Of a stretch of DNA of 64,000 nt, positions 1 to 64,000 are shown piece by piece. Below the pieces are notes generated by a model that saw only the letters and a program-made list of their open reading frames with translations, searched no databases and was not told where the DNA came from. Location: positions 62,001-126,000 of the IMG/VR virus record IMGVR_UViG_3300009702_000785; one strand, given 5' to 3'. Each line of letters starts with the position of its first letter. Within the stretch, counting starts at the first letter, position 1. This stretch comes from a virus. The position numbers and the translations under genes were made by a program.

Positions 1-17
1 GATATGAGTACACCGCA

Positions 18-278
18 ATGAGTAAGAAAAAAAATGGCATCTCTGGTATAGACGAACTTAGCCGACTGCAAAGTAAAGTCGAACAACGGTATCAGTATAT
101 TGCATCACTGAATGGTAGTAAAGTTAATCTCGATGAGATCGGATTAGCACCAGGACCGGTGCTGCATCAGGATGGGGAAACAATGAGCGAAGAGGAAAGT
201 GCACTATTTGAAAAAGACAATCCAAAGGTCGTGGCTTTTCTGCAACACCTGAAACTCAGGTTAGATGATATACTATAG
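18..278 (+). CDS. Small hypothetical protein, 86 aa, start of the tail gene block
   Basis: I do not recognise this protein. It is short, charged and mostly helical-looking, with a Lys-rich start (MSKKKNGISGIDELSRLQSK) and an acidic middle (MSEEESALFEKDN). It has no membrane segment and no signal peptide. The ATG at 18 overlaps a TGA at 19-21 in frame 1 (codons GAT ATG AGT ACA CCG CAA TGA), which looks like the end of an upstream gene cut by the window edge, so an ATGA coupling is likely. The same frame is also open upstream of 18, so a longer form cannot be excluded. It lies 8 bases before the tail-terminator-like gene and is probably co-transcribed. A small connector or assembly role would fit the position but is inference. 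Confidence 0.7.
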   Translation: MSKKKNGISGIDELSRLQSKVEQRYQYIASLNGSKVNLDEIGLAPGPVLHQDGETMSEEESALFEKDNPKVVAFLQHLKLRLDDIL

Positions 279-286
279 GATCAACA

Positions 287-1219
287 ATGGACGCCCTTTC
301 AATACTGAAAGCCTACCGCAAGATTATCGGGCGGTTTATTATCAACAACAGAGAGTTGATTTCACCTACCGTGACTGGCAGCCGTACTATCGAAGTGGAA
401 AGTACGCGCCGCTTTCAGCTGGGTGATAAGATTGCACTGCTGAATCAATCGACTTGGGATGTGGAATTCCATTTGATCGCTGACATACCAGATAGCATAA
501 CCATCACCACAACGCACGACATATCTGCTGTATATCCAGTAACAGGTGATTCATCAACCACTAGTGTTGTCCGCAAAGCAATTGGTGACGGAATGGGGAC
601 CGATGCTTTTATTCAGGCTATTTATCTTGGTGATCCTACGGTTATATCCCACTATCCTGCAATCACGATAGATATGAAGAACAGATCATCAGAATGGATG
701 ACTCTAGAATCTACTAAAGAAAGCTACAACATTGACATCTCGATTTACATAGAGGCGTCACAATACGAAGCACAATTCGAGTTGATGCATGCTTATGTCC
801 ACGCAATCGAGACTGCCCTGTTTAGGTCGTTCTATCCTTTGGTTGATCCATACAACTCTTCTGATCTAACCCAGACTGTGGTTGAGAACGATACGATATT
901 TCGGATAGAAAACGAGACTGATGGGTTTTTATGTGGAGGAAGCTGGATATGGTTTGAGAGCCTAGATTATCTTGCTTATAACCGTATAAAACAGTATCAA
1001 GGCAACGGTGTGTATGAGACTCTTTTCCCGATTGGGCAACTATTCGATGTAGGAGATGTGGTTATTAGACCTGCTCGCCACATCTTTAATACCTTGGCAC
1101 ATCAAACTCAGTATGGTACGGTGATGAAAGAGACCATGCTGAAGGCTGCGGTAATTTCTCTGAGAGCAGACGAGGAAGTCTGGAGATATACCCCATTCCT
1201 CGATCCATTAACGTTTTGA
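287..1219 (+). CDS. Putative tail terminator / tail completion protein, 310 aa
   Basis: This is a probable structural protein at the head-proximal end of the tail. Residues about 120-180 read as a beta strand (AITIDMKNRSSEWMTLE), a second strand (YNIDISIYIEA), then a long helix (QFELMHAYVHAIETALF). This strand-strand-helix order is typical of tail-terminator or minor tail proteins that cap the tube. The rest is beta-rich, with no membrane segments. An AGGA ribosome site overlaps the upstream stop about 7 bases before the ATG. It sits two genes upstream of the tail tube, where terminators usually lie, with a glycosyltransferase between them. The assignment rests on gene order and secondary-structure pattern, not on a recognised motif. 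A neck or baseplate protein is the main alternative. Confidence 0.45.
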   Translation: MDALSILKAYRKIIGRFIINNRELISPTVTGSRTIEVESTRRFQLGDKIALLNQSTWDVEFHLIADIPDSITITTTHDISAVYPVTGDSSTTSVVRKAIGDGMGTDAFIQAIYLGDPTVISHYPAITIDMKNRSSEWMTLESTKESYNIDISIYIEASQYEAQFELMHAYVHAIETALFRSFYPLVDPYNSSDLTQTVVENDTIFRIENETDGFLCGGSWIWFESLDYLAYNRIKQYQGNGVYETLFPIGQLFDVGDVVIRPARHIFNTLAHQTQYGTVMKETMLKAAVISLRADEEVWRYTPFLDPLTF

Positions 1220-1241
1220 TGAGTTTGATTAGGAGATTGAA

Positions 1242-2468
1242 ATGAAAGTACTTGTAATTGGTTTGTCGCCGTATCTGACAACATCACGTAGTAAGGTAGC
1301 AGCTCTGGTAATGAGGTATCTATATGTAAAAGGTGTTGAAGTTGCTGGTGCAGCGTGGGCACACGATACATCCTTCTTCATACCTGATGAGGAAGGCCAT
1401 CTGACATATGAATTCGACATTAAGGATCATGGAACTCACAACATTCCGTTGAAGACATTTAGCCGTGGAGACAAAGAATCTGTCGAGATATATGAGATTA
1501 TGGAGCAACTTCATCCTGATCTGGTCATCACTGTAGGAGATTATGGTGACTTTGCCTATATGAAAGCAGTCAAGATGTTTTATAACAAGCCATTCAAATG
1601 GCTGTTCCTATTGATGAACTATTCTGCCCCAATTAATGAAAATGAACACGAGCTTATTGAAAACGCCGATGGAGTTATGTGCACAAGTCAGTTTGGATAC
1701 GATACGGTCAAAAATTTGTATGTAAAAGAACTGATAGATATAACTTATCTGGGTTGTAACCGCAAAACATTCCATTTAATGGACGAAGGTAAAGAAAATG
1801 ACGACAAGTTCAGAGTTATGGCTAGTGGCAAGTGCCATCAGGTTGATAATCTGCCGATAGTGATGGAAGCAGTTGCTCAGGCAAGACAAAAGAATCCTGA
1901 CATCGAATTATACGTCTATACCAACTTGCACGACCGTGGAGACTACGATCTAGAGCTTATTAAGAGCCGTTTTGACCCACAGGATGAGTTTATTAGGTTC
2001 CCAGATAAATTTGTGTCCCTGTATGAAGGAGTCACCGATCAGGAGTTGGCTAATGAAATGCGAAGGGCGGATTTGTATATTTCTGTACCTTTGGTATCTG
2101 CGACTTCGATGGCTTCCTTCGATGCTATCTCTTGTGGATGCTTGCCTCTTCTAAGCGATTGTGGTTCTAATAGTAATTTAGCAGGTATTCTAGCAGAATG
2201 TTCGGAAGGATATACAGCAGAGGACTTTCTAGTTCCCTGTGTGAAGCTAATGTCTGCGGCTAGCTCGTACTTGTACGTTTGCGATCCGTGCCAGATGTCT
2301 GAAAAGATTTTGGCTGCATCCAAAACGTATAAAAAGGTTGCAGGAAGGAAGCCGAATTTTGAGGAATTTACAAAGGGATATAACCGTGAAGGATTCCTCA
2401 AGAAGCTGTCGCAAATGATTGATAGCGTGGAGGAATCAGATCACGTTGTCTGTTTAGAAACAGTTTAG
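1242..2468 (+). CDS. GT-B fold glycosyltransferase (GT4-like), 408 aa
   Basis: This is a likely nucleotide-sugar dependent glycosyltransferase. The N-terminal Rossmann half begins MKVLVIGLSP, and residues about 85-130 carry LVITVGDYGDFAYMKAVK and KWLFLLMNYSAPI. The C-terminal half holds a donor-site segment (RFPDKFVSLYEGVTDQELAN) and SATSMASFDAISCGCLPLLS, which matches the usual E-x7-E region of GT4 enzymes, although the Glu pair is degenerate (S and D). Length is normal for the family. No signal peptide or membrane segment is seen, so it should act in the cytoplasm. It lies between tail-terminator-like and tail tube genes and ends in TAG, with the next ORF in the same frame. It could modify tail proteins or host surface sugars; donor and acceptor are unknown. 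Confidence 0.8.
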   Translation: MKVLVIGLSPYLTTSRSKVAALVMRYLYVKGVEVAGAAWAHDTSFFIPDEEGHLTYEFDIKDHGTHNIPLKTFSRGDKESVEIYEIMEQLHPDLVITVGDYGDFAYMKAVKMFYNKPFKWLFLLMNYSAPINENEHELIENADGVMCTSQFGYDTVKNLYVKELIDITYLGCNRKTFHLMDEGKENDDKFRVMASGKCHQVDNLPIVMEAVAQARQKNPDIELYVYTNLHDRGDYDLELIKSRFDPQDEFIRFPDKFVSLYEGVTDQELANEMRRADLYISVPLVSATSMASFDAISCGCLPLLSDCGSNSNLAGILAECSEGYTAEDFLVPCVKLMSAASSYLYVCDPCQMSEKILAASKTYKKVAGRKPNFEEFTKGYNREGFLKKLSQMIDSVEESDHVVCLETV

Positions 2469-2477
2469 GAGAAGATA

Positions 2478-2924
2478 ATGGCAGCAATACTGGTGGAAAA
2501 TTACCAAAATATAACTGCATTCTACGCCGTGGCACAGACGCAGACGGTTGGACTTGCAGATTACTACTATAATGCGGCAGTCGAGATTCTGTTACTCAAC
2601 GACTTTGAGCCGGAGCTGGACTTGCTGGAGCCGTTTTACAATGCGTACATTGCTGCTCAATCAGCTTTCGTTACGCCTCCGACGGCGATTATTAACGCAG
2701 TTGGATCGTTACAACGTCACGTCCTGAATAGGGCACGTACCACATTGGAAGTGGCTTTCACAAATATCAACGCGTGGATCGATGCTGACGGCACTAACAC
2801 CTACTTGACCGCACCCGGCGTCGGACGATCCGGTGATGTAAACACTGCGTTCCAGGTAGAAAGTGATTTTGCAAGCCTGTCCGGCCAGGCCGGGTTTACA
2901 ATTGATCCGTTGAATATCGCGTAA
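2478..2924 (+). CDS. Small tail-region protein of unknown function, 148 aa
   Basis: I do not recognise this protein. It is neutral, Ala/Asn/Tyr-rich and mainly helical for residues 1-100 (YYNAAVEILLLNDFEPELD, SLQRHVLNRARTTLEVAF), with a Gly/Thr-rich C-terminal third (YLTAPGVGRSGDVNTAFQVE). No transmembrane segment is convincing. The ribosome site AGGAG (2467-2471) overlaps the stop of the glycosyltransferase gene and sits 6 bases before the ATG, so independent initiation is well supported even though both ORFs share a frame across the TAG. It lies directly before the tail tube gene, so a minor tail or completion role is plausible but unproven. Confidence 0.75.
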   Translation: MAAILVENYQNITAFYAVAQTQTVGLADYYYNAAVEILLLNDFEPELDLLEPFYNAYIAAQSAFVTPPTAIINAVGSLQRHVLNRARTTLEVAFTNINAWIDADGTNTYLTAPGVGRSGDVNTAFQVESDFASLSGQAGFTIDPLNIA

Positions 2925-2947
2925 TTCGATTTGGAGGAGGACGATAA

Positions 2948-4132
2948 ATGCCAGTTGTAGCAGACACTATTTGCACCAGCACGCAAGAGACCAATACTGG
3001 TCGCGCTAACTTAATTGCCCCAGACCCCACCGGTCATTTTGCAAATATGGGTTGGGTCGGCTATGTCTGGTTTCAAAGCAACAAGCTGGGAGCCAACAAC
3101 ATTCTACGTGTTACCGGAGCAGATGTTAATCTGGCTCAAGAGGTAACCAAGCCGGATGTTATTGATGGACGTATTGATCCGTCTGTCTACCAGTTGGGGC
3201 CAAAGATTGTTGAAGGTACTCTTAATATGCCTTTGATCGCAGATACGCAAGACCCCGAAAACTGGACAGGTCGTGATTGTCCAGAGATTGAAGACCTTAC
3301 AGGTCTTGCCGCTTCGGTACTGAACAATGTTTGGTGCTGGGCAACTGCTCGTGGTAGTCAGGGTCGCCTTCTGTATGACGATGCGAAGTTGCTTATTCGT
3401 TATGCGAACCATGCAGGTTTCTCTTTTGATAGCTGTGTTATCAATACATACGATTTGAACGTAGCTCAGTCTGATATGGTAACAACTGACATTAATGTCA
3501 TTGGTCGTGGTCGTGAGCAGTCGCAAACAACAACTGGAAATATTCAGTATGCCGAAGAGCCGATCATTACAGATTTCTTGGCTCCTGCTCGTGTCCTGAC
3601 GTGGAACGACGTAACCGTTAACGGTATTCGTGGTTGCCGTCTGAATGGGCAGAACTTGTTCTTCTCAAATCAGGTCAGAGAATTCAGCATGTCGATCAAC
3701 AACAATGCTGACCGATTCTACACCCTATGTGGATCACTCTTCCCAGTTGATGTTAACGTAGGAAAGCGGGAGATTACTGGCTCGCTGACCCTAATGGGTT
3801 TGCAAGACAGATTGCGTGACCTGGCTGAGACCAACCCTGAGCGTTTCACAGAAAAGAACGAAATACGTTTGGCTTTCTATCTGGGTAATGACCGCTTCGC
3901 CGGTGATGCAGGGTTCACTCCTCGTGATTGGACCGAAGATACGGACGATGCATCTAGCTTGGGAGCCATTTGGTCTAAGAGAATTCAAGGTGTCGTGTTC
4001 CAGATCGAAGAGATGAGCATGACCAATGAATTATTTGAAACAACGGTTGCCTGGCACGCCATGGCAGATGATCAGTCCGGCTACGAGGCATTTACGCCTC
4101 AAACCAGTCCGTCTTTCCCAGCATGGTCGTAA
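2948..4132 (+). CDS. Major tail tube protein, 394 aa
   Basis: This is a probable tail tube subunit that polymerises around the tape measure. The C-terminal half shows the tube-protein pattern: an antiparallel beta segment (QVREFSMSINNNADRFYTLC), then VNVGKREITGSLTLMGLQ, a short helix, and NEIRLAFYLGNDRF. The GSLTL strand between polar loops recurs in siphophage tube families. The N-terminal half is an added beta-rich domain, so at 394 residues it is longer than minimal tube proteins of about 150-250. A strong GGAGGAGG ribosome site precedes the ATG, as expected for a highly expressed structural gene. A terminator follows immediately, closing the unit. Position before the chaperone-like pair and the tape measure is canonical. 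Confidence 0.7.
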   Translation: MPVVADTICTSTQETNTGRANLIAPDPTGHFANMGWVGYVWFQSNKLGANNILRVTGADVNLAQEVTKPDVIDGRIDPSVYQLGPKIVEGTLNMPLIADTQDPENWTGRDCPEIEDLTGLAASVLNNVWCWATARGSQGRLLYDDAKLLIRYANHAGFSFDSCVINTYDLNVAQSDMVTTDINVIGRGREQSQTTTGNIQYAEEPIITDFLAPARVLTWNDVTVNGIRGCRLNGQNLFFSNQVREFSMSINNNADRFYTLCGSLFPVDVNVGKREITGSLTLMGLQDRLRDLAETNPERFTEKNEIRLAFYLGNDRFAGDAGFTPRDWTEDTDDASSLGAIWSKRIQGVVFQIEEMSMTNELFETTVAWHAMADDQSGYEAFTPQTSPSFPAWS

Positions 4133-4140
4133 TGAATACC

Positions 4141-4179
4141 AAGAGAGGGCGGGAATAATCCCACCCTCTCTTGTTTTTC
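4141..4179 (+). terminator. Rho-independent terminator after the tail tube gene
   Basis: A GC-rich stem of 13 positions per arm (4141-4153 pairing with 4160-4172, one C/A mismatch) closes a 6-base AATAAT loop and is followed by GTTTTTC. It starts 8 bases after the tail tube stop codon. It is the only clear intrinsic terminator I found in the window and separates the tail tube unit from the promoter downstream. Confidence 0.9.
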
Positions 4180-4187
4180 TATATACG

Positions 4188-4220
4188 TTCACATTTACAT
4201 CCCACAAGTGTATAATATGA
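4188..4220 (+). promoter_or_regulatory. Sigma70-like promoter for the chaperone / tape measure unit
   Basis: TTCACA (4188-4193, five of six to the -35 consensus) and TATAAT (4211-4216, perfect -10) are 17 bases apart. The predicted start near 4223 leaves a leader of about 25 bases with a GAGGA ribosome site (4236-4240) before the ATG at 4248. The core AAGTGTATAATATGA (4206-4220) recurs exactly at 22890-22904. Use of the host housekeeping polymerase, possibly with a phage factor, is inferred. Confidence 0.85.
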
Positions 4221-4247
4221 CACCGAATTTGCAATGAGGAATGTACT

Positions 4248-4751
4248 ATGTCTATTATTCTAGACCCGAACAAACAGTTGATTGCTATCGACTCGTATTA
4301 TATCCAGAAGAAAAAGATTCACGGAAACTCAATCTTTCACTTCATCAAAAGTAAGGATGAATTGGAATATTGGCAGGACAAGGAATATATTCTTGAGAGC
4401 AACGTCCCGAAAGACGAAAATGGGAAACCTACCGTCCCAGCAGACAAAATAATCAACATCTTGCAGACGCATTGGAAGCCATTATCCTGGCGAGATCAGA
4501 ATACAGTTTTTACCAAGTCTGTGAGACAAGTCCAGAGGCCAGATGGTTCTTTTTCAGCAGAGATAGATACCATCGCCTATAGGGACCAAAAGCTCAAGAC
4601 TTGTCTCAAGAAGTGGAATGAGAAGAGTGAAGATGGACAAGTATTAGAAGTATCTGACGGTCTCATTGACAACCTTAACCCTGTGGTCGCTCAAGAATTA
4701 TTGTCAGCCTTTGAAAAGGTTACTGAGCCTAGTGAGGATGACTTAAAATAG
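4248..4751 (+). CDS. Putative tail assembly chaperone, short form (G-like), 167 aa
   Basis: This is a probable tail assembly chaperone. It lies between tail tube and tape measure, the standard position, and is a paralogue of the next gene. Shared blocks include WKPLSWRDQN against WKELSWSEHN, YRDQKLKTCLKKW against YRDGKLKTCLKKL, and PSEDDLK at the end of both homologous regions. It stops exactly where the downstream copy continues into an extra C-terminal domain, so it resembles the short G form of a G/GT pair. It also has a 60-residue N-terminal extension relative to its partner (FHFIKSKDELEYWQDKEYIL). Ribosome site GAGGA has 7-base spacing. The function is inferred from context and paralogy; no slippery heptamer is visible. 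Confidence 0.55.
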   Translation: MSIILDPNKQLIAIDSYYIQKKKIHGNSIFHFIKSKDELEYWQDKEYILESNVPKDENGKPTVPADKIINILQTHWKPLSWRDQNTVFTKSVRQVQRPDGSFSAEIDTIAYRDQKLKTCLKKWNEKSEDGQVLEVSDGLIDNLNPVVAQELLSAFEKVTEPSEDDLK

Positions 4752-4765
4752 AACTTGATACTTAG

Positions 4766-5371
4766 ATGATTATCCTGAATCCAACTCAACTAATTAGTAT
4801 ACCACTGGAATATACTGACACTACAACCAAAGAATCATACGATGTTATTGGATACTGGAAAGAACTATCATGGTCAGAACACAACAGAGTGTACAGTAGA
4901 AGTATTCAAGGAGATAAGCTTGATGGCATCTCATATAGAGATGGGAAATTAAAAACCTGTCTTAAGAAGCTAATAGTTGGTGATGAACATGTTGATCTCG
5001 ATGATGATGTGATTGATAATTTGCCTTCTAAATTGGCAGGTGATTTATTAAATTCTTTTGAGAGACACTTTGATCCATCAGAAGATGATTTGAAACAATT
5101 AGAATCGGTATCATATGCCTTCTTCAAAGGACAGCATATCCAAGGGATGATACCGCAATACTTGTATGAACATCTACTGGCCCATCACTACGGTTGGTCG
5201 TTGTCCGAAATACGGTCAATGAGCAATTACGATTTCCAGGTGCATCTAAGAGTATGTCTTGTAAGGGAACGGATAGAGAACGAGTTCAGAGTAAACCTGG
5301 CTGGCGGAAAGCCAGGTGGAGGTAGTACCGTCAACAAAAGGTTTGACCCACTTAAGGGTGACTTTGTTTAG
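4766..5371 (+). CDS. Putative tail assembly chaperone, long form (GT-like), 201 aa
   Basis: This is the paralogue of the preceding gene, extended at the C-terminus. Residues about 25-115 align with the upstream copy (WKELSWSEHNRVY, ISYRDGKLKTCLKKL, DDVIDNLPSKLAGDLLNSFE, DPSEDDLK). Residues 116-201 add a second domain (YLYEHLLAHHYGWSLSEIRS, then MSNYDFQVHLRVCLVRER) that would act as the T-like part contacting the tape measure. It starts 14 bases after the upstream stop with no convincing ribosome site, so translational coupling is likely. It lies in the -1 frame of the upstream gene, but a TAG (4763-4765) right before its ATG rules out a simple frameshift fusion. The C-terminal tail is Gly-rich (NLAGGKPGGGSTVN). 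Confidence 0.55.
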   Translation: MIILNPTQLISIPLEYTDTTTKESYDVIGYWKELSWSEHNRVYSRSIQGDKLDGISYRDGKLKTCLKKLIVGDEHVDLDDDVIDNLPSKLAGDLLNSFERHFDPSEDDLKQLESVSYAFFKGQHIQGMIPQYLYEHLLAHHYGWSLSEIRSMSNYDFQVHLRVCLVRERIENEFRVNLAGGKPGGGSTVNKRFDPLKGDFV

Positions 5372-5380
5372 GAGTGAATC

Positions 5381-5758
5381 ATGGATATTTTTGTAAGAGA
5401 ATCGGATACCGTAAACGTCAGCGTTTACGCCTGGGACAACCCAGAAACCAAGGACATTGCTGCCAGCATCGATGAAGCAGATGTACCCGCAGGACTAGAT
5501 GCTCAGATAATCAAGTGTGTATTTAGAAGACCCACATACCAAGATACTAACGGTATCTTGCGTAGTGCTAGTATAACTGGTGATATGACTGGAAGTCCAG
5601 ATATGATGGCTTTCCAAGATGCGATCATTAGGACGCTGCTTCTGTCTGTAACCCAGGGTGATACAACTACCGATATGCGCCAGGTAAAAATAAATTCATT
5701 ACATCCAAATATCGCAAGAGCAGCGATAGCTGGAGTATTGGATAAAGTAACGATCTAA
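5381..5758 (+). CDS. Small tail-region protein, 125 aa
   Basis: I do not recognise this protein. It is acidic and soluble, with a beta-rich N-terminus (MDIFVRESDTVNVSVYAW), a central strand (IIKCVFRRPTY) and an Ala-rich helical C-terminus (HPNIARAAIAGVLDKVTI). No membrane segment is present. It starts 9 bases after the chaperone-like gene stop, with a GGAG ribosome site overlapping that stop region. Between tail chaperones and tape measure, small accessory tail proteins are common, but nothing here identifies a function. Confidence 0.75.
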   Translation: MDIFVRESDTVNVSVYAWDNPETKDIAASIDEADVPAGLDAQIIKCVFRRPTYQDTNGILRSASITGDMTGSPDMMAFQDAIIRTLLLSVTQGDTTTDMRQVKINSLHPNIARAAIAGVLDKVTI

Positions 5759-5796
5759 AACAAGGTATCCGGGTTGTAGCATGGGTATATTACATT

Positions 5797-6099
5797 ATGG
5801 ATGATAAACGTGCACAATTTCTGCCAGAAGAGGAAACCAGAGAGTTTAATCCTAAGCCTAAAACTCCAGAGCAACTTGCTAAAGAAGAAGCCGAGGCACG
5901 GAAGACTCTGAAAAACAAATGGCGGGACTTCACCACATTCACTCGAAGTGTCTGGGATAACCCACACGAAACAAATGTTGACTGGCATAGACAAAATGCT
6001 GAGCGACTGAAGCGGGGTAGAGGTGGTCGCAAACTCAACTGGTTCGAATTGGCCAAACTCACTCCAGAACTCAGAAGTCTATACGGTAAAATGAGATAA
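5797..6099 (+). CDS. Small charged protein before the tape measure, 100 aa
   Basis: I do not recognise this protein. It is very hydrophilic, with a Glu/Lys-rich helical segment (PEQLAKEEAEARKTLKNK), a central aromatic stretch (RDFTTFTRSVWDNPHETN) and a basic Gly/Arg run (RLKRGRGGRKLNWFELAKL). The ATG at 5797 lacks a clear ribosome site; the 38-base gap before it contains a TATATT but no matching -35, so I do not call a promoter. It ends 8 bases before the tape measure and belongs to the same unit. A tape measure partner or assembly factor is possible but unsupported by any motif. Confidence 0.7.
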   Translation: MDDKRAQFLPEEETREFNPKPKTPEQLAKEEAEARKTLKNKWRDFTTFTRSVWDNPHETNVDWHRQNAERLKRGRGGRKLNWFELAKLTPELRSLYGKMR

Positions 6100-6107
6100 T
6101 CTAAGTC

Positions 6108-9100
6108 ATGGCTGATCTAGACCCCATCGAACGTAAGTTAATTCTTAATATTGAAGAACATTTGGCCGGAGCGCTAAAGGCTGCGGGTGAGCTACGTGCT
6201 GTTGGAGATGCCGCCAAGAAAGCCAGCGCTGGTCTAGACAAATACATTAAGACCGTCGAAAAGGCTGCTAACGAGGGTAATAAGGCCGCAAAAGCCTGGA
6301 TGCACATGGTAGGATCAGCCAAGTTACTGACTCAGGCTACACGGCGAGTTGGGGCTGCCTTTGTAGCTTCTACAGGTATTCTATCTAAGTTATGGGATAG
6401 CTTGGTCAAGAATAACCAAGCGTTCATGGACCTGACTTTGGTTTCAATGAATACATCAAATGTAGTCGCACGACTACAGGCCACGGTGGACAAATCACGG
6501 GGAAGTTTTGATCAGGCAGCAACTTCATATCGAGATGCCGCAGAAGCATTAAGTACATTCAAAGGACAGAGTATCGACGTTGCAACAGCCTTAGAGTCGA
6601 TTCCAGACTTCAAGAAAAAGTTTGCGAGCGTATTTGAAACTCTATCACAGAAGACTGGTCAAGATACCGCTCAAGCTCTCCTCAGCGAGTTACAAGGTTT
6701 TGGTTTGGCAGGTTTCCAGGTTGAAAAAGCACTATCTATTCTTTCCAAAGGGACAAAAAAGTCCGGGGCAGAACTCGTACAGTTTGTTGGGAACATTGAT
6801 CCAGCCAACGTCGCATTAGCAAGATGGGCCAACGAGATATCTAACGCTTTTGCAGGAATGAATGAGCCTCTATCTAAGTCTGTGGCAGATTGGAAGGCAT
6901 TTTGGTCACGACTTACCACGATGTTTGAGCAATTTGGAACAAAGTTATTTGCATCTGTTGGTGAAAAACTGCCACGTTTATTTGCAAATATAGAAAGTCA
7001 TTACCCTGCAATCATTACGGGAGTTGGCAAGGCTATTGACTGGCTATCGTCACATACAGATGAATTGGTTGATATATTCAACGAAGTAATCAATGCTATC
7101 TCGGCATCAATTGAATGGTTCTCTAATCTTGGTACGACCATGAAGGTTATAATTGGTTTAGGAGCCGGGTCAGCGCTATTACCTGGATTTGCTCCTGCAT
7201 TGCTATCTATTGCTGGAGGAGCGATCTCTCTAGGTAAGCATCTATTAGGGTTATCTAGCATTTTGTTAGGGCCAATCACCTCTTCATTCGCTAGTGTTGC
7301 AAAGTCGTTGCCGTTCGCAACTACTGCAATGAAAGTATTTGGCGTTGCCTCTAAGGTTGCTACAACCATTCTTGGGCCTCTGGGAATCGCCATAGGTGCA
7401 GCATATCTAGCCTTCGATCAGTTTAAAACTTGGTACAGTAAAGGCCCTGACTCCACTTGGGGCGAGAAGCTTATGGACTGGTGGTCTGATTATGACGATA
7501 AACTCGATAAGATTAATAAAAAGCACATTAAGTATGAACGGTCGTGGTTAGGATTTGGTAACAAAGAAGTTAGTAACGTAGATGCGGAGAAAGAAATCTT
7601 TAAGCGCAAAAAAGATATGGGTACATTAGCTCCTGACGAGCAAACTTTTGAAGAGTTCTATAAGAAGCGCCAGAAGATATTACAGGACAGTGATGCTCGC
7701 AACATTAAAAGAAACAAAGATAGAATTGCGGCAGAGAAGAAGACACAAGAAGAAATCACAAATGCTGCTACCAAGGCTGCTGATGAACAAAATAAGCGTG
7801 CTGAAGAATCTCAGAAGAAGATTCAGGGAAGTAAAGGCATTGATATTGGGGTAAAATTTGGTACTTCTGCTACTGCAAGTATGGATGAATTCAACCGGGC
7901 TTGGGCAAAAGCCCTGTCGATGGCAGACAAAGACGATTTGTCGCAGGCAGTGGCAACACTTGCCATTGCTGGTGACAAGTGGAAATCCATGCTACCTGAT
8001 ATGGAGGGAGCAGAAAGTTCAGCCCAACACCTTAGTAGTTTAATAGAGACTATGGGGCCGAGTCCGCAGATGCGACAAGCCGCATCTGAGCAGGCAGCTT
8101 ATATTACGTCGATGGTTCCGCAGTGGAAGAAGTTAGCTGATATACAAGTGGCTGCTGCCAAGGCTGAAGTGGCGGCGGCCGAAACGGGTATGGCTCGCGA
8201 AGCTGCTAAAAAACGACTCTCCGCAGAGATGGCAAAACAAGCCAAGGTTGCAGAGATGATACGAATCTCGACTGAGTTGACGACCAAAGCAAATGAAAAG
8301 AGTGCCGAAGTTGAAGACCTCAGAGTGCAGGCTTCTAAGACCACGCTTCAGATCGCTCAGGGAATATATGGAGCCGCAGGTCTATCGGTCAAGGCTCAAA
8401 TGAATGTTGTCGAAGGTTTGCAGAAAGAGAAAGAATACCTCAAGGCCGCACATAGAGAAATCCTCAAGAAGATAGCTGATGGCGATCACACTATTGTCAC
8501 TCAAGAAAAAGAATTAACACTGCGTAATAAGATACTCAGTGTAACTGCTGATCAAGTTAACATGCTCAAGGAGCTACGTGACGGTTATCTGTCTGCCGTA
8601 CAAGCACAGGCATTTGGGGCGGGTAAGTTTGAGAAGATCATCATAGCTCAGGAGAAAAACCTGAGAGCTGGTTTGGATAAAGGTATGGTAAAGGCCAACT
8701 TCCTTTTGGGTACTGTTGGTGAGGCTGCCAAGCTAAGTGATGTACCTATAGCCAGATTTAGCTCTGGTGGCTACGGACTAGAAAAACTTGGCGGCGGCAT
8801 GATGACTGACGATGATACCAAGAAGTGGCAAAAAGAGCTTATAAAAAACATACCTGGTGCAATCAGTAAGGCTGCTGCTGCTGCTGCTACTCAAATTACT
8901 TTTGAATCTATGGACCAACTCGATTCCTCACTTGGTCAAGTAGATAAATCTGTGGATGCATTTGATGCCGTAGTCAACAAGTCTATTGATTCGATGAAAC
9001 GTTTTGGTGCTACTATGGATCAGAATGCCAGTAGCTCTGTGGTCTTTGGTGAAGCCTTACGATCAGGTAAAGTTCCTGCTGCTGTAACTCCTACAAATCG

Positions 9101-9272
9101 TGGGCCAGAAACGACGGGCGGAAGGCATCCAACTGCCCGACCCAATTACGGTAATGCAAACGTGAGAAATGCAACTCCAGCGGGTGGACGTGGCTCTGGC
9201 CCTGGCCCTGGTGCATCTACTGGAGCAGGCACACCACAAGCAGCCGGATACTCTGGTGCACCTTCTGGATAG
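6108..9272 (+). CDS. Tail tape measure protein, 1054 aa
   Basis: This sets tail length and forms the core of the tail before DNA ejection. It is the first very long ORF after tube and chaperone-like genes. The N-terminus is helical and Ala/Lys-rich (residues 1-110). A hydrophobic Gly/Ala-rich block at about 341-434 (VIIGLGAGSALLPGFAPALL, TTILGPLGIAIGAAYLAF) resembles the membrane-interacting segments of other tape measures. Long coiled-coil stretches follow (about 480-600 and 680-860, with Lys/Glu/Ala heptads). The last 60 residues are Gly/Pro/Ala-rich. At roughly 1.5 A per residue the shaft would be about 160 nm, an estimate only. It ends in TAG and the frame stays open into the next ORF, so a longer form is possible. 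Confidence 0.85.
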   Translation: MADLDPIERKLILNIEEHLAGALKAAGELRAVGDAAKKASAGLDKYIKTVEKAANEGNKAAKAWMHMVGSAKLLTQATRRVGAAFVASTGILSKLWDSLVKNNQAFMDLTLVSMNTSNVVARLQATVDKSRGSFDQAATSYRDAAEALSTFKGQSIDVATALESIPDFKKKFASVFETLSQKTGQDTAQALLSELQGFGLAGFQVEKALSILSKGTKKSGAELVQFVGNIDPANVALARWANEISNAFAGMNEPLSKSVADWKAFWSRLTTMFEQFGTKLFASVGEKLPRLFANIESHYPAIITGVGKAIDWLSSHTDELVDIFNEVINAISASIEWFSNLGTTMKVIIGLGAGSALLPGFAPALLSIAGGAISLGKHLLGLSSILLGPITSSFASVAKSLPFATTAMKVFGVASKVATTILGPLGIAIGAAYLAFDQFKTWYSKGPDSTWGEKLMDWWSDYDDKLDKINKKHIKYERSWLGFGNKEVSNVDAEKEIFKRKKDMGTLAPDEQTFEEFYKKRQKILQDSDARNIKRNKDRIAAEKKTQEEITNAATKAADEQNKRAEESQKKIQGSKGIDIGVKFGTSATASMDEFNRAWAKALSMADKDDLSQAVATLAIAGDKWKSMLPDMEGAESSAQHLSSLIETMGPSPQMRQAASEQAAYITSMVPQWKKLADIQVAAAKAEVAAAETGMAREAAKKRLSAEMAKQAKVAEMIRISTELTTKANEKSAEVEDLRVQASKTTLQIAQGIYGAAGLSVKAQMNVVEGLQKEKEYLKAAHREILKKIADGDHTIVTQEKELTLRNKILSVTADQVNMLKELRDGYLSAVQAQAFGAGKFEKIIIAQEKNLRAGLDKGMVKANFLLGTVGEAAKLSDVPIARFSSGGYGLEKLGGGMMTDDDTKKWQKELIKNIPGAISKAAAAAATQITFESMDQLDSSLGQVDKSVDAFDAVVNKSIDSMKRFGATMDQNASSSVVFGEALRSGKVPAAVTPTNRGPETTGGRHPTARPNYGNANVRNATPAGGRGSGPGPGASTGAGTPQAAGYSGAPSG
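9270..9272 (+). other. Amber stop with uninterrupted in-frame continuation (tape measure)
   Basis: The tape measure TAG is followed by eight sense codons in the same frame (GGC ATA CCA CAG GCA GTT GTT AAT) and then the ATG of the 260-residue ORF, with no other stop before 10077. The downstream ATG has only a weak ribosome site (AGG, about 11 bases away). Read-through would give a tape measure of about 1,323 residues. Mutation of a once continuous gene, or two ordinary genes, are the alternatives. Confidence 0.5.
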
Positions 9273-9296
9273 GGCATACCACAGGCAGTTGTTAAT

Positions 9297-10079
9297 ATGC
9301 TGCCGGAGTTGATAACCTTTGGAAAAACAATCGGGCATAAAGCGATCAATGCTCCGAGTCAATTGTCGAAAAAAGCTCAATCGTATAGTCAAATTGCCAA
9401 AGTTGGTGTAGACCTTACAGCCGCTTCCGCTCAATCCGAAAAGTTGGCAGCTTTGAAGAAAACCGTAGAAAGCACTAAACAATCCCAGATTGCTGCCAAT
9501 GCAAAATATGGTGAACTTTCTGCTCATACATTGAAGTTATCTGAGCAGATTATAGATAAACCAAAAGAAACTGTCAAACTTGCGTTTGGATATTCTGACG
9601 ACGAAACGCTCAAGAAATATCAAGACGCCTTGGCTGCGGAGAAGGAATTATCCCATGCGCAGAGGAGAGAGGGTGGAGAACACGTACTTGCTCTTCGTGC
9701 AAACGCAAAATATGATAAAGCGCAGAAGGCATTAAGGGAGTTTCATCGTGAATACGGGTCGGACCAGCAGATCAAAGAGAATCTGAGGAGGGCTCAATCC
9801 GCATTACCCAAACCTATTGCTGAACCTACACTACAGACCGTAGCTGCTGCGTCAGCAGCGGAATCACAATCAAAGTCTCGAAGACCTCGTGGCAAAAAAG
9901 ACTCAATTGGTGGGGGCACGGGTGGGGGAAGAGCAACTCAACTCGTTAGGGAAGGCGTTAATGCCTTGTGGGGCAAGTTGTCTGAACTAGCTTCTATGGT
10001 TGATGAGTCAGAGGACGACGATGCTCAGGTTGGAGATAACCGATCTGGCCGAGAAGGCATCACCACTATCCCCAGGTAG
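9297..10079 (+). CDS. Coiled-coil protein or read-through extension of the tape measure, 260 aa
   Basis: I do not recognise a family. The protein is mostly helical with Ala/Lys/Glu/Gln heptads (residues about 45-75, 95-165: SQIAANAKYGELSAHTLKLS, KKYQDALAAEKELSHAQRRE). It then has a low-complexity basic and Gly-rich linker (SRRPRGKKDSIGGGTGGGRA) and a short acidic C-terminus. This composition matches the tape measure upstream, which lies in the same frame and is separated only by TAG and eight codons. It may therefore be the C-terminal part of a longer tape measure made by read-through, or a separate tail-tip protein. The weak ribosome site at its ATG favours the former, without proving it. 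Confidence 0.65.
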   Translation: MLPELITFGKTIGHKAINAPSQLSKKAQSYSQIAKVGVDLTAASAQSEKLAALKKTVESTKQSQIAANAKYGELSAHTLKLSEQIIDKPKETVKLAFGYSDDETLKKYQDALAAEKELSHAQRREGGEHVLALRANAKYDKAQKALREFHREYGSDQQIKENLRRAQSALPKPIAEPTLQTVAAASAAESQSKSRRPRGKKDSIGGGTGGGRATQLVREGVNALWGKLSELASMVDESEDDDAQVGDNRSGREGITTIPR

Positions 10080-10095
10080 GCAATAAAGGTAAATA

Positions 10096-13000
10096 ATGGC
10101 TACATTTGCTGGTATTTGTGGAACATCAGGCCGACCTTGCAAGCTGGTATGGGCAAGTAACTTCCCAGGTCGTGTCAAGTACGGTACATATCCTTCAGAA
10201 TTACTTCCCTCAAGACGTACCATCTGGCATGCCTCTGCGGGTGGAGGGTACGACTATCCCCCCGCAGGCACGGCCTTAGGCGGGACCGGTGGTGGTGGCT
10301 CAATCAGCGGATTGGGGATCGTAGATGCTTTTGCTGGATTAGGTATATTCGGTACGGATATACAGATTTACACCTGGAGACCCAAGACACAAGTCACCGT
10401 AGTCTTTGCCCGAACCGAGTATCGCATCAACATACCTCACGTCCTTACTAGGTCTGAAGTTGAATCCGCCGACCCCAATACCGGTGAAATAGAGTTGGAC
10501 TTGGGTGAGTACATCTTTGAGGCTGTCGCTGCTGTAGACCCGACCTACAAAGAATCTATAGACGAACTTTGGCAAGGCATACAGGATGAAACTAACAAGG
10601 CTGAAGGCGAAGGAGATGTTTTAACAGACGACTATGGACAGAAAGAAGAGAAAGAGGATAGAAATTTTCGCAAGCTGATCGAGGCTATCAGAGACATACC
10701 AGATGAACAGCAACGCCTTGAAGGTATAATACGCAATAAGACAGGAATTGAATATCGACTTGATAATGGTGGCCCAAAATCGACAACCATATTCGACTTA
10801 CCCGGATTAGGAGACTTAAACTCTCCTACTTATCGTGATGGTTCTAGTCGTAAGATTGGAGTAAACATTACCGCCTCCAAGACCGACGAAGGCCGTTTAG
10901 ATGTCTCACTGGCACCAGGAACTATAGTCTATCTTACTTATATAGCTATCAAAGAGCATTATATTCGGCAAGTTGTTAATGTCTCTTGGTCTTTCTTAGG
11001 TCAATCCCTGCCACCTCAATGCTATCCTCTGAGTGTGAAAGTAAAGGCAGCAAACTATAGGTTTTATGAATGGGAAGTTGCTAACGACGATCCGCAGGGA
11101 CTACCAATAATTGTGGGAGGGTGGCGTGCAGTTGAGTCATTCAATATGCCGGTCAACCTCGCTGCCCTTGTCCCTCCTTTTAACGACGCCAACATAGCGG
11201 AATTTGGGTACGGGCCTGCAAGTGGACTAACCAAGATGACATATCTTCCAACGGATGTCACCGATAGTGAATTAAATGGATTCATCGACAATAGAGGAAC
11301 GTTTCCTTCTTACAATTTGATATTCAACGAAGATGATGTGGATGGAGCCAAGTATCTCATACCCGCAGATGATGAGTACAAGAAGTCCAACTGGTATCTA
11401 AGTGGCGTAGTTTCTAAGCTGAACCGATACACCGACATTACTCGTCATGATTTCTACAATGTACATCCAAAGGCACTCAAAAAGCGTGACGTAGATAAGT
11501 TTGCCATTGAACGATCATTGGCTCAGGCTGTTGAGACAGATGTGGGAGCAGGCAAACAGAGCTTTTTTCCATTCTTGGATGATGAATCTGTCAATGATCT
11601 GACAACAGACGCGATTAATTTCTTAGACGCATCCAATACCAGGTTTGAGCCTATTCAGCCTATCAGCAGTGCATTCTTTGGTGAGATGCAATGCGGGTCG
11701 GTGGGTGGAACAGTCTTATTTCCATCGGGCGGACCCTCACCTAACGGTGATGTGGTAACTTTTTTCCAGATAGAAAGTCCGATCATTACCGAAAAGTTTG
11801 CCAAGGAGACTAGAGTACTTGTGGAGAGGAACTTCACAACTGGACAGGTTGATCCTGCTGTTGTGGCTATTGAAGGAGCAGCGGGTGAAGTCGATGCTTT
11901 ATCTTGTATAGGTGATCCGTCTGATCACTTTGCTTATACAGTACATTCTAATGAAGGATTTCTACAAATCAACAACTTTCATAATGAATATATTGAGGAT
12001 GGCATGAGGGTTTTAACATACAGGCCAGACCAGCCGAACCCTTTAACGGCAGATAACCTAAATCCTGTACCTAGTGAGTACGATAGGTTTGTAGGATTCT
12101 CAGGTATGCTGGGTGATCAGTATGGTTACAAACCAGGAAGATACCTCAGCCTTTCACAATACGCTCCTAAAAATGCATTCCTTTACAAAAGTACTGCCAA
12201 GGATAAATTGGCTCGAATACTAGATGTTGACGAAGGAGATATCGGAGACCTGATAGTTAAACACGAAGATGGGGTCATTGATATCGATTTGGGTGGGCCT
12301 GGATTCTACGGAATAACTGAAATAGAGTACATATACAAAGGTGATTCTAATATAGATGTTTTGATGAGACTTAAGAACGGAGAAAGTCTAAGTGGGATTG
12401 TTGACGAAATTGATATAGTACGAGGCAATCACATTCTCAGGATAGATCATCGATGGATGCAGGGGAGTAAACTTGAGATAGTTGAAGTGCCAGAAGACAA
12501 CTTCGAGTTAATTAGGGTCACTGTAAATCAATTGGCTGAATCTTATGCAGATGATTTGCTTAGGAATGATACTTCTTCTACTGTCACTGATGCGGCAGGA
12601 TCACTAACAGATAGGTTGGCAGATCGCAGTGTGCTTATAGAAACAGACATCATGAGCATCGGCGAAGATGGTCATAGTAGGTTATTTGTATTCTTCAACG
12701 ACAAGGAAAACGGAATATCATGTCTTGAGAGTGATGACTTCGGTATTTCATGGTATTTCCATTACGGTATCATAGAGCAGATATTTGGATACACGGCGTT
12801 GAATCCGTTTGTAGTCCATAGTTTTTACCGCAATAAATGTTGGGTATTCTTCCAGTTTATGGGCGGAAAAATAATGTGCAAGCAGATCGATTATGATCTA
12901 TTTGATACTCAAGATGCCAACCTGATTGAAAAGACCGAAGATGTTTTGCAGGCAGCAGAGAATCAAGCAGCCGCCAAAGCAGTTTTGGGTTTGGGAGAAG

Positions 13001-14262
13001 GAGGAACGGCGCTGGTTGAATTGCCCAGTTTGTACACTGAGAATGGTCAGCAAATGCGAAGAAAGACTGTGTCTCATATTGCTGCTGGTGATTTGACCGA
13101 TGCAGAGTTTCTAAATTTAACAGGCAGAGATGGCGAATCGTATGAATCACAAGAAAACAGATTGAAGCAGGCAGACGATGGCAGTGAAACAGTTGTGGTC
13201 AATTACAAATCACCTATTGCTATAGGGAGTAGTACGGCATTCACCAACAAGGACATCGAAGATATCTATTTCTCTGCCTATCGCAAACTCAATGGTGAGA
13301 TGAAATTGTTCTTTATAGCTCCAACAAAGCCTGGTGGCGACTTAATGCTACAATCTCGATTCAGTGGCGATGATGGAATCAATTGGTATGACTTGTGGGA
13401 ATATATTGAATTTGGATATGATCGGCTAAGATTTGACCGGGACAGAAAAACGCAATTTATTAATACCACCGCAGGAGCAGGCAGAGGATCAACTTCTGGC
13501 ACTGACCCTATTGAAAGCGGGCAGGATGCTGAATTTGGCATCAACCTACATTGGTCGAGGCTAAAAAAGCATAAAATAGGAGGTGAGGAAGACTTAAACG
13601 TCGAATCTGATTCAGAGGTGCTTCCTATTTCAGCCCCTTACGCCTTCTATCACAACGATACCGATACTGTTTTCTTGTTTTATATATATGAGGGCTGTCT
13701 GCTCTGCAAGCGATTTGCTGACCATGTCTTTGACCAAGCCGCTTCTAACAGGGATGCAACCGGTGGTGATGTATCTGAGACCCCTATGGATGGTCTTAAA
13801 AAATCTCTTGAAAAAAGGCTCAGGGCCAATTTTGTTGATGGGGAGTTAAACAGTATCAAAGAAGAGGTACACTTATTCTATAATAAGGAAACTAACGAAA
13901 GACTGCTCGAAGGCAATATTATCTTTCCATATCCTCAAACTATAGAAACCTTTGATGACAATCGCCGTGTACCAGATCAAAGAGTGTGTGCTTACGCATT
14001 ACGTAATGGAAATATAAGGGTTTTCTATAAGAACGATGATAAAGAACTTAAGGCAGCACTATGGGATGGCAGAATTTGGATGCCAGAGGATTTGATGAGG
14101 GATGCTTCAGAATTAGAGGCATTTGATTTTGAATCCTGGGACGATGCTGATGGTGTTATAGGTGGTTTTGGGGATGAAAAATTCAAAGGTAGTGCAGGAG
14201 GCCCAAGTGGCACAGCAGGAAGCTCCAGTGACAGCGGTGATACTGGCAGTGCGACAGGTTAG
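10096..14262 (+). CDS. Large tail-tip protein with sialidase-like Asp-box repeats, 1388 aa
   Basis: This is a probable distal tail structural protein. The N-terminus (MATFAGICGTSGRPCKLVWA) leads into a Gly-rich linker and a beta-rich region. Residues about 850-1150 look like a sialidase/BNR-type beta-propeller, with two S-x-D-x-G-x-x-W Asp-boxes (ESDDFGISWYF near 12730-12756 and SGDDGINWYD near 13363-13389). Asp-boxes are structural turns and do not by themselves indicate enzyme activity; catalytic sialidase residues were not recognised. An acidic helical insert lies at about 160-220. The C-terminus is Gly/Ser-rich (SGTAGSSSDSGDTGSATG). An AAAGG ribosome site precedes the ATG. It ends in TAG with the next gene in the same frame. 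Role at the tip is inferred from position after the tape measure. Confidence 0.7.
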   Translation: MATFAGICGTSGRPCKLVWASNFPGRVKYGTYPSELLPSRRTIWHASAGGGYDYPPAGTALGGTGGGGSISGLGIVDAFAGLGIFGTDIQIYTWRPKTQVTVVFARTEYRINIPHVLTRSEVESADPNTGEIELDLGEYIFEAVAAVDPTYKESIDELWQGIQDETNKAEGEGDVLTDDYGQKEEKEDRNFRKLIEAIRDIPDEQQRLEGIIRNKTGIEYRLDNGGPKSTTIFDLPGLGDLNSPTYRDGSSRKIGVNITASKTDEGRLDVSLAPGTIVYLTYIAIKEHYIRQVVNVSWSFLGQSLPPQCYPLSVKVKAANYRFYEWEVANDDPQGLPIIVGGWRAVESFNMPVNLAALVPPFNDANIAEFGYGPASGLTKMTYLPTDVTDSELNGFIDNRGTFPSYNLIFNEDDVDGAKYLIPADDEYKKSNWYLSGVVSKLNRYTDITRHDFYNVHPKALKKRDVDKFAIERSLAQAVETDVGAGKQSFFPFLDDESVNDLTTDAINFLDASNTRFEPIQPISSAFFGEMQCGSVGGTVLFPSGGPSPNGDVVTFFQIESPIITEKFAKETRVLVERNFTTGQVDPAVVAIEGAAGEVDALSCIGDPSDHFAYTVHSNEGFLQINNFHNEYIEDGMRVLTYRPDQPNPLTADNLNPVPSEYDRFVGFSGMLGDQYGYKPGRYLSLSQYAPKNAFLYKSTAKDKLARILDVDEGDIGDLIVKHEDGVIDIDLGGPGFYGITEIEYIYKGDSNIDVLMRLKNGESLSGIVDEIDIVRGNHILRIDHRWMQGSKLEIVEVPEDNFELIRVTVNQLAESYADDLLRNDTSSTVTDAAGSLTDRLADRSVLIETDIMSIGEDGHSRLFVFFNDKENGISCLESDDFGISWYFHYGIIEQIFGYTALNPFVVHSFYRNKCWVFFQFMGGKIMCKQIDYDLFDTQDANLIEKTEDVLQAAENQAAAKAVLGLGEGGTALVELPSLYTENGQQMRRKTVSHIAAGDLTDAEFLNLTGRDGESYESQENRLKQADDGSETVVVNYKSPIAIGSSTAFTNKDIEDIYFSAYRKLNGEMKLFFIAPTKPGGDLMLQSRFSGDDGINWYDLWEYIEFGYDRLRFDRDRKTQFINTTAGAGRGSTSGTDPIESGQDAEFGINLHWSRLKKHKIGGEEDLNVESDSEVLPISAPYAFYHNDTDTVFLFYIYEGCLLCKRFADHVFDQAASNRDATGGDVSETPMDGLKKSLEKRLRANFVDGELNSIKEEVHLFYNKETNERLLEGNIIFPYPQTIETFDDNRRVPDQRVCAYALRNGNIRVFYKNDDKELKAALWDGRIWMPEDLMRDASELEAFDFESWDDADGVIGGFGDEKFKGSAGGPSGTAGSSSDSGDTGSATG

Positions 14263-14274
14263 AATAAGGGATTT

Positions 14275-17200
14275 ATGATGGCAAGGAATACTTGCGGAGA
14301 TTGTGAAGTTGGACCAAAACAAGAAGCGGCTAGTTCTGTAGCTGGTAATATAGGAACATTATGCGCGAAGGTTGAAATATGGGAGAATGATCCTTTCTAT
14401 GCCAGGCCGCATCAAACAACCACCTTCCCTTTCAGCAACTTAGTTCCAGAACAACTGCCTGATGATACACCTGGATTGGAATGGTTGATGAACAGTGCTT
14501 TTTTGAAGCCTATATACCAACCCCAAGACATGTTCATATGTTCTTATAATCCTAACATTGAAAAAGAATTTGTTAATCCTACTGCTGATGAATTCACCTT
14601 CAAAGGCAAGGCTCGTAATCTGGATTTCGTGGGGTCTCTAGATTCTATGACAGGAAAGATCGCAGGTCCAAGATTGCCGGGTGGCATAGTATACGAAACA
14701 CAATATACTAGGCTAGCTACTGGTATAGGTGATTTCGCTGCTTCTGTTGCCGGATTGACCGACCTGCGTTTCGTTCCCAATTCTGGCAAAGACGTTTTTC
14801 CTCATCAGGTATGGATGCATGTAGGCAGCATATTTAAGAGGGGCGTTGCTCTGCATCCCTCGGAATATGCCAAACCCCTAGATGAAATCATAGCAACTAG
14901 AAGTGTTGATGTCGCCATAGCAGCAGCAGCAGAGGAATCTATATCACTTGCAACACCTTTCTGTGAAGGTTTCACAGATGAAGAAATACATGGTGCTGTG
15001 AAATGGGACTACGTTAAACATACAGAAGAGGGGACTGACACAGTTTGGCCATACCAAATAACCAAACAAGCCCCTGGCAGGGGTGTCCCAGTACACTGGA
15101 CGCTTGAAAAATTCACACCTGTTTATCAGGGTCAGGATTTTTTCGTAACCATCGAGACCAAGAAGGAGACCGACGAATCTCCAGATGTTTTGCTCGAAAA
15201 TGAGTTTATAGGTAGTTGTGTTGAAGATTACAAATATCTGATGTACGACAATACGGTCCAGCCTGCTGAATGGATTAATGGGATTAGCAACTCGGCATTT
15301 TTTGTTGCTGCGGACAAAGAGGCAGATGGTACGGTAACGACAGAATCAGTCGATAAAGCCAAAGATGCTGCCCGTAAACAATACTGGTGGAAATACAAAT
15401 CGTACATCTTGATTGAGATTGGAACGGGGCATCCCGACCACAACTATTTCATTGAGCTAGTCAAAGGCCGTAATCCCAGGCTGCTACACCTTGGGTACAT
15501 ATGGGATAATCCGAAGCGTCGTATTGGCGGTGAAATCGAACCTAAAGAAGATGAACTGAACTGGCATTTTATGAAACAATGCAGAATGCTAGGAGAATTC
15601 GGCTCAGTATCTTGCAACGAACTGTTCAAGCAGGACAGTTTCAGGTTGTCAGTTAGAAACCATATAGGAAGATTAATTATCACATTCGAGGGATATGAGG
15701 GATCGCCTTGGGTTATACAGAGACGAGATAACGAACCTCATCAGTTTGATTTTAGAAAAACACTTATTCCTATGGTGGTTCCTTCGTCCAAGCTTCGCAT
15801 ACACGGGGGAAACCTATCATGTGTTGTAAATTATAGTCCATTGCAGTATACCAAGACCGAAACTGTATACTTCAGAGATAGACAAGCAGACACCTCTAAG
15901 GCAGGTAATAATGATCTATGGATGACATTTTCTCATATGGGTGGTAGTCAACTGTACCAAAATCCAGCGAGAGTCAAACGCATATTCAGCGATCCCCGTC
16001 TCAACAACAAGCAAGGTAAGTTCAGCTACGACATAGATGCTTATATTGCTGGGGAAATCCATCGCAATAAGAAAGAAGATGTCAATCTGTACAGAATATT
16101 TAGGCGACAGTATACTGAGTGGGGCAAGGGATGGGTCTTGGATGTTGATAGGGACGCGGATGGCGAGCCAAAGCGAGACCCTGATACTGGGCTCATATCT
16201 GAGAAAGGACTCAAATCTGGTTTTAATGGTGGCACACCTCATTCGCTTAGAATAGACAATGCCAAACAACCTGGACAGGAATTTCAATTCGGATTACGAG
16301 GACAGTCTAATGCAAACTATCCATACAAGGAATATGCATCGAAATGGGATGTCCAAATTAAATTCAATGCGGGTACGGTATTGTTACCTGTTGCTGAATC
16401 CAAGGCTACGAGTGGTGCATTTGATTCCGCTGAAGACCCGTCCATTATAATAGACGACAGGGCAAAACAGTATTTGATGGTAGATTCTGTTACTCCTATC
16501 GCTACTAGCTGGCGTTTGATTGTATTGGGTGGTGAAAAACCTACCCGTAAAAGTAGCGGCACTCCCAAAATAAAACCGTTTGACATCGCACCACTGACAA
16601 CTAAAATTACTGATGGTTGGACCAGTGAAGGATGGCACACTATACGTCACGAAGCTAAGGTACAATGCTATATACCACTTGATACGGCTATTGGCGATAA
16701 CAAGGAATTGTATAGACTTGGTAAGAGAGTCAAAGATTTACATAACAAAGCCTTCTACGTAACCATATCGTACTGGTGGGCTGATGGAATAGGTGAGCGT
16801 GATGCTATCGCAAATAAGATCAAGAGAAAAAATCCAGATGAAAATGATCTCCTGATACAGATGACTGGCATAGCCTATGGTGGTACGTTAAGTAGGTCTG
16901 TCAACAAAATATTCTTTGATTTTGATGTTAAAGATTACATGTCAGTTCTTGAGAAACAATTTATTTTCAACTCACCATTCTTTGACGGAGTGGCTGACGC
17001 AGAAGCAGTATATGAGTTAGCCAGATTAGCAGGATTTGATGACGAAGACAAAACATCTAGCAGAATCAATAGGCAACCACTTGGTTTCTTGCAACACGTC
17101 ATAAAGTTTAACAGAAGAAATGCTGATGGTAAGTTTGTCTACAACGGCGAGACGGTACGCAGTCCGACATATGACTTGCCAGGATCATACGCCACCTTAC

Positions 17201-18003
17201 AACAACCGGCTGTTAGGTTCCAAAACGGTGAGACGTATGAAGATGCCTTTACTAAAATTGCCCAGTTATCGACCAAGGTGATATATTTCGATAGGTGGGG
17301 GGTACTCAGATTAGAGAGCGTTCCAGCCATTGAGGCAGCATTCTTTGCCAAAGGTGATGACGTGGATAAGTTTGAATCTGTATTCGATTTTGTCACCTCA
17401 CCATTCCCTGTGAAAGCTCGTGACCCAGGCGATGGGTCAGTGTCAACACGTAAATTCCAATTTGACCCTTGTAAGCACGGATCGCATCTGGTTTACGACG
17501 TTGTACAGTATAATAGAAGTGTAGAAGATTGCATCAACCAGATCGTCGTTTTTACAGCCAGCAACGACATACTTTTGCCTTCGGGCGAAAGAGTGGATGG
17601 CGGGTTTATTGTTGAAGGATATACGTTTTTTGACCAGATTTGGAACCCTGAAGAAGAAGGGTTCTTAGGTTTCCGCAAGCCTTTCTATCAGTCGAATGGT
17701 GTATTTGGCGGGATACAGGGAGTACGCAGAGGTTTGCAGCATTATGCCAAAATGAAATACCCCATTGCTACGGTGCAATTTAGTACCTATGGCATACCAG
17801 GTTTGAAAGCATTAGACATTATTACACTGGATGATAATCTATTCTATATCACGGAGATCAATCACGATCTTGATCCATCCACAAACAGATGGTGGATGAA
17901 CATCACAGGCGAATGGCTAAAGCCATTTTTAGGAGACTTAGGTTTTCTTGAAGAGAGAGACGGTCCAGCAGATCAAGCCACAAAGGAAACAGAGGAACCA
18001 TAA
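14275..18003 (+). CDS. Putative tail hub / tip protein, 1242 aa
   Basis: This is a probable central tail-tip or hub-like protein. The N-terminus carries a CxxC (NTCGDCEVG). Residues about 850-1240 have the character of hub proteins: a beta segment ending KDYMSVLEKQF, a helix (AEAVYELARLAGF), then AFTKIAQLSTKVIYFDRWGV and LRLESVPAIEA, followed by a long beta-rich tail (LKALDIITLDDNLFYITEIN). The 'helix, then strand with D-x-x-G-x-L' arrangement is seen in gp27/Tal-type hub domains. No peptidase motif was identified. Start is ATG 14275, with a second ATG directly after it; AAGGGA lies close upstream. The preceding ORF is in frame across TAG, so a fused product is formally possible. The exact role is inferred. 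Confidence 0.6.
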   Translation: MMARNTCGDCEVGPKQEAASSVAGNIGTLCAKVEIWENDPFYARPHQTTTFPFSNLVPEQLPDDTPGLEWLMNSAFLKPIYQPQDMFICSYNPNIEKEFVNPTADEFTFKGKARNLDFVGSLDSMTGKIAGPRLPGGIVYETQYTRLATGIGDFAASVAGLTDLRFVPNSGKDVFPHQVWMHVGSIFKRGVALHPSEYAKPLDEIIATRSVDVAIAAAAEESISLATPFCEGFTDEEIHGAVKWDYVKHTEEGTDTVWPYQITKQAPGRGVPVHWTLEKFTPVYQGQDFFVTIETKKETDESPDVLLENEFIGSCVEDYKYLMYDNTVQPAEWINGISNSAFFVAADKEADGTVTTESVDKAKDAARKQYWWKYKSYILIEIGTGHPDHNYFIELVKGRNPRLLHLGYIWDNPKRRIGGEIEPKEDELNWHFMKQCRMLGEFGSVSCNELFKQDSFRLSVRNHIGRLIITFEGYEGSPWVIQRRDNEPHQFDFRKTLIPMVVPSSKLRIHGGNLSCVVNYSPLQYTKTETVYFRDRQADTSKAGNNDLWMTFSHMGGSQLYQNPARVKRIFSDPRLNNKQGKFSYDIDAYIAGEIHRNKKEDVNLYRIFRRQYTEWGKGWVLDVDRDADGEPKRDPDTGLISEKGLKSGFNGGTPHSLRIDNAKQPGQEFQFGLRGQSNANYPYKEYASKWDVQIKFNAGTVLLPVAESKATSGAFDSAEDPSIIIDDRAKQYLMVDSVTPIATSWRLIVLGGEKPTRKSSGTPKIKPFDIAPLTTKITDGWTSEGWHTIRHEAKVQCYIPLDTAIGDNKELYRLGKRVKDLHNKAFYVTISYWWADGIGERDAIANKIKRKNPDENDLLIQMTGIAYGGTLSRSVNKIFFDFDVKDYMSVLEKQFIFNSPFFDGVADAEAVYELARLAGFDDEDKTSSRINRQPLGFLQHVIKFNRRNADGKFVYNGETVRSPTYDLPGSYATLQQPAVRFQNGETYEDAFTKIAQLSTKVIYFDRWGVLRLESVPAIEAAFFAKGDDVDKFESVFDFVTSPFPVKARDPGDGSVSTRKFQFDPCKHGSHLVYDVVQYNRSVEDCINQIVVFTASNDILLPSGERVDGGFIVEGYTFFDQIWNPEEEGFLGFRKPFYQSNGVFGGIQGVRRGLQHYAKMKYPIATVQFSTYGIPGLKALDIITLDDNLFYITEINHDLDPSTNRWWMNITGEWLKPFLGDLGFLEERDGPADQATKETEEP

Positions 18004-18019
18004 GAGGTAAGGAGTTATT

Positions 18020-18220
18020 ATGTATGGTAGAAAGAAACGCAGGAGATCGATTCACAATCCTGCCAAACGTAGGCCGGTTACAAAATCGCAGGCAGTTCGC
18101 ATTGCGAACGCAGAAACTTTTCAGAGAACGTTTAATCCAGACTACTATCAGGTAATGAAACGCATATCTGACGCTGAAACCGGTTTACGAAATGGGTCAC
18201 CTCCACACACAGTGGAATAA
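18020..18220 (+). CDS. Small basic protein, 66 aa
   Basis: I do not recognise this protein. The N-terminal third is strongly basic (MYGRKKRRRSIHNPAKRRPV) and the remainder is mixed helix (QAVRIANAETFQRTF, DYYQVMKRISDAETG). A good ribosome site (AAGGAG) lies 6 bases before the ATG, so it is probably expressed. It sits between the hub-like gene and a decayed insertion region. Its TAA stop is immediately followed, in the same frame, by the alpha/beta-hydrolase remnant, which suggests a deletion or insertion boundary here. Nucleic-acid contact is suggested by the charge only. Confidence 0.65.
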   Translation: MYGRKKRRRSIHNPAKRRPVTKSQAVRIANAETFQRTFNPDYYQVMKRISDAETGLRNGSPPHTVE

Positions 18221-18535
18221 GGATGCATCGCTGTTATTAGATATTTGGAAGCTATTGACGAAATTCCGAAAGCACTGATCTTTGTCGCTCCTTATATTGA
18301 GAACGAAAATAAGCAAAACAGTCAAATCTTTTTCCATGGCCCGATTGCTTGGGATCAAATAAGAAAGTGCAAAGACATATATGCTATATTTTCTGATGAT
18401 GATCCGTTTGTTTCTCTAGAACAGAAGAATATTCTTCGGAATAAAGTTGATGCTATAACCCATGTCGAGTATGGTCAAGGACATTTCGATGGAGATAAAG
18501 TTCCTGAAATATTAGAAATTATTAAGAGTTTATAG
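18221..18535 (+). pseudogene. RBBP9/YdeN-like alpha/beta-hydrolase remnant, C-terminal half only
   Basis: This is a fragment of a small serine hydrolase. The open frame begins GCIAVIRYLE, which matches the helix directly after the nucleophile in the family's G-H-S-x-G elbow. It continues through the typical core to IFSDDDPFVSLEQ, supplying the acid Asp, and VEYGQGHFDGD, supplying the His. The nucleophile Ser and the first three strands are absent, because an in-frame TAA (18218-18220) lies immediately upstream and no N-terminal half occurs elsewhere in the window. The only usual start is TTG 18245, which would drop GCIAVIRY. The product should be catalytically dead. It ends in TAG, in frame with the open lead of the endonuclease gene. 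It appears to be a relic joined to the 66-aa gene by deletion, or cargo carried with the homing element. Confidence 0.7.
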
Positions 18536-18606
18536 GAAATGACAACTACCTCAAAAATATTTCGGAATAGGCAGGAATTAGCAATCTCCTGGCACAATGT
18601 GTTGCT

Positions 18607-18611
18607 GGAGG
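18607..18611 (+). promoter_or_regulatory. Ribosome binding site that sets the endonuclease start
   Basis: GGAGG lies 5 bases before the double ATG at 18617/18620. The earlier in-frame ATG at 18539 has no properly spaced site, so 18617 is the better start of the homing endonuclease. Confidence 0.75.
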
Positions 18612-18616
18612 ATACT

Positions 18617-19468
18617 ATGATGAAGAAAAGATGGACTCAAAATGAACTTAGTTTTTTGAAGAAAAACCTACAATTGATGACTATTCAAGAGATAGCTGGC
18701 AAATTAGGCAGAACAAAGCATGGCGTTTCAGGTAAGCTGAGGCGTCTCTATGGGGTCAATTTGGATAGAAAATCACCCAAAAGTGCGAACAGATACAATA
18801 TGAATATTGACAAGTTACATACAAAATCAGACGAGTTATTTTATTTACTGGGATTTATCGCTGCTGATGGAAATGTATCTCGGAACAGCAATACTATCAC
18901 CATCCGGCTCAGCTGGAAAGACAAACGCCTACTGGAAGATATAAAGAATTGGCTTGAGTACACTGGGCCTATTCGCAGAGAGGTTCAAAACGGATATATA
19001 CGGAGTGAAAGTGCTGTTTTATATATCACCAACAGGCATCTAAAAGACACTTTGCTGCATTACGGCATTGGACCAAATAAAAGTAAGACTATTAGGTTAC
19101 TGAACCCAATGTCGGATGAGTTTGCTGGCAGCTTCATTAGAGGGGTTTTTGATGGTGATGGATCAGTATGTAAGTCTAAGGATAACCATTTTGTAATTTA
19201 CATTTGTAGCAGTTCTATGGGTTTTCTTGAAGATTTACAAAAGTTAATGGGTTTTGGGAAAATTTCCACTAACAAAAATAAAATGCATCTGCTGTACATT
19301 CGATCATACGAAAAGAGAAGTTTTTTTGAACTTATGTATGATAATTCTAATCTGCATTTATCAAGGAAATACAAACGTATGAAAGAATCTTACGAATATG
19401 TCGTTCGACAGAATTGGAAACACAGGGAACGCAATAACCTCGGTCAATTTGCAGGAAAGAGGGTATAA
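18617..19468 (+). CDS. LAGLIDADG homing endonuclease, 283 aa
   Basis: This is a site-specific DNA endonuclease that promotes its own spread. It has two LAGLIDADG motifs, FYLLGFIAADGN (catalytic acid in ADG) and SFIRGVFDGDGS (acid in GDG), about 95 residues apart, as in monomeric two-motif enzymes. The N-terminal 50 residues form a SANT/HTH-like DNA-binding segment (WTQNELSFLKKN, TIQEIAGKLGRTKHGVSGKL). Length is normal. The frame is open back to ATG 18539, adding 26 residues, but GGAGG before 18617 favours the shorter form. No intron core can fit in the short flanks, so it looks free-standing. It lies directly before a structural gene that lacks a normal start codon, suggesting that its arrival disturbed that gene's 5' end. 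Confidence 0.9.
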   Translation: MMKKRWTQNELSFLKKNLQLMTIQEIAGKLGRTKHGVSGKLRRLYGVNLDRKSPKSANRYNMNIDKLHTKSDELFYLLGFIAADGNVSRNSNTITIRLSWKDKRLLEDIKNWLEYTGPIRREVQNGYIRSESAVLYITNRHLKDTLLHYGIGPNKSKTIRLLNPMSDEFAGSFIRGVFDGDGSVCKSKDNHFVIYICSSSMGFLEDLQKLMGFGKISTNKNKMHLLYIRSYEKRSFFELMYDNSNLHLSRKYKRMKESYEYVVRQNWKHRERNNLGQFAGKRV

Positions 19469-19470
19469 AC

Positions 19471-22400
19471 ATTTCATCGAGCACTCGTTATTATGGTCTA
19501 GGATTCTTTGATTTCGGTGACCCGCTCGGAACAGACTTTGCAGGTCAGGTAGAAATTGATCGCTTTGTCTTTATCGACAAGCAGCTATATGGCTTGATGA
19601 GTGTGTTTGGTAATGGCGTGCTGAGTGGTTGGACTGTAGAAGTAGATGAATTATTCACGGTCAACATCAGTCCCGGCGTTGGAAACATTAACTTCGTGGC
19701 CGCAAGGACGGAGTTTCCTGCCACGATCACCGAGTTGGTTCCCAACTCGATCAGCTATATCTATGCCAAAAAGGTGGAACGCACCCGGTTTGCAGAAGAT
19801 GTTGATTTCATTGTATGGCCTACGTCAGATTTAGGTGATCCTAATTTCTTATTATTAGCCGAAGTTGTTGTAGGCTCAACAGCCATTGAGAGCATTAACA
19901 ATGACATACGACAAAACATAGGTTTCATCGAGCTAATCAAAGCAGCAATCAAACTACACAAACACAGAGGCGGTTCACTGAATCCGTCCAAAATAGATTT
20001 GTCATCTGAGGTGAAGGGGCAATTGCCCTCATTCCGAATAGCTGACTTTGATGCAGAGAAGGTCACCAGCGGCACGTTTGATCTTTCTAGGATGCCACTC
20101 ATAGACCACCAAAATCTAGAGAATGTCGGCCTACTAACTCACCCACAACTTGACAGCTTCGTGAAAACACTGGAATCCAGCAACAAAGAGATTTTCGGAG
20201 AGATCAGTACATCGAACCTGTTGCAGTTGATTCTAGCAATGAAACTTTTATACGATGATAGCCAATCTGCTTTCCATATTAGTGACAGATGGGTAGATCA
20301 ATACTTCATCAACGAGTTTGCAGTTATTCCTGGTATTACACCAGATACTTATATCGACTTCGATAATACTACTGCCGATGTTGATTTGGAACAGCATGTT
20401 ATCAGCGGAGTTCCACCTACAACTGGCACATCATTTTATGTCACGTATGATACCAATCTTGCTTGGAATTCAGCCTACTCGCTTAACAACCTAGTTATTG
20501 CTAATGATACAGTAACTTTGGCATTCAACGAAGATGACGAATCTAACATTATAACTATTGAAGGTTTTGAATCGGCCACAGCACCTGGAGAAGATTTAAG
20601 TGGTGGTGACCAAACCCTCTTCAAAAAAGAAACCGTCATCATCTCCGACAATGCTATGATAGAAGCACATGATAGTGCGACTAACGTGGTGGAAGGATTC
20701 TACTCAGGTAAATTTACTTATCAGCAGGCATTCAGGGTACAGTATGTCAAAGAATTTTCCACTACCCAAGACTGGTCTACATATGACTCATTCGTACTAT
20801 ATATCAAAAGCCTTGATGTTGTCCACGGACCAGTCAAGATGTACTTTGAGGGTAATAGCAGTGATGACCGTAGCATAGATTACACCCTGCTGACGGAAAG
20901 CTCGGCATCAAGTCCACAGATTACAACCAACCCGGATTCATCTGCAAATGACTTTGAAGCTAGGGTGGTTGATCTATCTACAATACCTTTCCGTGACAAC
21001 ATAAAGAAGATCGTCATCTATACCGACGATATCGAGAATTCCTTCAGCTTCTTTGTAGACTATATAAACATTCAGAGGGCAATCTTGCTACCTGAGAGCG
21101 GCACCATGAAATTGCGTTACGCAAGTGGTGCCAAAGTTATATTCTCGAACATTCAGTGGGATACAATCGAACCATCTGGCACAGAGATCACTGTACGAGC
21201 ACGAGCAGCAGATGGCACTACACTACTTAATAGAGCAGAATATACTCCGTTTTTGAGTAGTGGTGATTTAATAAATCTAGAAGGCACGGACATCGAAATC
21301 GAAGTTGAGTTTTTCCCAGATACAGACAGAATCAGTTCCCCTGTTATGCAGTTGTTGCGCATACTGGTGGTGACCGAGGCCGAGATTGATGGTTTCCGAA
21401 TCGATACAGATGAGGAGTTTAACAGAGGTGAAAAACAAAATATAGAGGTGGACAGCAATATCACGCTTGATACACCTATATATGTGGATAGCTACTATTT
21501 CGCTTTAGCTAACACTGTTAATCAAGTCCACGAAAATACCACTAATTTTGATACGTCGTTTACCGAGTCAGATAACGTAGCATTATTTGGAGCGAGTTCA
21601 CCTATTGCACCTAATACTATTTTTGCTGCTGTCGAAGATAATACCGGTGATTCCGCATCGGCGCGATTTTTCGAGCCACGATCAGCACGAAGAGAAAGTG
21701 GTCGGGTGTTTGTAGTGGCCGATACATACAATGACCGTATTCTAGAGTATAGTGAAGACGGAACCTTACTGGCAGGGTTTGGGTCAATCAACTACGAGCA
21801 TTCAAATAAGGTATTCCCTATCTCTGCAAGTTACGATGTTAGAACTGGAATTTTGTATGTCGTTTGGAGTAAGAAAATATCATTCAAAACGGTTGACGTA
21901 AGCCAAATTACCTTACAAACAGCCACAAGTCAGATACAGTTGATAAAGAACTTTGATAAGATTCTAGGTCTGACGACGGATGAATTAGATCAGGTAAATG
22001 CTGAGGGGCAAATTATGCCCATCTATCTGTCTACGCAAAATGCAGGCTTGGCTCAACAACTACCTACAAATAACGCTGCTTTTATGCTTGCGAGTGACAA
22101 TGTTCTATCATCAGGTATTCAAAATGATTCCGTCTTCTACTCGAAAATAGCAACTGCCATCGGAATACCGATGTTTGTAGGCAACTTCGCTTACATTGAT
22201 GGTATATTCTCTCCTACTTGGGTAGAGAAGACAGACACAAATACTTATATAATCTGTAACGGAAAGATTGCGGTCAAAGAATGGGAGTTCCCTAGTGAGG
22301 CATTCCCTGGTAGTACAGAGAGCATAAACCTTAGTACTAACGTATCTAGTATTATCGAGGTGAATGAAAATAACCAGATCGTATACGGGTTAGATAGCGT

Positions 22401-22869
22401 GATGGAGTTTTCACCATTCATACCTGGACGTGCCCAAAAGATGGATGAACATACATTACTAATTGGTGGACTAAAGCCAGGAGGTAGTATTGGCAATCCT
22501 ACAGGAGATTTTGATTTTCGCAGCGTTGGAGGGCCATCTGAAACTCGTAAAGCACAACGAGATGTTCTGAATGAAATGTTTTTCACTCGGGCCGGGACTC
22601 CTTACGTTGGTGCAGTAATTGTATATGATACAAGATCAGGGGCAACCTCTTTTGAATACAGAAGTGCTGAAGGTGTGGTGGTCACTGATGTTGATATAGA
22701 CCCAATGTCAGGGTCGTATGTGGTAGCAGAAAGCAGCTTCACAAAATCAGGCCGAGTTATTAAGCTTGACGCTTCTGGGAACATTACTTTCAGTTTTGGG
22801 GAGGGTTTATATAGTCTGATTAACGACATAAATGTTCAAATTGATGGGTCAGTTGTTGTCTCAACATAA
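19471..22869 (+). CDS. Large tail/fibre protein with NHL-type repeat; normal start codon missing, about 1132 aa
   Basis: This is a probable virion protein. The reading frame is open from 19438, and clear protein sequence begins near 19480 (STRYYGLGFFDFGD, then VEIDRFVFIDKQLYGL). No ATG, GTG or TTG occurs in frame before TTG 19594. The best start is ATT at 19471, 7 bases after an AAAGAGGG site (19456-19463) inside the end of the endonuclease gene; starting at 19594/19597 would cut off 41 conserved-looking residues. Later regions include a helical segment (IGFIELIKAAIKLHKH), beta-sandwich-like parts, and an NHL propeller unit near residue 750 (VVADTYNDRILEYSEDGTLL). Insertion of the endonuclease probably removed or displaced the original start. 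The tail or fibre role is inferred from neighbours. Confidence 0.75.
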   Translation: MSSSTRYYGLGFFDFGDPLGTDFAGQVEIDRFVFIDKQLYGLMSVFGNGVLSGWTVEVDELFTVNISPGVGNINFVAARTEFPATITELVPNSISYIYAKKVERTRFAEDVDFIVWPTSDLGDPNFLLLAEVVVGSTAIESINNDIRQNIGFIELIKAAIKLHKHRGGSLNPSKIDLSSEVKGQLPSFRIADFDAEKVTSGTFDLSRMPLIDHQNLENVGLLTHPQLDSFVKTLESSNKEIFGEISTSNLLQLILAMKLLYDDSQSAFHISDRWVDQYFINEFAVIPGITPDTYIDFDNTTADVDLEQHVISGVPPTTGTSFYVTYDTNLAWNSAYSLNNLVIANDTVTLAFNEDDESNIITIEGFESATAPGEDLSGGDQTLFKKETVIISDNAMIEAHDSATNVVEGFYSGKFTYQQAFRVQYVKEFSTTQDWSTYDSFVLYIKSLDVVHGPVKMYFEGNSSDDRSIDYTLLTESSASSPQITTNPDSSANDFEARVVDLSTIPFRDNIKKIVIYTDDIENSFSFFVDYINIQRAILLPESGTMKLRYASGAKVIFSNIQWDTIEPSGTEITVRARAADGTTLLNRAEYTPFLSSGDLINLEGTDIEIEVEFFPDTDRISSPVMQLLRILVVTEAEIDGFRIDTDEEFNRGEKQNIEVDSNITLDTPIYVDSYYFALANTVNQVHENTTNFDTSFTESDNVALFGASSPIAPNTIFAAVEDNTGDSASARFFEPRSARRESGRVFVVADTYNDRILEYSEDGTLLAGFGSINYEHSNKVFPISASYDVRTGILYVVWSKKISFKTVDVSQITLQTATSQIQLIKNFDKILGLTTDELDQVNAEGQIMPIYLSTQNAGLAQQLPTNNAAFMLASDNVLSSGIQNDSVFYSKIATAIGIPMFVGNFAYIDGIFSPTWVEKTDTNTYIICNGKIAVKEWEFPSEAFPGSTESINLSTNVSSIIEVNENNQIVYGLDSVMEFSPFIPGRAQKMDEHTLLIGGLKPGGSIGNPTGDFDFRSVGGPSETRKAQRDVLNEMFFTRAGTPYVGAVIVYDTRSGATSFEYRSAEGVVVTDVDIDPMSGSYVVAESSFTKSGRVIKLDASGNITFSFGEGLYSLINDINVQIDGSVVVST

Positions 22870-22889
22870 TGTGCATCGTAGTCATCAGG

Positions 22890-22904
22890 AAGTGTATAAT
22901 ATGA
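22890..22904 (+). promoter_or_regulatory. Second copy of the promoter core before the fibre unit
   Basis: AAGTGTATAATATGA is identical over 15 bases to the promoter core at 4206-4220, with TATAAT at 22895-22900. The -35 region at 17-base spacing (TGCATC) is poor, so activity may depend on the shared core, on a phage factor, or be weaker. A GAGG ribosome site (22913-22916) and ATG 22924 follow. It lies in one of the two real intergenic gaps of the window. Confidence 0.7.
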
Positions 22905-22923
22905 AATAATTTGAGGATAAATC

Positions 22924-23997
22924 ATGCAACTGAACTACAGTTTATATCTTAATTATTCTGGATATAGTATAAGTGCTCAAGATTACATTCTTTCCATCCT
23001 AAAAACAGACCCAGGTTTTCCGGTACGGGTACACTTCCTGAATAAACCGGATGGCCTGTGCGTAAGTAAAAACAGGCTTCAGTTATTTATGGGATTACAA
23101 AAGAAAAAGAATGTTCCAGAGCAGACCAATCTGTTCCATAGTATACCGAAGTTATTCCAGCGGCCTCTGAAATCGAAGAAGCACATTGGACTTGCTGTTT
23201 TTGAAACCATCACGCTACCTCCCGAATGGGCCAACTATATGAACAGTATGGATGGCATATTCGCTGCATCTGAATTCAACAAAAATATCTTCGAGAAGGG
23301 CGGTGTAAACCGACCCATCACAGTGATTCCTCACTGTTTTGATACAGAGTTGTTTAACTCTGCTGTAAAGCCTGATGGGAGATATGCAAAGACAACGTTC
23401 TTTAGTATGGGGACATGGAAGAAACGCAAAAACTGGGAGACTTTAATCAAAGCGTTTTATGATGCTTTTGAAAACAAGGATAAGGTTTGTCTGCTAATCA
23501 AGACGGACAAGCCTAGGGAATTAAAGTCGCTAGTATCTAGAGTAAAGCGTACTTGCGAATGGAGAACAAAACATACTGCTCCTATTTACGCTGAGGAAAC
23601 TCATTGTGAATTTGAGGATATACCTAAGTTGATGAAAAAGGGAGACATATTCATTAGCACTAGTTTGGGAGAAGGTTTCGGGCTGCCAGGGTTGCATGCG
23701 ATGGCTCTGGGGATGCCTGTGATTACTGTCAGATTTGGTGGAGCATTAGAATATGCTAAACCTGAACTATGTACCTATATCGAGCCAAAGAGCTACAAAA
23801 CTTATATGGATATGGACGGACTACCACAATTTAGAAAGAGCATTTGGCCTGTTGTAAAAATAGGTGACGTTCGTGATGCAATGCGCCGAGTCTGGGAAAA
23901 TTACCCTGCTAATAAAGCCAAGGCTGCTTATCAGTACGTACACGATAACTTTTCTTACGAGGTAGTGGGTCCGAAACTCATCGAGGCTATACAATGA
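22924..23997 (+). CDS. GT4-family glycosyltransferase, 357 aa
   Basis: This is a retaining GT-B glycosyltransferase. The C-terminal half has the GT4 signature STSLGEGFGLPGLHAMALG with both conserved positions of the E-x7-E region partly kept (first Glu present, second replaced by His). The typical linker TTFFSMGTWKKRKNWETLIK and the preceding ITVIPHCFDTELF (acceptor-to-donor domain crossover) are also present. The N-terminal domain carries GLAVFETITLPPEWANYMNS and DGIFAASEFNKNIFEK. No signal peptide is seen. It is the first gene after the second promoter core and overlaps the next gene by 4 bases (ATGA), so it is co-translated with the fibre module. This suggests glycosylation of fibres or of a host glycan; substrate is unknown. 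It is clearly different from the glycosyltransferase at 1242. Confidence 0.88.
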   Translation: MQLNYSLYLNYSGYSISAQDYILSILKTDPGFPVRVHFLNKPDGLCVSKNRLQLFMGLQKKKNVPEQTNLFHSIPKLFQRPLKSKKHIGLAVFETITLPPEWANYMNSMDGIFAASEFNKNIFEKGGVNRPITVIPHCFDTELFNSAVKPDGRYAKTTFFSMGTWKKRKNWETLIKAFYDAFENKDKVCLLIKTDKPRELKSLVSRVKRTCEWRTKHTAPIYAEETHCEFEDIPKLMKKGDIFISTSLGEGFGLPGLHAMALGMPVITVRFGGALEYAKPELCTYIEPKSYKTYMDMDGLPQFRKSIWPVVKIGDVRDAMRRVWENYPANKAKAAYQYVHDNFSYEVVGPKLIEAIQ

Positions 23998-25172
23998 TTG
24001 AATTCAAAGTCGATCCGCCAAGTGGGCACGCCGAGTCTTGCTTAGACATCCGATTTATGGTCAAAGTGGATAAAGCAGATCGAATGCAAATAGAAATATT
24101 TAATGAGACAATTAACACTCGACTAGAGTTATTATCTGTTTCAAAGGGGGTCATTTCTGAAGAAAGAACTGCCATAGTTAAGAGGGCTAACTTTGTCGAA
24201 GGATACGTCAACCTATTTAACAAAGATAAGATGAACTCTAGATTAACCAATTTGGTTAAAGTTGATCTCAAATGCGTCGTCCAAATTGAGTTGGATGGCA
24301 AAACGACCACAGAGGAAGCTGTGCTGCCTTTCTATAATGAAAGCCAGTCATTGGATTCCCATATTATCCCGTTCGATTTGATTCTCGATAACCACGAGAT
24401 CGACATCAAAAATAACATACCGCTCAGTATGCAGATTGTGTGTGACGCTGAGGAAAAATATGAACTGGCAGTGAAATCAACGGCAGGGGAGATATGCACT
24501 TTTGAAGTTGTAACCAAGAAGGGAAGAAACCAAGTGATTCTGCCTTCTGAAATATTGTGGCATGAACTTGGAATACACAAGAATATTGGTGGCAAGTGTC
24601 AGTTATACTGGGTAAAGTTTGAAGGCATAGATCACATGAAGTACGTCAATAGAAAGTATGTACCGATTGCTGAATCTACTATCACATTTAACGATGTGTT
24701 GATGAGCCCGAGACCACAACAGCGACTAGGGCCAACAGGAAAAGATTTAACACCTGATTTTGTTTTGAGTCACAGGTATTTTGTGCCAACTTTTCAAGAC
24801 TTCACATCTTTGGGAGAGATTGCCAATCAAAGCCGCACAGCCAGTGAAACGAATGTTAATCGTATCAGGTTTTTGCATGAAACCCAATCGCTCGAACGAA
24901 AAGAAGTAGAGAAAATCGAAGCAATGTCTTCTAGTGATTCGGAGCGTCTGGCAGAGAGGAAGAAGCAGATGGCAGCGATGCGATCAATACCACAACCTGA
25001 TCCTCGACAGCGACTTCTGATTAACGCATATAAGAAGGCATATACTCGTAAGTTGGCTATGCCACGTACTGATAAAGCATACGTCAAGTACGCACCGACC
25101 AATCATCCAGTTAAAACTATGTCTGGGCCAAAATCTGGCGGATGTGGATGTTCTAGGACGAAGAATGCCTAA
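23994..25172 (+). CDS. Companion protein of the first giant fibre, 392 aa
   Basis: I do not recognise a family. It is beta-rich for residues 1-230. The segment NQVILPSEILWHELG, followed about 30 residues later by NRKYVPI, parallels NHIIVPKEIIWMMYK and NILYKVPI in the 258-aa gene at 39920. That gene likewise sits directly before a giant protein, so the two look like divergent paralogues. The C-terminal 130 residues are a charged helical region (SLERKEVEKIEAMSSSDSER) ending in a small Cys/Gly tail (SGGCGCSRTKNA). It overlaps the glycosyltransferase by 4 bases and the giant gene by 8, implying tight coupling. An attachment, adaptor or chaperone role for the giant is inferred from pairing only. 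Confidence 0.7.
   Translation: MIEFKVDPPSGHAESCLDIRFMVKVDKADRMQIEIFNETINTRLELLSVSKGVISEERTAIVKRANFVEGYVNLFNKDKMNSRLTNLVKVDLKCVVQIELDGKTTTEEAVLPFYNESQSLDSHIIPFDLILDNHEIDIKNNIPLSMQIVCDAEEKYELAVKSTAGEICTFEVVTKKGRNQVILPSEILWHELGIHKNIGGKCQLYWVKFEGIDHMKYVNRKYVPIAESTITFNDVLMSPRPQQRLGPTGKDLTPDFVLSHRYFVPTFQDFTSLGEIANQSRTASETNVNRIRFLHETQSLERKEVEKIEAMSSSDSERLAERKKQMAAMRSIPQPDPRQRLLINAYKKAYTRKLAMPRTDKAYVKYAPTNHPVKTMSGPKSGGCGCSRTKNA
25155..25158 (+). promoter_or_regulatory. Ribosome binding site that sets the start of the first giant gene
   Basis: AGGA lies 6 bases before ATG 25165. The alternative GTG 25144 has no matching site, so 25165 is chosen; the ATG overlaps the TAA of the upstream gene. Confidence 0.65.
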
Positions 25173-28100
25173 GCTGTCTAAAATAACAATTAACATGCTT
25201 CACACGATTGACCATGCAGCAAGAGCAAGCGGGTTTATTCCATACTTATATGGAGACTTGGCCCGCGCCATACAGTTGGATCAATATCCGGCAGATGGCA
25301 GGTTGGTCGAAGTAGTGTTATCATACGAACATAGTAACTCGGTAGATGATTTCTACCAATCTTTGTCCAAGAAAATAACCATTAATAGAGAGATAGAGCA
25401 TTTTAACGACTTGTACTCGTTCGTTTCCTCCCCCTATGTGGTTGAATGTCAATTGCGTCAGAACTTTAACGTATTCGACAACGACATAGCGGTATTCAAT
25501 GTTGATGCACTGTTTATAGAGATGGGGCATAATGCAGACCCGGCCCCAGAGACAAATGAGTTATTGTGTTTTAAGCAACCGGATGAATGGGACATTACTC
25601 ATGTCATTGGATTTGCTGCTAAACTTGGCGAGTACCCAGATCGAATTATTAATCCAGATCAGCGAGCAGCACTAGACGAAGTACAACTATTGAAAATGCG
25701 TCATCCCTTTGGTGTGAATATCGCTGAAAAATTAATTGATTTGCTTCTCACTGCAAATCCTGGCAACGCATTTTTGTTTCTATCGTCCTTCACCGATGGA
25801 AAAGATTGGCTGGCAACGCAATTTATAGAGTTGGCATCTCGGTATTCCATTGCTCTTAACGAAGATTTTGATTTACGTGAGATAATCTCGTCCAAAAAAG
25901 CGGAATTGCTTAACGTATACAGTGAGTATTTCAAAGTCAAAAGAGAGGATTCTGAATGGAATAGACAGCACTCTATACTAACATATCTGAAGCTACTGTT
26001 TGATTCACCATCTTTAACTATAGAAACACCATATATTGACAGAGTTTCTGTGTTTGCTGCCCCAGAGACTTTCACGGTTCCAGTGGAGAATGCAACTGTA
26101 ACAACGTTTGCTGATGATAGGTGGGCATGTTGTCAGGAAGGTAATATTTGTACAGAGGTTGATAAAGCAACTTGCACTACATTACGAGGTATATGGCATG
26201 AAGGTTTGTTATGTGACGCAGTTAATTGTAGTGTCGATATCCCAGGAGACTGTGAATATCCTCCTTGTCCACCATGCGATCCAGCGGCATGTGGTGATCC
26301 TGAAAATGGTGGCGAAGCCTGCTGTTGCTGTTCAAGTGTAGATATTGTTTCGGCAACAGCATTGCAATGCCACAAGCAGATCATCATATCCTGTAACCGA
26401 GATGGCACCGGGCCTGGTCCTGATGCCGATGGTATAGAACAAGTTTTTAATTCAAACTGTAGCCAATGTACCGAAGTTTGTGAGATGATAATCAACTCGT
26501 CTGGCCCAGACGGGTGTATTAACCCTCCTAACCCGGCATTACCCAAAGTTTGCTGTGGTGAGTTACCAACTCCTTGGTTTCTTGATCCTCCAACACCTTG
26601 CAGTTGTGATTGTGCTAGGTACGACGGTGACGGAGTTTGCTCATTACATTGCATGTCTTGCAGTGGAAAGCATGCATACTGTAGATCAATAGTTACACCG
26701 GGTGGACAAGATAACGATTGCGCTTATGATTTTACTATAGAGCCTGGGCCAGAATGCTGCGGATCACCAGCGGGATTTGATGTGATCTTTGTTATTGATG
26801 ACACGGGCAGTATGGGTAGTGAAATCAAAGATGTTAAAAACGGCATTATTGGTTTTGTCCAAAACGGAATTAACCGAGGAATTCTTTCCCGTCTTGCCTT
26901 GGTAACTTTCAAAGATGATGTGTGGGTCTATGGGTTTAACGATGATGGAACTTACAATACTAATAGCCAGGTAGGGCGTGGTGGAGATGAAAAGCCACGG
27001 CCTGGACCAGTAGATTTCACAACCGATGCTACTGAGTTTGAAGCACTTGTAGGTTCTTTAACTGCGAGTGGTGGTGGTGACGGCCCTGAAAATATATATG
27101 ACGGCTCTATGCAGGGTTTGCATTATAACATGCCAGGAGCATTTGGCAACATAATGATTACCGTGTGTGATAACTCGGCTCGCAGTGATACAACTCGTGA
27201 GCAACTCATCGACTTTGCGAATTCCGAAAATTATAAGATTTTCTTCGTGGGTCCAGCAACTGGTGCCGAGCAAATAGCCATACAGACTGGTGGTTTATAT
27301 TATGACCTGACTGATGCTGATTGGGATCAAATATTCCTCGATGCCTCATCTGCTGCGGGTATCTTCCCATCATCTTGTGCTTGCGTAGATTTTACTCCAT
27401 TACCGATTATTCGAGCGGTTGGCGACCCATCAGACCCAGACAACTACTTCCCTCAATGTGCCTGTGATGATGTTAGTCAGTGCCTTCCCAATACTCCTGG
27501 TGAACTTCCATCAGAATGTTATGAATTTCCGATTCCTAAATGCGTTTCACCTGATACAGCAGAAGATTGCGATGGAATATGTGACATACCATTTGGAGTC
27601 AACGTATGTGGCACAACAATTACTATTACTCCGACCGAAACCAACATGACATGTTGTGGAACTTTGGATGGGTTCGGATGTACTTGCCCTGGTGGTGGAG
27701 GAGAATGCCCAGATTATCAGTGCTGTGGAGCAGAATGTGATGAGTTATGTGATTGGCTTGCAATACCATTCCCAACTCCAATTCACAGTAGTGTCGGCGA
27801 GGCACAGCAGTTTGTCTGGAACAACTGCCTTGCTAAAGCAACAGGGTCGTGTGGGGACGACTGCCTGTTATTCCCTACAGGTGAATGCGAAGATGATGGG
27901 GTTACTCCTATTGAATATTTCAAGGAAAAGTCGGGGCTGTTTGATGAAGTAGCGACTATATATGCTAATTGTGGTGGCGAAGGTGGAGCTTGCTGCATAG
28001 GAATAAACTGCACCACGGTATCTAGTGAATCGGAATGTGACGGAGTATGGATGGGCTATGGTACGCCATGTACTCCCAATCCTTGTGGTGGCCCAGGTGC

Positions 28101-31100
28101 AGTTGAGTTTGACTGCATCACATCCGAATGCAATTATGATGATCAATGTATTGTCGGTGAACCTGTTGTCGGTGTTAATAGGGTACAAGACCAATGTGAT
28201 GAAATATACAAAGGGTGTAGTAGTGTAGGAAAACCATCCATAGCCATTCTCAATAATGGTGTGGGACTGATTGCATATGAAACGATGGTAGATAATATTT
28301 CGACCATAAAATTACAACAGTTCCACACAAGCGTAGATTTCAAGTTATTAGCAAATAGAACTTTTGGATATGGTAGACTACAAAATAGCCTGAGATGGGA
28401 AGATGCTCCCGGTCTAACTCAGGTGTCAATAGCAACCATGTGGAGTTACGATGAGTTGCCCGTTGACATTATTCAGGGTACTGATGACCCAGCAGATTCA
28501 GATACCTGGAAAGATGTCATCGTTTTTGCTTCTGGCCCATTGGCTGGAGCATGCTTCCCAGTATACCACTTAGACCCTGCGGGTGTTGACGATGAAAAAG
28601 TAGCATGGTATGTGAAGTTTTTAGTACAAGGTGATACTGAGTTAACTTCACCATTCTTTAGCTCAGATGACTACTATCAGTCTAGATGGTATATATATGA
28701 CTACCAAACTGCCCTCAGAGATGCAGGTGGGGGCATCAACACTGATTACAAGAACTTGGTGGGTGGTGCAGGTGCAAGTGCTCAAGACTATCCATTCCCT
28801 GAATATCTATTCGGAAGTTCAAAAGATGTGGATAATATTCTTCTTGGTGACCGAATCACAGATCACATTTACAACGGTGAACGAGTCCCGATTGCTAATC
28901 CCAAGATAGACATAAGCAAAAACTATGCCCGTCCATACGAGAATTCACAATATGCTTATCTGACTTATCAGGCGCTAGAAGATGGAAAATGGAATGTATA
29001 TCTGAAGCAAATAAGACTGTCAGAATATAGTAGAGATAAGCTTATTGATGCTGCTACTGGAAGTGACAATATAATACCAATAGCCAACCCGGTAGATGAT
29101 CTAGTAGAGCCAGGACTTGGTTTGGCTGGAGTGGTATATCGCATTACTTGTGTCAGTGACAACTGTAGGGATATCGGTGGAAACGAGTTCTTGATGCAAC
29201 GTACTGTAGTTATGGAGGTCTTACTACCTGATGGTCGTGAAGTTCTAAATCCCGACCCCGATGGCGGTAATCATGGCTCTCTATGTCCAGGCGTAAAAGC
29301 AGAAAGCTTCCCAGATGGCAAGGTGTTTGTGAAGTTTGTACAGTCTGCTGTAGGGGATAGATGTCCCGATCAGTTCCAGTTTGATGACATATTCCCAAAT
29401 TGGGCTACAGGACAGGAATATTTCGTACCTCTCACTGCTGTTTCCGGTCAACAACTTTTTGATTACTTGCAGCGAGAGAGTGATGATGGAATATCGGTAG
29501 GACAATTTGATCCTCCGATTGAGCAAGGCAGTACAATGATCAGTTCTAGCAGTGTTGGAGCGGATTGGTATGACGATTTTCACACAGATACTAACAACTG
29601 GTCCGTCATAGAGTCTGAACCTTTTGACGTCCTGTCACAATTTAAGGGACTGGATATCAGTGGGCCTATACTAATTTCTACAAATGAAACAGGCCACTGT
29701 ACTAACCCAAGAATCCAAGTAGATTACAATAATCACGTATTCATCGTATATGAGCACACTGATACCGGGATACAGAATATACGATTGGTTGGGACTAAAG
29801 AGGTTGAGGATGAGTTGCCTACGGGTGTAAGTCAGGTATTTAACCCAGATGACTCTCTGAATTACTTCTTTGACAAGGATGATTTCGTATACTCCGTTGA
29901 TATAACATCGTCTGGTGAAGGCTCAAACCAGTTACCTGACCTGTACATCGACTTGAATAATGTACTACACTTGGCTTGGCAGTCCAACAGAGACAAGGTG
30001 TGGGAGATTTACTACGCGAACTCTACCAATAACTTTGCGTACAAGCGAATCACTAAGCACGAGGGCAGATCACTTAAACCATCAATTACTTCCAACCCGT
30101 CTGGAAATCTGTTCATTACTTGGCACGACAATAGATATGGCAACTACGAGATTATGATGGCGTATCACCCAGGAGTCAGGGTAATTCCGCTTTACCAGCA
30201 AGACCCATATCTGGCTTCTTTGCGTAACTTTCATGACGGATGGTCGCATACAACAGATGTTCTACCACTGAACGTAGTGAACGATAGTGATGGGCCGATA
30301 TGCTACTCAAAATTTGATGTAAACTTCTATGAGGATAGAAATCTAGAACATCTGGCATTCACGGTATCCTCAAGTGATTATCCGTTTGCCTTTACTTTAC
30401 CAGGGTCCGAGTCAGATGTAACCACAGCTGATCTGAGTGATATTGATACACAGTGGGTAACGACATACGACTATACATATTCTGGTCCGACTATAATAAC
30501 TCAGAATTTTGTTGCAGTTAGCAACGAGATTGATACTTTCCTTGAGGACTCTACAATCAAGACCATATTGATACCAGAGTTAAATACTACAGGTGGTTGC
30601 TCGTTTGGTACTATTGAATTAAGAGCCAGTAATTTAACGGATGACCCTGATGCAGATACTCAGTGGAGTGCTGAATATTCACTATCTGGTCGTGAAGGAG
30701 AATTGATCGATCTAGAAACGCTCGGTGTTACGGAGACTGTTGCAGGTCGATACAAACAAATACGTTTGAAATGGGATTGTGATGTGTTTACAGACACATT
30801 CTCTGTAATTGATGGAGAAAGTGATGCTCACGTAGAAAGCGAATTAACATGGACCAACGATGCTGCTGAAGTGCGTCTTGGCCATGATTCTACAGCATCG
30901 TCTGCCACTTGGGGAGAGATAACCACAAGTACTAATACTACTACTGCGAAGTCATCTGATCTGATAGACATTAGCGGCACGATGTATATGTCTTGGGCTG
31001 CCGGTGGAAATAGTATTAAATTCGCCGAGTTTGATCCTTCTACGTCTTCATTCATTAACGAAGAGGTAGTCTTAGCAAGCACCCCGAATATATCCATTAT

Positions 31101-34100
31101 TGAGATATCGATTGAGAACATATTTGGTATACCAGCCATAGCATATATTATCTATAGTACTACAAGCGGCACTTACGACGTAGCATATGCCACAAGGTTT
31201 GGTGGATCATGGAACAGCTATACTGTGGTCACAGGTTTGCCGACGTTTGTATGGAGTCAAGTTTCACTATTTGACAACAACGACCAACCAGGAATTATTG
31301 TACACTTTGATGGTGGTGGAGCTTCCTCCATCAACTTTTATGCAAGTACAAGCCAAGGTCAATCATGGCAACCTGCTGAGTCAGTAGCAACTAACGTGGA
31401 CGATACTGGGGAAATATCCGCGGTAATGATTTCTGGCGTGCCCGCTGTTACATATTTGGATACCACCACTGGTAACAGGGTATACAACACCAGAGCCGGT
31501 TCGTGGGGAGTCCCGGTTACGATGTCGGTAACAACTCCCATATCAGCAACAAGATGTACAATAATGCAGTACAATACACATCCGTTATTCTTCTTCGGAG
31601 ATAGCTCAGGGATCGGCATGCGATGGTCCAGATACGATGGAGTGACTTGGACTGGTGACCAGATTATTGACGGTGCAGCAGAAATTGGGCATTACAAGCC
31701 AATGCTGGTTAACAGCATTCCAACTATCGCATACTATGAGGCATCAGGATCGGCCGAGTTTGACCTTAAGTATGCAGAGTTGACCAGTTTGCCTCTCAAT
31801 ACGTGGGACATCAACGTTATTGACGCAAGCATTGTCGCTGATACATCTGCCCCGAATCACTGGGTTCCTAGCACCACTTGGACAGGTGAACCTCCGGGCG
31901 GAGAGACGGTAGCAGAACATGCAGCCATCATGCCGCTTGTTGATACCAGCAACATTGTATACATCGAAGAATTTGATGTGGCAGGCTTAGAGAAGTTTGA
32001 TGCATACTTCCGGTTTGATAACTTTGACGTACCTGTAGATACCACGATCATTAGCTCTCATATGGAGATGAAGGCTAGAGTGGCAAGCGGTGCTGCCAAG
32101 TCAGTCATTCGTTTGTTAGATGAGGTGGATACGAGAGAATTTGAAGATAACACCACTGTGCAAATACCAATAGCCGCAGCAGCAGACGATGCAGAATTAG
32201 AGATACCCGACCTATGGAGCATAGGGAGTAATACCATTAAGTTTGGTAGCGATGGCGGATCGGACTACTACGCATACTTGAGATTCCTACTAAATATACC
32301 TGTGAATTCTCGGGTCATTGAGTCCTACGTGGAGTTCACACCTGCGGCAACTGATACTGGTGACGCCCATGCAACAATAGCACTCGTAGACGGAAGTTCG
32401 GAATTCGCAGATACGCATATTTATTCTGTTGCTATAGATAGTCAAAGCGGTGACGCTGATTATCGTATCAGTGATGAGCGATGGGAAAATAGCGCCGATA
32501 CTATACGATTTGGCGAATCAGCAGGTGAGACATATGAGGCATACCTACGTTTCTACATAACCGGAATCCCGACTTATGCGTTGATCTCGTCTGCTTCCAT
32601 CACGTTACAATCGGAATCCACTGTTGTTGGAGATTCTGATGTCGCAATCAAGCTTTTGGATTATGGCAACATAGAGTCGTTCCCAGATACGACTGTGTTA
32701 CAGTTCCAGATAGCAGCGGGTGCTGATGATGCTGATTTTAATACAGAGATTGAGGAATGGCGTAACGACCTAAGTTCTGTGCGATTCGGCGTGGATATCG
32801 ACGACTATAACGCTTACATGCGTTTCAATGTTGATATCGATCCAGATTTGAAGTATATTGCAGCACGACTACGAATTACACCTGCTGCTGATAGTTCGGG
32901 TACATCCTCAACGATGATCAAGTTATTGAACCGCAATGATGATTGGCCAAGTGCCGACCATACCGAATTCCCAACAATGCTGACTACTGATATATATGCT
33001 TCATCCAGTGATGATGATGCTATGGCAGAGGTTATCGATAACCTACCGAAGCGATGGGAAAATAGTGAGGGATATATTTGGTGGGGAACTGAGCACGCAT
33101 CGGATGGAGACCACGTTTGGGATGGTTATGTCCGGTTTGACACCTTTACGGCTGGCATTGCAGATCAAGGTCTAGGTAGGCCAAAGATCAATCGTGCTCA
33201 TATAGAGATGCAATCTGAAGGACCAACTTCTACCAGTACCACCATTATCCACGGCATTAACCGCAATGTAGAAAGAAGTGGTGGAGACGGATTCCCGCAT
33301 TACACAAGCATAACTGCCGAAATACCTAGCGCTGCAAGTGACGCATTTTTAGCTGATGATGCGGATTGGACTATCAACGAAGGAACGGTACAGTTTGGTA
33401 ATGATGGTTCTAACACATATGACGCTATACTCAGGTTTATCCCAGAAGACAAAGATTCTTCTGTACGCCTAGAAAGATACGACTACATATCAGAATCGTA
33501 TCTCAGCGTTATTGCTGTAAATAATACTTCAATTGGAGCAAATGCCCAAATCCAGTTGATTAATGATTGTTCAGTGGATGAGTTTGTAGAGTCTGATAGC
33601 GGAACGTTCATGATGGACAACGAAACATATGTTTCGGATGGATTGAGTCCTGATGCCTACGTGCAAAATGATACGACGTGGTTTAACAAAGCAAACTTTG
33701 TTAGATTTGGTACGGATGGTGCAGATTACTATGATGGATACTTGAGGATCAGAGTTTACGGCATACCGGAAGGTTCGACTATCGTATCAGCCACATTATT
33801 CTCATACCCTTACGCTGCGGAATTGAATGCATCTGATATAGCAATCACTTTAATAGATGAAAATTCAGCCGCAGCATTTAAGGGTGCCGAGTCCAAGTCT
33901 ACTTCTGCGAATACTACGGGAGATTTAGGTATAGCGGATATTGCGTATACCTATCAGGCTCAGTCAACATTAGACCCCAGCCTGGATTATGACGAGCCAG
34001 ACGAAGAGGTTCTGGCTTCTGGATTCGCCATATATGGTGACTATAATGTTTGGACTGAATACGTTGTAGGTGATGGTTCAGCAGGGGGGGAAGACCCCGT

Positions 34101-37100
34101 ATATCCATTCGAGACTCCAACTACCTACACTGATACAAGATCATATGGTGCCGTCAGTGGTGGAACCGTACACCGCATCGGAGATTTAACTTGGACTACG
34201 GAAGGTCTGTACGTTGCGTGGGTAGATAACGACACCACCCCAGATGCTCCCAATTACAAGTTGATGGTTAGTAAGCTGGTTAAGAATGGAAGTGATTGGG
34301 AGTGGAAAGATTCTACAGAGGTTGATAGTGATGTATATGGCGATGTCACAATGCTCACTGTCGATAACGACCCATGCATAAGTTATCTACGTGACAACTC
34401 GGGGACCATGCAGTTATGCTTCGCACGCAAGTTTGGCGCTGGTGGAAGTTGGCCCACACACTCCACGGTTACAGTGGTTGCTGGTGCTTCTGGTTCCACA
34501 ATCGGGTCACCACACTGCATAGAGGACGATTCGTTACAGCCTAAGATTGCATATGTTATTGGGACTACCGGTGTGGATTCCACCAACAGCATCTTCGTAG
34601 CTTCATCGACGGATGGCGGAGCCACTTTCGTCAATATTAATACCGGGATAACAACTTATGGTGGTACCCAGGATGTCAAGCTCGACTGCTTGAGAATTAC
34701 CCCAGTGAACAGTGAAATCCATATGGCTTATTCGAGGTACAATACAACATCAACTGAGATTGAGGTCTACTTCGCATACTACGATGGTTCTTGGAATGAT
34801 GTTGGTCGAGTGTACGATGGTGCTACTGCAAACTTACAAAACAAGGTTGGTAATGGTTTTGATTTAATCAGTTACGACGATTTACAGACAAGTACAACAC
34901 CTGTGCCCGTTTTATTTATGCATTATTCTGTTGCAATTAATGATCGAATACTTTGGGCCAGATCAACTGATCGTGGAACTACTTGGTCTGGTGAAAGAGT
35001 TGTAACCGGAGTCACACTTGACCCTATTAATATCAGGGCAGTTGTTACTTATGAGCAAGATGCTGTATGGACAAACGTTGTTTTTGAGGAAAACACAAGT
35101 ACATGGGATGTGCAAGTACGTCGCCAATCAGACAGTCTGAATAATCTGCCCGCATCAGGGACATGGGTAGAAGAAACCGCTTTGAGCAATATCGGCACCG
35201 ATGAAGCCGAGACTATCGCTATTGCTAACGTTAGGGATAAGCCTGCAATATTGTTCTTGCAGCCTGAATCATCTCCTACGTATGGCTGGGATAGTGCTCC
35301 TGTGGTTTACTGGGAGCAAGACTTCATTTATAGTGCTCTTGCGCGACATTACATTGAAGGCAGAAACTCAGCTAACGACTATGAAGCACCTTACTCTGAT
35401 GCTATTATAACAGAAGCTAAGTTTACGGTCACACCACAGCTACAGGATGGAGCAGACAATGACAACGATGCCAATATTAAGATGTTTAATATATCGTCAA
35501 TATCCTCTGCATGGTCTCAGTATGAGATGTTTGCCTGGTCTCTACCAGCATTATTTGAAACACCCATAACCGAGTTTACTCCTGACCCCGGTGACTGGAC
35601 AGCAGTTACAGTAGATATAACTGGTGCAGAGGAAACGGTACAAAATTATATTAACAACAGATCAGGAATGAGCAGTAGATACATTGGGTTCAAATGGGAG
35701 ACTGCTGATCTAGACGATTTGAGAAGTGCATTTAATGCTCCTGATTTCTACTATGCATACACGTATCCGCAGCGGGATTTGGATTTATCAGCGCCAGAGG
35801 TTATATGGTCCATCCAGGCTGGCGAATGGACCGGCTCCAATCCTATTGGAGTTGATATAACTGATCTAGTAGACTACTGGGTTAACAACAAGGTTTCTAG
35901 CGGGTATATGGGCATCATACTTCGAGATGCAAATTCAAGTGTTGACTCACTGAAAGAGCTAGTATCAGTTGAAGGGAATAGTACCAAGCGAGCATACATT
36001 GACGTGGTATGGAATGAACTACCTAATATTGATTATAGATCAACAACCGTTAATTGGAGCCCGAATATCTGGACCGATTCAGATATAGTAACATCGCCTG
36101 ATATACGACTGTTGATACAGGATTATGTTGACCGATGTGACCCAGGGGTATCGAGCGCAGCAATGGGATTCGGAATACAGCACGTTTCTGGATCGGTGCT
36201 GAAGACGTTTGCTGCTTACGAAGGTTCGGGATATGGTGAGCCGTCGCAATTGTATATCGAGTATTCACCGTACATTAACGTAACTCCATACTTGCCGGAT
36301 AAGCAAGTCAGTTGGTCTACTGGAACTTGGGCTGATTTGGAGACTGTGACCACTCCTGATCTGCGGGGTATTGTGAAGCCGTGGTTTGATAGCTACTTTT
36401 CATTCTACGGGACTAAGTATATTGGATTCAGGATATCGACTGCGACTGATATTCTTAAATCAGTCAAGTCGTCCGAGGGCGGAACTGACATCAAGCTACA
36501 TATCGAGTACTCACCGGAAGGTACTAGGACGACGGATGGCAGTGGCATAAGCTGGGTTGATGCAACTGATTGGGATACTGTTGGCAGTGGTGACGCAGTG
36601 GAAGTCACTTCACCTGACTTGTTAACTCTAATTGATACGGTATTCACATCAGATTCCTGGCGATATCACTGGGACCAGTATGGATACGGAACGTCTGGCA
36701 TAGGGTATTATCTGGACGAAGAGCATACTACAGTAAACCCAGATTTTACTGGGCAATATATTGGTTTTGTTATAGAAGAAGTCAGCAGCAGTGTTTTGAG
36801 GGAGTTTATCTCGAAAGACACACCTTTTGCTGCTGCCATATTAGAGATAGACAAAACTGAGGATGGACCGCGTAACCGATATATGATTGACTCTGCCACA
36901 GAGCATCCTGGTATACCGTGGACGGCCTCATCATGGGATGGTATTGAGAAAACAGCAGACATCACAGCCTTAGTAACCGAGTATATAGATTTACCGAGCT
37001 ACTCGATGTCTGGATCATATATGGGACTGGTGATCGAAAATCATACAGTCGGTAATCCATTGAAGTCATTCTTCGCTTACGACGCAGCGGGATATAGTGG

Positions 37101-38979
37101 AGCACAACTGGATATCGCATGGACGACTGGGGGAGCACTACCGCCTAGTGGGTCGAGTGTTGACTGGTCTAATATTCAGGATTGGTCTGCATCTGTAGAT
37201 CAGCAATCTGTTGACATTTCAACTATTGTGGAAGAATTCTTGGCATCCAGTGGATACTCTGGCTCTGGTTATATAGGGTTAGCAATTGAAGACAATAGTA
37301 GTAGTGATGTCAGAGAGTTTTATGCATATGAGTCTGGCTCTGATCCCGCTCAGTTGATTATTCATTATACTGGGCCAACCCGAAGCACTGTGAGTGGAAT
37401 AGCTTGGGATAATACGTCAACTCCTGCTCTTGATGCATGGGTGATAGATGAAGAAGTATCCACTCCAGAGTTGGCTACACTGGTGCAGTCATATGTGAAT
37501 ATGGATGGCTATAATTCCACAGCATCATATGCTATTGGATTCGTGATCGAGGATAATGCAAGCACAAATCTAAAGAGGATAGTATCATACGAAACTGCCG
37601 CAGGATTAGATGCAGCTGAATTGCTTGTATCTTGGCGTAACAACTTCGATTTCACAATAGAACTAAACTCCTTAGCAACAGCGAGACTATGTTTGGGTTC
37701 GGGCGAGTCATCTACGGGGTCATTGGATTTGACTCCTAATATCCGGCTAGATTCTCAAGGCAATAAGACTGTGGAAAGCCCACTACCTATTGATTATCAT
37801 CCTAACTGGACTTACTTTACTGCAATTGAAGCAACCACAGACAACAACGATAAGGTAATAATGGACCAAAAGAAGAGCATCTCTTGTGAATCTTGTAGTG
37901 CTCATTCGGTCGAAACCAGTTGGGACTTCGAGACATGTTCACTAACGGTAGAGATAAGTAATACTAACGTACTACCAATGAACGTAAATATTGCTGTACT
38001 CCTATATGCTGATGAAGAACGAAATAGTCTGGCGGGCCAGTTGTCTACTTTTGCATGGGGTGATATAGACAGATTCACTATGGACGATTTACAACCAGCC
38101 AGTGATTTTCAGGAGAATGGAGAGTTTGTTATTGCGCCTGGAGGTGTACTCCGAATGCTGGCATGGCCCACGTTAGGCCCTAACAGTGGACTTGTATGCG
38201 GACTTAAATACTTCTACGAAATCAACATTAACAGTGATGGCGGAACGGTGCCTGATACGACCAATTCCACAGGTGAGTGGGTTTGTTCTTGTGGGTCCGA
38301 AAGGTGGTCGGGCAGGTTTGAAGAGCAGCAACAAGACTTAACAACGATGACACGTTGGAGAAGTAGTGGTGAGGGATTAGCTGATATTCGGTTGACTGAA
38401 ACTAAGTCCGACAACTTCAGCCCTCATATCCAGATACGTCCTGATTTTGCTGGATTAGTAATGTATGAAAGCAACCGTGACGACAGTTGGAATTTATATG
38501 TATCTTCCTTTGCCTATCAACCATCGCATAAGATGTATGCTTCTTCTGCTGAGTCTATAATCTCTCCGTGGTCAGAGCCAATTCACAAATCTGATATTAC
38601 TGTGAAGAACTCAGATGGTGATCACATCGCAGGTTTGGGAGGAGAATTTAAGTTTGACCAGTACGGTAACCTATTTATGGTAGCATCAATGCCGTTTAAT
38701 ACATTCTTAATGGATGGATCGCAGGAAGATTGTAACAGATTCTCGCCAGATACGATGCAGTATATACTTGTCCATCGGTGTGGGCTGGACGACTTCAGTT
38801 TTGAAGAAGTGAAGCAGGATGACGTAGAGCGAGTTTGCGAGCAAGAGGACATTACCAAGGAAATTTACTCGATCAGTAGTCCAACATTCAATAAACTCAT
38901 CCGAATGATACGAGTTCGAGAAGAGTTTGTGAAATACCACGTTAGCCGAGTGAAAAACTCATTACCAGTGGTGAATTAG
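25165..38979 (+). CDS. Giant VWA / Cys-rich / beta-propeller adhesin-like fibre protein, 4604 aa to the amber stop
   Basis: This is a probable giant fibre or adhesin. Rough order: N-terminal helical domain (1-320); Cys-rich region (320-535); VWA domain (about 538-736) with MIDAS VIDDTGSMGSE; second Cys-rich region with GACC-type units (737-1018); WxSNRDxxWEIYY propeller module (1015-1672); sialidase-like propeller (1912-2225); seven DNRLRE/CBM96-like first-half repeats (about 2232-2912); second propeller with Asp-box STDRGTTW (2992-3379); seven second-half repeats (3542-4162); a C-terminal region shared with the giant at 40693 (4166-4604). The TAG at 38977 interrupts homology with that paralogue, and the frame stays open for 315 more codons (annotated separately). 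No signal peptide is seen, consistent with assembly in the cytoplasm and lysis release. Binding of host surface is inferred. Confidence 0.85.
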   Translation: MPKLSKITINMLHTIDHAARASGFIPYLYGDLARAIQLDQYPADGRLVEVVLSYEHSNSVDDFYQSLSKKITINREIEHFNDLYSFVSSPYVVECQLRQNFNVFDNDIAVFNVDALFIEMGHNADPAPETNELLCFKQPDEWDITHVIGFAAKLGEYPDRIINPDQRAALDEVQLLKMRHPFGVNIAEKLIDLLLTANPGNAFLFLSSFTDGKDWLATQFIELASRYSIALNEDFDLREIISSKKAELLNVYSEYFKVKREDSEWNRQHSILTYLKLLFDSPSLTIETPYIDRVSVFAAPETFTVPVENATVTTFADDRWACCQEGNICTEVDKATCTTLRGIWHEGLLCDAVNCSVDIPGDCEYPPCPPCDPAACGDPENGGEACCCCSSVDIVSATALQCHKQIIISCNRDGTGPGPDADGIEQVFNSNCSQCTEVCEMIINSSGPDGCINPPNPALPKVCCGELPTPWFLDPPTPCSCDCARYDGDGVCSLHCMSCSGKHAYCRSIVTPGGQDNDCAYDFTIEPGPECCGSPAGFDVIFVIDDTGSMGSEIKDVKNGIIGFVQNGINRGILSRLALVTFKDDVWVYGFNDDGTYNTNSQVGRGGDEKPRPGPVDFTTDATEFEALVGSLTASGGGDGPENIYDGSMQGLHYNMPGAFGNIMITVCDNSARSDTTREQLIDFANSENYKIFFVGPATGAEQIAIQTGGLYYDLTDADWDQIFLDASSAAGIFPSSCACVDFTPLPIIRAVGDPSDPDNYFPQCACDDVSQCLPNTPGELPSECYEFPIPKCVSPDTAEDCDGICDIPFGVNVCGTTITITPTETNMTCCGTLDGFGCTCPGGGGECPDYQCCGAECDELCDWLAIPFPTPIHSSVGEAQQFVWNNCLAKATGSCGDDCLLFPTGECEDDGVTPIEYFKEKSGLFDEVATIYANCGGEGGACCIGINCTTVSSESECDGVWMGYGTPCTPNPCGGPGAVEFDCITSECNYDDQCIVGEPVVGVNRVQDQCDEIYKGCSSVGKPSIAILNNGVGLIAYETMVDNISTIKLQQFHTSVDFKLLANRTFGYGRLQNSLRWEDAPGLTQVSIATMWSYDELPVDIIQGTDDPADSDTWKDVIVFASGPLAGACFPVYHLDPAGVDDEKVAWYVKFLVQGDTELTSPFFSSDDYYQSRWYIYDYQTALRDAGGGINTDYKNLVGGAGASAQDYPFPEYLFGSSKDVDNILLGDRITDHIYNGERVPIANPKIDISKNYARPYENSQYAYLTYQALEDGKWNVYLKQIRLSEYSRDKLIDAATGSDNIIPIANPVDDLVEPGLGLAGVVYRITCVSDNCRDIGGNEFLMQRTVVMEVLLPDGREVLNPDPDGGNHGSLCPGVKAESFPDGKVFVKFVQSAVGDRCPDQFQFDDIFPNWATGQEYFVPLTAVSGQQLFDYLQRESDDGISVGQFDPPIEQGSTMISSSSVGADWYDDFHTDTNNWSVIESEPFDVLSQFKGLDISGPILISTNETGHCTNPRIQVDYNNHVFIVYEHTDTGIQNIRLVGTKEVEDELPTGVSQVFNPDDSLNYFFDKDDFVYSVDITSSGEGSNQLPDLYIDLNNVLHLAWQSNRDKVWEIYYANSTNNFAYKRITKHEGRSLKPSITSNPSGNLFITWHDNRYGNYEIMMAYHPGVRVIPLYQQDPYLASLRNFHDGWSHTTDVLPLNVVNDSDGPICYSKFDVNFYEDRNLEHLAFTVSSSDYPFAFTLPGSESDVTTADLSDIDTQWVTTYDYTYSGPTIITQNFVAVSNEIDTFLEDSTIKTILIPELNTTGGCSFGTIELRASNLTDDPDADTQWSAEYSLSGREGELIDLETLGVTETVAGRYKQIRLKWDCDVFTDTFSVIDGESDAHVESELTWTNDAAEVRLGHDSTASSATWGEITTSTNTTTAKSSDLIDISGTMYMSWAAGGNSIKFAEFDPSTSSFINEEVVLASTPNISIIEISIENIFGIPAIAYIIYSTTSGTYDVAYATRFGGSWNSYTVVTGLPTFVWSQVSLFDNNDQPGIIVHFDGGGASSINFYASTSQGQSWQPAESVATNVDDTGEISAVMISGVPAVTYLDTTTGNRVYNTRAGSWGVPVTMSVTTPISATRCTIMQYNTHPLFFFGDSSGIGMRWSRYDGVTWTGDQIIDGAAEIGHYKPMLVNSIPTIAYYEASGSAEFDLKYAELTSLPLNTWDINVIDASIVADTSAPNHWVPSTTWTGEPPGGETVAEHAAIMPLVDTSNIVYIEEFDVAGLEKFDAYFRFDNFDVPVDTTIISSHMEMKARVASGAAKSVIRLLDEVDTREFEDNTTVQIPIAAAADDAELEIPDLWSIGSNTIKFGSDGGSDYYAYLRFLLNIPVNSRVIESYVEFTPAATDTGDAHATIALVDGSSEFADTHIYSVAIDSQSGDADYRISDERWENSADTIRFGESAGETYEAYLRFYITGIPTYALISSASITLQSESTVVGDSDVAIKLLDYGNIESFPDTTVLQFQIAAGADDADFNTEIEEWRNDLSSVRFGVDIDDYNAYMRFNVDIDPDLKYIAARLRITPAADSSGTSSTMIKLLNRNDDWPSADHTEFPTMLTTDIYASSSDDDAMAEVIDNLPKRWENSEGYIWWGTEHASDGDHVWDGYVRFDTFTAGIADQGLGRPKINRAHIEMQSEGPTSTSTTIIHGINRNVERSGGDGFPHYTSITAEIPSAASDAFLADDADWTINEGTVQFGNDGSNTYDAILRFIPEDKDSSVRLERYDYISESYLSVIAVNNTSIGANAQIQLINDCSVDEFVESDSGTFMMDNETYVSDGLSPDAYVQNDTTWFNKANFVRFGTDGADYYDGYLRIRVYGIPEGSTIVSATLFSYPYAAELNASDIAITLIDENSAAAFKGAESKSTSANTTGDLGIADIAYTYQAQSTLDPSLDYDEPDEEVLASGFAIYGDYNVWTEYVVGDGSAGGEDPVYPFETPTTYTDTRSYGAVSGGTVHRIGDLTWTTEGLYVAWVDNDTTPDAPNYKLMVSKLVKNGSDWEWKDSTEVDSDVYGDVTMLTVDNDPCISYLRDNSGTMQLCFARKFGAGGSWPTHSTVTVVAGASGSTIGSPHCIEDDSLQPKIAYVIGTTGVDSTNSIFVASSTDGGATFVNINTGITTYGGTQDVKLDCLRITPVNSEIHMAYSRYNTTSTEIEVYFAYYDGSWNDVGRVYDGATANLQNKVGNGFDLISYDDLQTSTTPVPVLFMHYSVAINDRILWARSTDRGTTWSGERVVTGVTLDPINIRAVVTYEQDAVWTNVVFEENTSTWDVQVRRQSDSLNNLPASGTWVEETALSNIGTDEAETIAIANVRDKPAILFLQPESSPTYGWDSAPVVYWEQDFIYSALARHYIEGRNSANDYEAPYSDAIITEAKFTVTPQLQDGADNDNDANIKMFNISSISSAWSQYEMFAWSLPALFETPITEFTPDPGDWTAVTVDITGAEETVQNYINNRSGMSSRYIGFKWETADLDDLRSAFNAPDFYYAYTYPQRDLDLSAPEVIWSIQAGEWTGSNPIGVDITDLVDYWVNNKVSSGYMGIILRDANSSVDSLKELVSVEGNSTKRAYIDVVWNELPNIDYRSTTVNWSPNIWTDSDIVTSPDIRLLIQDYVDRCDPGVSSAAMGFGIQHVSGSVLKTFAAYEGSGYGEPSQLYIEYSPYINVTPYLPDKQVSWSTGTWADLETVTTPDLRGIVKPWFDSYFSFYGTKYIGFRISTATDILKSVKSSEGGTDIKLHIEYSPEGTRTTDGSGISWVDATDWDTVGSGDAVEVTSPDLLTLIDTVFTSDSWRYHWDQYGYGTSGIGYYLDEEHTTVNPDFTGQYIGFVIEEVSSSVLREFISKDTPFAAAILEIDKTEDGPRNRYMIDSATEHPGIPWTASSWDGIEKTADITALVTEYIDLPSYSMSGSYMGLVIENHTVGNPLKSFFAYDAAGYSGAQLDIAWTTGGALPPSGSSVDWSNIQDWSASVDQQSVDISTIVEEFLASSGYSGSGYIGLAIEDNSSSDVREFYAYESGSDPAQLIIHYTGPTRSTVSGIAWDNTSTPALDAWVIDEEVSTPELATLVQSYVNMDGYNSTASYAIGFVIEDNASTNLKRIVSYETAAGLDAAELLVSWRNNFDFTIELNSLATARLCLGSGESSTGSLDLTPNIRLDSQGNKTVESPLPIDYHPNWTYFTAIEATTDNNDKVIMDQKKSISCESCSAHSVETSWDFETCSLTVEISNTNVLPMNVNIAVLLYADEERNSLAGQLSTFAWGDIDRFTMDDLQPASDFQENGEFVIAPGGVLRMLAWPTLGPNSGLVCGLKYFYEININSDGGTVPDTTNSTGEWVCSCGSERWSGRFEEQQQDLTTMTRWRSSGEGLADIRLTETKSDNFSPHIQIRPDFAGLVMYESNRDDSWNLYVSSFAYQPSHKMYASSAESIISPWSEPIHKSDITVKNSDGDHIAGLGGEFKFDQYGNLFMVASMPFNTFLMDGSQEDCNRFSPDTMQYILVHRCGLDDFSFEEVKQDDVERVCEQEDITKEIYSISSPTFNKLIRMIRVREEFVKYHVSRVKNSLPVVN
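31860..33900 (+). repeat. Seven divergent protein repeats, DNRLRE/CBM96-like first halves
   Basis: Within the first giant, units of about 90-100 codons share the pattern W....IRFG......Y.AYLRF.I..IP....I..A.I and end near IxLLD/IALVDG. Examples are NTIKFGSDGGSDYYAYLRF, DTIRFGESAGETYEAYLRFY and NFVRFGTDGADYYDGYLRIR. The pattern resembles the strand-rich first half of CBM96/DNRLRE domains. Repeats are protein-level; DNA identity is low, so duplication is old. Boundaries are approximate. Confidence 0.65.
35790..37650 (+). repeat. Seven divergent protein repeats, DNRLRE/CBM96-like second halves
   Basis: Units of about 75-110 codons share W....W......VDIT.LV..Y......SGYIGLVI......LK.F.AYE......L.I.Y. 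Examples are VDISTIVEEFLASSGYSGSG, YIGLAIEDNSSSDVREFYAY and YMGLVIENHTVGNPLKSFFA. They match the later half of DNRLRE domains (a DVT..V..W segment, then fxSSE...P.L.I.Y). Boundaries are approximate. Confidence 0.6.
38977..38979 (+). other. Amber codon interrupting the conserved C-terminal region of the first giant
   Basis: TAG falls between VVN and CSIGFDIIGTPES in one open frame. The paralogue at 40693-53274 reads VVN-T-CEIGIEVIGTPEV at the same place, with Thr codon ACA at 52423-52425. Homology runs on both sides up to the C-terminus, so the stop sits inside a formerly continuous protein. Candidates are programmed read-through, a suppressor tRNA, or a recent nonsense mutation. Confidence 0.75.
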
Positions 38980-39018
38980 TGTAGTATTGGATTTGATATT
39001 ATCGGCACGCCTGAAAGT

Positions 39019-39927
39019 GTGGCGATTCGTATTCGTAATGGCAGTTCTGGAGATTGGAGCGATTGGCTTCCATTCGATCCTGATATTGGGTCGGAAGCAA
39101 TCAAACTAGACCACGATTTGACCAGAGGCAGTGGTATAAAAACCGTGCAATTCCAGGTGGCTACACCAGCCGGTTTAGCTCCTACGGCGACGATGGAGGT
39201 CGTAGCAGACTTCAAACCGATTGTACACCAAGTAAACTTTTACAAACCTCTAGGGGATTGTTCCACAGGCACTCCTTGTCCACCTGATCCAATTGAAACA
39301 TCTCATTTGGAAGAATCGGGTATTTGGGTCGAAGACAACAAGCTCAACGTTATGGATAACATACCGATTGCATCAGTTAGAGCACCAGAGACAGAAACCT
39401 CAGAAGATAACGTGAAAGAGTTGGTAGTTCGAGAATCGGATTACATATTCATCGAAATAATCCCTGAAGAAAGCTATTTCGACCAGTTTACACAAGAGGA
39501 GATTGAAGAAAAGAATATTACTCCAACCTTTGACTTCATCCATCAGGGTGGTCAAGATGGGTTTAACCTGCCAACGATATTCAATCTCGCTTCTCGATCC
39601 TTCCGAGGATGGATATCGATCAACAAGGAAGATGAAGGGGCTTTTAGGGACGGTCTGGCATACATCGTGGTTCACTTTAAGAACGACTGCTCTGATCCAA
39701 CGTCGGTTTCTGCGGGATCGGTCACTGAGAAGTTAGCAGCCTACACGAAAGATGAGTTTAATGCGTTGGCTCCAGGTAATGCGACTTTTAATACTGAGCA
39801 AACCGATGTATGGGCTAGCGACCGTGACAATGCTGGCAAGATAGAAAGCAAGATAGTAATTAGACCTAGTGAAGACCCTTACTTTATATTTGGTGACCCT
39901 AACTACAGGTTACGAGAGAATGAATAA
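39019..39927 (+). CDS. C-terminal part of the first giant protein, separated by amber stop, about 302-315 aa
   Basis: This is the continuation of the giant at 25165 in the same frame; coding sequence resumes at 38980. As an independent gene it would start at GTG 39019, which has no convincing ribosome site. It aligns throughout with the last 280 residues of the giant at 40693: IGTPESVAIRIRNGSSGDWS against IGTPEVIAVRTKNSSGTVSD, and the terminal VIRPSEDPYFIFGDPNYR against VVRPTDDPFLVFGDPDYY. It contains beta-sandwich-like sequence and an Asp/Glu-rich region. The end overlaps the next gene. If read-through does not occur, the first giant lacks this end, which in the paralogue is part of the main chain. 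Confidence 0.75.
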   Translation: MAIRIRNGSSGDWSDWLPFDPDIGSEAIKLDHDLTRGSGIKTVQFQVATPAGLAPTATMEVVADFKPIVHQVNFYKPLGDCSTGTPCPPDPIETSHLEESGIWVEDNKLNVMDNIPIASVRAPETETSEDNVKELVVRESDYIFIEIIPEESYFDQFTQEEIEEKNITPTFDFIHQGGQDGFNLPTIFNLASRSFRGWISINKEDEGAFRDGLAYIVVHFKNDCSDPTSVSAGSVTEKLAAYTKDEFNALAPGNATFNTEQTDVWASDRDNAGKIESKIVIRPSEDPYFIFGDPNYRLRENE

Positions 39928-40696
39928 AGCGACCTTAATGAAAGTTGATGATTCATGGCAGATAAAGGTTAATCTGTCTATCAAGTCTGCAAGTGAGATT
40001 AGTTTCTATGACAATATGGAGCCTATAGAAATATTGTCTGCTAGTGACGGGTTTATACAGGATGATATTTTGATTATGTCCAAGGGCGTAAGGTATTTAG
40101 AGGTCGTTTTGGATCATGTTCATAATATCAGGAATATCGAGTGTATAATTAATGGACGACACAATGGAGAGCAAGAGGTTGTAATGCTGAGTGTCCCATC
40201 TGTGGATTCGATGTCACACACCGTGCCTGAAATAAAGACTGTAAAGAGTATTGAATCGCCTGATGGGGTTAAAATATTCTATAAACCTGAGTGGCGAGTA
40301 AATCTGTCAGTGGTGGGGGATTTGCGGGTTGCCGTAGTAGATAGTGGGGTAGATATTTTTGCAGCAGTTGGGGATGCATCCAAGATATCCAGTGCTTCTG
40401 ATTTCGTTTTTCCTGTAAACAAATATTGCAATCACATAATTGTTCCAAAGGAAATCATTTGGATGATGTACAAAGAATATAATGGGCACAAGTTGGGGTG
40501 CTATGAATTAGTAAAACTGGCTCATCGCCCCAATATCCTGTATAAAGTGCCCATATCCAATAACCTGGATTTTGCTGATCTTCCACAGAAAATACCAGTA
40601 CAACTGAGATTCTTCAGATGTCCAACAGGAACATCTTTTGATCCCTCTCATTGGTTTATTAACGAGAATTCTAATCTACCGGTATATACAAGATGA
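39920..40696 (+). CDS. Companion protein of the second giant fibre, 258 aa
   Basis: I do not recognise a family. It appears paralogous to the 392-aa protein at 23994, sharing the NxxIxPxEIxW segment (NHIIVPKEIIWMMYK) and the YKVPI end of the beta domain. It lacks the long charged helical tail of that protein and ends in FDPSHWFINENSNLPVYTR. Start ATG 39920 overlaps the upstream stop by 8 bases; a longer GTG start at 39869 would overlap by 59 bases and is less likely. Its TGA overlaps the giant's ATG (ATGA at 40693). The companion-plus-giant order repeats that at 23994/25165. Function is unknown; an adaptor or assembly partner is inferred. Confidence 0.7.
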   Translation: MNKATLMKVDDSWQIKVNLSIKSASEISFYDNMEPIEILSASDGFIQDDILIMSKGVRYLEVVLDHVHNIRNIECIINGRHNGEQEVVMLSVPSVDSMSHTVPEIKTVKSIESPDGVKIFYKPEWRVNLSVVGDLRVAVVDSGVDIFAAVGDASKISSASDFVFPVNKYCNHIIVPKEIIWMMYKEYNGHKLGCYELVKLAHRPNILYKVPISNNLDFADLPQKIPVQLRFFRCPTGTSFDPSHWFINENSNLPVYTR

Positions 40697-43600
40697 ACGT
40701 TTGCTTAGGGCCATATCAAATTGAAACACCTCATTTTAAGAATGAGGATGGTAGCAATATGTTCATCAATCCATTTGAGACCCGGCAAGTTGCAGTCACC
40801 ACCTCACTAGGTATCAATAAACCACCCACAACTGACGCAGAGCTTCTTTATGAGGAATTTGGCGAAAAGTCTGTGACCAGATGGTATGAATGTCCATCTC
40901 AAAAAGGTCGAGTATATACAATCATTCCTACTGCATGCGAAGTACTCATTACATCATTCGAGAATGGAATTGATGGTACGTCATTTGGCGTGAGTAAATT
41001 CTGCTTTGGTAAAGCCTATATCACTGACAAAGAGCCTCTAGATTCTGGTGATACTTGCACCACATCGTTTGAATTTGATGGACATCTCTTCAAAGTTGTG
41101 GGTACTTCAGCCCTAAACTCTGGTGAATACGATTGTGGTGAATGTGAGCCGGATATCTTCAGTGTTGAGAATTTTGATGCAGAGACGGGGACATTTGGAT
41201 CAGAGGTTAAGGCATTTGCTTCTGTAGGTTCAGGAGCTTGTTGCTGTAGTCTGGGTTCTACAAAGATATGTATTTCACCATCATCTAGTGAGTTGTGCAC
41301 ATCATATTGCACAAGTACATATGGTTCGATAGGACAGTTCTTTGTAGGGCAATCTTGTCCTGATTCGTCCACTTGTCCGGGGGCATCCACTGGAGCTTGT
41401 TGTAGACAACTCGTGTCCGCTCCATACACATATGCATGTCAGGATGGTACAACTGCCGACTTATGTGTGCCAGGGATTTCAATGACAGCAACATTCTACT
41501 TGGGGTCAGACTGTTCCACTATACAAAGCGGTGGGCTATGCGGTGGGAGTGATGATACAAATCCTCCTACTCCTAATCCAATGACTTGGGATACAGAGCC
41601 TTTCGGCTTATCTACGGATTCCATATCGATGTCTGCTTCACTGGCGACAGACCCAGAAGGAGACTCTGTAACTTACTACTTCAAGAACGAAACAATATCT
41701 GATGGTTCGCATGATAGCAACTGGACAACAAACCAGTCCTGGTCTGACCAACTGCTTCCATCAGGAACATATATTTACAAAGTCAAAGCAAGAGATCAGC
41801 ATAACAACGAAACGGGGTGGTCCGAGAGCCGATCATCTGCAACTATACCTATTGTAGATACGATTGCCCCAGAACCTAACCCATCAACTTGGCTACAATC
41901 TCCTTTGGCAATTGGCCCGAATGAAGTATATATGTCTGCTACTGTTGCAAGTGACACGTCGCCCGTGGAATATAACTTTGAAAATACATCCGGCGGCGGC
42001 TCTAACAGTGGGTGGCAGACATCTAATGAATATTTTGACACATCGGTTTCTGGTGGGTCGGTTTATGCTTATCACGTTAAAGCCAGGGATGCGTCGGGCA
42101 ATGTTACAGTTGCTTCTTTAACTAAGCAGGTAACTACCCCGGATGAGCCGATTGTAGATACAGCCCCGCCGACTCCCAACCCTGCTCAATGGATGCTGGA
42201 ACCAATTGCTACTTCTCCAACATCTATACGGATGCAGGCTAAAGTGGCATCGGACCCTAGCGGTGTGGAATACTATTTCGAGAGTGTCAGTGGAGGACAT
42301 GATAGTGGTTGGCGCAGCAGCAGTGTCTATGAGGATACGAGATTAGAAACCGGTCAAACATACTCATACCGCGCAAAAACCAGAGATGGGGCATCACCTC
42401 CTAACGAGGGTGGATGGACTAATATTAAGGAGGCTATAGCAGAAGAAGTAGAGGACAACGATCCGCCATCTCCTGATCCTCCCGGCTGGTCCAGTATGCC
42501 ATACGCAACAGGCAGGACTTCAATTCGGATGATCGCAGAGCAATGTTTTGACTCTAACGGTGTACAATACAGATTTGATTGTACAACAGATGGAACTAAA
42601 AGCAGTGGTTGGCAGACCAGTCGGTCTTTCTCTGCTTCAGGTTTGACTGCGGCTACAGAGTACACATTCAAAGTCCAAGCCAGAGACATGTCTGACAATT
42701 ATAACGAGACCGGCTTCTCAGCCGAGTCCCGAGCTAGCACGTTTGGTGGTACCGGAACTACTGGGGGTGGCATTATTGGTGCCCCCTTACTTGAAGAATG
42801 TGAAAGTCAGGATGATCCGCAAATAGTAGTTCGTCCGTCAGGCGACTCAATAACAGCATACACATACAAAGATGAGGATGGTGCAAGTCGGGTCAGGCTA
42901 TATCAAGGTCCGACTTCACAATCAAATTTGATAATCTACTATCGAGAGTTAAGTAGAGGCTGTCTGTTAAATCAAAATGAAGACGAGTTCGCCAGCGTGA
43001 ATTTTGAAATCTATGATGATTTAGTCGTACCACCTTCAGTAATTAACGCAGGTGTTGGATTTTTGTCTGGGCCATTGTCGGGCATGGTATTTCATATTAA
43101 TTCCATTGAGCGTGGTTTCCAACCTAATGGTAAACCGAAACAAACTCTGAATGTTTCAGCCGCGTCAAGTGAATTGAGTTTCGAGGACTCAAATAATGTT
43201 TGTGACGTAGAATGGTATCTGTTTGATGAACTTCTTACTCCATTCGCAGCTAACGAACCCACTGTTTTTTCTGCATCTGTGCCTACCGAGTTTAGACAGG
43301 CCGAGACCCCCGCAATCAGCCTGATGGAATTCCCTTGTACTGATCTGGGTGGTACAGAAGTAGATGAAGTTACCTATCATAGATTTGTAGGCAACCATAT
43401 TGAGCCGGACATTGATAAAGTTCTTACAGAGATAAGAATGCAGTTCCAGGTTGATGAACCTGCATTAGCTTTTTGGTATGTTTGGGAGCATACCGGAAGT
43501 TCATACTATCATATGCCCGTTATGCAGAAGGTTACAAGTATAACTGACACCACAATGACCACCCATTCTTCGGGTGAGATTAAGCAGTCAATGACGGCGA

Positions 43601-46600
43601 ACAAATTTTACATTATTGGTGTTGTGGTGAAACATCCTAAAGTGGTATTTCGCAGAGAGACTGCAACGACCTCATACCATTCGGGCACTATGCCTGGTTG
43701 GGTGCACAAGAGCCAGATCGCTTATGTTGCTATGCCGCCATTCTATTCTCCTAGCCCAAATGGTCAGTATTGGAATCCACTTGGAACAGACACAGCTAGA
43801 TACTGGCAGCAACTATGTTGGGATGATACGTATATTGGCGTAGATGTCCCAGGCCCACCCGATGGATCGTTTGAAACTGGTACTTTTGTGTTGGGTGATG
43901 TCGAATCAGCATCAAAGGAAGATAATGATTTCTTCTTCTACGGTAATGATTATGCGGTCAGAGCGCAATATTATACTGGTGGATCAACCAGTGAGAGTAG
44001 ATACGTCAAAAAATACGAACAATATATCAAAGCCAATGTTGGTCAAAAGTTATACTTTGCAATTTACTCTACGTCTCCCGAAGTGGCAACTGGCAATTAC
44101 GTTGCTCCCATTTGGACAAAAACCGTCATAGCAGATTCGGATGAAGCCAAATGGTACTCATCAGGTGATATTAATTTAGAGATGGAGTTAAATGAAGACT
44201 ACCTTTTAGGTGTTGCTGCAAGAGACCATGATACAGTGGGATGGAACCAGCAAGAGTTCTATTACACCGGAATGCCCAGCAGCCAGCAGCGCACATTCTT
44301 TGGATATAAGTACTACGATGTAAAAGCGAAGATGATTGCAATGCCTAACCTTATCTTCACAAAATCATTCGGAGATAATAAGCGAATTTTCTTACAAAAA
44401 GTGACCATAGGCAATGACGATAGCTCATCGTTGGAGACCCCCGTTTTTGGTGAAGATAGAGAGTGGATAGGAACTGGAAGCAAAGACTCTTATGATGGTG
44501 GGGCTGCAAGGCAAGGTCATGGCGAGATGTTCTATCATTCCAACTCGAATACGCGGTTCTTCCCTCCTGAGCCTGGTCTTATCAAAAACTTGAGGGCTTG
44601 GGTGAAAGTCCCTGCCGGTTATGTTAATCCAGAAATATTCTTCTACATAATGCGTAAGCGTTCAGGAAATGCCTTTAGAAATGTATGGGAATCAGGTCCA
44701 CATACAATATCAATACCTTTAGGAGACGGATACGAAGGTTGGGTTTACGCCTCTGATACAGACATGGATTTCACAGTTGAGTGGGCAAGCGGAGTCTATT
44801 GGCTTGCAACTATTGCTTGGGGCAACATTCCTATAGAGATAGGAAAAACCAACTCTGATACTTTCTTGTACTCCCCTTATTGTCAATTGGGTCGTGGATA
44901 TACCAGCTCAGCCGAGCCGCCATATGGAGCAGATATAGATACTTACTTCTCCTATAACACTCAGCATACTATGGTGGAGATAGAGTTTGCTAACTCAGAT
45001 ATACCCGCATCTAATGTTGCAGCCTGTTGCTTCCCGTCATCAGCTTGCCAGAATCTAACCCAAGCGCAGTGTGAGGGTGTTGGTGCAGTATGGCATGACG
45101 GAGAGGACTGTGGTTCTGGATTCTCCTGTGTTGTTGTTCCAACAGGCGCTTGTTGTCACGCTCCAACTCGTGGATCGGTTTATCAGAATCCTGTTTGTGA
45201 GGTTCTGAGTGAAGAGCAGTGTCACGCTGCGGGTGCATTTGGAATTGGACTAACTAACTCTACATATAAAGGAGATGGAACTACTTGCGGCCCATCAAGT
45301 TGTTTACTAGGTGCGTGCTGTCTTGACGCATCTACATGTTCTAATCTGTCTTATGCCGATTGTGAGAACCAGGAAGGTATTTGGAGGTGGCCTGGGAGTC
45401 AATGCGACCAACTCATTCTGTCTGATACAGAATGTGAATCCTATTTAACAGGGGCATGTTGCGTCCAAACATCTATTGAGCCTCACGGCTGTATAGATGT
45501 TGACCAAGCAACATGTGATTCATTCGGGACTTACAAAGTTAATTGGGCTGGTCTAGGAACTAGATGTTCACAAATAGATTGCGCTATTGCAGGATTGGGA
45601 GCCTGCTGCTATGGAAACGCACAATGCGAGTTATTGTCCGAAATTGATTGCACTACATTACACGAAGATGACGGAGTGTGGCAAGGGGAGTTCACCACTT
45701 GTACTGAAGGATTATGCCCTAACAGGGGAATTTGCTGCCTCATAGATAATTCCTGCATATTTACCACCCAATTAGATTGCGAGAATCAGGGCGGAGTTTA
45801 TGTGCAGGATGGTGGTTCGTGTGTAGGATTCTCCTGTACAGAAGAAAGAGGAGCCTGCTGCTTCCCGAATGGATATTGTGAAGAAAACTTTACCCAGGAT
45901 GATTGCGAGACCAACAGTGGAACTTATCTTGGTGACAACACTACATGCGAAGGCGCTGAGTGTGAAGTCAAAACAGATGTTGGAGCATGCTGCCTTATAG
46001 ATGGTACTTGTTTTGTAGGAACCAGGACAGAATGCGAAGCCTCTCTCATAGAGAGTGAATATCAGGGAGATGGGACATTTTGCAGCGGGTCGTCTGCCGT
46101 CGAATGTCCAGTCATCAGCCTAACGAGCGAAGAAGCCTTGGTATTGCCAAATCACACTTACAAAGGCGATGTTGTACCTGCTTCTAAACCATCTGTAGCA
46201 GTGGCTAAAAATCATTTGATGATTGATGGATCACAGCATCAGTTTGTATCTTACCAAGCATTTGAAGATAACCAGTGGAATGTTTATTTGCGTCAAGTAC
46301 GAACAGTACTAAACGATGCCGGGGCATCTGACCCGAATTACCAGTCACCATTCAATATACTAGAGAGACCGACATTCACTTTATCTGAACTTGAAGGTTC
46401 AGATTTTACACAAGTTAAGTATACCGTAGTGGACAATACGATTACTGAACCTCCATCGAACAGCCTATGTGCCATGTTTAAGGTGAGTTTACCAGACGGC
46501 AGAGCCATATTCAACTGTGATGATAGTGCGTCTGGTGAGTGGTCTACAACATGTACTTATGGTGGTTCAACATCGTTCCCGCAAACGGAGGTATTTGTAG

Positions 46601-49600
46601 AGGCTCTGTACGACATTAACACTTGTGGGTCTGGATTTAGCAAATGGTCAATAGGTTCGGTATTCCAAGGAACTTTCCCACCAACACCTGATGATTTAGG
46701 TGATGAGGGGGCCGGATGCGTGTCTATATCTTCCTTATATCCTGGTGTGGATGAGTGGTGTTATTTGGAGTCCAACTGCGTACAAACCAGCTTGATTGAT
46801 GATCCTCTATGTCCGTCTCCATATTTGGGAGTTACTTATAAACCAGAAGATATGTGGCTGCTACGTAACGGTGACGATATTATTACTAGAGTAAAGTATA
46901 ATCTTGCTATTAACATATTGTCTATTGCTTCTGAAACCGTTGTATCGGGTGCAGGTATTAGTGGAACAGTAGACTTTATGTTTGTAATAGACTACTCTTC
47001 AAGTATGCTTCCAAGGATTAACGCAGTACGTAGTGCAATTACACCATTTGCTCAAGACCTGGCAAACGCTGGTATTGATGTTAGATTCGGTCTGACTATA
47101 TATGGTCGGGCTGATAGTAACGAAAACCCGTTAGTTATACCACCACAGCCTGCTAACGCTGTGATTTGCTCAGATGCTACATCTATTGCCAATCAAGCCA
47201 TGTTTGACGGTCTATCTGGCTTTGCGACAGGCGGATTCACTAATGATGTTTCAGCATTGTCTGCTGCTCTAAACCACTGGTTTAATGATGAAGGAGCACA
47301 GGCACCTGGATATTCGGCAGTACAGTTTGCATCCCTTGACCCACGATTTGAGTGGCGATCTTCAGCAGCACGGTATATTATGTTGATTACCGACGCTAAC
47401 GATCATGAAAATAATGCCGTCTGTTCCACATATGCGAATACCCAAGGAGATGCGATTAGTATCGTGAGCAACGATGCTGCTGGAACTAACGCATCAGTTA
47501 TTTTATCTATATGCGATGAAGATGATTCTAGTGGTTGTAAAGATGGCACCGGCTATGTACCAATGTCTGAAGCTTCGGACTGGGACAGCGATGAATACTT
47601 TAATGTTAAAGGTCCATACAATATTGCATTCCAGAGCATCTTTAATAAGATTACCACAGACATATTACAATCCACTATAATAGAGCGTGACAAGACTGGG
47701 TTTGATCCCACCTTTTTGAAGGTAGCAGAAATGCTTGTAACCTATACTGGTGACCTGACGGATTACTGGACTCAGGACAAGCATCTTTTGTCTTTCGTTG
47801 ATAACGCTCCTGCAACCACTGGTATAACCAAAAGTCTGGTCAACATACCGTTCGAACTGGCAGGATCAATTTACGGAATTGATCCTGTACACTTGAATGG
47901 TCATTGGGAAAACTGGGTGCATTTTGCTGAACCGGGCAGCTTGCAATTGGACTGGCCGAATATCGGCGTGCCAGGAATATCAAGGTCTAATGCGATGCAA
48001 TTGGCAACGAATGGGGTCAACTCTAAAGTAGTTGTCAATAAAAGGAATGAATTGTTTATAGCATATGAGAGTTTGGAGTATGGTACAAACCAAATCGTCA
48101 TCAAAGGTACCGGTGATTTTGCCCAAGATTCGATTACGGGTCCGAAAGGAACTAGATTAACTCGATTCTTTGAAGCTAGAGATTTTGCTTATGAGCATAT
48201 GATAACATTGCCAGGCGAAGGAATCAACCAACTTTGTGATCTGGTCGTTGACAACAGCAACGTTTTGCATGTGGTCTGGCAATCAAACCGGGATAACTAC
48301 TGGGAAATTTATTACGCTAACGGCAAGAATTTGTTTGAGCCTGTTAGAGTAACATCGGCAGAGAGTAGATCAGGGCACCCCGCAATAGACATTGATGACA
48401 GTGGTAACATCTTTGTTGTCTACCACGACAACAGGTATGGACCATTTGAAGTAATGATGTCGTACAAGAATGAGAATAGAGTTCTTCCACTATTGGAACA
48501 GGATGCGTATCTTGGCGGAATGCGATCTGGGTATGAACACTACACGAATATACTACCTGTCTTGGTTGAGAACCCACAAGAGCTAGCTCCTGTCCCTGGT
48601 CAATTATGGGGAACCCGAGCGAAATGCAAGGGGGCACGTTTCGACATTGTCGCTCGTAAGACATTACGTACTGGGGGGCAAACCATTACTAACCCGTTTA
48701 GTGGCCATCAGATTGATGAGACATCTGATCTGCCCGCCATCGGTAACAAAGTGTATATTGAAATTTGGGCGACGACTATCAACCCAAACGGTTTTGGTCC
48801 TATCGCTATCGATTTCCAGTACAATTCTTCGTACTTCACCAACCCAGTGATCCGAGGTGACACTGAATCAAGTTATGGCAGATGGTATAACAGCCCGCAT
48901 CCACCGGCCATAAATATAACCACTGGAGTTATTACAAACTTGGGTGGGTCATCTGCTCCCGATCAGTCGCTCATAACTCCTAACTGGGGAATGGTGGCTA
49001 ACATAGAATTGACTTTAGCCGCTTTGCCAACAGAGGAGATCAGCTTTTCTGTTGCTGATGTTTTGGACCCAAGTGGCGGTATATCGCTGGGAGTCACGAA
49101 TAGTAATGGGGATGATATCAGCGATGTGAGTTACGATACCTCTTATATTACAAATGATGCTGACAAGCACAAAAAGGAGTACGATTGTCTGCATCCATCT
49201 AACTTCTTGTTCGACATAGATGAAGAAACGGCCATGATTGGGGAAGATGTGGATGGGACTAGAGATTGGACTCATGGCGGAGGTGATCTTGGGAATTACA
49301 ATTTTGCTGCTATTGCAGGCTCAACTTTGGGTGATTTCTATGGCGTCACAACCTCTGGAACTTTGGTCCATATAACTTCACAAACTAACGATCCATACAT
49401 ATACATTGATACTTCGCTCATAACCGAGGTTGGGGACATTAACCTGCCACTAGAAAACTATATTGTGACAGACGCATCTGTAGATACGCAAAGTTTCCAT
49501 CTGTGGGTGATGCTGGCAGGTGTGGATGATGCCGGATTATCGAACATACTTGTTATGGAAGTTGACCCACTTACCGCTAATATCATCCGTGAGTCCACTG

Positions 49601-52600
49601 TATATATCAATATTGACGAACTACGAGGCTCTATTGCTTGCACGTCAGGCGGTGATTTCCATATGATAACCTATCGAAATAATAAGGTGATCTACTCATC
49701 AGCAGAATTTCCAATCCTCGGTGCAACCTCGGCGGTCTTCGATTTTAACAATGTGAATGAAGATGTTGGTAGCTCATTGGACGGAACATTTGTGTCAGAT
49801 TTCACTGCCGATTATGCTGATACTATATATGTAACAGATGATTATTTAGTACTGTATACTATTGAAAAATACTCTGGAACAGTAACTAAAATAGCCACCA
49901 TTACAGACCCGGACGATTTAATGACCAGCGATTCTGTTTTGCTGCTGTCATCTGTGGACGGATTAGGATATCAGTTTACAGGCAAATATGCAAATGTAGC
50001 TGACGAGGAATACTTCAATGTGCTAATAGAGTTTTACGACAACAAAAACCTAGAGGGTGAGCCTTCTATTGTAATCGATAGTAGAGAAAACTCCGAAGCA
50101 TTTATTAACGACCGAACGTTCCAGAGTGAATATATATCTGATGAATACGAATCCAGTGCCAGAGGTATCCGCCTAGATGCTGGTGAAACAGGGTATATGT
50201 TCTTCGAGGCAGCTCATTATAGGCCAGGATATATCAATCTGGCTTACCCTTATGGTTTTGAAAAGAATAAAGCGTACTTCCCGAAAGCGTTTAGTATTGA
50301 TTCTTTAGGCAATACCCGAGAGGTTACATCAACTCAGATGGTCACATTCTCATGTGGAAAATGTTCAGCTACAAGTGACAACAGTTTTGACTCTGGTGGA
50401 TGCTCTTATTCGTTTATCGTTACTAATAACAGTTTCGACGCCAAGTATTTCAACTTCAAAGTTGATTTCTATGCTGATGAAGATAGGAAATCAATAGTTA
50501 GGCGATTCGAGTTGTTGCCTGGTCATGATGATCTAGCTTACTGCGAAGTTGACAATCAGGAGGCTGCACCGCTATGGACTAGCGGCAGAGGATTATTATT
50601 GCAGCCGAATGATGTCAAGTTTGTTCAGGTATATCCAGCATTGGACCCAACTGCTGGATTCTTGTGTGGTATCAATTACTACATGCGTGTTCTAAGTTGT
50701 ACTTCAGACACAGGTATTTGCAGTGATGAAGAATTCGGTGTGACCTTCAGCGATGCCGAATGGGATCAATCCACTTTTGAGGGAAATCTGAGTAATGACG
50801 ACCAGTCAACCGACATTATGCAGGTTGGCGACGAGCTGGCTATAGCATTCCGAGATTCAAGTGGATATCTTAAGTATGGGGTATATAACGGATCATCGTG
50901 GAATATCGAATCAGTTGATGTGTGCAATGCTTATGGTCTATCTTTGGCTGAATTTGATGGTCAGCCTGCCATATCGTATATATATAATGGAAGCCTACGC
51001 ATAGCAATTAAAGATCACCTGACAAAAGAGTGGGATTTGGCTGTTATAGATACCCAGGGCGTTGCACAGTTGCGAGCACCGAGTTTAATTCCTAATGGGG
51101 ATGGCCTGTCTGTATCGTATTGGTCCTTGACAGGATCACACACGATATATTACGCATATAGTGATACTGGATTCTCATGGACATCTGAGGTTGTCGAAGT
51201 TACTTCGACAATATTCTCCAAAGTAAGTGAAATAGGACACGCTATCATCGGTGGCAAGCCCCGACTAACGTTTGCCTTTGATGATAACTGGTATTACTAC
51301 ACTAGATCAGATACCTCTTGGACTGGAAAAGCCATCACAGTAAACGGCCATACCACTAGGTTTGTCAGCTTGGTTAATTACAATGAAGCGCCGTTTATAA
51401 CATACAGAGAGAATTACAATGGAACTCGTGGCTTCCTTAGATGGGCTATATCTAGCGACGGCGGAGATAGCTGGTCACCCAATGGTACTCTTGATGGAAC
51501 CGAAAATGGAGTCGGTGAATATGCTGATCTGAAGATAATTAAAGGCAGACCGGCAGTGGCATACAGTAACTACTCCAGTCCTTATAACTTAAAATTTGCT
51601 AGAGAGATTGATATCGATCAAAATAGATGGGACATCACTGTGATAGACGATGACGTTCAGTGGACGAGCGGAAACCCACGAGATGTTAGGAAATCCTTGG
51701 CTGATTTCAACCAGCAGGCAGCAATCTTTGCCCCAATAGACCCTGCCAGAGTTTATCTATCTGATCCTGAAAAGGTCGTATCAGGAGTCAAACCGACATA
51801 CTTCTGCGAATGTTCAAGCACGATCTTCGGTGATAATAGACTTCTCCCATTATCAGAGATTGGAAAATGGAAGTCTAGTGGTCATGGGTTTGCAGACACT
51901 CGGTTAACGGACACTCCCGGCGACACTCTGAGGCCAGACATCGTGGTACGCAATACCGATAGTGCGATCATCACTTTCGAGGATCATTCTGGGAATGATG
52001 CGACAATCAAGGCTACTTCATTCACTGCTTCTTCAGGAGAGTCTTTTGGTTCTGGGGCTAGAAACTGGTATGACTTTGACCCTGATCTGATCGGCAAAAA
52101 CGTATCAACCGATCTGGATTTTAACCAACTGATCGAGATTGCTTTTGAGCGTCACGTTGAAGAATCTACCCTCAATAGTCAGATACCAACGAACCAAGTA
52201 TTATTGTCGAGTTACGATTATAGGATTACGGATAATAGAGGTTCTGCTGGATCAGGACCAGGTGTAACTGCTGACAGATGTGACATAGAACAACTTGAAG
52301 ATAACATTATCTCCAGCGATCCCTTCCTTGCAAGCCAGGTTATCAAGCAAGTCAGGGTAAAAGAGGATTTTGTGCAATACTTTACCTATAATACTCAAGG
52401 AGTGCCTACTGCGGTAGTTAATACATGTGAAATCGGTATCGAAGTTATAGGAACTCCAGAAGTAATTGCCGTGCGTACCAAAAATTCTTCTGGCACAGTT
52501 TCTGATTGGTGTTCTTGGAATCCAAGCGTTGGTGACTACATGACCGAATTACCTTATACGCTAACCAAAGGGTCAGGCGAAAAAGAGATTTGCATTCAGG

Positions 52601-53274
52601 CGATGACTTATGACGGAATTACTACAGAATTCTGTGTGCCTGTATATGCAGACTATAAGAAAATAATTTTTGAGATCAAACTATACAGTGATGATGAGTA
52701 CACTGAGCCGCTTTTACAGTACGATGGCTTCTATGTTGCTTCTATCACTGGCAGCAATGGAACTGTTGGCACGACTGGAGAGTTGTATAAAACTGTTTAT
52801 ATTGAGATCATTCCTGGTGAGGTCATTCCTGCAACAACTATCAGTTTCGATGTTATTCAGCAGGGTGTTGGTGATGTGCTCAACCAACCCGCCACTTGGA
52901 ATGCGGAAAAGCAGATTTATCAAGGAGAATTTCGGGTTTACAAGGAAGATAATATAGTCAACATCGACGGCATGGCTCGCATTAGAGCGAAACTTCCGGG
53001 TACCTGTGAAGAGGTACAAGAAACAGTGATTTCTACAGGTACTTTTGCTAGGGATGTCTTCAATGCGATGACTGACGAATCATCTCAGAGTGTTAAGCAG
53101 ACTGAAGAAGATGTGTTTGAAGGTCATCGAGATTCCATTACAGGTCGTTTAGGCGTGAACGTTGTTGTGCGACCTACTGATGATCCATTCTTGGTCTTTG
53201 GTGATCCCGACTATTATTTCAAGAAAGATGAAGGGGCTGAACAGCCCGGCATAATGCCTGATGAGGATAAGTAA
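40693..53274 (+). CDS. Giant FN3 / Cys-rich / VWA / propeller adhesin-like fibre protein, 4193 aa
   Basis: This is a probable giant fibre and paralogue of the protein at 25165. Rough order: N-terminal domain; two GACC-type Cys-rich units (182-285); four FN3-like repeats (292-686); three beta-rich domains (about 840-1430); eight tandem six-Cys repeats (1443-1805); VWA domain (2093-2333) with MIDAS FVIDYSSSM; propeller module with VWQSNRDNYWEIYYANG (2433-2596); a cohesin-like beta-sandwich (about 2682-2816); a CGKCSATSD region shared with the other giant (from about 3215); an Asp-box propeller (SSDGGDSW, 3366-3670); and the conserved end, uninterrupted at residue 3911 where the other giant has TAG. 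Domains are shuffled relative to the paralogue: VWA is central here and N-terminal there. No signal peptide is seen. The host-binding role is inferred. Confidence 0.85.
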   Translation: MNVCLGPYQIETPHFKNEDGSNMFINPFETRQVAVTTSLGINKPPTTDAELLYEEFGEKSVTRWYECPSQKGRVYTIIPTACEVLITSFENGIDGTSFGVSKFCFGKAYITDKEPLDSGDTCTTSFEFDGHLFKVVGTSALNSGEYDCGECEPDIFSVENFDAETGTFGSEVKAFASVGSGACCCSLGSTKICISPSSSELCTSYCTSTYGSIGQFFVGQSCPDSSTCPGASTGACCRQLVSAPYTYACQDGTTADLCVPGISMTATFYLGSDCSTIQSGGLCGGSDDTNPPTPNPMTWDTEPFGLSTDSISMSASLATDPEGDSVTYYFKNETISDGSHDSNWTTNQSWSDQLLPSGTYIYKVKARDQHNNETGWSESRSSATIPIVDTIAPEPNPSTWLQSPLAIGPNEVYMSATVASDTSPVEYNFENTSGGGSNSGWQTSNEYFDTSVSGGSVYAYHVKARDASGNVTVASLTKQVTTPDEPIVDTAPPTPNPAQWMLEPIATSPTSIRMQAKVASDPSGVEYYFESVSGGHDSGWRSSSVYEDTRLETGQTYSYRAKTRDGASPPNEGGWTNIKEAIAEEVEDNDPPSPDPPGWSSMPYATGRTSIRMIAEQCFDSNGVQYRFDCTTDGTKSSGWQTSRSFSASGLTAATEYTFKVQARDMSDNYNETGFSAESRASTFGGTGTTGGGIIGAPLLEECESQDDPQIVVRPSGDSITAYTYKDEDGASRVRLYQGPTSQSNLIIYYRELSRGCLLNQNEDEFASVNFEIYDDLVVPPSVINAGVGFLSGPLSGMVFHINSIERGFQPNGKPKQTLNVSAASSELSFEDSNNVCDVEWYLFDELLTPFAANEPTVFSASVPTEFRQAETPAISLMEFPCTDLGGTEVDEVTYHRFVGNHIEPDIDKVLTEIRMQFQVDEPALAFWYVWEHTGSSYYHMPVMQKVTSITDTTMTTHSSGEIKQSMTANKFYIIGVVVKHPKVVFRRETATTSYHSGTMPGWVHKSQIAYVAMPPFYSPSPNGQYWNPLGTDTARYWQQLCWDDTYIGVDVPGPPDGSFETGTFVLGDVESASKEDNDFFFYGNDYAVRAQYYTGGSTSESRYVKKYEQYIKANVGQKLYFAIYSTSPEVATGNYVAPIWTKTVIADSDEAKWYSSGDINLEMELNEDYLLGVAARDHDTVGWNQQEFYYTGMPSSQQRTFFGYKYYDVKAKMIAMPNLIFTKSFGDNKRIFLQKVTIGNDDSSSLETPVFGEDREWIGTGSKDSYDGGAARQGHGEMFYHSNSNTRFFPPEPGLIKNLRAWVKVPAGYVNPEIFFYIMRKRSGNAFRNVWESGPHTISIPLGDGYEGWVYASDTDMDFTVEWASGVYWLATIAWGNIPIEIGKTNSDTFLYSPYCQLGRGYTSSAEPPYGADIDTYFSYNTQHTMVEIEFANSDIPASNVAACCFPSSACQNLTQAQCEGVGAVWHDGEDCGSGFSCVVVPTGACCHAPTRGSVYQNPVCEVLSEEQCHAAGAFGIGLTNSTYKGDGTTCGPSSCLLGACCLDASTCSNLSYADCENQEGIWRWPGSQCDQLILSDTECESYLTGACCVQTSIEPHGCIDVDQATCDSFGTYKVNWAGLGTRCSQIDCAIAGLGACCYGNAQCELLSEIDCTTLHEDDGVWQGEFTTCTEGLCPNRGICCLIDNSCIFTTQLDCENQGGVYVQDGGSCVGFSCTEERGACCFPNGYCEENFTQDDCETNSGTYLGDNTTCEGAECEVKTDVGACCLIDGTCFVGTRTECEASLIESEYQGDGTFCSGSSAVECPVISLTSEEALVLPNHTYKGDVVPASKPSVAVAKNHLMIDGSQHQFVSYQAFEDNQWNVYLRQVRTVLNDAGASDPNYQSPFNILERPTFTLSELEGSDFTQVKYTVVDNTITEPPSNSLCAMFKVSLPDGRAIFNCDDSASGEWSTTCTYGGSTSFPQTEVFVEALYDINTCGSGFSKWSIGSVFQGTFPPTPDDLGDEGAGCVSISSLYPGVDEWCYLESNCVQTSLIDDPLCPSPYLGVTYKPEDMWLLRNGDDIITRVKYNLAINILSIASETVVSGAGISGTVDFMFVIDYSSSMLPRINAVRSAITPFAQDLANAGIDVRFGLTIYGRADSNENPLVIPPQPANAVICSDATSIANQAMFDGLSGFATGGFTNDVSALSAALNHWFNDEGAQAPGYSAVQFASLDPRFEWRSSAARYIMLITDANDHENNAVCSTYANTQGDAISIVSNDAAGTNASVILSICDEDDSSGCKDGTGYVPMSEASDWDSDEYFNVKGPYNIAFQSIFNKITTDILQSTIIERDKTGFDPTFLKVAEMLVTYTGDLTDYWTQDKHLLSFVDNAPATTGITKSLVNIPFELAGSIYGIDPVHLNGHWENWVHFAEPGSLQLDWPNIGVPGISRSNAMQLATNGVNSKVVVNKRNELFIAYESLEYGTNQIVIKGTGDFAQDSITGPKGTRLTRFFEARDFAYEHMITLPGEGINQLCDLVVDNSNVLHVVWQSNRDNYWEIYYANGKNLFEPVRVTSAESRSGHPAIDIDDSGNIFVVYHDNRYGPFEVMMSYKNENRVLPLLEQDAYLGGMRSGYEHYTNILPVLVENPQELAPVPGQLWGTRAKCKGARFDIVARKTLRTGGQTITNPFSGHQIDETSDLPAIGNKVYIEIWATTINPNGFGPIAIDFQYNSSYFTNPVIRGDTESSYGRWYNSPHPPAINITTGVITNLGGSSAPDQSLITPNWGMVANIELTLAALPTEEISFSVADVLDPSGGISLGVTNSNGDDISDVSYDTSYITNDADKHKKEYDCLHPSNFLFDIDEETAMIGEDVDGTRDWTHGGGDLGNYNFAAIAGSTLGDFYGVTTSGTLVHITSQTNDPYIYIDTSLITEVGDINLPLENYIVTDASVDTQSFHLWVMLAGVDDAGLSNILVMEVDPLTANIIRESTVYINIDELRGSIACTSGGDFHMITYRNNKVIYSSAEFPILGATSAVFDFNNVNEDVGSSLDGTFVSDFTADYADTIYVTDDYLVLYTIEKYSGTVTKIATITDPDDLMTSDSVLLLSSVDGLGYQFTGKYANVADEEYFNVLIEFYDNKNLEGEPSIVIDSRENSEAFINDRTFQSEYISDEYESSARGIRLDAGETGYMFFEAAHYRPGYINLAYPYGFEKNKAYFPKAFSIDSLGNTREVTSTQMVTFSCGKCSATSDNSFDSGGCSYSFIVTNNSFDAKYFNFKVDFYADEDRKSIVRRFELLPGHDDLAYCEVDNQEAAPLWTSGRGLLLQPNDVKFVQVYPALDPTAGFLCGINYYMRVLSCTSDTGICSDEEFGVTFSDAEWDQSTFEGNLSNDDQSTDIMQVGDELAIAFRDSSGYLKYGVYNGSSWNIESVDVCNAYGLSLAEFDGQPAISYIYNGSLRIAIKDHLTKEWDLAVIDTQGVAQLRAPSLIPNGDGLSVSYWSLTGSHTIYYAYSDTGFSWTSEVVEVTSTIFSKVSEIGHAIIGGKPRLTFAFDDNWYYYTRSDTSWTGKAITVNGHTTRFVSLVNYNEAPFITYRENYNGTRGFLRWAISSDGGDSWSPNGTLDGTENGVGEYADLKIIKGRPAVAYSNYSSPYNLKFAREIDIDQNRWDITVIDDDVQWTSGNPRDVRKSLADFNQQAAIFAPIDPARVYLSDPEKVVSGVKPTYFCECSSTIFGDNRLLPLSEIGKWKSSGHGFADTRLTDTPGDTLRPDIVVRNTDSAIITFEDHSGNDATIKATSFTASSGESFGSGARNWYDFDPDLIGKNVSTDLDFNQLIEIAFERHVEESTLNSQIPTNQVLLSSYDYRITDNRGSAGSGPGVTADRCDIEQLEDNIISSDPFLASQVIKQVRVKEDFVQYFTYNTQGVPTAVVNTCEIGIEVIGTPEVIAVRTKNSSGTVSDWCSWNPSVGDYMTELPYTLTKGSGEKEICIQAMTYDGITTEFCVPVYADYKKIIFEIKLYSDDEYTEPLLQYDGFYVASITGSNGTVGTTGELYKTVYIEIIPGEVIPATTISFDVIQQGVGDVLNQPATWNAEKQIYQGEFRVYKEDNIVNIDGMARIRAKLPGTCEEVQETVISTGTFARDVFNAMTDESSQSVKQTEEDVFEGHRDSITGRLGVNVVVRPTDDPFLVFGDPDYYFKKDEGAEQPGIMPDEDK
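41566..42750 (+). repeat. Four tandem FN3-like protein repeats
   Basis: Units of about 100 codons begin PP.P.P..W...P and contain SI.M.A....D..GVEYYFE, DSGW..S and Y.Y..KARD, for example VASDPSGVEYYFESVSGGHD and VKARDASGNVTVASL. They follow one another without gaps. I associate this repeat subtype with Planctomycetota extracellular proteins, from memory. Boundaries are approximate. Confidence 0.7.
45018..46107 (+). repeat. Eight tandem six-cysteine (GACC) protein repeats
   Basis: Each unit of about 36-55 codons follows G-A-C-C....C......C.......G.....C....C, for example GACCFPNGYCEENFTQDDCE and GICCLIDNSCIFTTQLDCEN. Two earlier units lie near 41236-41540, and similar units occur in the other giant near 26125-26230 and 27985-28090. 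Regular Cys spacing implies disulfide knots or metal sites. Confidence 0.85.
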
Positions 53275-55334
53275 TGCTAATAGCACCTCAAATTACCACA
53301 CCTGTTGAAAACGCACAGTTTAATCTGGGTTCGGTTTCGATCACCTGGGAGGCCGCTGCCGCTATAGATTTTACTGACTATGGTGGGGCTGAACAGTTTA
53401 GACTAGACTACAATGTTGATGTGGACGACTCCCGGTGGGTAGAAATCCAAGCAATGCTGGAGGATGCTGCCGAAGATAGCGCTTATGGTGGTAAGGAATA
53501 CATACAGGAATTATTCACTGATCCAGCATCAAAGTCGATATCTGTACCAATAGTGACCCCGACAGATTTTAGGGAAGATTTGGGTGATTTCTCAGTAACT
53601 CAGATCTCTTCAGTTTATAATGACAATTTTGAGTTCACCATAGTAAGCGAAACCGGGAAGAGGTATAAGATATATGCCAATGGGTTGCCCACACATGATA
53701 TTATAGTTGAGCTTGAAAGTCAGGCTGAGCCGCTTGATAGTTATTTCCTGACATATGAACTGGAATATACAGATGACTGGAAAGACGAAAACACTGTCTG
53801 GTCCACCATAAAACGTCGCATCCCTGCCTCTGATACATCACTGACTTGGGCAGTTGGCAAAATGATTAAGAGTGATAAGGTGCGTCTCAGAATGCGCACC
53901 AAATACATGACTACCGAGGAAACTTCACCTTGGTCTGTAAGTCAACTATTCTCGATCAATGTTTTCAGGCTTGTGGCTCCCGCTATTGTAAGCCCGATGT
54001 CTGATATTTTGTATTCTGATTTCTTGATGATAATCCTAGATGAGAGCCAGACCCAAAATACCTTCCATCAAAAGGTTAGATACACGCTTGAATACTCATC
54101 TTTGAAACAAGAGACAGGTTGGAATATGATTGTTAAGGATATTCCGCCAGGCCAAAATATCATACGATGGAACTTGGATGATGTGCAGTCGTCGGATGAT
54201 TATACTTTGCGTTTAACTGTTCAGAACGTGTCAACTTCCTGCAATGATACTGAGAGCAACCCCGACCAGATAGATAGAGCTTTTGTACACAATATAAGAA
54301 TCCAACAATCAGGGATGTTCATAGTGGATACTATACCGCCTCAAGCAGTATTGGAGATAGGAGATACTGGTCAGGTTACCAACCAGCTTAATCAGGTTTT
54401 AAGCATCTTTGCTGAAGATGCTACTACTGATATTCGACAAATCCAATTAAGAGAATGTGATGTGGGAAACTCTTTGCTACTTGGTGAATTGGATGCCAAC
54501 TCTGTCAAGGATTTGTCAGGTAGTAAAGAAGATGTCGGACTACCAGGAGAAGGAACTGTATCAGATGAGCAATGTCCAGCGCCAGTAGACCTGATGGATA
54601 CAAGAAATTTTGAGACGCTGATTACAGATTCGCCGATTGGTAATCTTTCTAAGATGCAATGGGTATTTGATGAGCTTGATACAGATGGTAATCCAGTAAG
54701 TGCGGTCAAAAAAATCGAAGCCCTGTTAACAGATATGGGTGGAAATACATCGTTACAGGAAAGAACAAAAGTTTTCTTGCCTATTTACAACGATGCAGTT
54801 GCAATCAACGATTTTGCCATCGTCATAGAGCAGCGAGAGCAGTTCTCTCTTGATGGCAGCACCACCATTAAGAGAGAAACAGCAGTTTATGAAGTAGCAT
54901 ACGTAGGTACATCGGCAGGCGAATTATGGGTCTTAGAACCTTATGCACGACTGTTATATACAATATCCGATCACCCTAACATAGTCAAATTATTTGAGTT
55001 CAGTGATTCACTGTATCTGTTTGCATACAACTCATCTACAGATAAAGGTGCTGTTTATCGCCATGATGGTAGCGAGCCTACGCTTATGAAGGAATTTGAC
55101 GCTGGGCTTGGCTTGGCGACTGGGATGGCAGAATATGGCGACTCTCTATACATCGGGCTGCAAAATGGCAATCTGTGGAAGTACAATGGATTTGCCTTCA
55201 GCTTGAATAAATCTTTCGATGAGCCAATACAAACACTTTTCGGTGATAAAAACTACTTATACGTTGGCTTCCAGAATAGCAACAATCTGGTGCTGTATAA
55301 TGGAACGGATTACATAGAATTGAGTGTAGACTAA
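53274..55334 (+). CDS. Adhesin-like protein with Ig-like and propeller segments, 686 aa
   Basis: This is a probable fibre-associated protein of no named family. It starts with an Ig/FN3-like strand pattern (APQITTPVENAQFNLGSVSI) and a second Ig-like unit (FRLVAPAIVSPMSDILYSDF). After VDTIPPQAVLEIGDTGQVTN, a beta domain precedes a C-terminal propeller-like region (about 535-686) with repeated YVGTSAGELWVL, YIGLQNGNLWKYNG and YVGFQNSNNLVLYNG. The ATG overlaps the TAA of the second giant (TAATG), with AGGA about 8 bases upstream, so expression is coupled. No signal peptide or catalytic motif is seen. Similar propeller strands occur in the giant at 58035. Confidence 0.7.
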   Translation: MLIAPQITTPVENAQFNLGSVSITWEAAAAIDFTDYGGAEQFRLDYNVDVDDSRWVEIQAMLEDAAEDSAYGGKEYIQELFTDPASKSISVPIVTPTDFREDLGDFSVTQISSVYNDNFEFTIVSETGKRYKIYANGLPTHDIIVELESQAEPLDSYFLTYELEYTDDWKDENTVWSTIKRRIPASDTSLTWAVGKMIKSDKVRLRMRTKYMTTEETSPWSVSQLFSINVFRLVAPAIVSPMSDILYSDFLMIILDESQTQNTFHQKVRYTLEYSSLKQETGWNMIVKDIPPGQNIIRWNLDDVQSSDDYTLRLTVQNVSTSCNDTESNPDQIDRAFVHNIRIQQSGMFIVDTIPPQAVLEIGDTGQVTNQLNQVLSIFAEDATTDIRQIQLRECDVGNSLLLGELDANSVKDLSGSKEDVGLPGEGTVSDEQCPAPVDLMDTRNFETLITDSPIGNLSKMQWVFDELDTDGNPVSAVKKIEALLTDMGGNTSLQERTKVFLPIYNDAVAINDFAIVIEQREQFSLDGSTTIKRETAVYEVAYVGTSAGELWVLEPYARLLYTISDHPNIVKLFEFSDSLYLFAYNSSTDKGAVYRHDGSEPTLMKEFDAGLGLATGMAEYGDSLYIGLQNGNLWKYNGFAFSLNKSFDEPIQTLFGDKNYLYVGFQNSNNLVLYNGTDYIELSVD

Positions 55335-56965
55335 TGTCCGAAATTGTAACTAGAACTATAGCTATACCAGCAACGTATGCGGCAGGTGTCCAGCCTGCTA
55401 AGGTCATCACTTTTCCTATCGAGCTTTTGGATAGTGCATCATCGGATTACGCTGTATTTGAGGCAGACTTGAGTTCCACAGAGTATATTAGATTTTTCCG
55501 ATCAACAAGCAATATATACGATATAACCAAAGTAAAATTGGAATTTTGGCATAACAAAATAGACGTTGATACCCCTATAACATCTTTTGAGTTTGTTGAA
55601 CTTACTTCACAGCCCAGCATTACAGCAGGTAGTATTGTTTATTCAGAAATAACTGCTAACGATGTATGGAAAACCCAGCAGCTACGTAGCACTGCCAAAA
55701 CGAAAGAAATAGTCACACTCGGTAACGGGTCAACATCGGCGGCGTGTATGTGGTTTAACACCAAGATGTCAGCAGGGTCGTGGTTTGGAGTAGGCATTAA
55801 AGGAAGCCAAGGTTCCGGTGGAGGAACAGCAGAACTCGGCAATCTGTCCACTCTTGAAGATGAGGGTGAATATTGGAGAGAAGCAGACGCAGATGAAATT
55901 GCCGCGCCCCCAAGGTTTATTATCACTTGGCAAGAATCTTTGAATGAGACTGACTTTTCATCCTTTGCAATGAGATATACTACAGCAGACCCAACAACGA
56001 GCCAGGGGACTCCCAGTAACAGTACTGGTGGGTATGTCGCTCCTAACGAAGTGTACACAGCAGGCAAGATCGATGAATTTCTTGATTCTACTCAGACGTA
56101 TATCCAACTATCAAGTGATACCACTATAGCAGAAAGTGCTGGCTTGGTTCAAGTCGGACCAGAAATTGCCAGATTCGCCAGCACTAACGAAAGCACTGAC
56201 CAACTACTGGGGTTAACTAGGGGTGTGTCACCGGCAGCATTCCCGTCGAGTATAGTTCCAGAGAGAGAGAAAGTTAGGTTTCTAGAGATAGACAAACTCT
56301 TTGATACTAGACCCACAGAAGAGTTGACTCAATATAGGTGTGTGGCTTTTGTTGTGGAAAATACCTCAATGTCTAATGTGACTGTGAATTTGAGGCAGTC
56401 TGCTGATGCTAATGTACAAGTGGATGTAGGAATTGAAATTCCATTATACGATATCAGGGAAGATGAACTTGATGCAGCCGTTGCGTCTTCAAATGTATTT
56501 GCGATGTCTGGGGAATCTTTGATATACCCACGTACTGGGACTGATTTATTAGAAGCAGGCTCAGACCTATATGTAGGAGGGTATGCACTCATTGATTATG
56601 ATGGCACTTCTGAGTTGGTTCAAATATTGAGTTACGATGTCAACGACGGGCAGACTCAGGGAACTTTTATATCAGACAGGGCTTTTACGAAACCTTCAGG
56701 CACTCTTGTAAGGATTTTGCCTGCTCCGTGTCAGCGGTTTTCAAATGATGCGACTATTCCTATCTCCAATTCTAACAGATTTCTGGGATTTTTCGGAGAT
56801 GGCGGGCCGAATAGACCTAATAGCGTAGACCGTGATGGTGGCAACCTATATAGGCCATACGACGCATTTTATCTATGGATCAAACGCACTCTAGCAGGTA
56901 ACAATGCTTCGGAAAACAACACGGGCGCAGTGATATATGTTAGATACACGGAGGAATCTTCATAA
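55334..56965 (+). CDS. Structural protein of unknown function, 543 aa
   Basis: I do not recognise a family. It is beta-rich, Ser/Thr-rich and acidic, with no membrane segment. Notable segments are FRSTSNIYDITKVKLEFWH near the N-terminus, WFGVGIKGSQGSGGGTAE (Gly-rich loop), ARFASTNESTDQLLGLTRG in the middle and FYLWIKRTLAGNNASENNTG at the end. The last segment resembles repeated fibre or tail-shaft domains that carry a 'VGPEIARF ... LLGLTRG' decoration, suggesting a receptor-facing or decorating protein, which is inference. Its ATG shares a base with the TAA upstream, and the next gene begins one codon after its own stop. Confidence 0.65.
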   Translation: MSEIVTRTIAIPATYAAGVQPAKVITFPIELLDSASSDYAVFEADLSSTEYIRFFRSTSNIYDITKVKLEFWHNKIDVDTPITSFEFVELTSQPSITAGSIVYSEITANDVWKTQQLRSTAKTKEIVTLGNGSTSAACMWFNTKMSAGSWFGVGIKGSQGSGGGTAELGNLSTLEDEGEYWREADADEIAAPPRFIITWQESLNETDFSSFAMRYTTADPTTSQGTPSNSTGGYVAPNEVYTAGKIDEFLDSTQTYIQLSSDTTIAESAGLVQVGPEIARFASTNESTDQLLGLTRGVSPAAFPSSIVPEREKVRFLEIDKLFDTRPTEELTQYRCVAFVVENTSMSNVTVNLRQSADANVQVDVGIEIPLYDIREDELDAAVASSNVFAMSGESLIYPRTGTDLLEAGSDLYVGGYALIDYDGTSELVQILSYDVNDGQTQGTFISDRAFTKPSGTLVRILPAPCQRFSNDATIPISNSNRFLGFFGDGGPNRPNSVDRDGGNLYRPYDAFYLWIKRTLAGNNASENNTGAVIYVRYTEESS

Positions 56966-58033
56966 ATGGCACTGTTAAGTTCATCAAGAGGCTTATGGTT
57001 GTTTGATAGGGCTTTGGCTGATGAAGTCCAGAACAATGATTTCGTTGTGTCGGCAGGCACTGCTGAATATCAGTCTTTCCAAAAGTTTGATCTGCCTTCC
57101 AATACCACTGCCACAACGTATGGTCTTGTTTTCCGTGATGGTATTACCTTTACCTCATCACAGTCGGGGCTTGTGCAGTTGTCCTCTGGGGGACAGTTCT
57201 CATTTGTTATTTCTTTTTGGTGGTATTCGCCTGGCGCAGTAGGTTATGTGCGAAACGCTAGAACTAGAAACAACACGTCGAGGGTTGCTCCTATTGTCGG
57301 CATTGGGACATCTTCCATCAGTGGTGACAACCTTGACAGAGAGTATGTCAGTGTGGGTGAGATTTTAATTTCTGAAGTTGCTGCTTCTGATACTCAAAAC
57401 GCCATTCGATATGAGATTTGTAAGGATAATGTTGGTCCGAGCCATAGATTTGAGTCATCAGCGTACAATCCAGGTCTTAGGCATGTATTTATTAGCCACC
57501 ACACGGAATCTAGCGTATCAGTAGTAAGAATGTTCATTGATGGAAAAATGGAGAAGGAGTTTGTTGGGCCGTCTCAGAATATTAATACTCCTACAAGTTC
57601 TCCAGTTCGACTGAATTCACTTTATCATGGGCCTACCGATCACAAGGTAACTCAAGACGGTGCATATATTTCGGAGTTGGTTATTCGAGGGGATGCTTCA
57701 TTGGGTAAAGACTCGAATGAAGCTGCTTTGGTTTTTAAGTTTGGCTGGGAAGCACTGCTTAATACCGATGAATCCGCTTACAAGTATGATTACTTCGGAG
57801 TTGGTTATGAACAGCCTTCCACGATCACAACTAACCAAATCTACTCGGAGGGCGGAAGTATATATGTTGCCCGATCTAACGGTGAGATCATGCGTGGCGA
57901 AAGCCCTATTTGGGATAATTCGTTCAACTACACGACTGAAGGAAGTATTAAACACATAGCCATACGAGACGCAACCAAGGCAAGTCGATCATCGGCAGGG
58001 CTCCAGCTTACTGGGACCACAGTAAGGATATAA
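56966..58033 (+). CDS. LamG/concanavalin-like protein, 355 aa
   Basis: This is a probable lectin-like virion protein. Residues about 40-250 follow the LamG jelly-roll pattern: GQFSFVISFWWYSPG (core strand), AIRYEICKDN, LRHVFISHHTESSVSVVRMF and IDGKMEKEFVGP, the usual 'W..v......  ..lyvdG' arrangement. A shorter C-terminal region (YIYVARSNGEIM type strand, IRDATKASRSSAGLQ) recalls propeller units of the neighbouring genes. The ATG directly follows the TAA upstream; GGAGGA lies about 11 bases before it. Sugar binding is plausible from the fold but binding residues cannot be assigned. Confidence 0.7.
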   Translation: MALLSSSRGLWLFDRALADEVQNNDFVVSAGTAEYQSFQKFDLPSNTTATTYGLVFRDGITFTSSQSGLVQLSSGGQFSFVISFWWYSPGAVGYVRNARTRNNTSRVAPIVGIGTSSISGDNLDREYVSVGEILISEVAASDTQNAIRYEICKDNVGPSHRFESSAYNPGLRHVFISHHTESSVSVVRMFIDGKMEKEFVGPSQNINTPTSSPVRLNSLYHGPTDHKVTQDGAYISELVIRGDASLGKDSNEAALVFKFGWEALLNTDESAYKYDYFGVGYEQPSTITTNQIYSEGGSIYVARSNGEIMRGESPIWDNSFNYTTEGSIKHIAIRDATKASRSSAGLQLTGTTVRI

Positions 58034-58034
58034 A

Positions 58035-61000
58035 ATGGTTCAAATAGGAAACATTAAGGTAAACGGACTAGATGCTGAGACATCTGTTCCAGTAGTCGCC
58101 CCTCAACCATACATTACATGGACTTTTGAAGGAGACGCCGGAGCACCAGCCCAAGCTACGTACTCAATTCGCATTGGTTCCGAAACTGATAACTGGGGCA
58201 ACAGCCTATTCAATGGCACGGCTTTATCTATCAATGTGGACGGCAGTGAAAACTCATACAAGTATGAGGGATTCCAGCTATCAAGAGGTACAACGTATTA
58301 CGGCCAGATCAGTGCAACCGATATTGATGAGGACGCAATAGTTTGGACCACATTCTCCTTTACTATTAATCGTCTACCTTTTATTACTGGGTATTCCTTG
58401 TCTCCAGACAACCCTTCGTCGGCGGATCATATCGACCTGATTTACACTTTTCAGGATGCGGACGGGCATAATCAAGCTGGCACGTTGATACGATGGTTCA
58501 GAAACAACCTGCCTATGACAGCCTACGACAATCTATGTACCCTACCGTCTAGTGCCACCAATCCTAGTGACTATTGGAACGCTAAGATAATCCCATCAGA
58601 CGGTATTGAATTTGGCACAATGGTGGAAACTTCAACCGTCACAGTTGGAGCCGTAGATTCAAATATTACATCGGCACAAATACTTCCACCGGATGCCAAC
58701 GTAGATGATATTCTTAAAGTTGTCTACACCGTGCAGGATGATGAGTACTTTACTTTCACAGGAAGCGTGCAAGTGGAGTGGTATATCAACGATACCTTAT
58801 ACACTACAGGTGATGAACACATACGACCACAGTTAAGTGTAGGTGATTCAGTCTATGCAATAGTCAAATTACTAGACGGAACTTCGGTTATTTCACAGCG
58901 CACGAGTGATGCGCTGGTTATAGAGGATTCGGTTTGGCACATAGATGACCTGACAATTAGCGGTCTGGTTGATACAGAGAATTTAACCAACCTTGATCCC
59001 ATTATCGCCTGGACAGCCCATAAATCCACAGCAGATGCTAGTGATGTACCTACATACTTCCGTCTTCTCATTACAAAAACTCCGTCTTTGGATGGCCCAC
59101 TATACGACACTGGAATTACTGAGTATGTGAAAGATTCGCATGCCATTTCGGACGGAATTTTGTCGAGAGGGCAAAGATACTACGTGCATATTGGGGCAAG
59201 TGATATATCACCTATACCTGATTCATCGTTTGTAACCAAAGAAATTCGCATGGCTGGCTCTAGTTGGGCCGAAACCGTCGATAACGCCACTGGATGGACC
59301 ATAGAGTTCAAGGCAGGTCTGGCTCTAGATAAGGCTGATGGTACTCCCATGAGTCAACAAGATATAGATACACTTGATTACACTCCGAATTTTGGAGTTT
59401 ATATACATGATGGTTCGAGATTCTGCGCCATAACAGTTGGTCTCAGAGAAGTCACATTCCTATCAGACTCGGCGGTGACCTATACTTTTGGGCAACGACT
59501 TAGCAGCACCCAGATTACTTCAGCATCTAGTGGCAAGACATTTAGAATTGCTGCTCAAGGGAATGATATTCGCATCTTTATGAACAATGAACTTATTATT
59601 GAGGGTTCCGGCACTTTAACTAACCCATCACTGCTGAAGATGATCGAATATGGTGACATAGATGGGAAAAACGAGAATATATGTCTATTCAAGTCATTCA
59701 GATACACGACAAGTGGCGCTTACAGGCTGGATGATAGTCTGACAGATACCGACACCTACTACTTTTCACGTATAGGGAAACTAGAGGGTGGTAGTATTGA
59801 GTTTGTGTTTGGAGATTTCCTATCTTGGACTCCAACAGATGCTACTGAATCCAGTAAGCTAATCAAGTTCGATGAAAACAACGAGGTTACCCGTCTTGCG
59901 ACTGTAAGTCGAAACTTCTCACCTATTACTGCTATATACATTGACGAGTCTCGGAATAAGTTTATAGGTACAGCGAATGGTGTAACCCAGATCACTGGTG
60001 AAAAACATGATCCCGACTATGAGTTTCTAACAGATTCGCTCGAAATAGAAATATCTCCTGAAGATTTTGACAGAATGAGTACTGTTACCTCAGACAAAAT
60101 AGCTGCCGTAGAACCAAACTATAGGCAGGGTTGGTTTACCATTGATACAACATATAGAAGTTTGGGTGCTATTGAAACTCAATCAGGGTTCTTTAGTGGA
60201 GACCCATATGATCCTTATAAGTTTGCATTATCTAGCCATGCAATTCATTACTACTCTCAAAGAACACATGGACACTCTTGGTATGACAATGTTGACAACG
60301 AGAAGGGTTGGCAAGTATCTTTTGGATTTGATCTGGAGTCCTTAGAGGCAGACGATTACGAAGATCAAAACTTGGATAAAACAGGATTCGGAGTGTATAT
60401 TAATGACGGCACTAGACAAGAAGTTCTTTACTTCTATGAGGATAGAATACGACTGTTCTATGCTAATGTGTACGTACCTATTTCAACAGCCAATGCTCGT
60501 GATTATGTTATTTCAGGAAAGGGTAATAACCTACTAATTTACCAGAAATTACAGAGCAATAAATCATCTAGTTACAGTTTGATCGTGAATGCTTCAGGTC
60601 TATTCACAACATCTGCATCTATTTCGGGTAATAGTCGCAAGCCTGCTGTCGCAGTCGATAGTAGTGGCATGTATCACGCAGTGTGGCACGATGATGGCAA
60701 TGGTCGATCCCAGATTCTTCATAGCTCGTTCGATGGTCAATCGTGGAGTAACCCAGAAACTATTACGGAATCCTTACAATTCAGTATGAAGAACCCAGCA
60801 ATTACTATTGATAGCCTGGACCGCATCTGGATTGCCTATGAGGATACTTCGTGGGGACAGAGTGAAATATCTGTGAGTGTCAAAGATTCTGGTGGGTGGA
60901 ATCCAAAGACCCGAATAACTAACGCCAGGAGCAATAAAGGACGACCTGACATCCAGGTGGATACAGAGGATAATGTTCATTTGGTTTGGGAAGATGACCG

Positions 61001-64000
61001 AGATGGTCATTACAAAATATTCTGGGCACAATGGAATAACGCCCGCAAAGCTTGGGAATCTTCTGGGCAGGCTGGCGACGATGATGCCATTATGCAGTTT
61101 AACTCAACGGATGAGTACCAAGTTGATGAGGCAGTCGAATTCAAGAATCCTAAACTGGGGCTCATCTATCCGTATATCTATCTGGTATGTGAGGGCCATT
61201 ACCAAGAGAGCCAGACATCTGCGATATACAGGGGATTCCGTGATCTGGTAGACAAGTTCTGGAACACCTCTGGATCGATTATCACAGATGATGGCGACTT
61301 TAGTGGCATTGGACAACCACAACGAGTTAGTGATCCAACACGCAACGCCTGGAACCCTTCTATTGCCACAACACCAACCTCTAAGCAATATGTCATTGCT
61401 TGGGAAGATAGAACCGAACCAGTAACTCATATTTACGGTGTATCCTATTACTATAATGGGCTGCCCCGTGCAGAGGTACAACCTTTAACTAGCTATGGAA
61501 CTGATTGTACTAACCCTTCTGTCGGATTTGTTGCCACACAAGGTGTTGTTGCTTTTGAGCGAGACAATAATATTTATACCTGCTCATATAACCCGCTATC
61601 AAACGAGTTTGATTCGTCATATAGTGGTGGTACAGATACGATTATAGATACCGGGACTAGATCAGTGTCCAACCCTGCCTTACCAAAATTATCTTCATCT
61701 TCAGCGTTCGTTATGCTGTACGACTACAGTTTAACTCGAAATGATGGTACATTAGCAAGCAAGGAGTTCCCAGAATATCAGTTGATTGGCGATGCTACTA
61801 TAGACCATACGGTAATTCAGACAGATGTTGGTGCTCCTGGCCCGACTGTATACGAATATACATACGTCACGACCACAATAGGGACCGATGCTGTTAGCAA
61901 AGTAGATACTAAGGAATTCGCTTTTGGTGACTTTGCTGAAAACGTTGGCATGGTGGCACACTGGCAGGACATCAAGATGTACTTTGGATACGATGCTCGA
62001 CCGCAGAGTATTGTTATGTACAACGGTGATACCGTCCAAAACTGGCCTGACCCGAGAATTAACGACTTGTTTGTTGATACTTTCGGAAATGTGGTGGCTG
62101 CCACTTTTGGTGGACTTGTATACTATAACAAAGGGACTGGTCAATTACTACAGATTGAAGGGCATACCAGTGAGTATACTGGTACCTGTAGTTCATCTTC
62201 TTGCTTGCTCATGGATGTTGATGCTGATTCTGGTGAGACACGAGGCATATTGACCACAACAGTCAAATGGGGCGGAAACGGTATTTGGTATGTCGGCACC
62301 ACTAACGGTGTGATTGTGTCACAGAACGCAGGCAAAGAATGGTCTACCCTAGACGCAGTAGCCCTTGGTGATTCTACCATAGGTTCAAAGATTGTTAATG
62401 ACATCGCAGTGGATAAAGATGGTAAGGCTTATATTGCCGCACATGAAGAAAGTGCAACATCTGGCTACATCTACATATCGATGCCCAATACGACTACTAT
62501 TGAAATTGCTATGGATGAAGTGATTAAAACGATAGAAGTGGACGAAAATTACATTGTATGGGCTGGATCAGACAAAGGATTGTGGCGAGTAGAGAATGCC
62601 AGAAACAAAATCAAGTTCGACCGAAGCAGCGGAATGAAATCTGCTGACGTAAACGATATCACCATTGTTAACAAGCACCTGAGATACTTATCTACAGCCA
62701 ATGGTGTTGAAAGAATGAACGGACTTACATTTAGCAACTTGAATGTCGATACTCACAACTTGGTCAATAATAACGTTAATACTGTTCTTTGGGATGCCAG
62801 CACCAACAGCTTGTGGGTTGGGGCATTGTATACTTTGCATGAGATTGTATTCAGAGATGAGGCACATGAGATTATCGATAATGAAACCGTCCATTACGAT
62901 AATTCCGAAATATCAACTAAGGAACTGTACGATAAAAACATATATTACATTATCGATCCCGATGTGATTGAGGCAGAAAACCTCACCTCTGAATCTGCTG
63001 CGGTTTTCATTAACCGCAACCCAATAGATTTCGGTTATGTAGTATCTGAGTCATCTATTTTCTTCTTGACGGATTTACTGGTTAGTGACCAAGTAGAGGT
63101 CGAGGTTTCAGAGCGTTTTGTCGAGTTTCATAATTTCAACCAGAAGTCTATCGAAGAGGAAGTCCTTGGCTCGAAAAGGTCTATCATCACTAAAGTCAAT
63201 AAGACAAGCCAGGATCAGTTCATATTCTTATCCGGTGGTGATAAAAATTCCGTCTTGTTATATTCGGGTGAAACCAGTTTGCCGTTTACCACAATCACCC
63301 TAGATACCCGACCACCTGAAGGATGCATAGAGCAACTTGAAACACTTAGCAGGACAAAGATACGATTCCGCATTTTTGCTACTGATGATCTGTCAGGAGT
63401 GAATGGGTTTATGTTGTCCAACTATCCTAACTTCACCTCTGATGGTGAAACGCCATTAGATTTCCAGCCTGCACAATCTATATATGAGCATGATATTGGC
63501 GAAGGTATCAACAATGTTTTCGACAGTTTATCCATACCGAGTACGGTGACTATTGGACCAACCACGTATGATGTCGGTACTGGTGCTGCCTTGGCTCCGT
63601 GGTTTGACGAACGAAACAGTGTAACGTACCTGTTTATGGCCACAAGCGCTCCTGCCGTTGTCTTTAGGTACGATCCTACTACGGATGAGTGGACGGGTAT
63701 ACAAGTACTAGAAACTTCAGATGCTGATCGAATCGTCACTGGCATGAAAACTCTTGACAATATAGTATATCTCACCACTGGGTCACCTGCCACCGGGGCG
63801 GAGGGTAATATTTGGAGATGTTCTGACGGCATTGCAGAGCAACCTTTCACCAAATTAGGAGGTACTCCCAGCGCTCAATACGCAAGAGGAATTACATCGG
63901 GCTCAGATCAGACAGTTTACTTCGGGTCGAGCAACGGGACTATTTACCAGTATAATAATAACAACCTGTCAATCCTGTATCACAACATAGGCGATGAGGT
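58035..64000 (+). CDS. Third giant adhesin-like protein, at least 1988 aa, cut by the window end
   Basis: I translated this frame to position 64000 and found no stop, so the gene is incomplete at its 3' end. AAGGA lies 6 bases before ATG 58035. Order: Ig/FN3-like N-terminus with several beta domains (about 1-400); LamG-like domains (about 410-575 and 740-850; GWTIEFKAGLALDKADG, GFGVYINDGTRQEVLYFY); a propeller (about 860-1160) with VHLVWEDDRDGHYKIFWAQ, matching WQSNRDxxWEIYYA of the other giants; a two-component-regulator-like propeller (about 1290-1640; IWYVGTTNGVIVSQNAG, WAGSDKGLWRVENA); and further propeller strands near the edge (VYFGSSNGTIYQYNN). No catalytic site is seen. It is probably part of the same receptor-binding apparatus. 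Confidence 0.85.
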   Translation, partial: MVQIGNIKVNGLDAETSVPVVAPQPYITWTFEGDAGAPAQATYSIRIGSETDNWGNSLFNGTALSINVDGSENSYKYEGFQLSRGTTYYGQISATDIDEDAIVWTTFSFTINRLPFITGYSLSPDNPSSADHIDLIYTFQDADGHNQAGTLIRWFRNNLPMTAYDNLCTLPSSATNPSDYWNAKIIPSDGIEFGTMVETSTVTVGAVDSNITSAQILPPDANVDDILKVVYTVQDDEYFTFTGSVQVEWYINDTLYTTGDEHIRPQLSVGDSVYAIVKLLDGTSVISQRTSDALVIEDSVWHIDDLTISGLVDTENLTNLDPIIAWTAHKSTADASDVPTYFRLLITKTPSLDGPLYDTGITEYVKDSHAISDGILSRGQRYYVHIGASDISPIPDSSFVTKEIRMAGSSWAETVDNATGWTIEFKAGLALDKADGTPMSQQDIDTLDYTPNFGVYIHDGSRFCAITVGLREVTFLSDSAVTYTFGQRLSSTQITSASSGKTFRIAAQGNDIRIFMNNELIIEGSGTLTNPSLLKMIEYGDIDGKNENICLFKSFRYTTSGAYRLDDSLTDTDTYYFSRIGKLEGGSIEFVFGDFLSWTPTDATESSKLIKFDENNEVTRLATVSRNFSPITAIYIDESRNKFIGTANGVTQITGEKHDPDYEFLTDSLEIEISPEDFDRMSTVTSDKIAAVEPNYRQGWFTIDTTYRSLGAIETQSGFFSGDPYDPYKFALSSHAIHYYSQRTHGHSWYDNVDNEKGWQVSFGFDLESLEADDYEDQNLDKTGFGVYINDGTRQEVLYFYEDRIRLFYANVYVPISTANARDYVISGKGNNLLIYQKLQSNKSSSYSLIVNASGLFTTSASISGNSRKPAVAVDSSGMYHAVWHDDGNGRSQILHSSFDGQSWSNPETITESLQFSMKNPAITIDSLDRIWIAYEDTSWGQSEISVSVKDSGGWNPKTRITNARSNKGRPDIQVDTEDNVHLVWEDDRDGHYKIFWAQWNNARKAWESSGQAGDDDAIMQFNSTDEYQVDEAVEFKNPKLGLIYPYIYLVCEGHYQESQTSAIYRGFRDLVDKFWNTSGSIITDDGDFSGIGQPQRVSDPTRNAWNPSIATTPTSKQYVIAWEDRTEPVTHIYGVSYYYNGLPRAEVQPLTSYGTDCTNPSVGFVATQGVVAFERDNNIYTCSYNPLSNEFDSSYSGGTDTIIDTGTRSVSNPALPKLSSSSAFVMLYDYSLTRNDGTLASKEFPEYQLIGDATIDHTVIQTDVGAPGPTVYEYTYVTTTIGTDAVSKVDTKEFAFGDFAENVGMVAHWQDIKMYFGYDARPQSIVMYNGDTVQNWPDPRINDLFVDTFGNVVAATFGGLVYYNKGTGQLLQIEGHTSEYTGTCSSSSCLLMDVDADSGETRGILTTTVKWGGNGIWYVGTTNGVIVSQNAGKEWSTLDAVALGDSTIGSKIVNDIAVDKDGKAYIAAHEESATSGYIYISMPNTTTIEIAMDEVIKTIEVDENYIVWAGSDKGLWRVENARNKIKFDRSSGMKSADVNDITIVNKHLRYLSTANGVERMNGLTFSNLNVDTHNLVNNNVNTVLWDASTNSLWVGALYTLHEIVFRDEAHEIIDNETVHYDNSEISTKELYDKNIYYIIDPDVIEAENLTSESAAVFINRNPIDFGYVVSESSIFFLTDLLVSDQVEVEVSERFVEFHNFNQKSIEEEVLGSKRSIITKVNKTSQDQFIFLSGGDKNSVLLYSGETSLPFTTITLDTRPPEGCIEQLETLSRTKIRFRIFATDDLSGVNGFMLSNYPNFTSDGETPLDFQPAQSIYEHDIGEGINNVFDSLSIPSTVTIGPTTYDVGTGAALAPWFDERNSVTYLFMATSAPAVVFRYDPTTDEWTGIQVLETSDADRIVTGMKTLDNIVYLTTGSPATGAEGNIWRCSDGIAEQPFTKLGGTPSAQYARGITSGSDQTVYFGSSNGTIYQYNNNNLSILYHNIGDE

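Follow-up and report, generated by a model that had tools for sequence, protein, structure and literature searches.

Gene content of the locus

The analyzed sequence (hereafter the window) comprises bases 62001-126000 (64 kb) of a 133,119-base virus record, and a single metagenomic record is its source. In the window, an insert of about 1.25 kb (approximately 18221-19468) lies between a small gene and a large tail-region gene (P0001), and it consists of the 3' fragment of a hydrolase gene followed by a LAGLIDADG endonuclease gene (Table 1). No other 1,248-nt stretch that was tested in the window had a GC content as low as that of the insert (0.366).

Table 1. Features of the insertion locus (window coordinates).
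Feature	Position	Strand	Basis or match
Conserved upstream structural gene, syntenic in relatives	14275..18003	+	tblastn, E down to 3e-78
Small gene, 66 aa, stop TAA 18218-18220, intact left flank of the insertion	18020..18220	+	Flanked by the same two genes in relatives
Left junction TAAGGAT: stop and AAGGA, overlapping the first hydrolase-fragment codons GGA TGC	18218..18224	+	Pattern in relatives; inferred
RBBP9-like serine hydrolase, 3' fragment, 104 codons and TAG	18221..18535	+	PF06821; PDB 9fcr/2qs9
Leader, 81 nt, with ATG 18539 (MTTTS...) and weak Shine-Dalgarno	18536..18616	+	Outside the part common to nearly all endonuclease relatives
Homing endonuclease (LAGLIDADG, N-terminal HTH), probably starting at ATG 18617	18617..19468	+	LAGLIDADG_3, 6.5e-17; phrog_4645
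Shine-Dalgarno AAAGAGGG, within the 3' end of the endonuclease gene	19456..19463	+	Duplex -6.3 kcal/mol
Tail-region gene P0001, 1132 codons, probable ATT start 19471	19471..22869	+	30 viral relatives

The hydrolase fragment matched profile positions 66-157 of PF06821 (E=3e-4) and residues 77-181 of RBBP9 (E=7e-7). It begins two residues past the nucleophile serine, which is Ser75 in RBBP9. Since the nucleophile falls just outside the fragment, it should not yield an active enzyme and is presumably catalytically dead. The hydrolase gene was absent from the 30 viral relatives described below, being unique to this record among the 31. Regarding a donor of the combined hydrolase and endonuclease block, no endonuclease relative adjoined a hydrolase or a P0001-type tail gene.

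The full endonuclease open reading frame extends from 18539 to the stop codon TAA at 19466-19468. Both LAGLIDADG motifs are kept with their acidic residue (Asp; GFIAADG and GVFDGDG), which, together with the LAGLIDADG_3 match, points to a homing-endonuclease catalytic domain. Relatives of the endonuclease occur in phages and viral contigs, where they sit elsewhere in their own genomes. Most of them align only from approximately residue 26-31, and a GGAGG stands at the right distance from ATG 18617/18620 (-9.3 kcal/mol vs. -2.4 kcal/mol for ATG 18539), so the true start is most likely ATG 18617. The sequence ATG ACA ACT ACC TCA (MTTTS), with which the first-pass annotation opened this gene, is present at 18539, but the gene itself probably starts downstream of it. 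At L004:15037-17121, a trypsin-like protease gene is split by an apparent LAGLIDADG intein beside the active-site HVLA motif, and the same genome carries another endonuclease gene, LAGLIDADG/HNH-like, at L004:8532-9350.

Comparison with viral relatives

Single-sequence scans of viral and genome contigs, phage records, and plasmids with the structural genes, the endonuclease, and the hydrolase fragment returned distant endonucleases only. A paralog of the N-terminus of the tail-region gene was located in the same genome by local tblastn (L006:2509), and IMG/VR was searched with an alignment of the gene and this paralog, which yielded 14 and then 30 viral relatives. No close relative was among them (26-53% identity across the N-terminus), and exact ancestral junctions are therefore not visible. 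The relatives share the order of upstream gene, small gene, and tail-region gene, partly followed by a glycosyltransferase; in each of the 14 relatives found first, the upstream gene matched by tblastn 5' of the P0001 homolog. The short protein of the small gene gave no tblastn match against the relatives, and its C-terminus (...NGSPPHTVE) resembles, by eye, that of their small genes (...GGPPTVG).

The insertion was absent from all 30 relatives. The distance from the small-gene stop to the start of the tail-region gene is -1 to 37 nt in 28 loci of relatives, compared with 1,250 nt here. The insert thus separates two genes that are adjacent in relatives, as is expected for a free-standing endonuclease, and synteny agrees with the earlier proposal that an endonuclease-bearing insertion stands exactly at the start of the tail-region gene, where the usual start codon is missing. 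The same spacing places the ancestral start beside 18220, since the small-gene stop and the start lie at most 37 nt apart in relatives, and not at 18539. The further suggestion that the insertion had carried off a start contained in MTTTS was not supported, as 318 nt of the insert, from 18221 on, precede ATG 18539.

At the left junction, the small-gene stop runs into AAGGA (18219-18223). In four relatives (L008, L010, L018, and L034), TAAGGA precedes the ATG, and AAGGA is accordingly a probable remnant of the original ribosome-binding region of the tail-region gene, orphaned by the insertion. The short sequence shared at this junction (TAAGGA / GGA TGC) may have served the joining. No convincing direct repeat indicative of a target-site duplication was found at the insert junctions, and promoter or terminator signals within the insert were no more frequent than by chance.

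Start position of the tail-region gene

The frame of the tail-region gene is open from 19438 to 22869 and is preceded by an in-frame TAA (19435-19437). The first usual start codons in this frame are TTG 19594 and then ATG 19597, the former 41 codons after ATT 19471. These 41 codons encode SSTRYYGLGFFDFGDPLGTDFAGQVEIDRFVFIDKQLYGL, which is conserved in relatives and by this measure is genuine protein sequence. It had been proposed that at least 41 codons of the protein precede its first usual start, and both the open frame and the conservation confirm this.

The N-terminus is intact in 27 distinct relatives, of which 25 start with ATG and two with GTG. The distance from the start to an R(F/W)xx(I/V)D anchor is 30 residues in 19 of the 27, 29 residues in six, and 27 residues in two; from ATT 19471 to the same anchor, it is also 30 residues. 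The in-genome paralog aligns without gaps over the first residues, and its ATG stands opposite ATT 19471. Judged from these alignments, ATT 19471 occupies the place of the ancestral start. A start at the equivalent of 19597 in insertion-free relatives had been named as the observation that would speak against a displaced start, and none was found; the starts of the relatives correspond to the position of ATT 19471 (exactly in 19 of 27). In one relative, the frame of the gene is broken near the N-terminus, apparently by 7 inserted nucleotides (TAGCTAG) that follow codon 8 (L015:5970-6000).

The sequence AAAGAGGG lies 7 nt upstream of ATT 19471. Its duplex energy is the best among the candidate starts in frame, and about 14% of random positions reach an equal value. 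For TTG 19594 and ATG 19597, there is almost no Shine-Dalgarno pairing (0.1 and -1.5 kcal/mol, respectively). The endonuclease stop ends 2 nt before the ATT. The conserved start position thus holds an ATT with a Shine-Dalgarno sequence at proper spacing, the arrangement known from AUU-initiated genes. AUU starts, which are infrequent and weak, are known for infC and pcnB (PMC9410913), AUU and AUA starts reached ~10% of the AUG level in S. aureus reporters with a strong Shine-Dalgarno (PMC13009471), and Shine-Dalgarno-assisted reinitiation following a nearby stop is on record (PMC2268962). The first-pass annotation had offered ATT 19471 with AAAGAGGG as a possible start; relatives have ATG or GTG at this position, and the ATT is now the best supported candidate for the start of the gene.

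Family searches with the P0001 protein itself gave no match. A role in the virion is weakly suggested by the position of the gene among consecutive large genes of structural type and by a weak match of one relative to a tail protein (phrog_6779, E=0.0013).

Proposed origin and alternative explanations

The reading best fitting these observations, to which we assign a probability of roughly 0.7, is that a free-standing endonuclease gene together with a hydrolase fragment was inserted at the start of the tail-region gene, for whose translation ATT 19471 is now the most likely start. The 1.25-kb block, composed of the intron-less endonuclease gene and the truncated hydrolase gene, would have entered as one between the small-gene stop at 18220 and the start of the tail-region gene. 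The insertion would have separated the gene from its ribosome-binding site, with AAGGA left behind, and translation would now depend on AAAGAGGG, which the last codons of the endonuclease gene provide. Ribosomes that terminate on the endonuclease would probably reinitiate at the ATT. The element itself may have spread as a free-standing homing endonuclease gene by cleaving an insertion-free copy. The ATG of the tail-region gene may have been lost in the insertion or by later mutation, or its absence may be a sequence error.

Against use of the ATT stand the facts that it is a poor start codon, that a structural gene is expected to need good expression, and that AAAGAGGG is decent and not exceptional. 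ATG differs from ATT by one base, and in a competing explanation the insertion is real but the gene keeps a normal ATG start, the ATT arising from an error of sequencing or assembly or from a mutation newly acquired by one population variant. Other odd stops in structural genes of the same record (TAG 38977 and a TAA in the paralog) favor such an error; the remaining length of the 1,132-codon gene is clean, however, as are most other genes, and the Shine-Dalgarno and spacing of the ATT fit, which leaves this explanation the leading competitor at a clearly lower probability. Translation from TTG 19594 or ATG 19597, giving a protein 41 residues shorter, would use the first usual start codons in frame; both lack a Shine-Dalgarno, and the region upstream of them is open without a stop and conserved in relatives, so this start is very improbable. 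Fusion of the endonuclease to the structural protein by a -1 frameshift within 19438-19465 is more doubtful still: the two frames overlap there by 28 nt, but the overlap, as read from the sequence, has no canonical slippery heptamer, and an endonuclease-tail fusion is without precedent among the relatives.

Splicing requires separate consideration, as the first-pass annotation had suggested that MTTTS is joined to SSTRYY. The insert would then be an intron capable of self-splicing, or a spliced element of another kind, with ATG ACA ACT (ACC TCA) as the 5' exon and a 3' exon from about 19474-19480, yielding MTT(TS)STRYYGL. A splice at ACT|AGC would give MTTSTRYYGL, which places the anchor at 30 residues as in relatives, and a U precedes the element and a G ends it, as group I introns require. 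The endonucleases of phrog_4645 (e.g., those of Staphylococcus Kayvirus phages) belong to the same family over residues 27-283 (E=2e-36), and related Kayvirus endonucleases are intron-encoded; in the Kayvirus example inspected, the element splits a DNA-repair gene and has ~490 nt of flanking non-coding intron (344 and 147 nt). The insert in the window, in contrast, contains only ~80 nt of non-coding sequence (about 65-70 nt ahead of the endonuclease start codon and 5-11 nt past the stop), and there is therefore no room for a self-splicing core. Furthermore, ATG 18539 lies 318 nt past the small-gene stop, vs. at most 37 nt for starts in relatives, hydrolase coding sequence separates the two, and the Shine-Dalgarno at this ATG is weak. 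The exons would not join to the N-terminus of relatives at the ancestral place, because the ancestral start adjoined 18220. An Rfam scan of the insert detected no group I or group II core, and its snoRNA-like matches were attributable to chance; this carries little weight against an intron, as the Kayvirus intron used as a positive control was missed likewise. A spliced element is thus very improbable, and the endonuclease, having its own start and stop and no space for an intron core, is placed outside any intron or intein.

Relation to known systems

Free-standing endonucleases of T4 are intergenic and coupled to their neighbors (PMC2988022). The insert in the window resembles the seg and mob genes of T4-like phages (intronless homing, PMC2988022) in that an endonuclease gene stands between conserved genes that are adjacent in relatives, on the same strand and apparently in an operon, with the regulatory signals of the neighbor displaced and stop and start codons close together. 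In contrast to the GIY-YIG or HNH enzymes encoded by seg and mob genes, the window endonuclease is of the LAGLIDADG type, and its insert carries a foreign hydrolase fragment and deprives the downstream gene of its usual start. By its features, the gene is that of an ordinary free-standing homing endonuclease whose insertion had an unusual consequence, cleavage and homing being putative. The unusual part is the landing site on a virion-gene start, together with the apparent ATT start. Among AUU-initiated genes, infC and pcnB of E. coli and cvfC1 of S. aureus likewise have ATT at a conserved start with a good Shine-Dalgarno; those starts are regulated and experimentally supported, whereas the ATT start of the tail-region gene is predicted, follows an insertion, and comes from one record.

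Set against 30 insertion-free relatives, the locus is a clear example in which a homing endonuclease has landed on the point where translation of a virion gene begins. If the ATT is used, the locus would exemplify the survival of a structural gene that a mobile element has decapitated, and the way in which such an element can become hard to lose. A stronger version, with a genuine ATT and a tail-region gene translatable only by ribosomes fresh from the endonuclease, would make a structural protein dependent on a selfish gene; it is put forward tentatively and is, on balance, unlikely. Were this coupling true, the selfish gene, having destroyed the start of its neighbor, could not be cleanly deleted.

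Other in-frame stops and tRNA genes

An in-frame TAG (38977-38979) separates the open reading frame at 25144-38976 from a same-frame continuation of 315 codons. Seven relatives read straight through at this position, most with D there, and the TAG may be a nonsense mutation, a readthrough site, or a sequence error. The in-genome paralog of the tail-region gene has a TAA at codon 15 (L006:2551-2553, record position 128450), where about two extra codons are present; seven homologs in relatives do not have this stop. A search for a suppressor tRNA for these other in-frame stops found none. At L003:3423-6145, eight tRNA genes form a cluster, and five of these encode tRNA-Leu.
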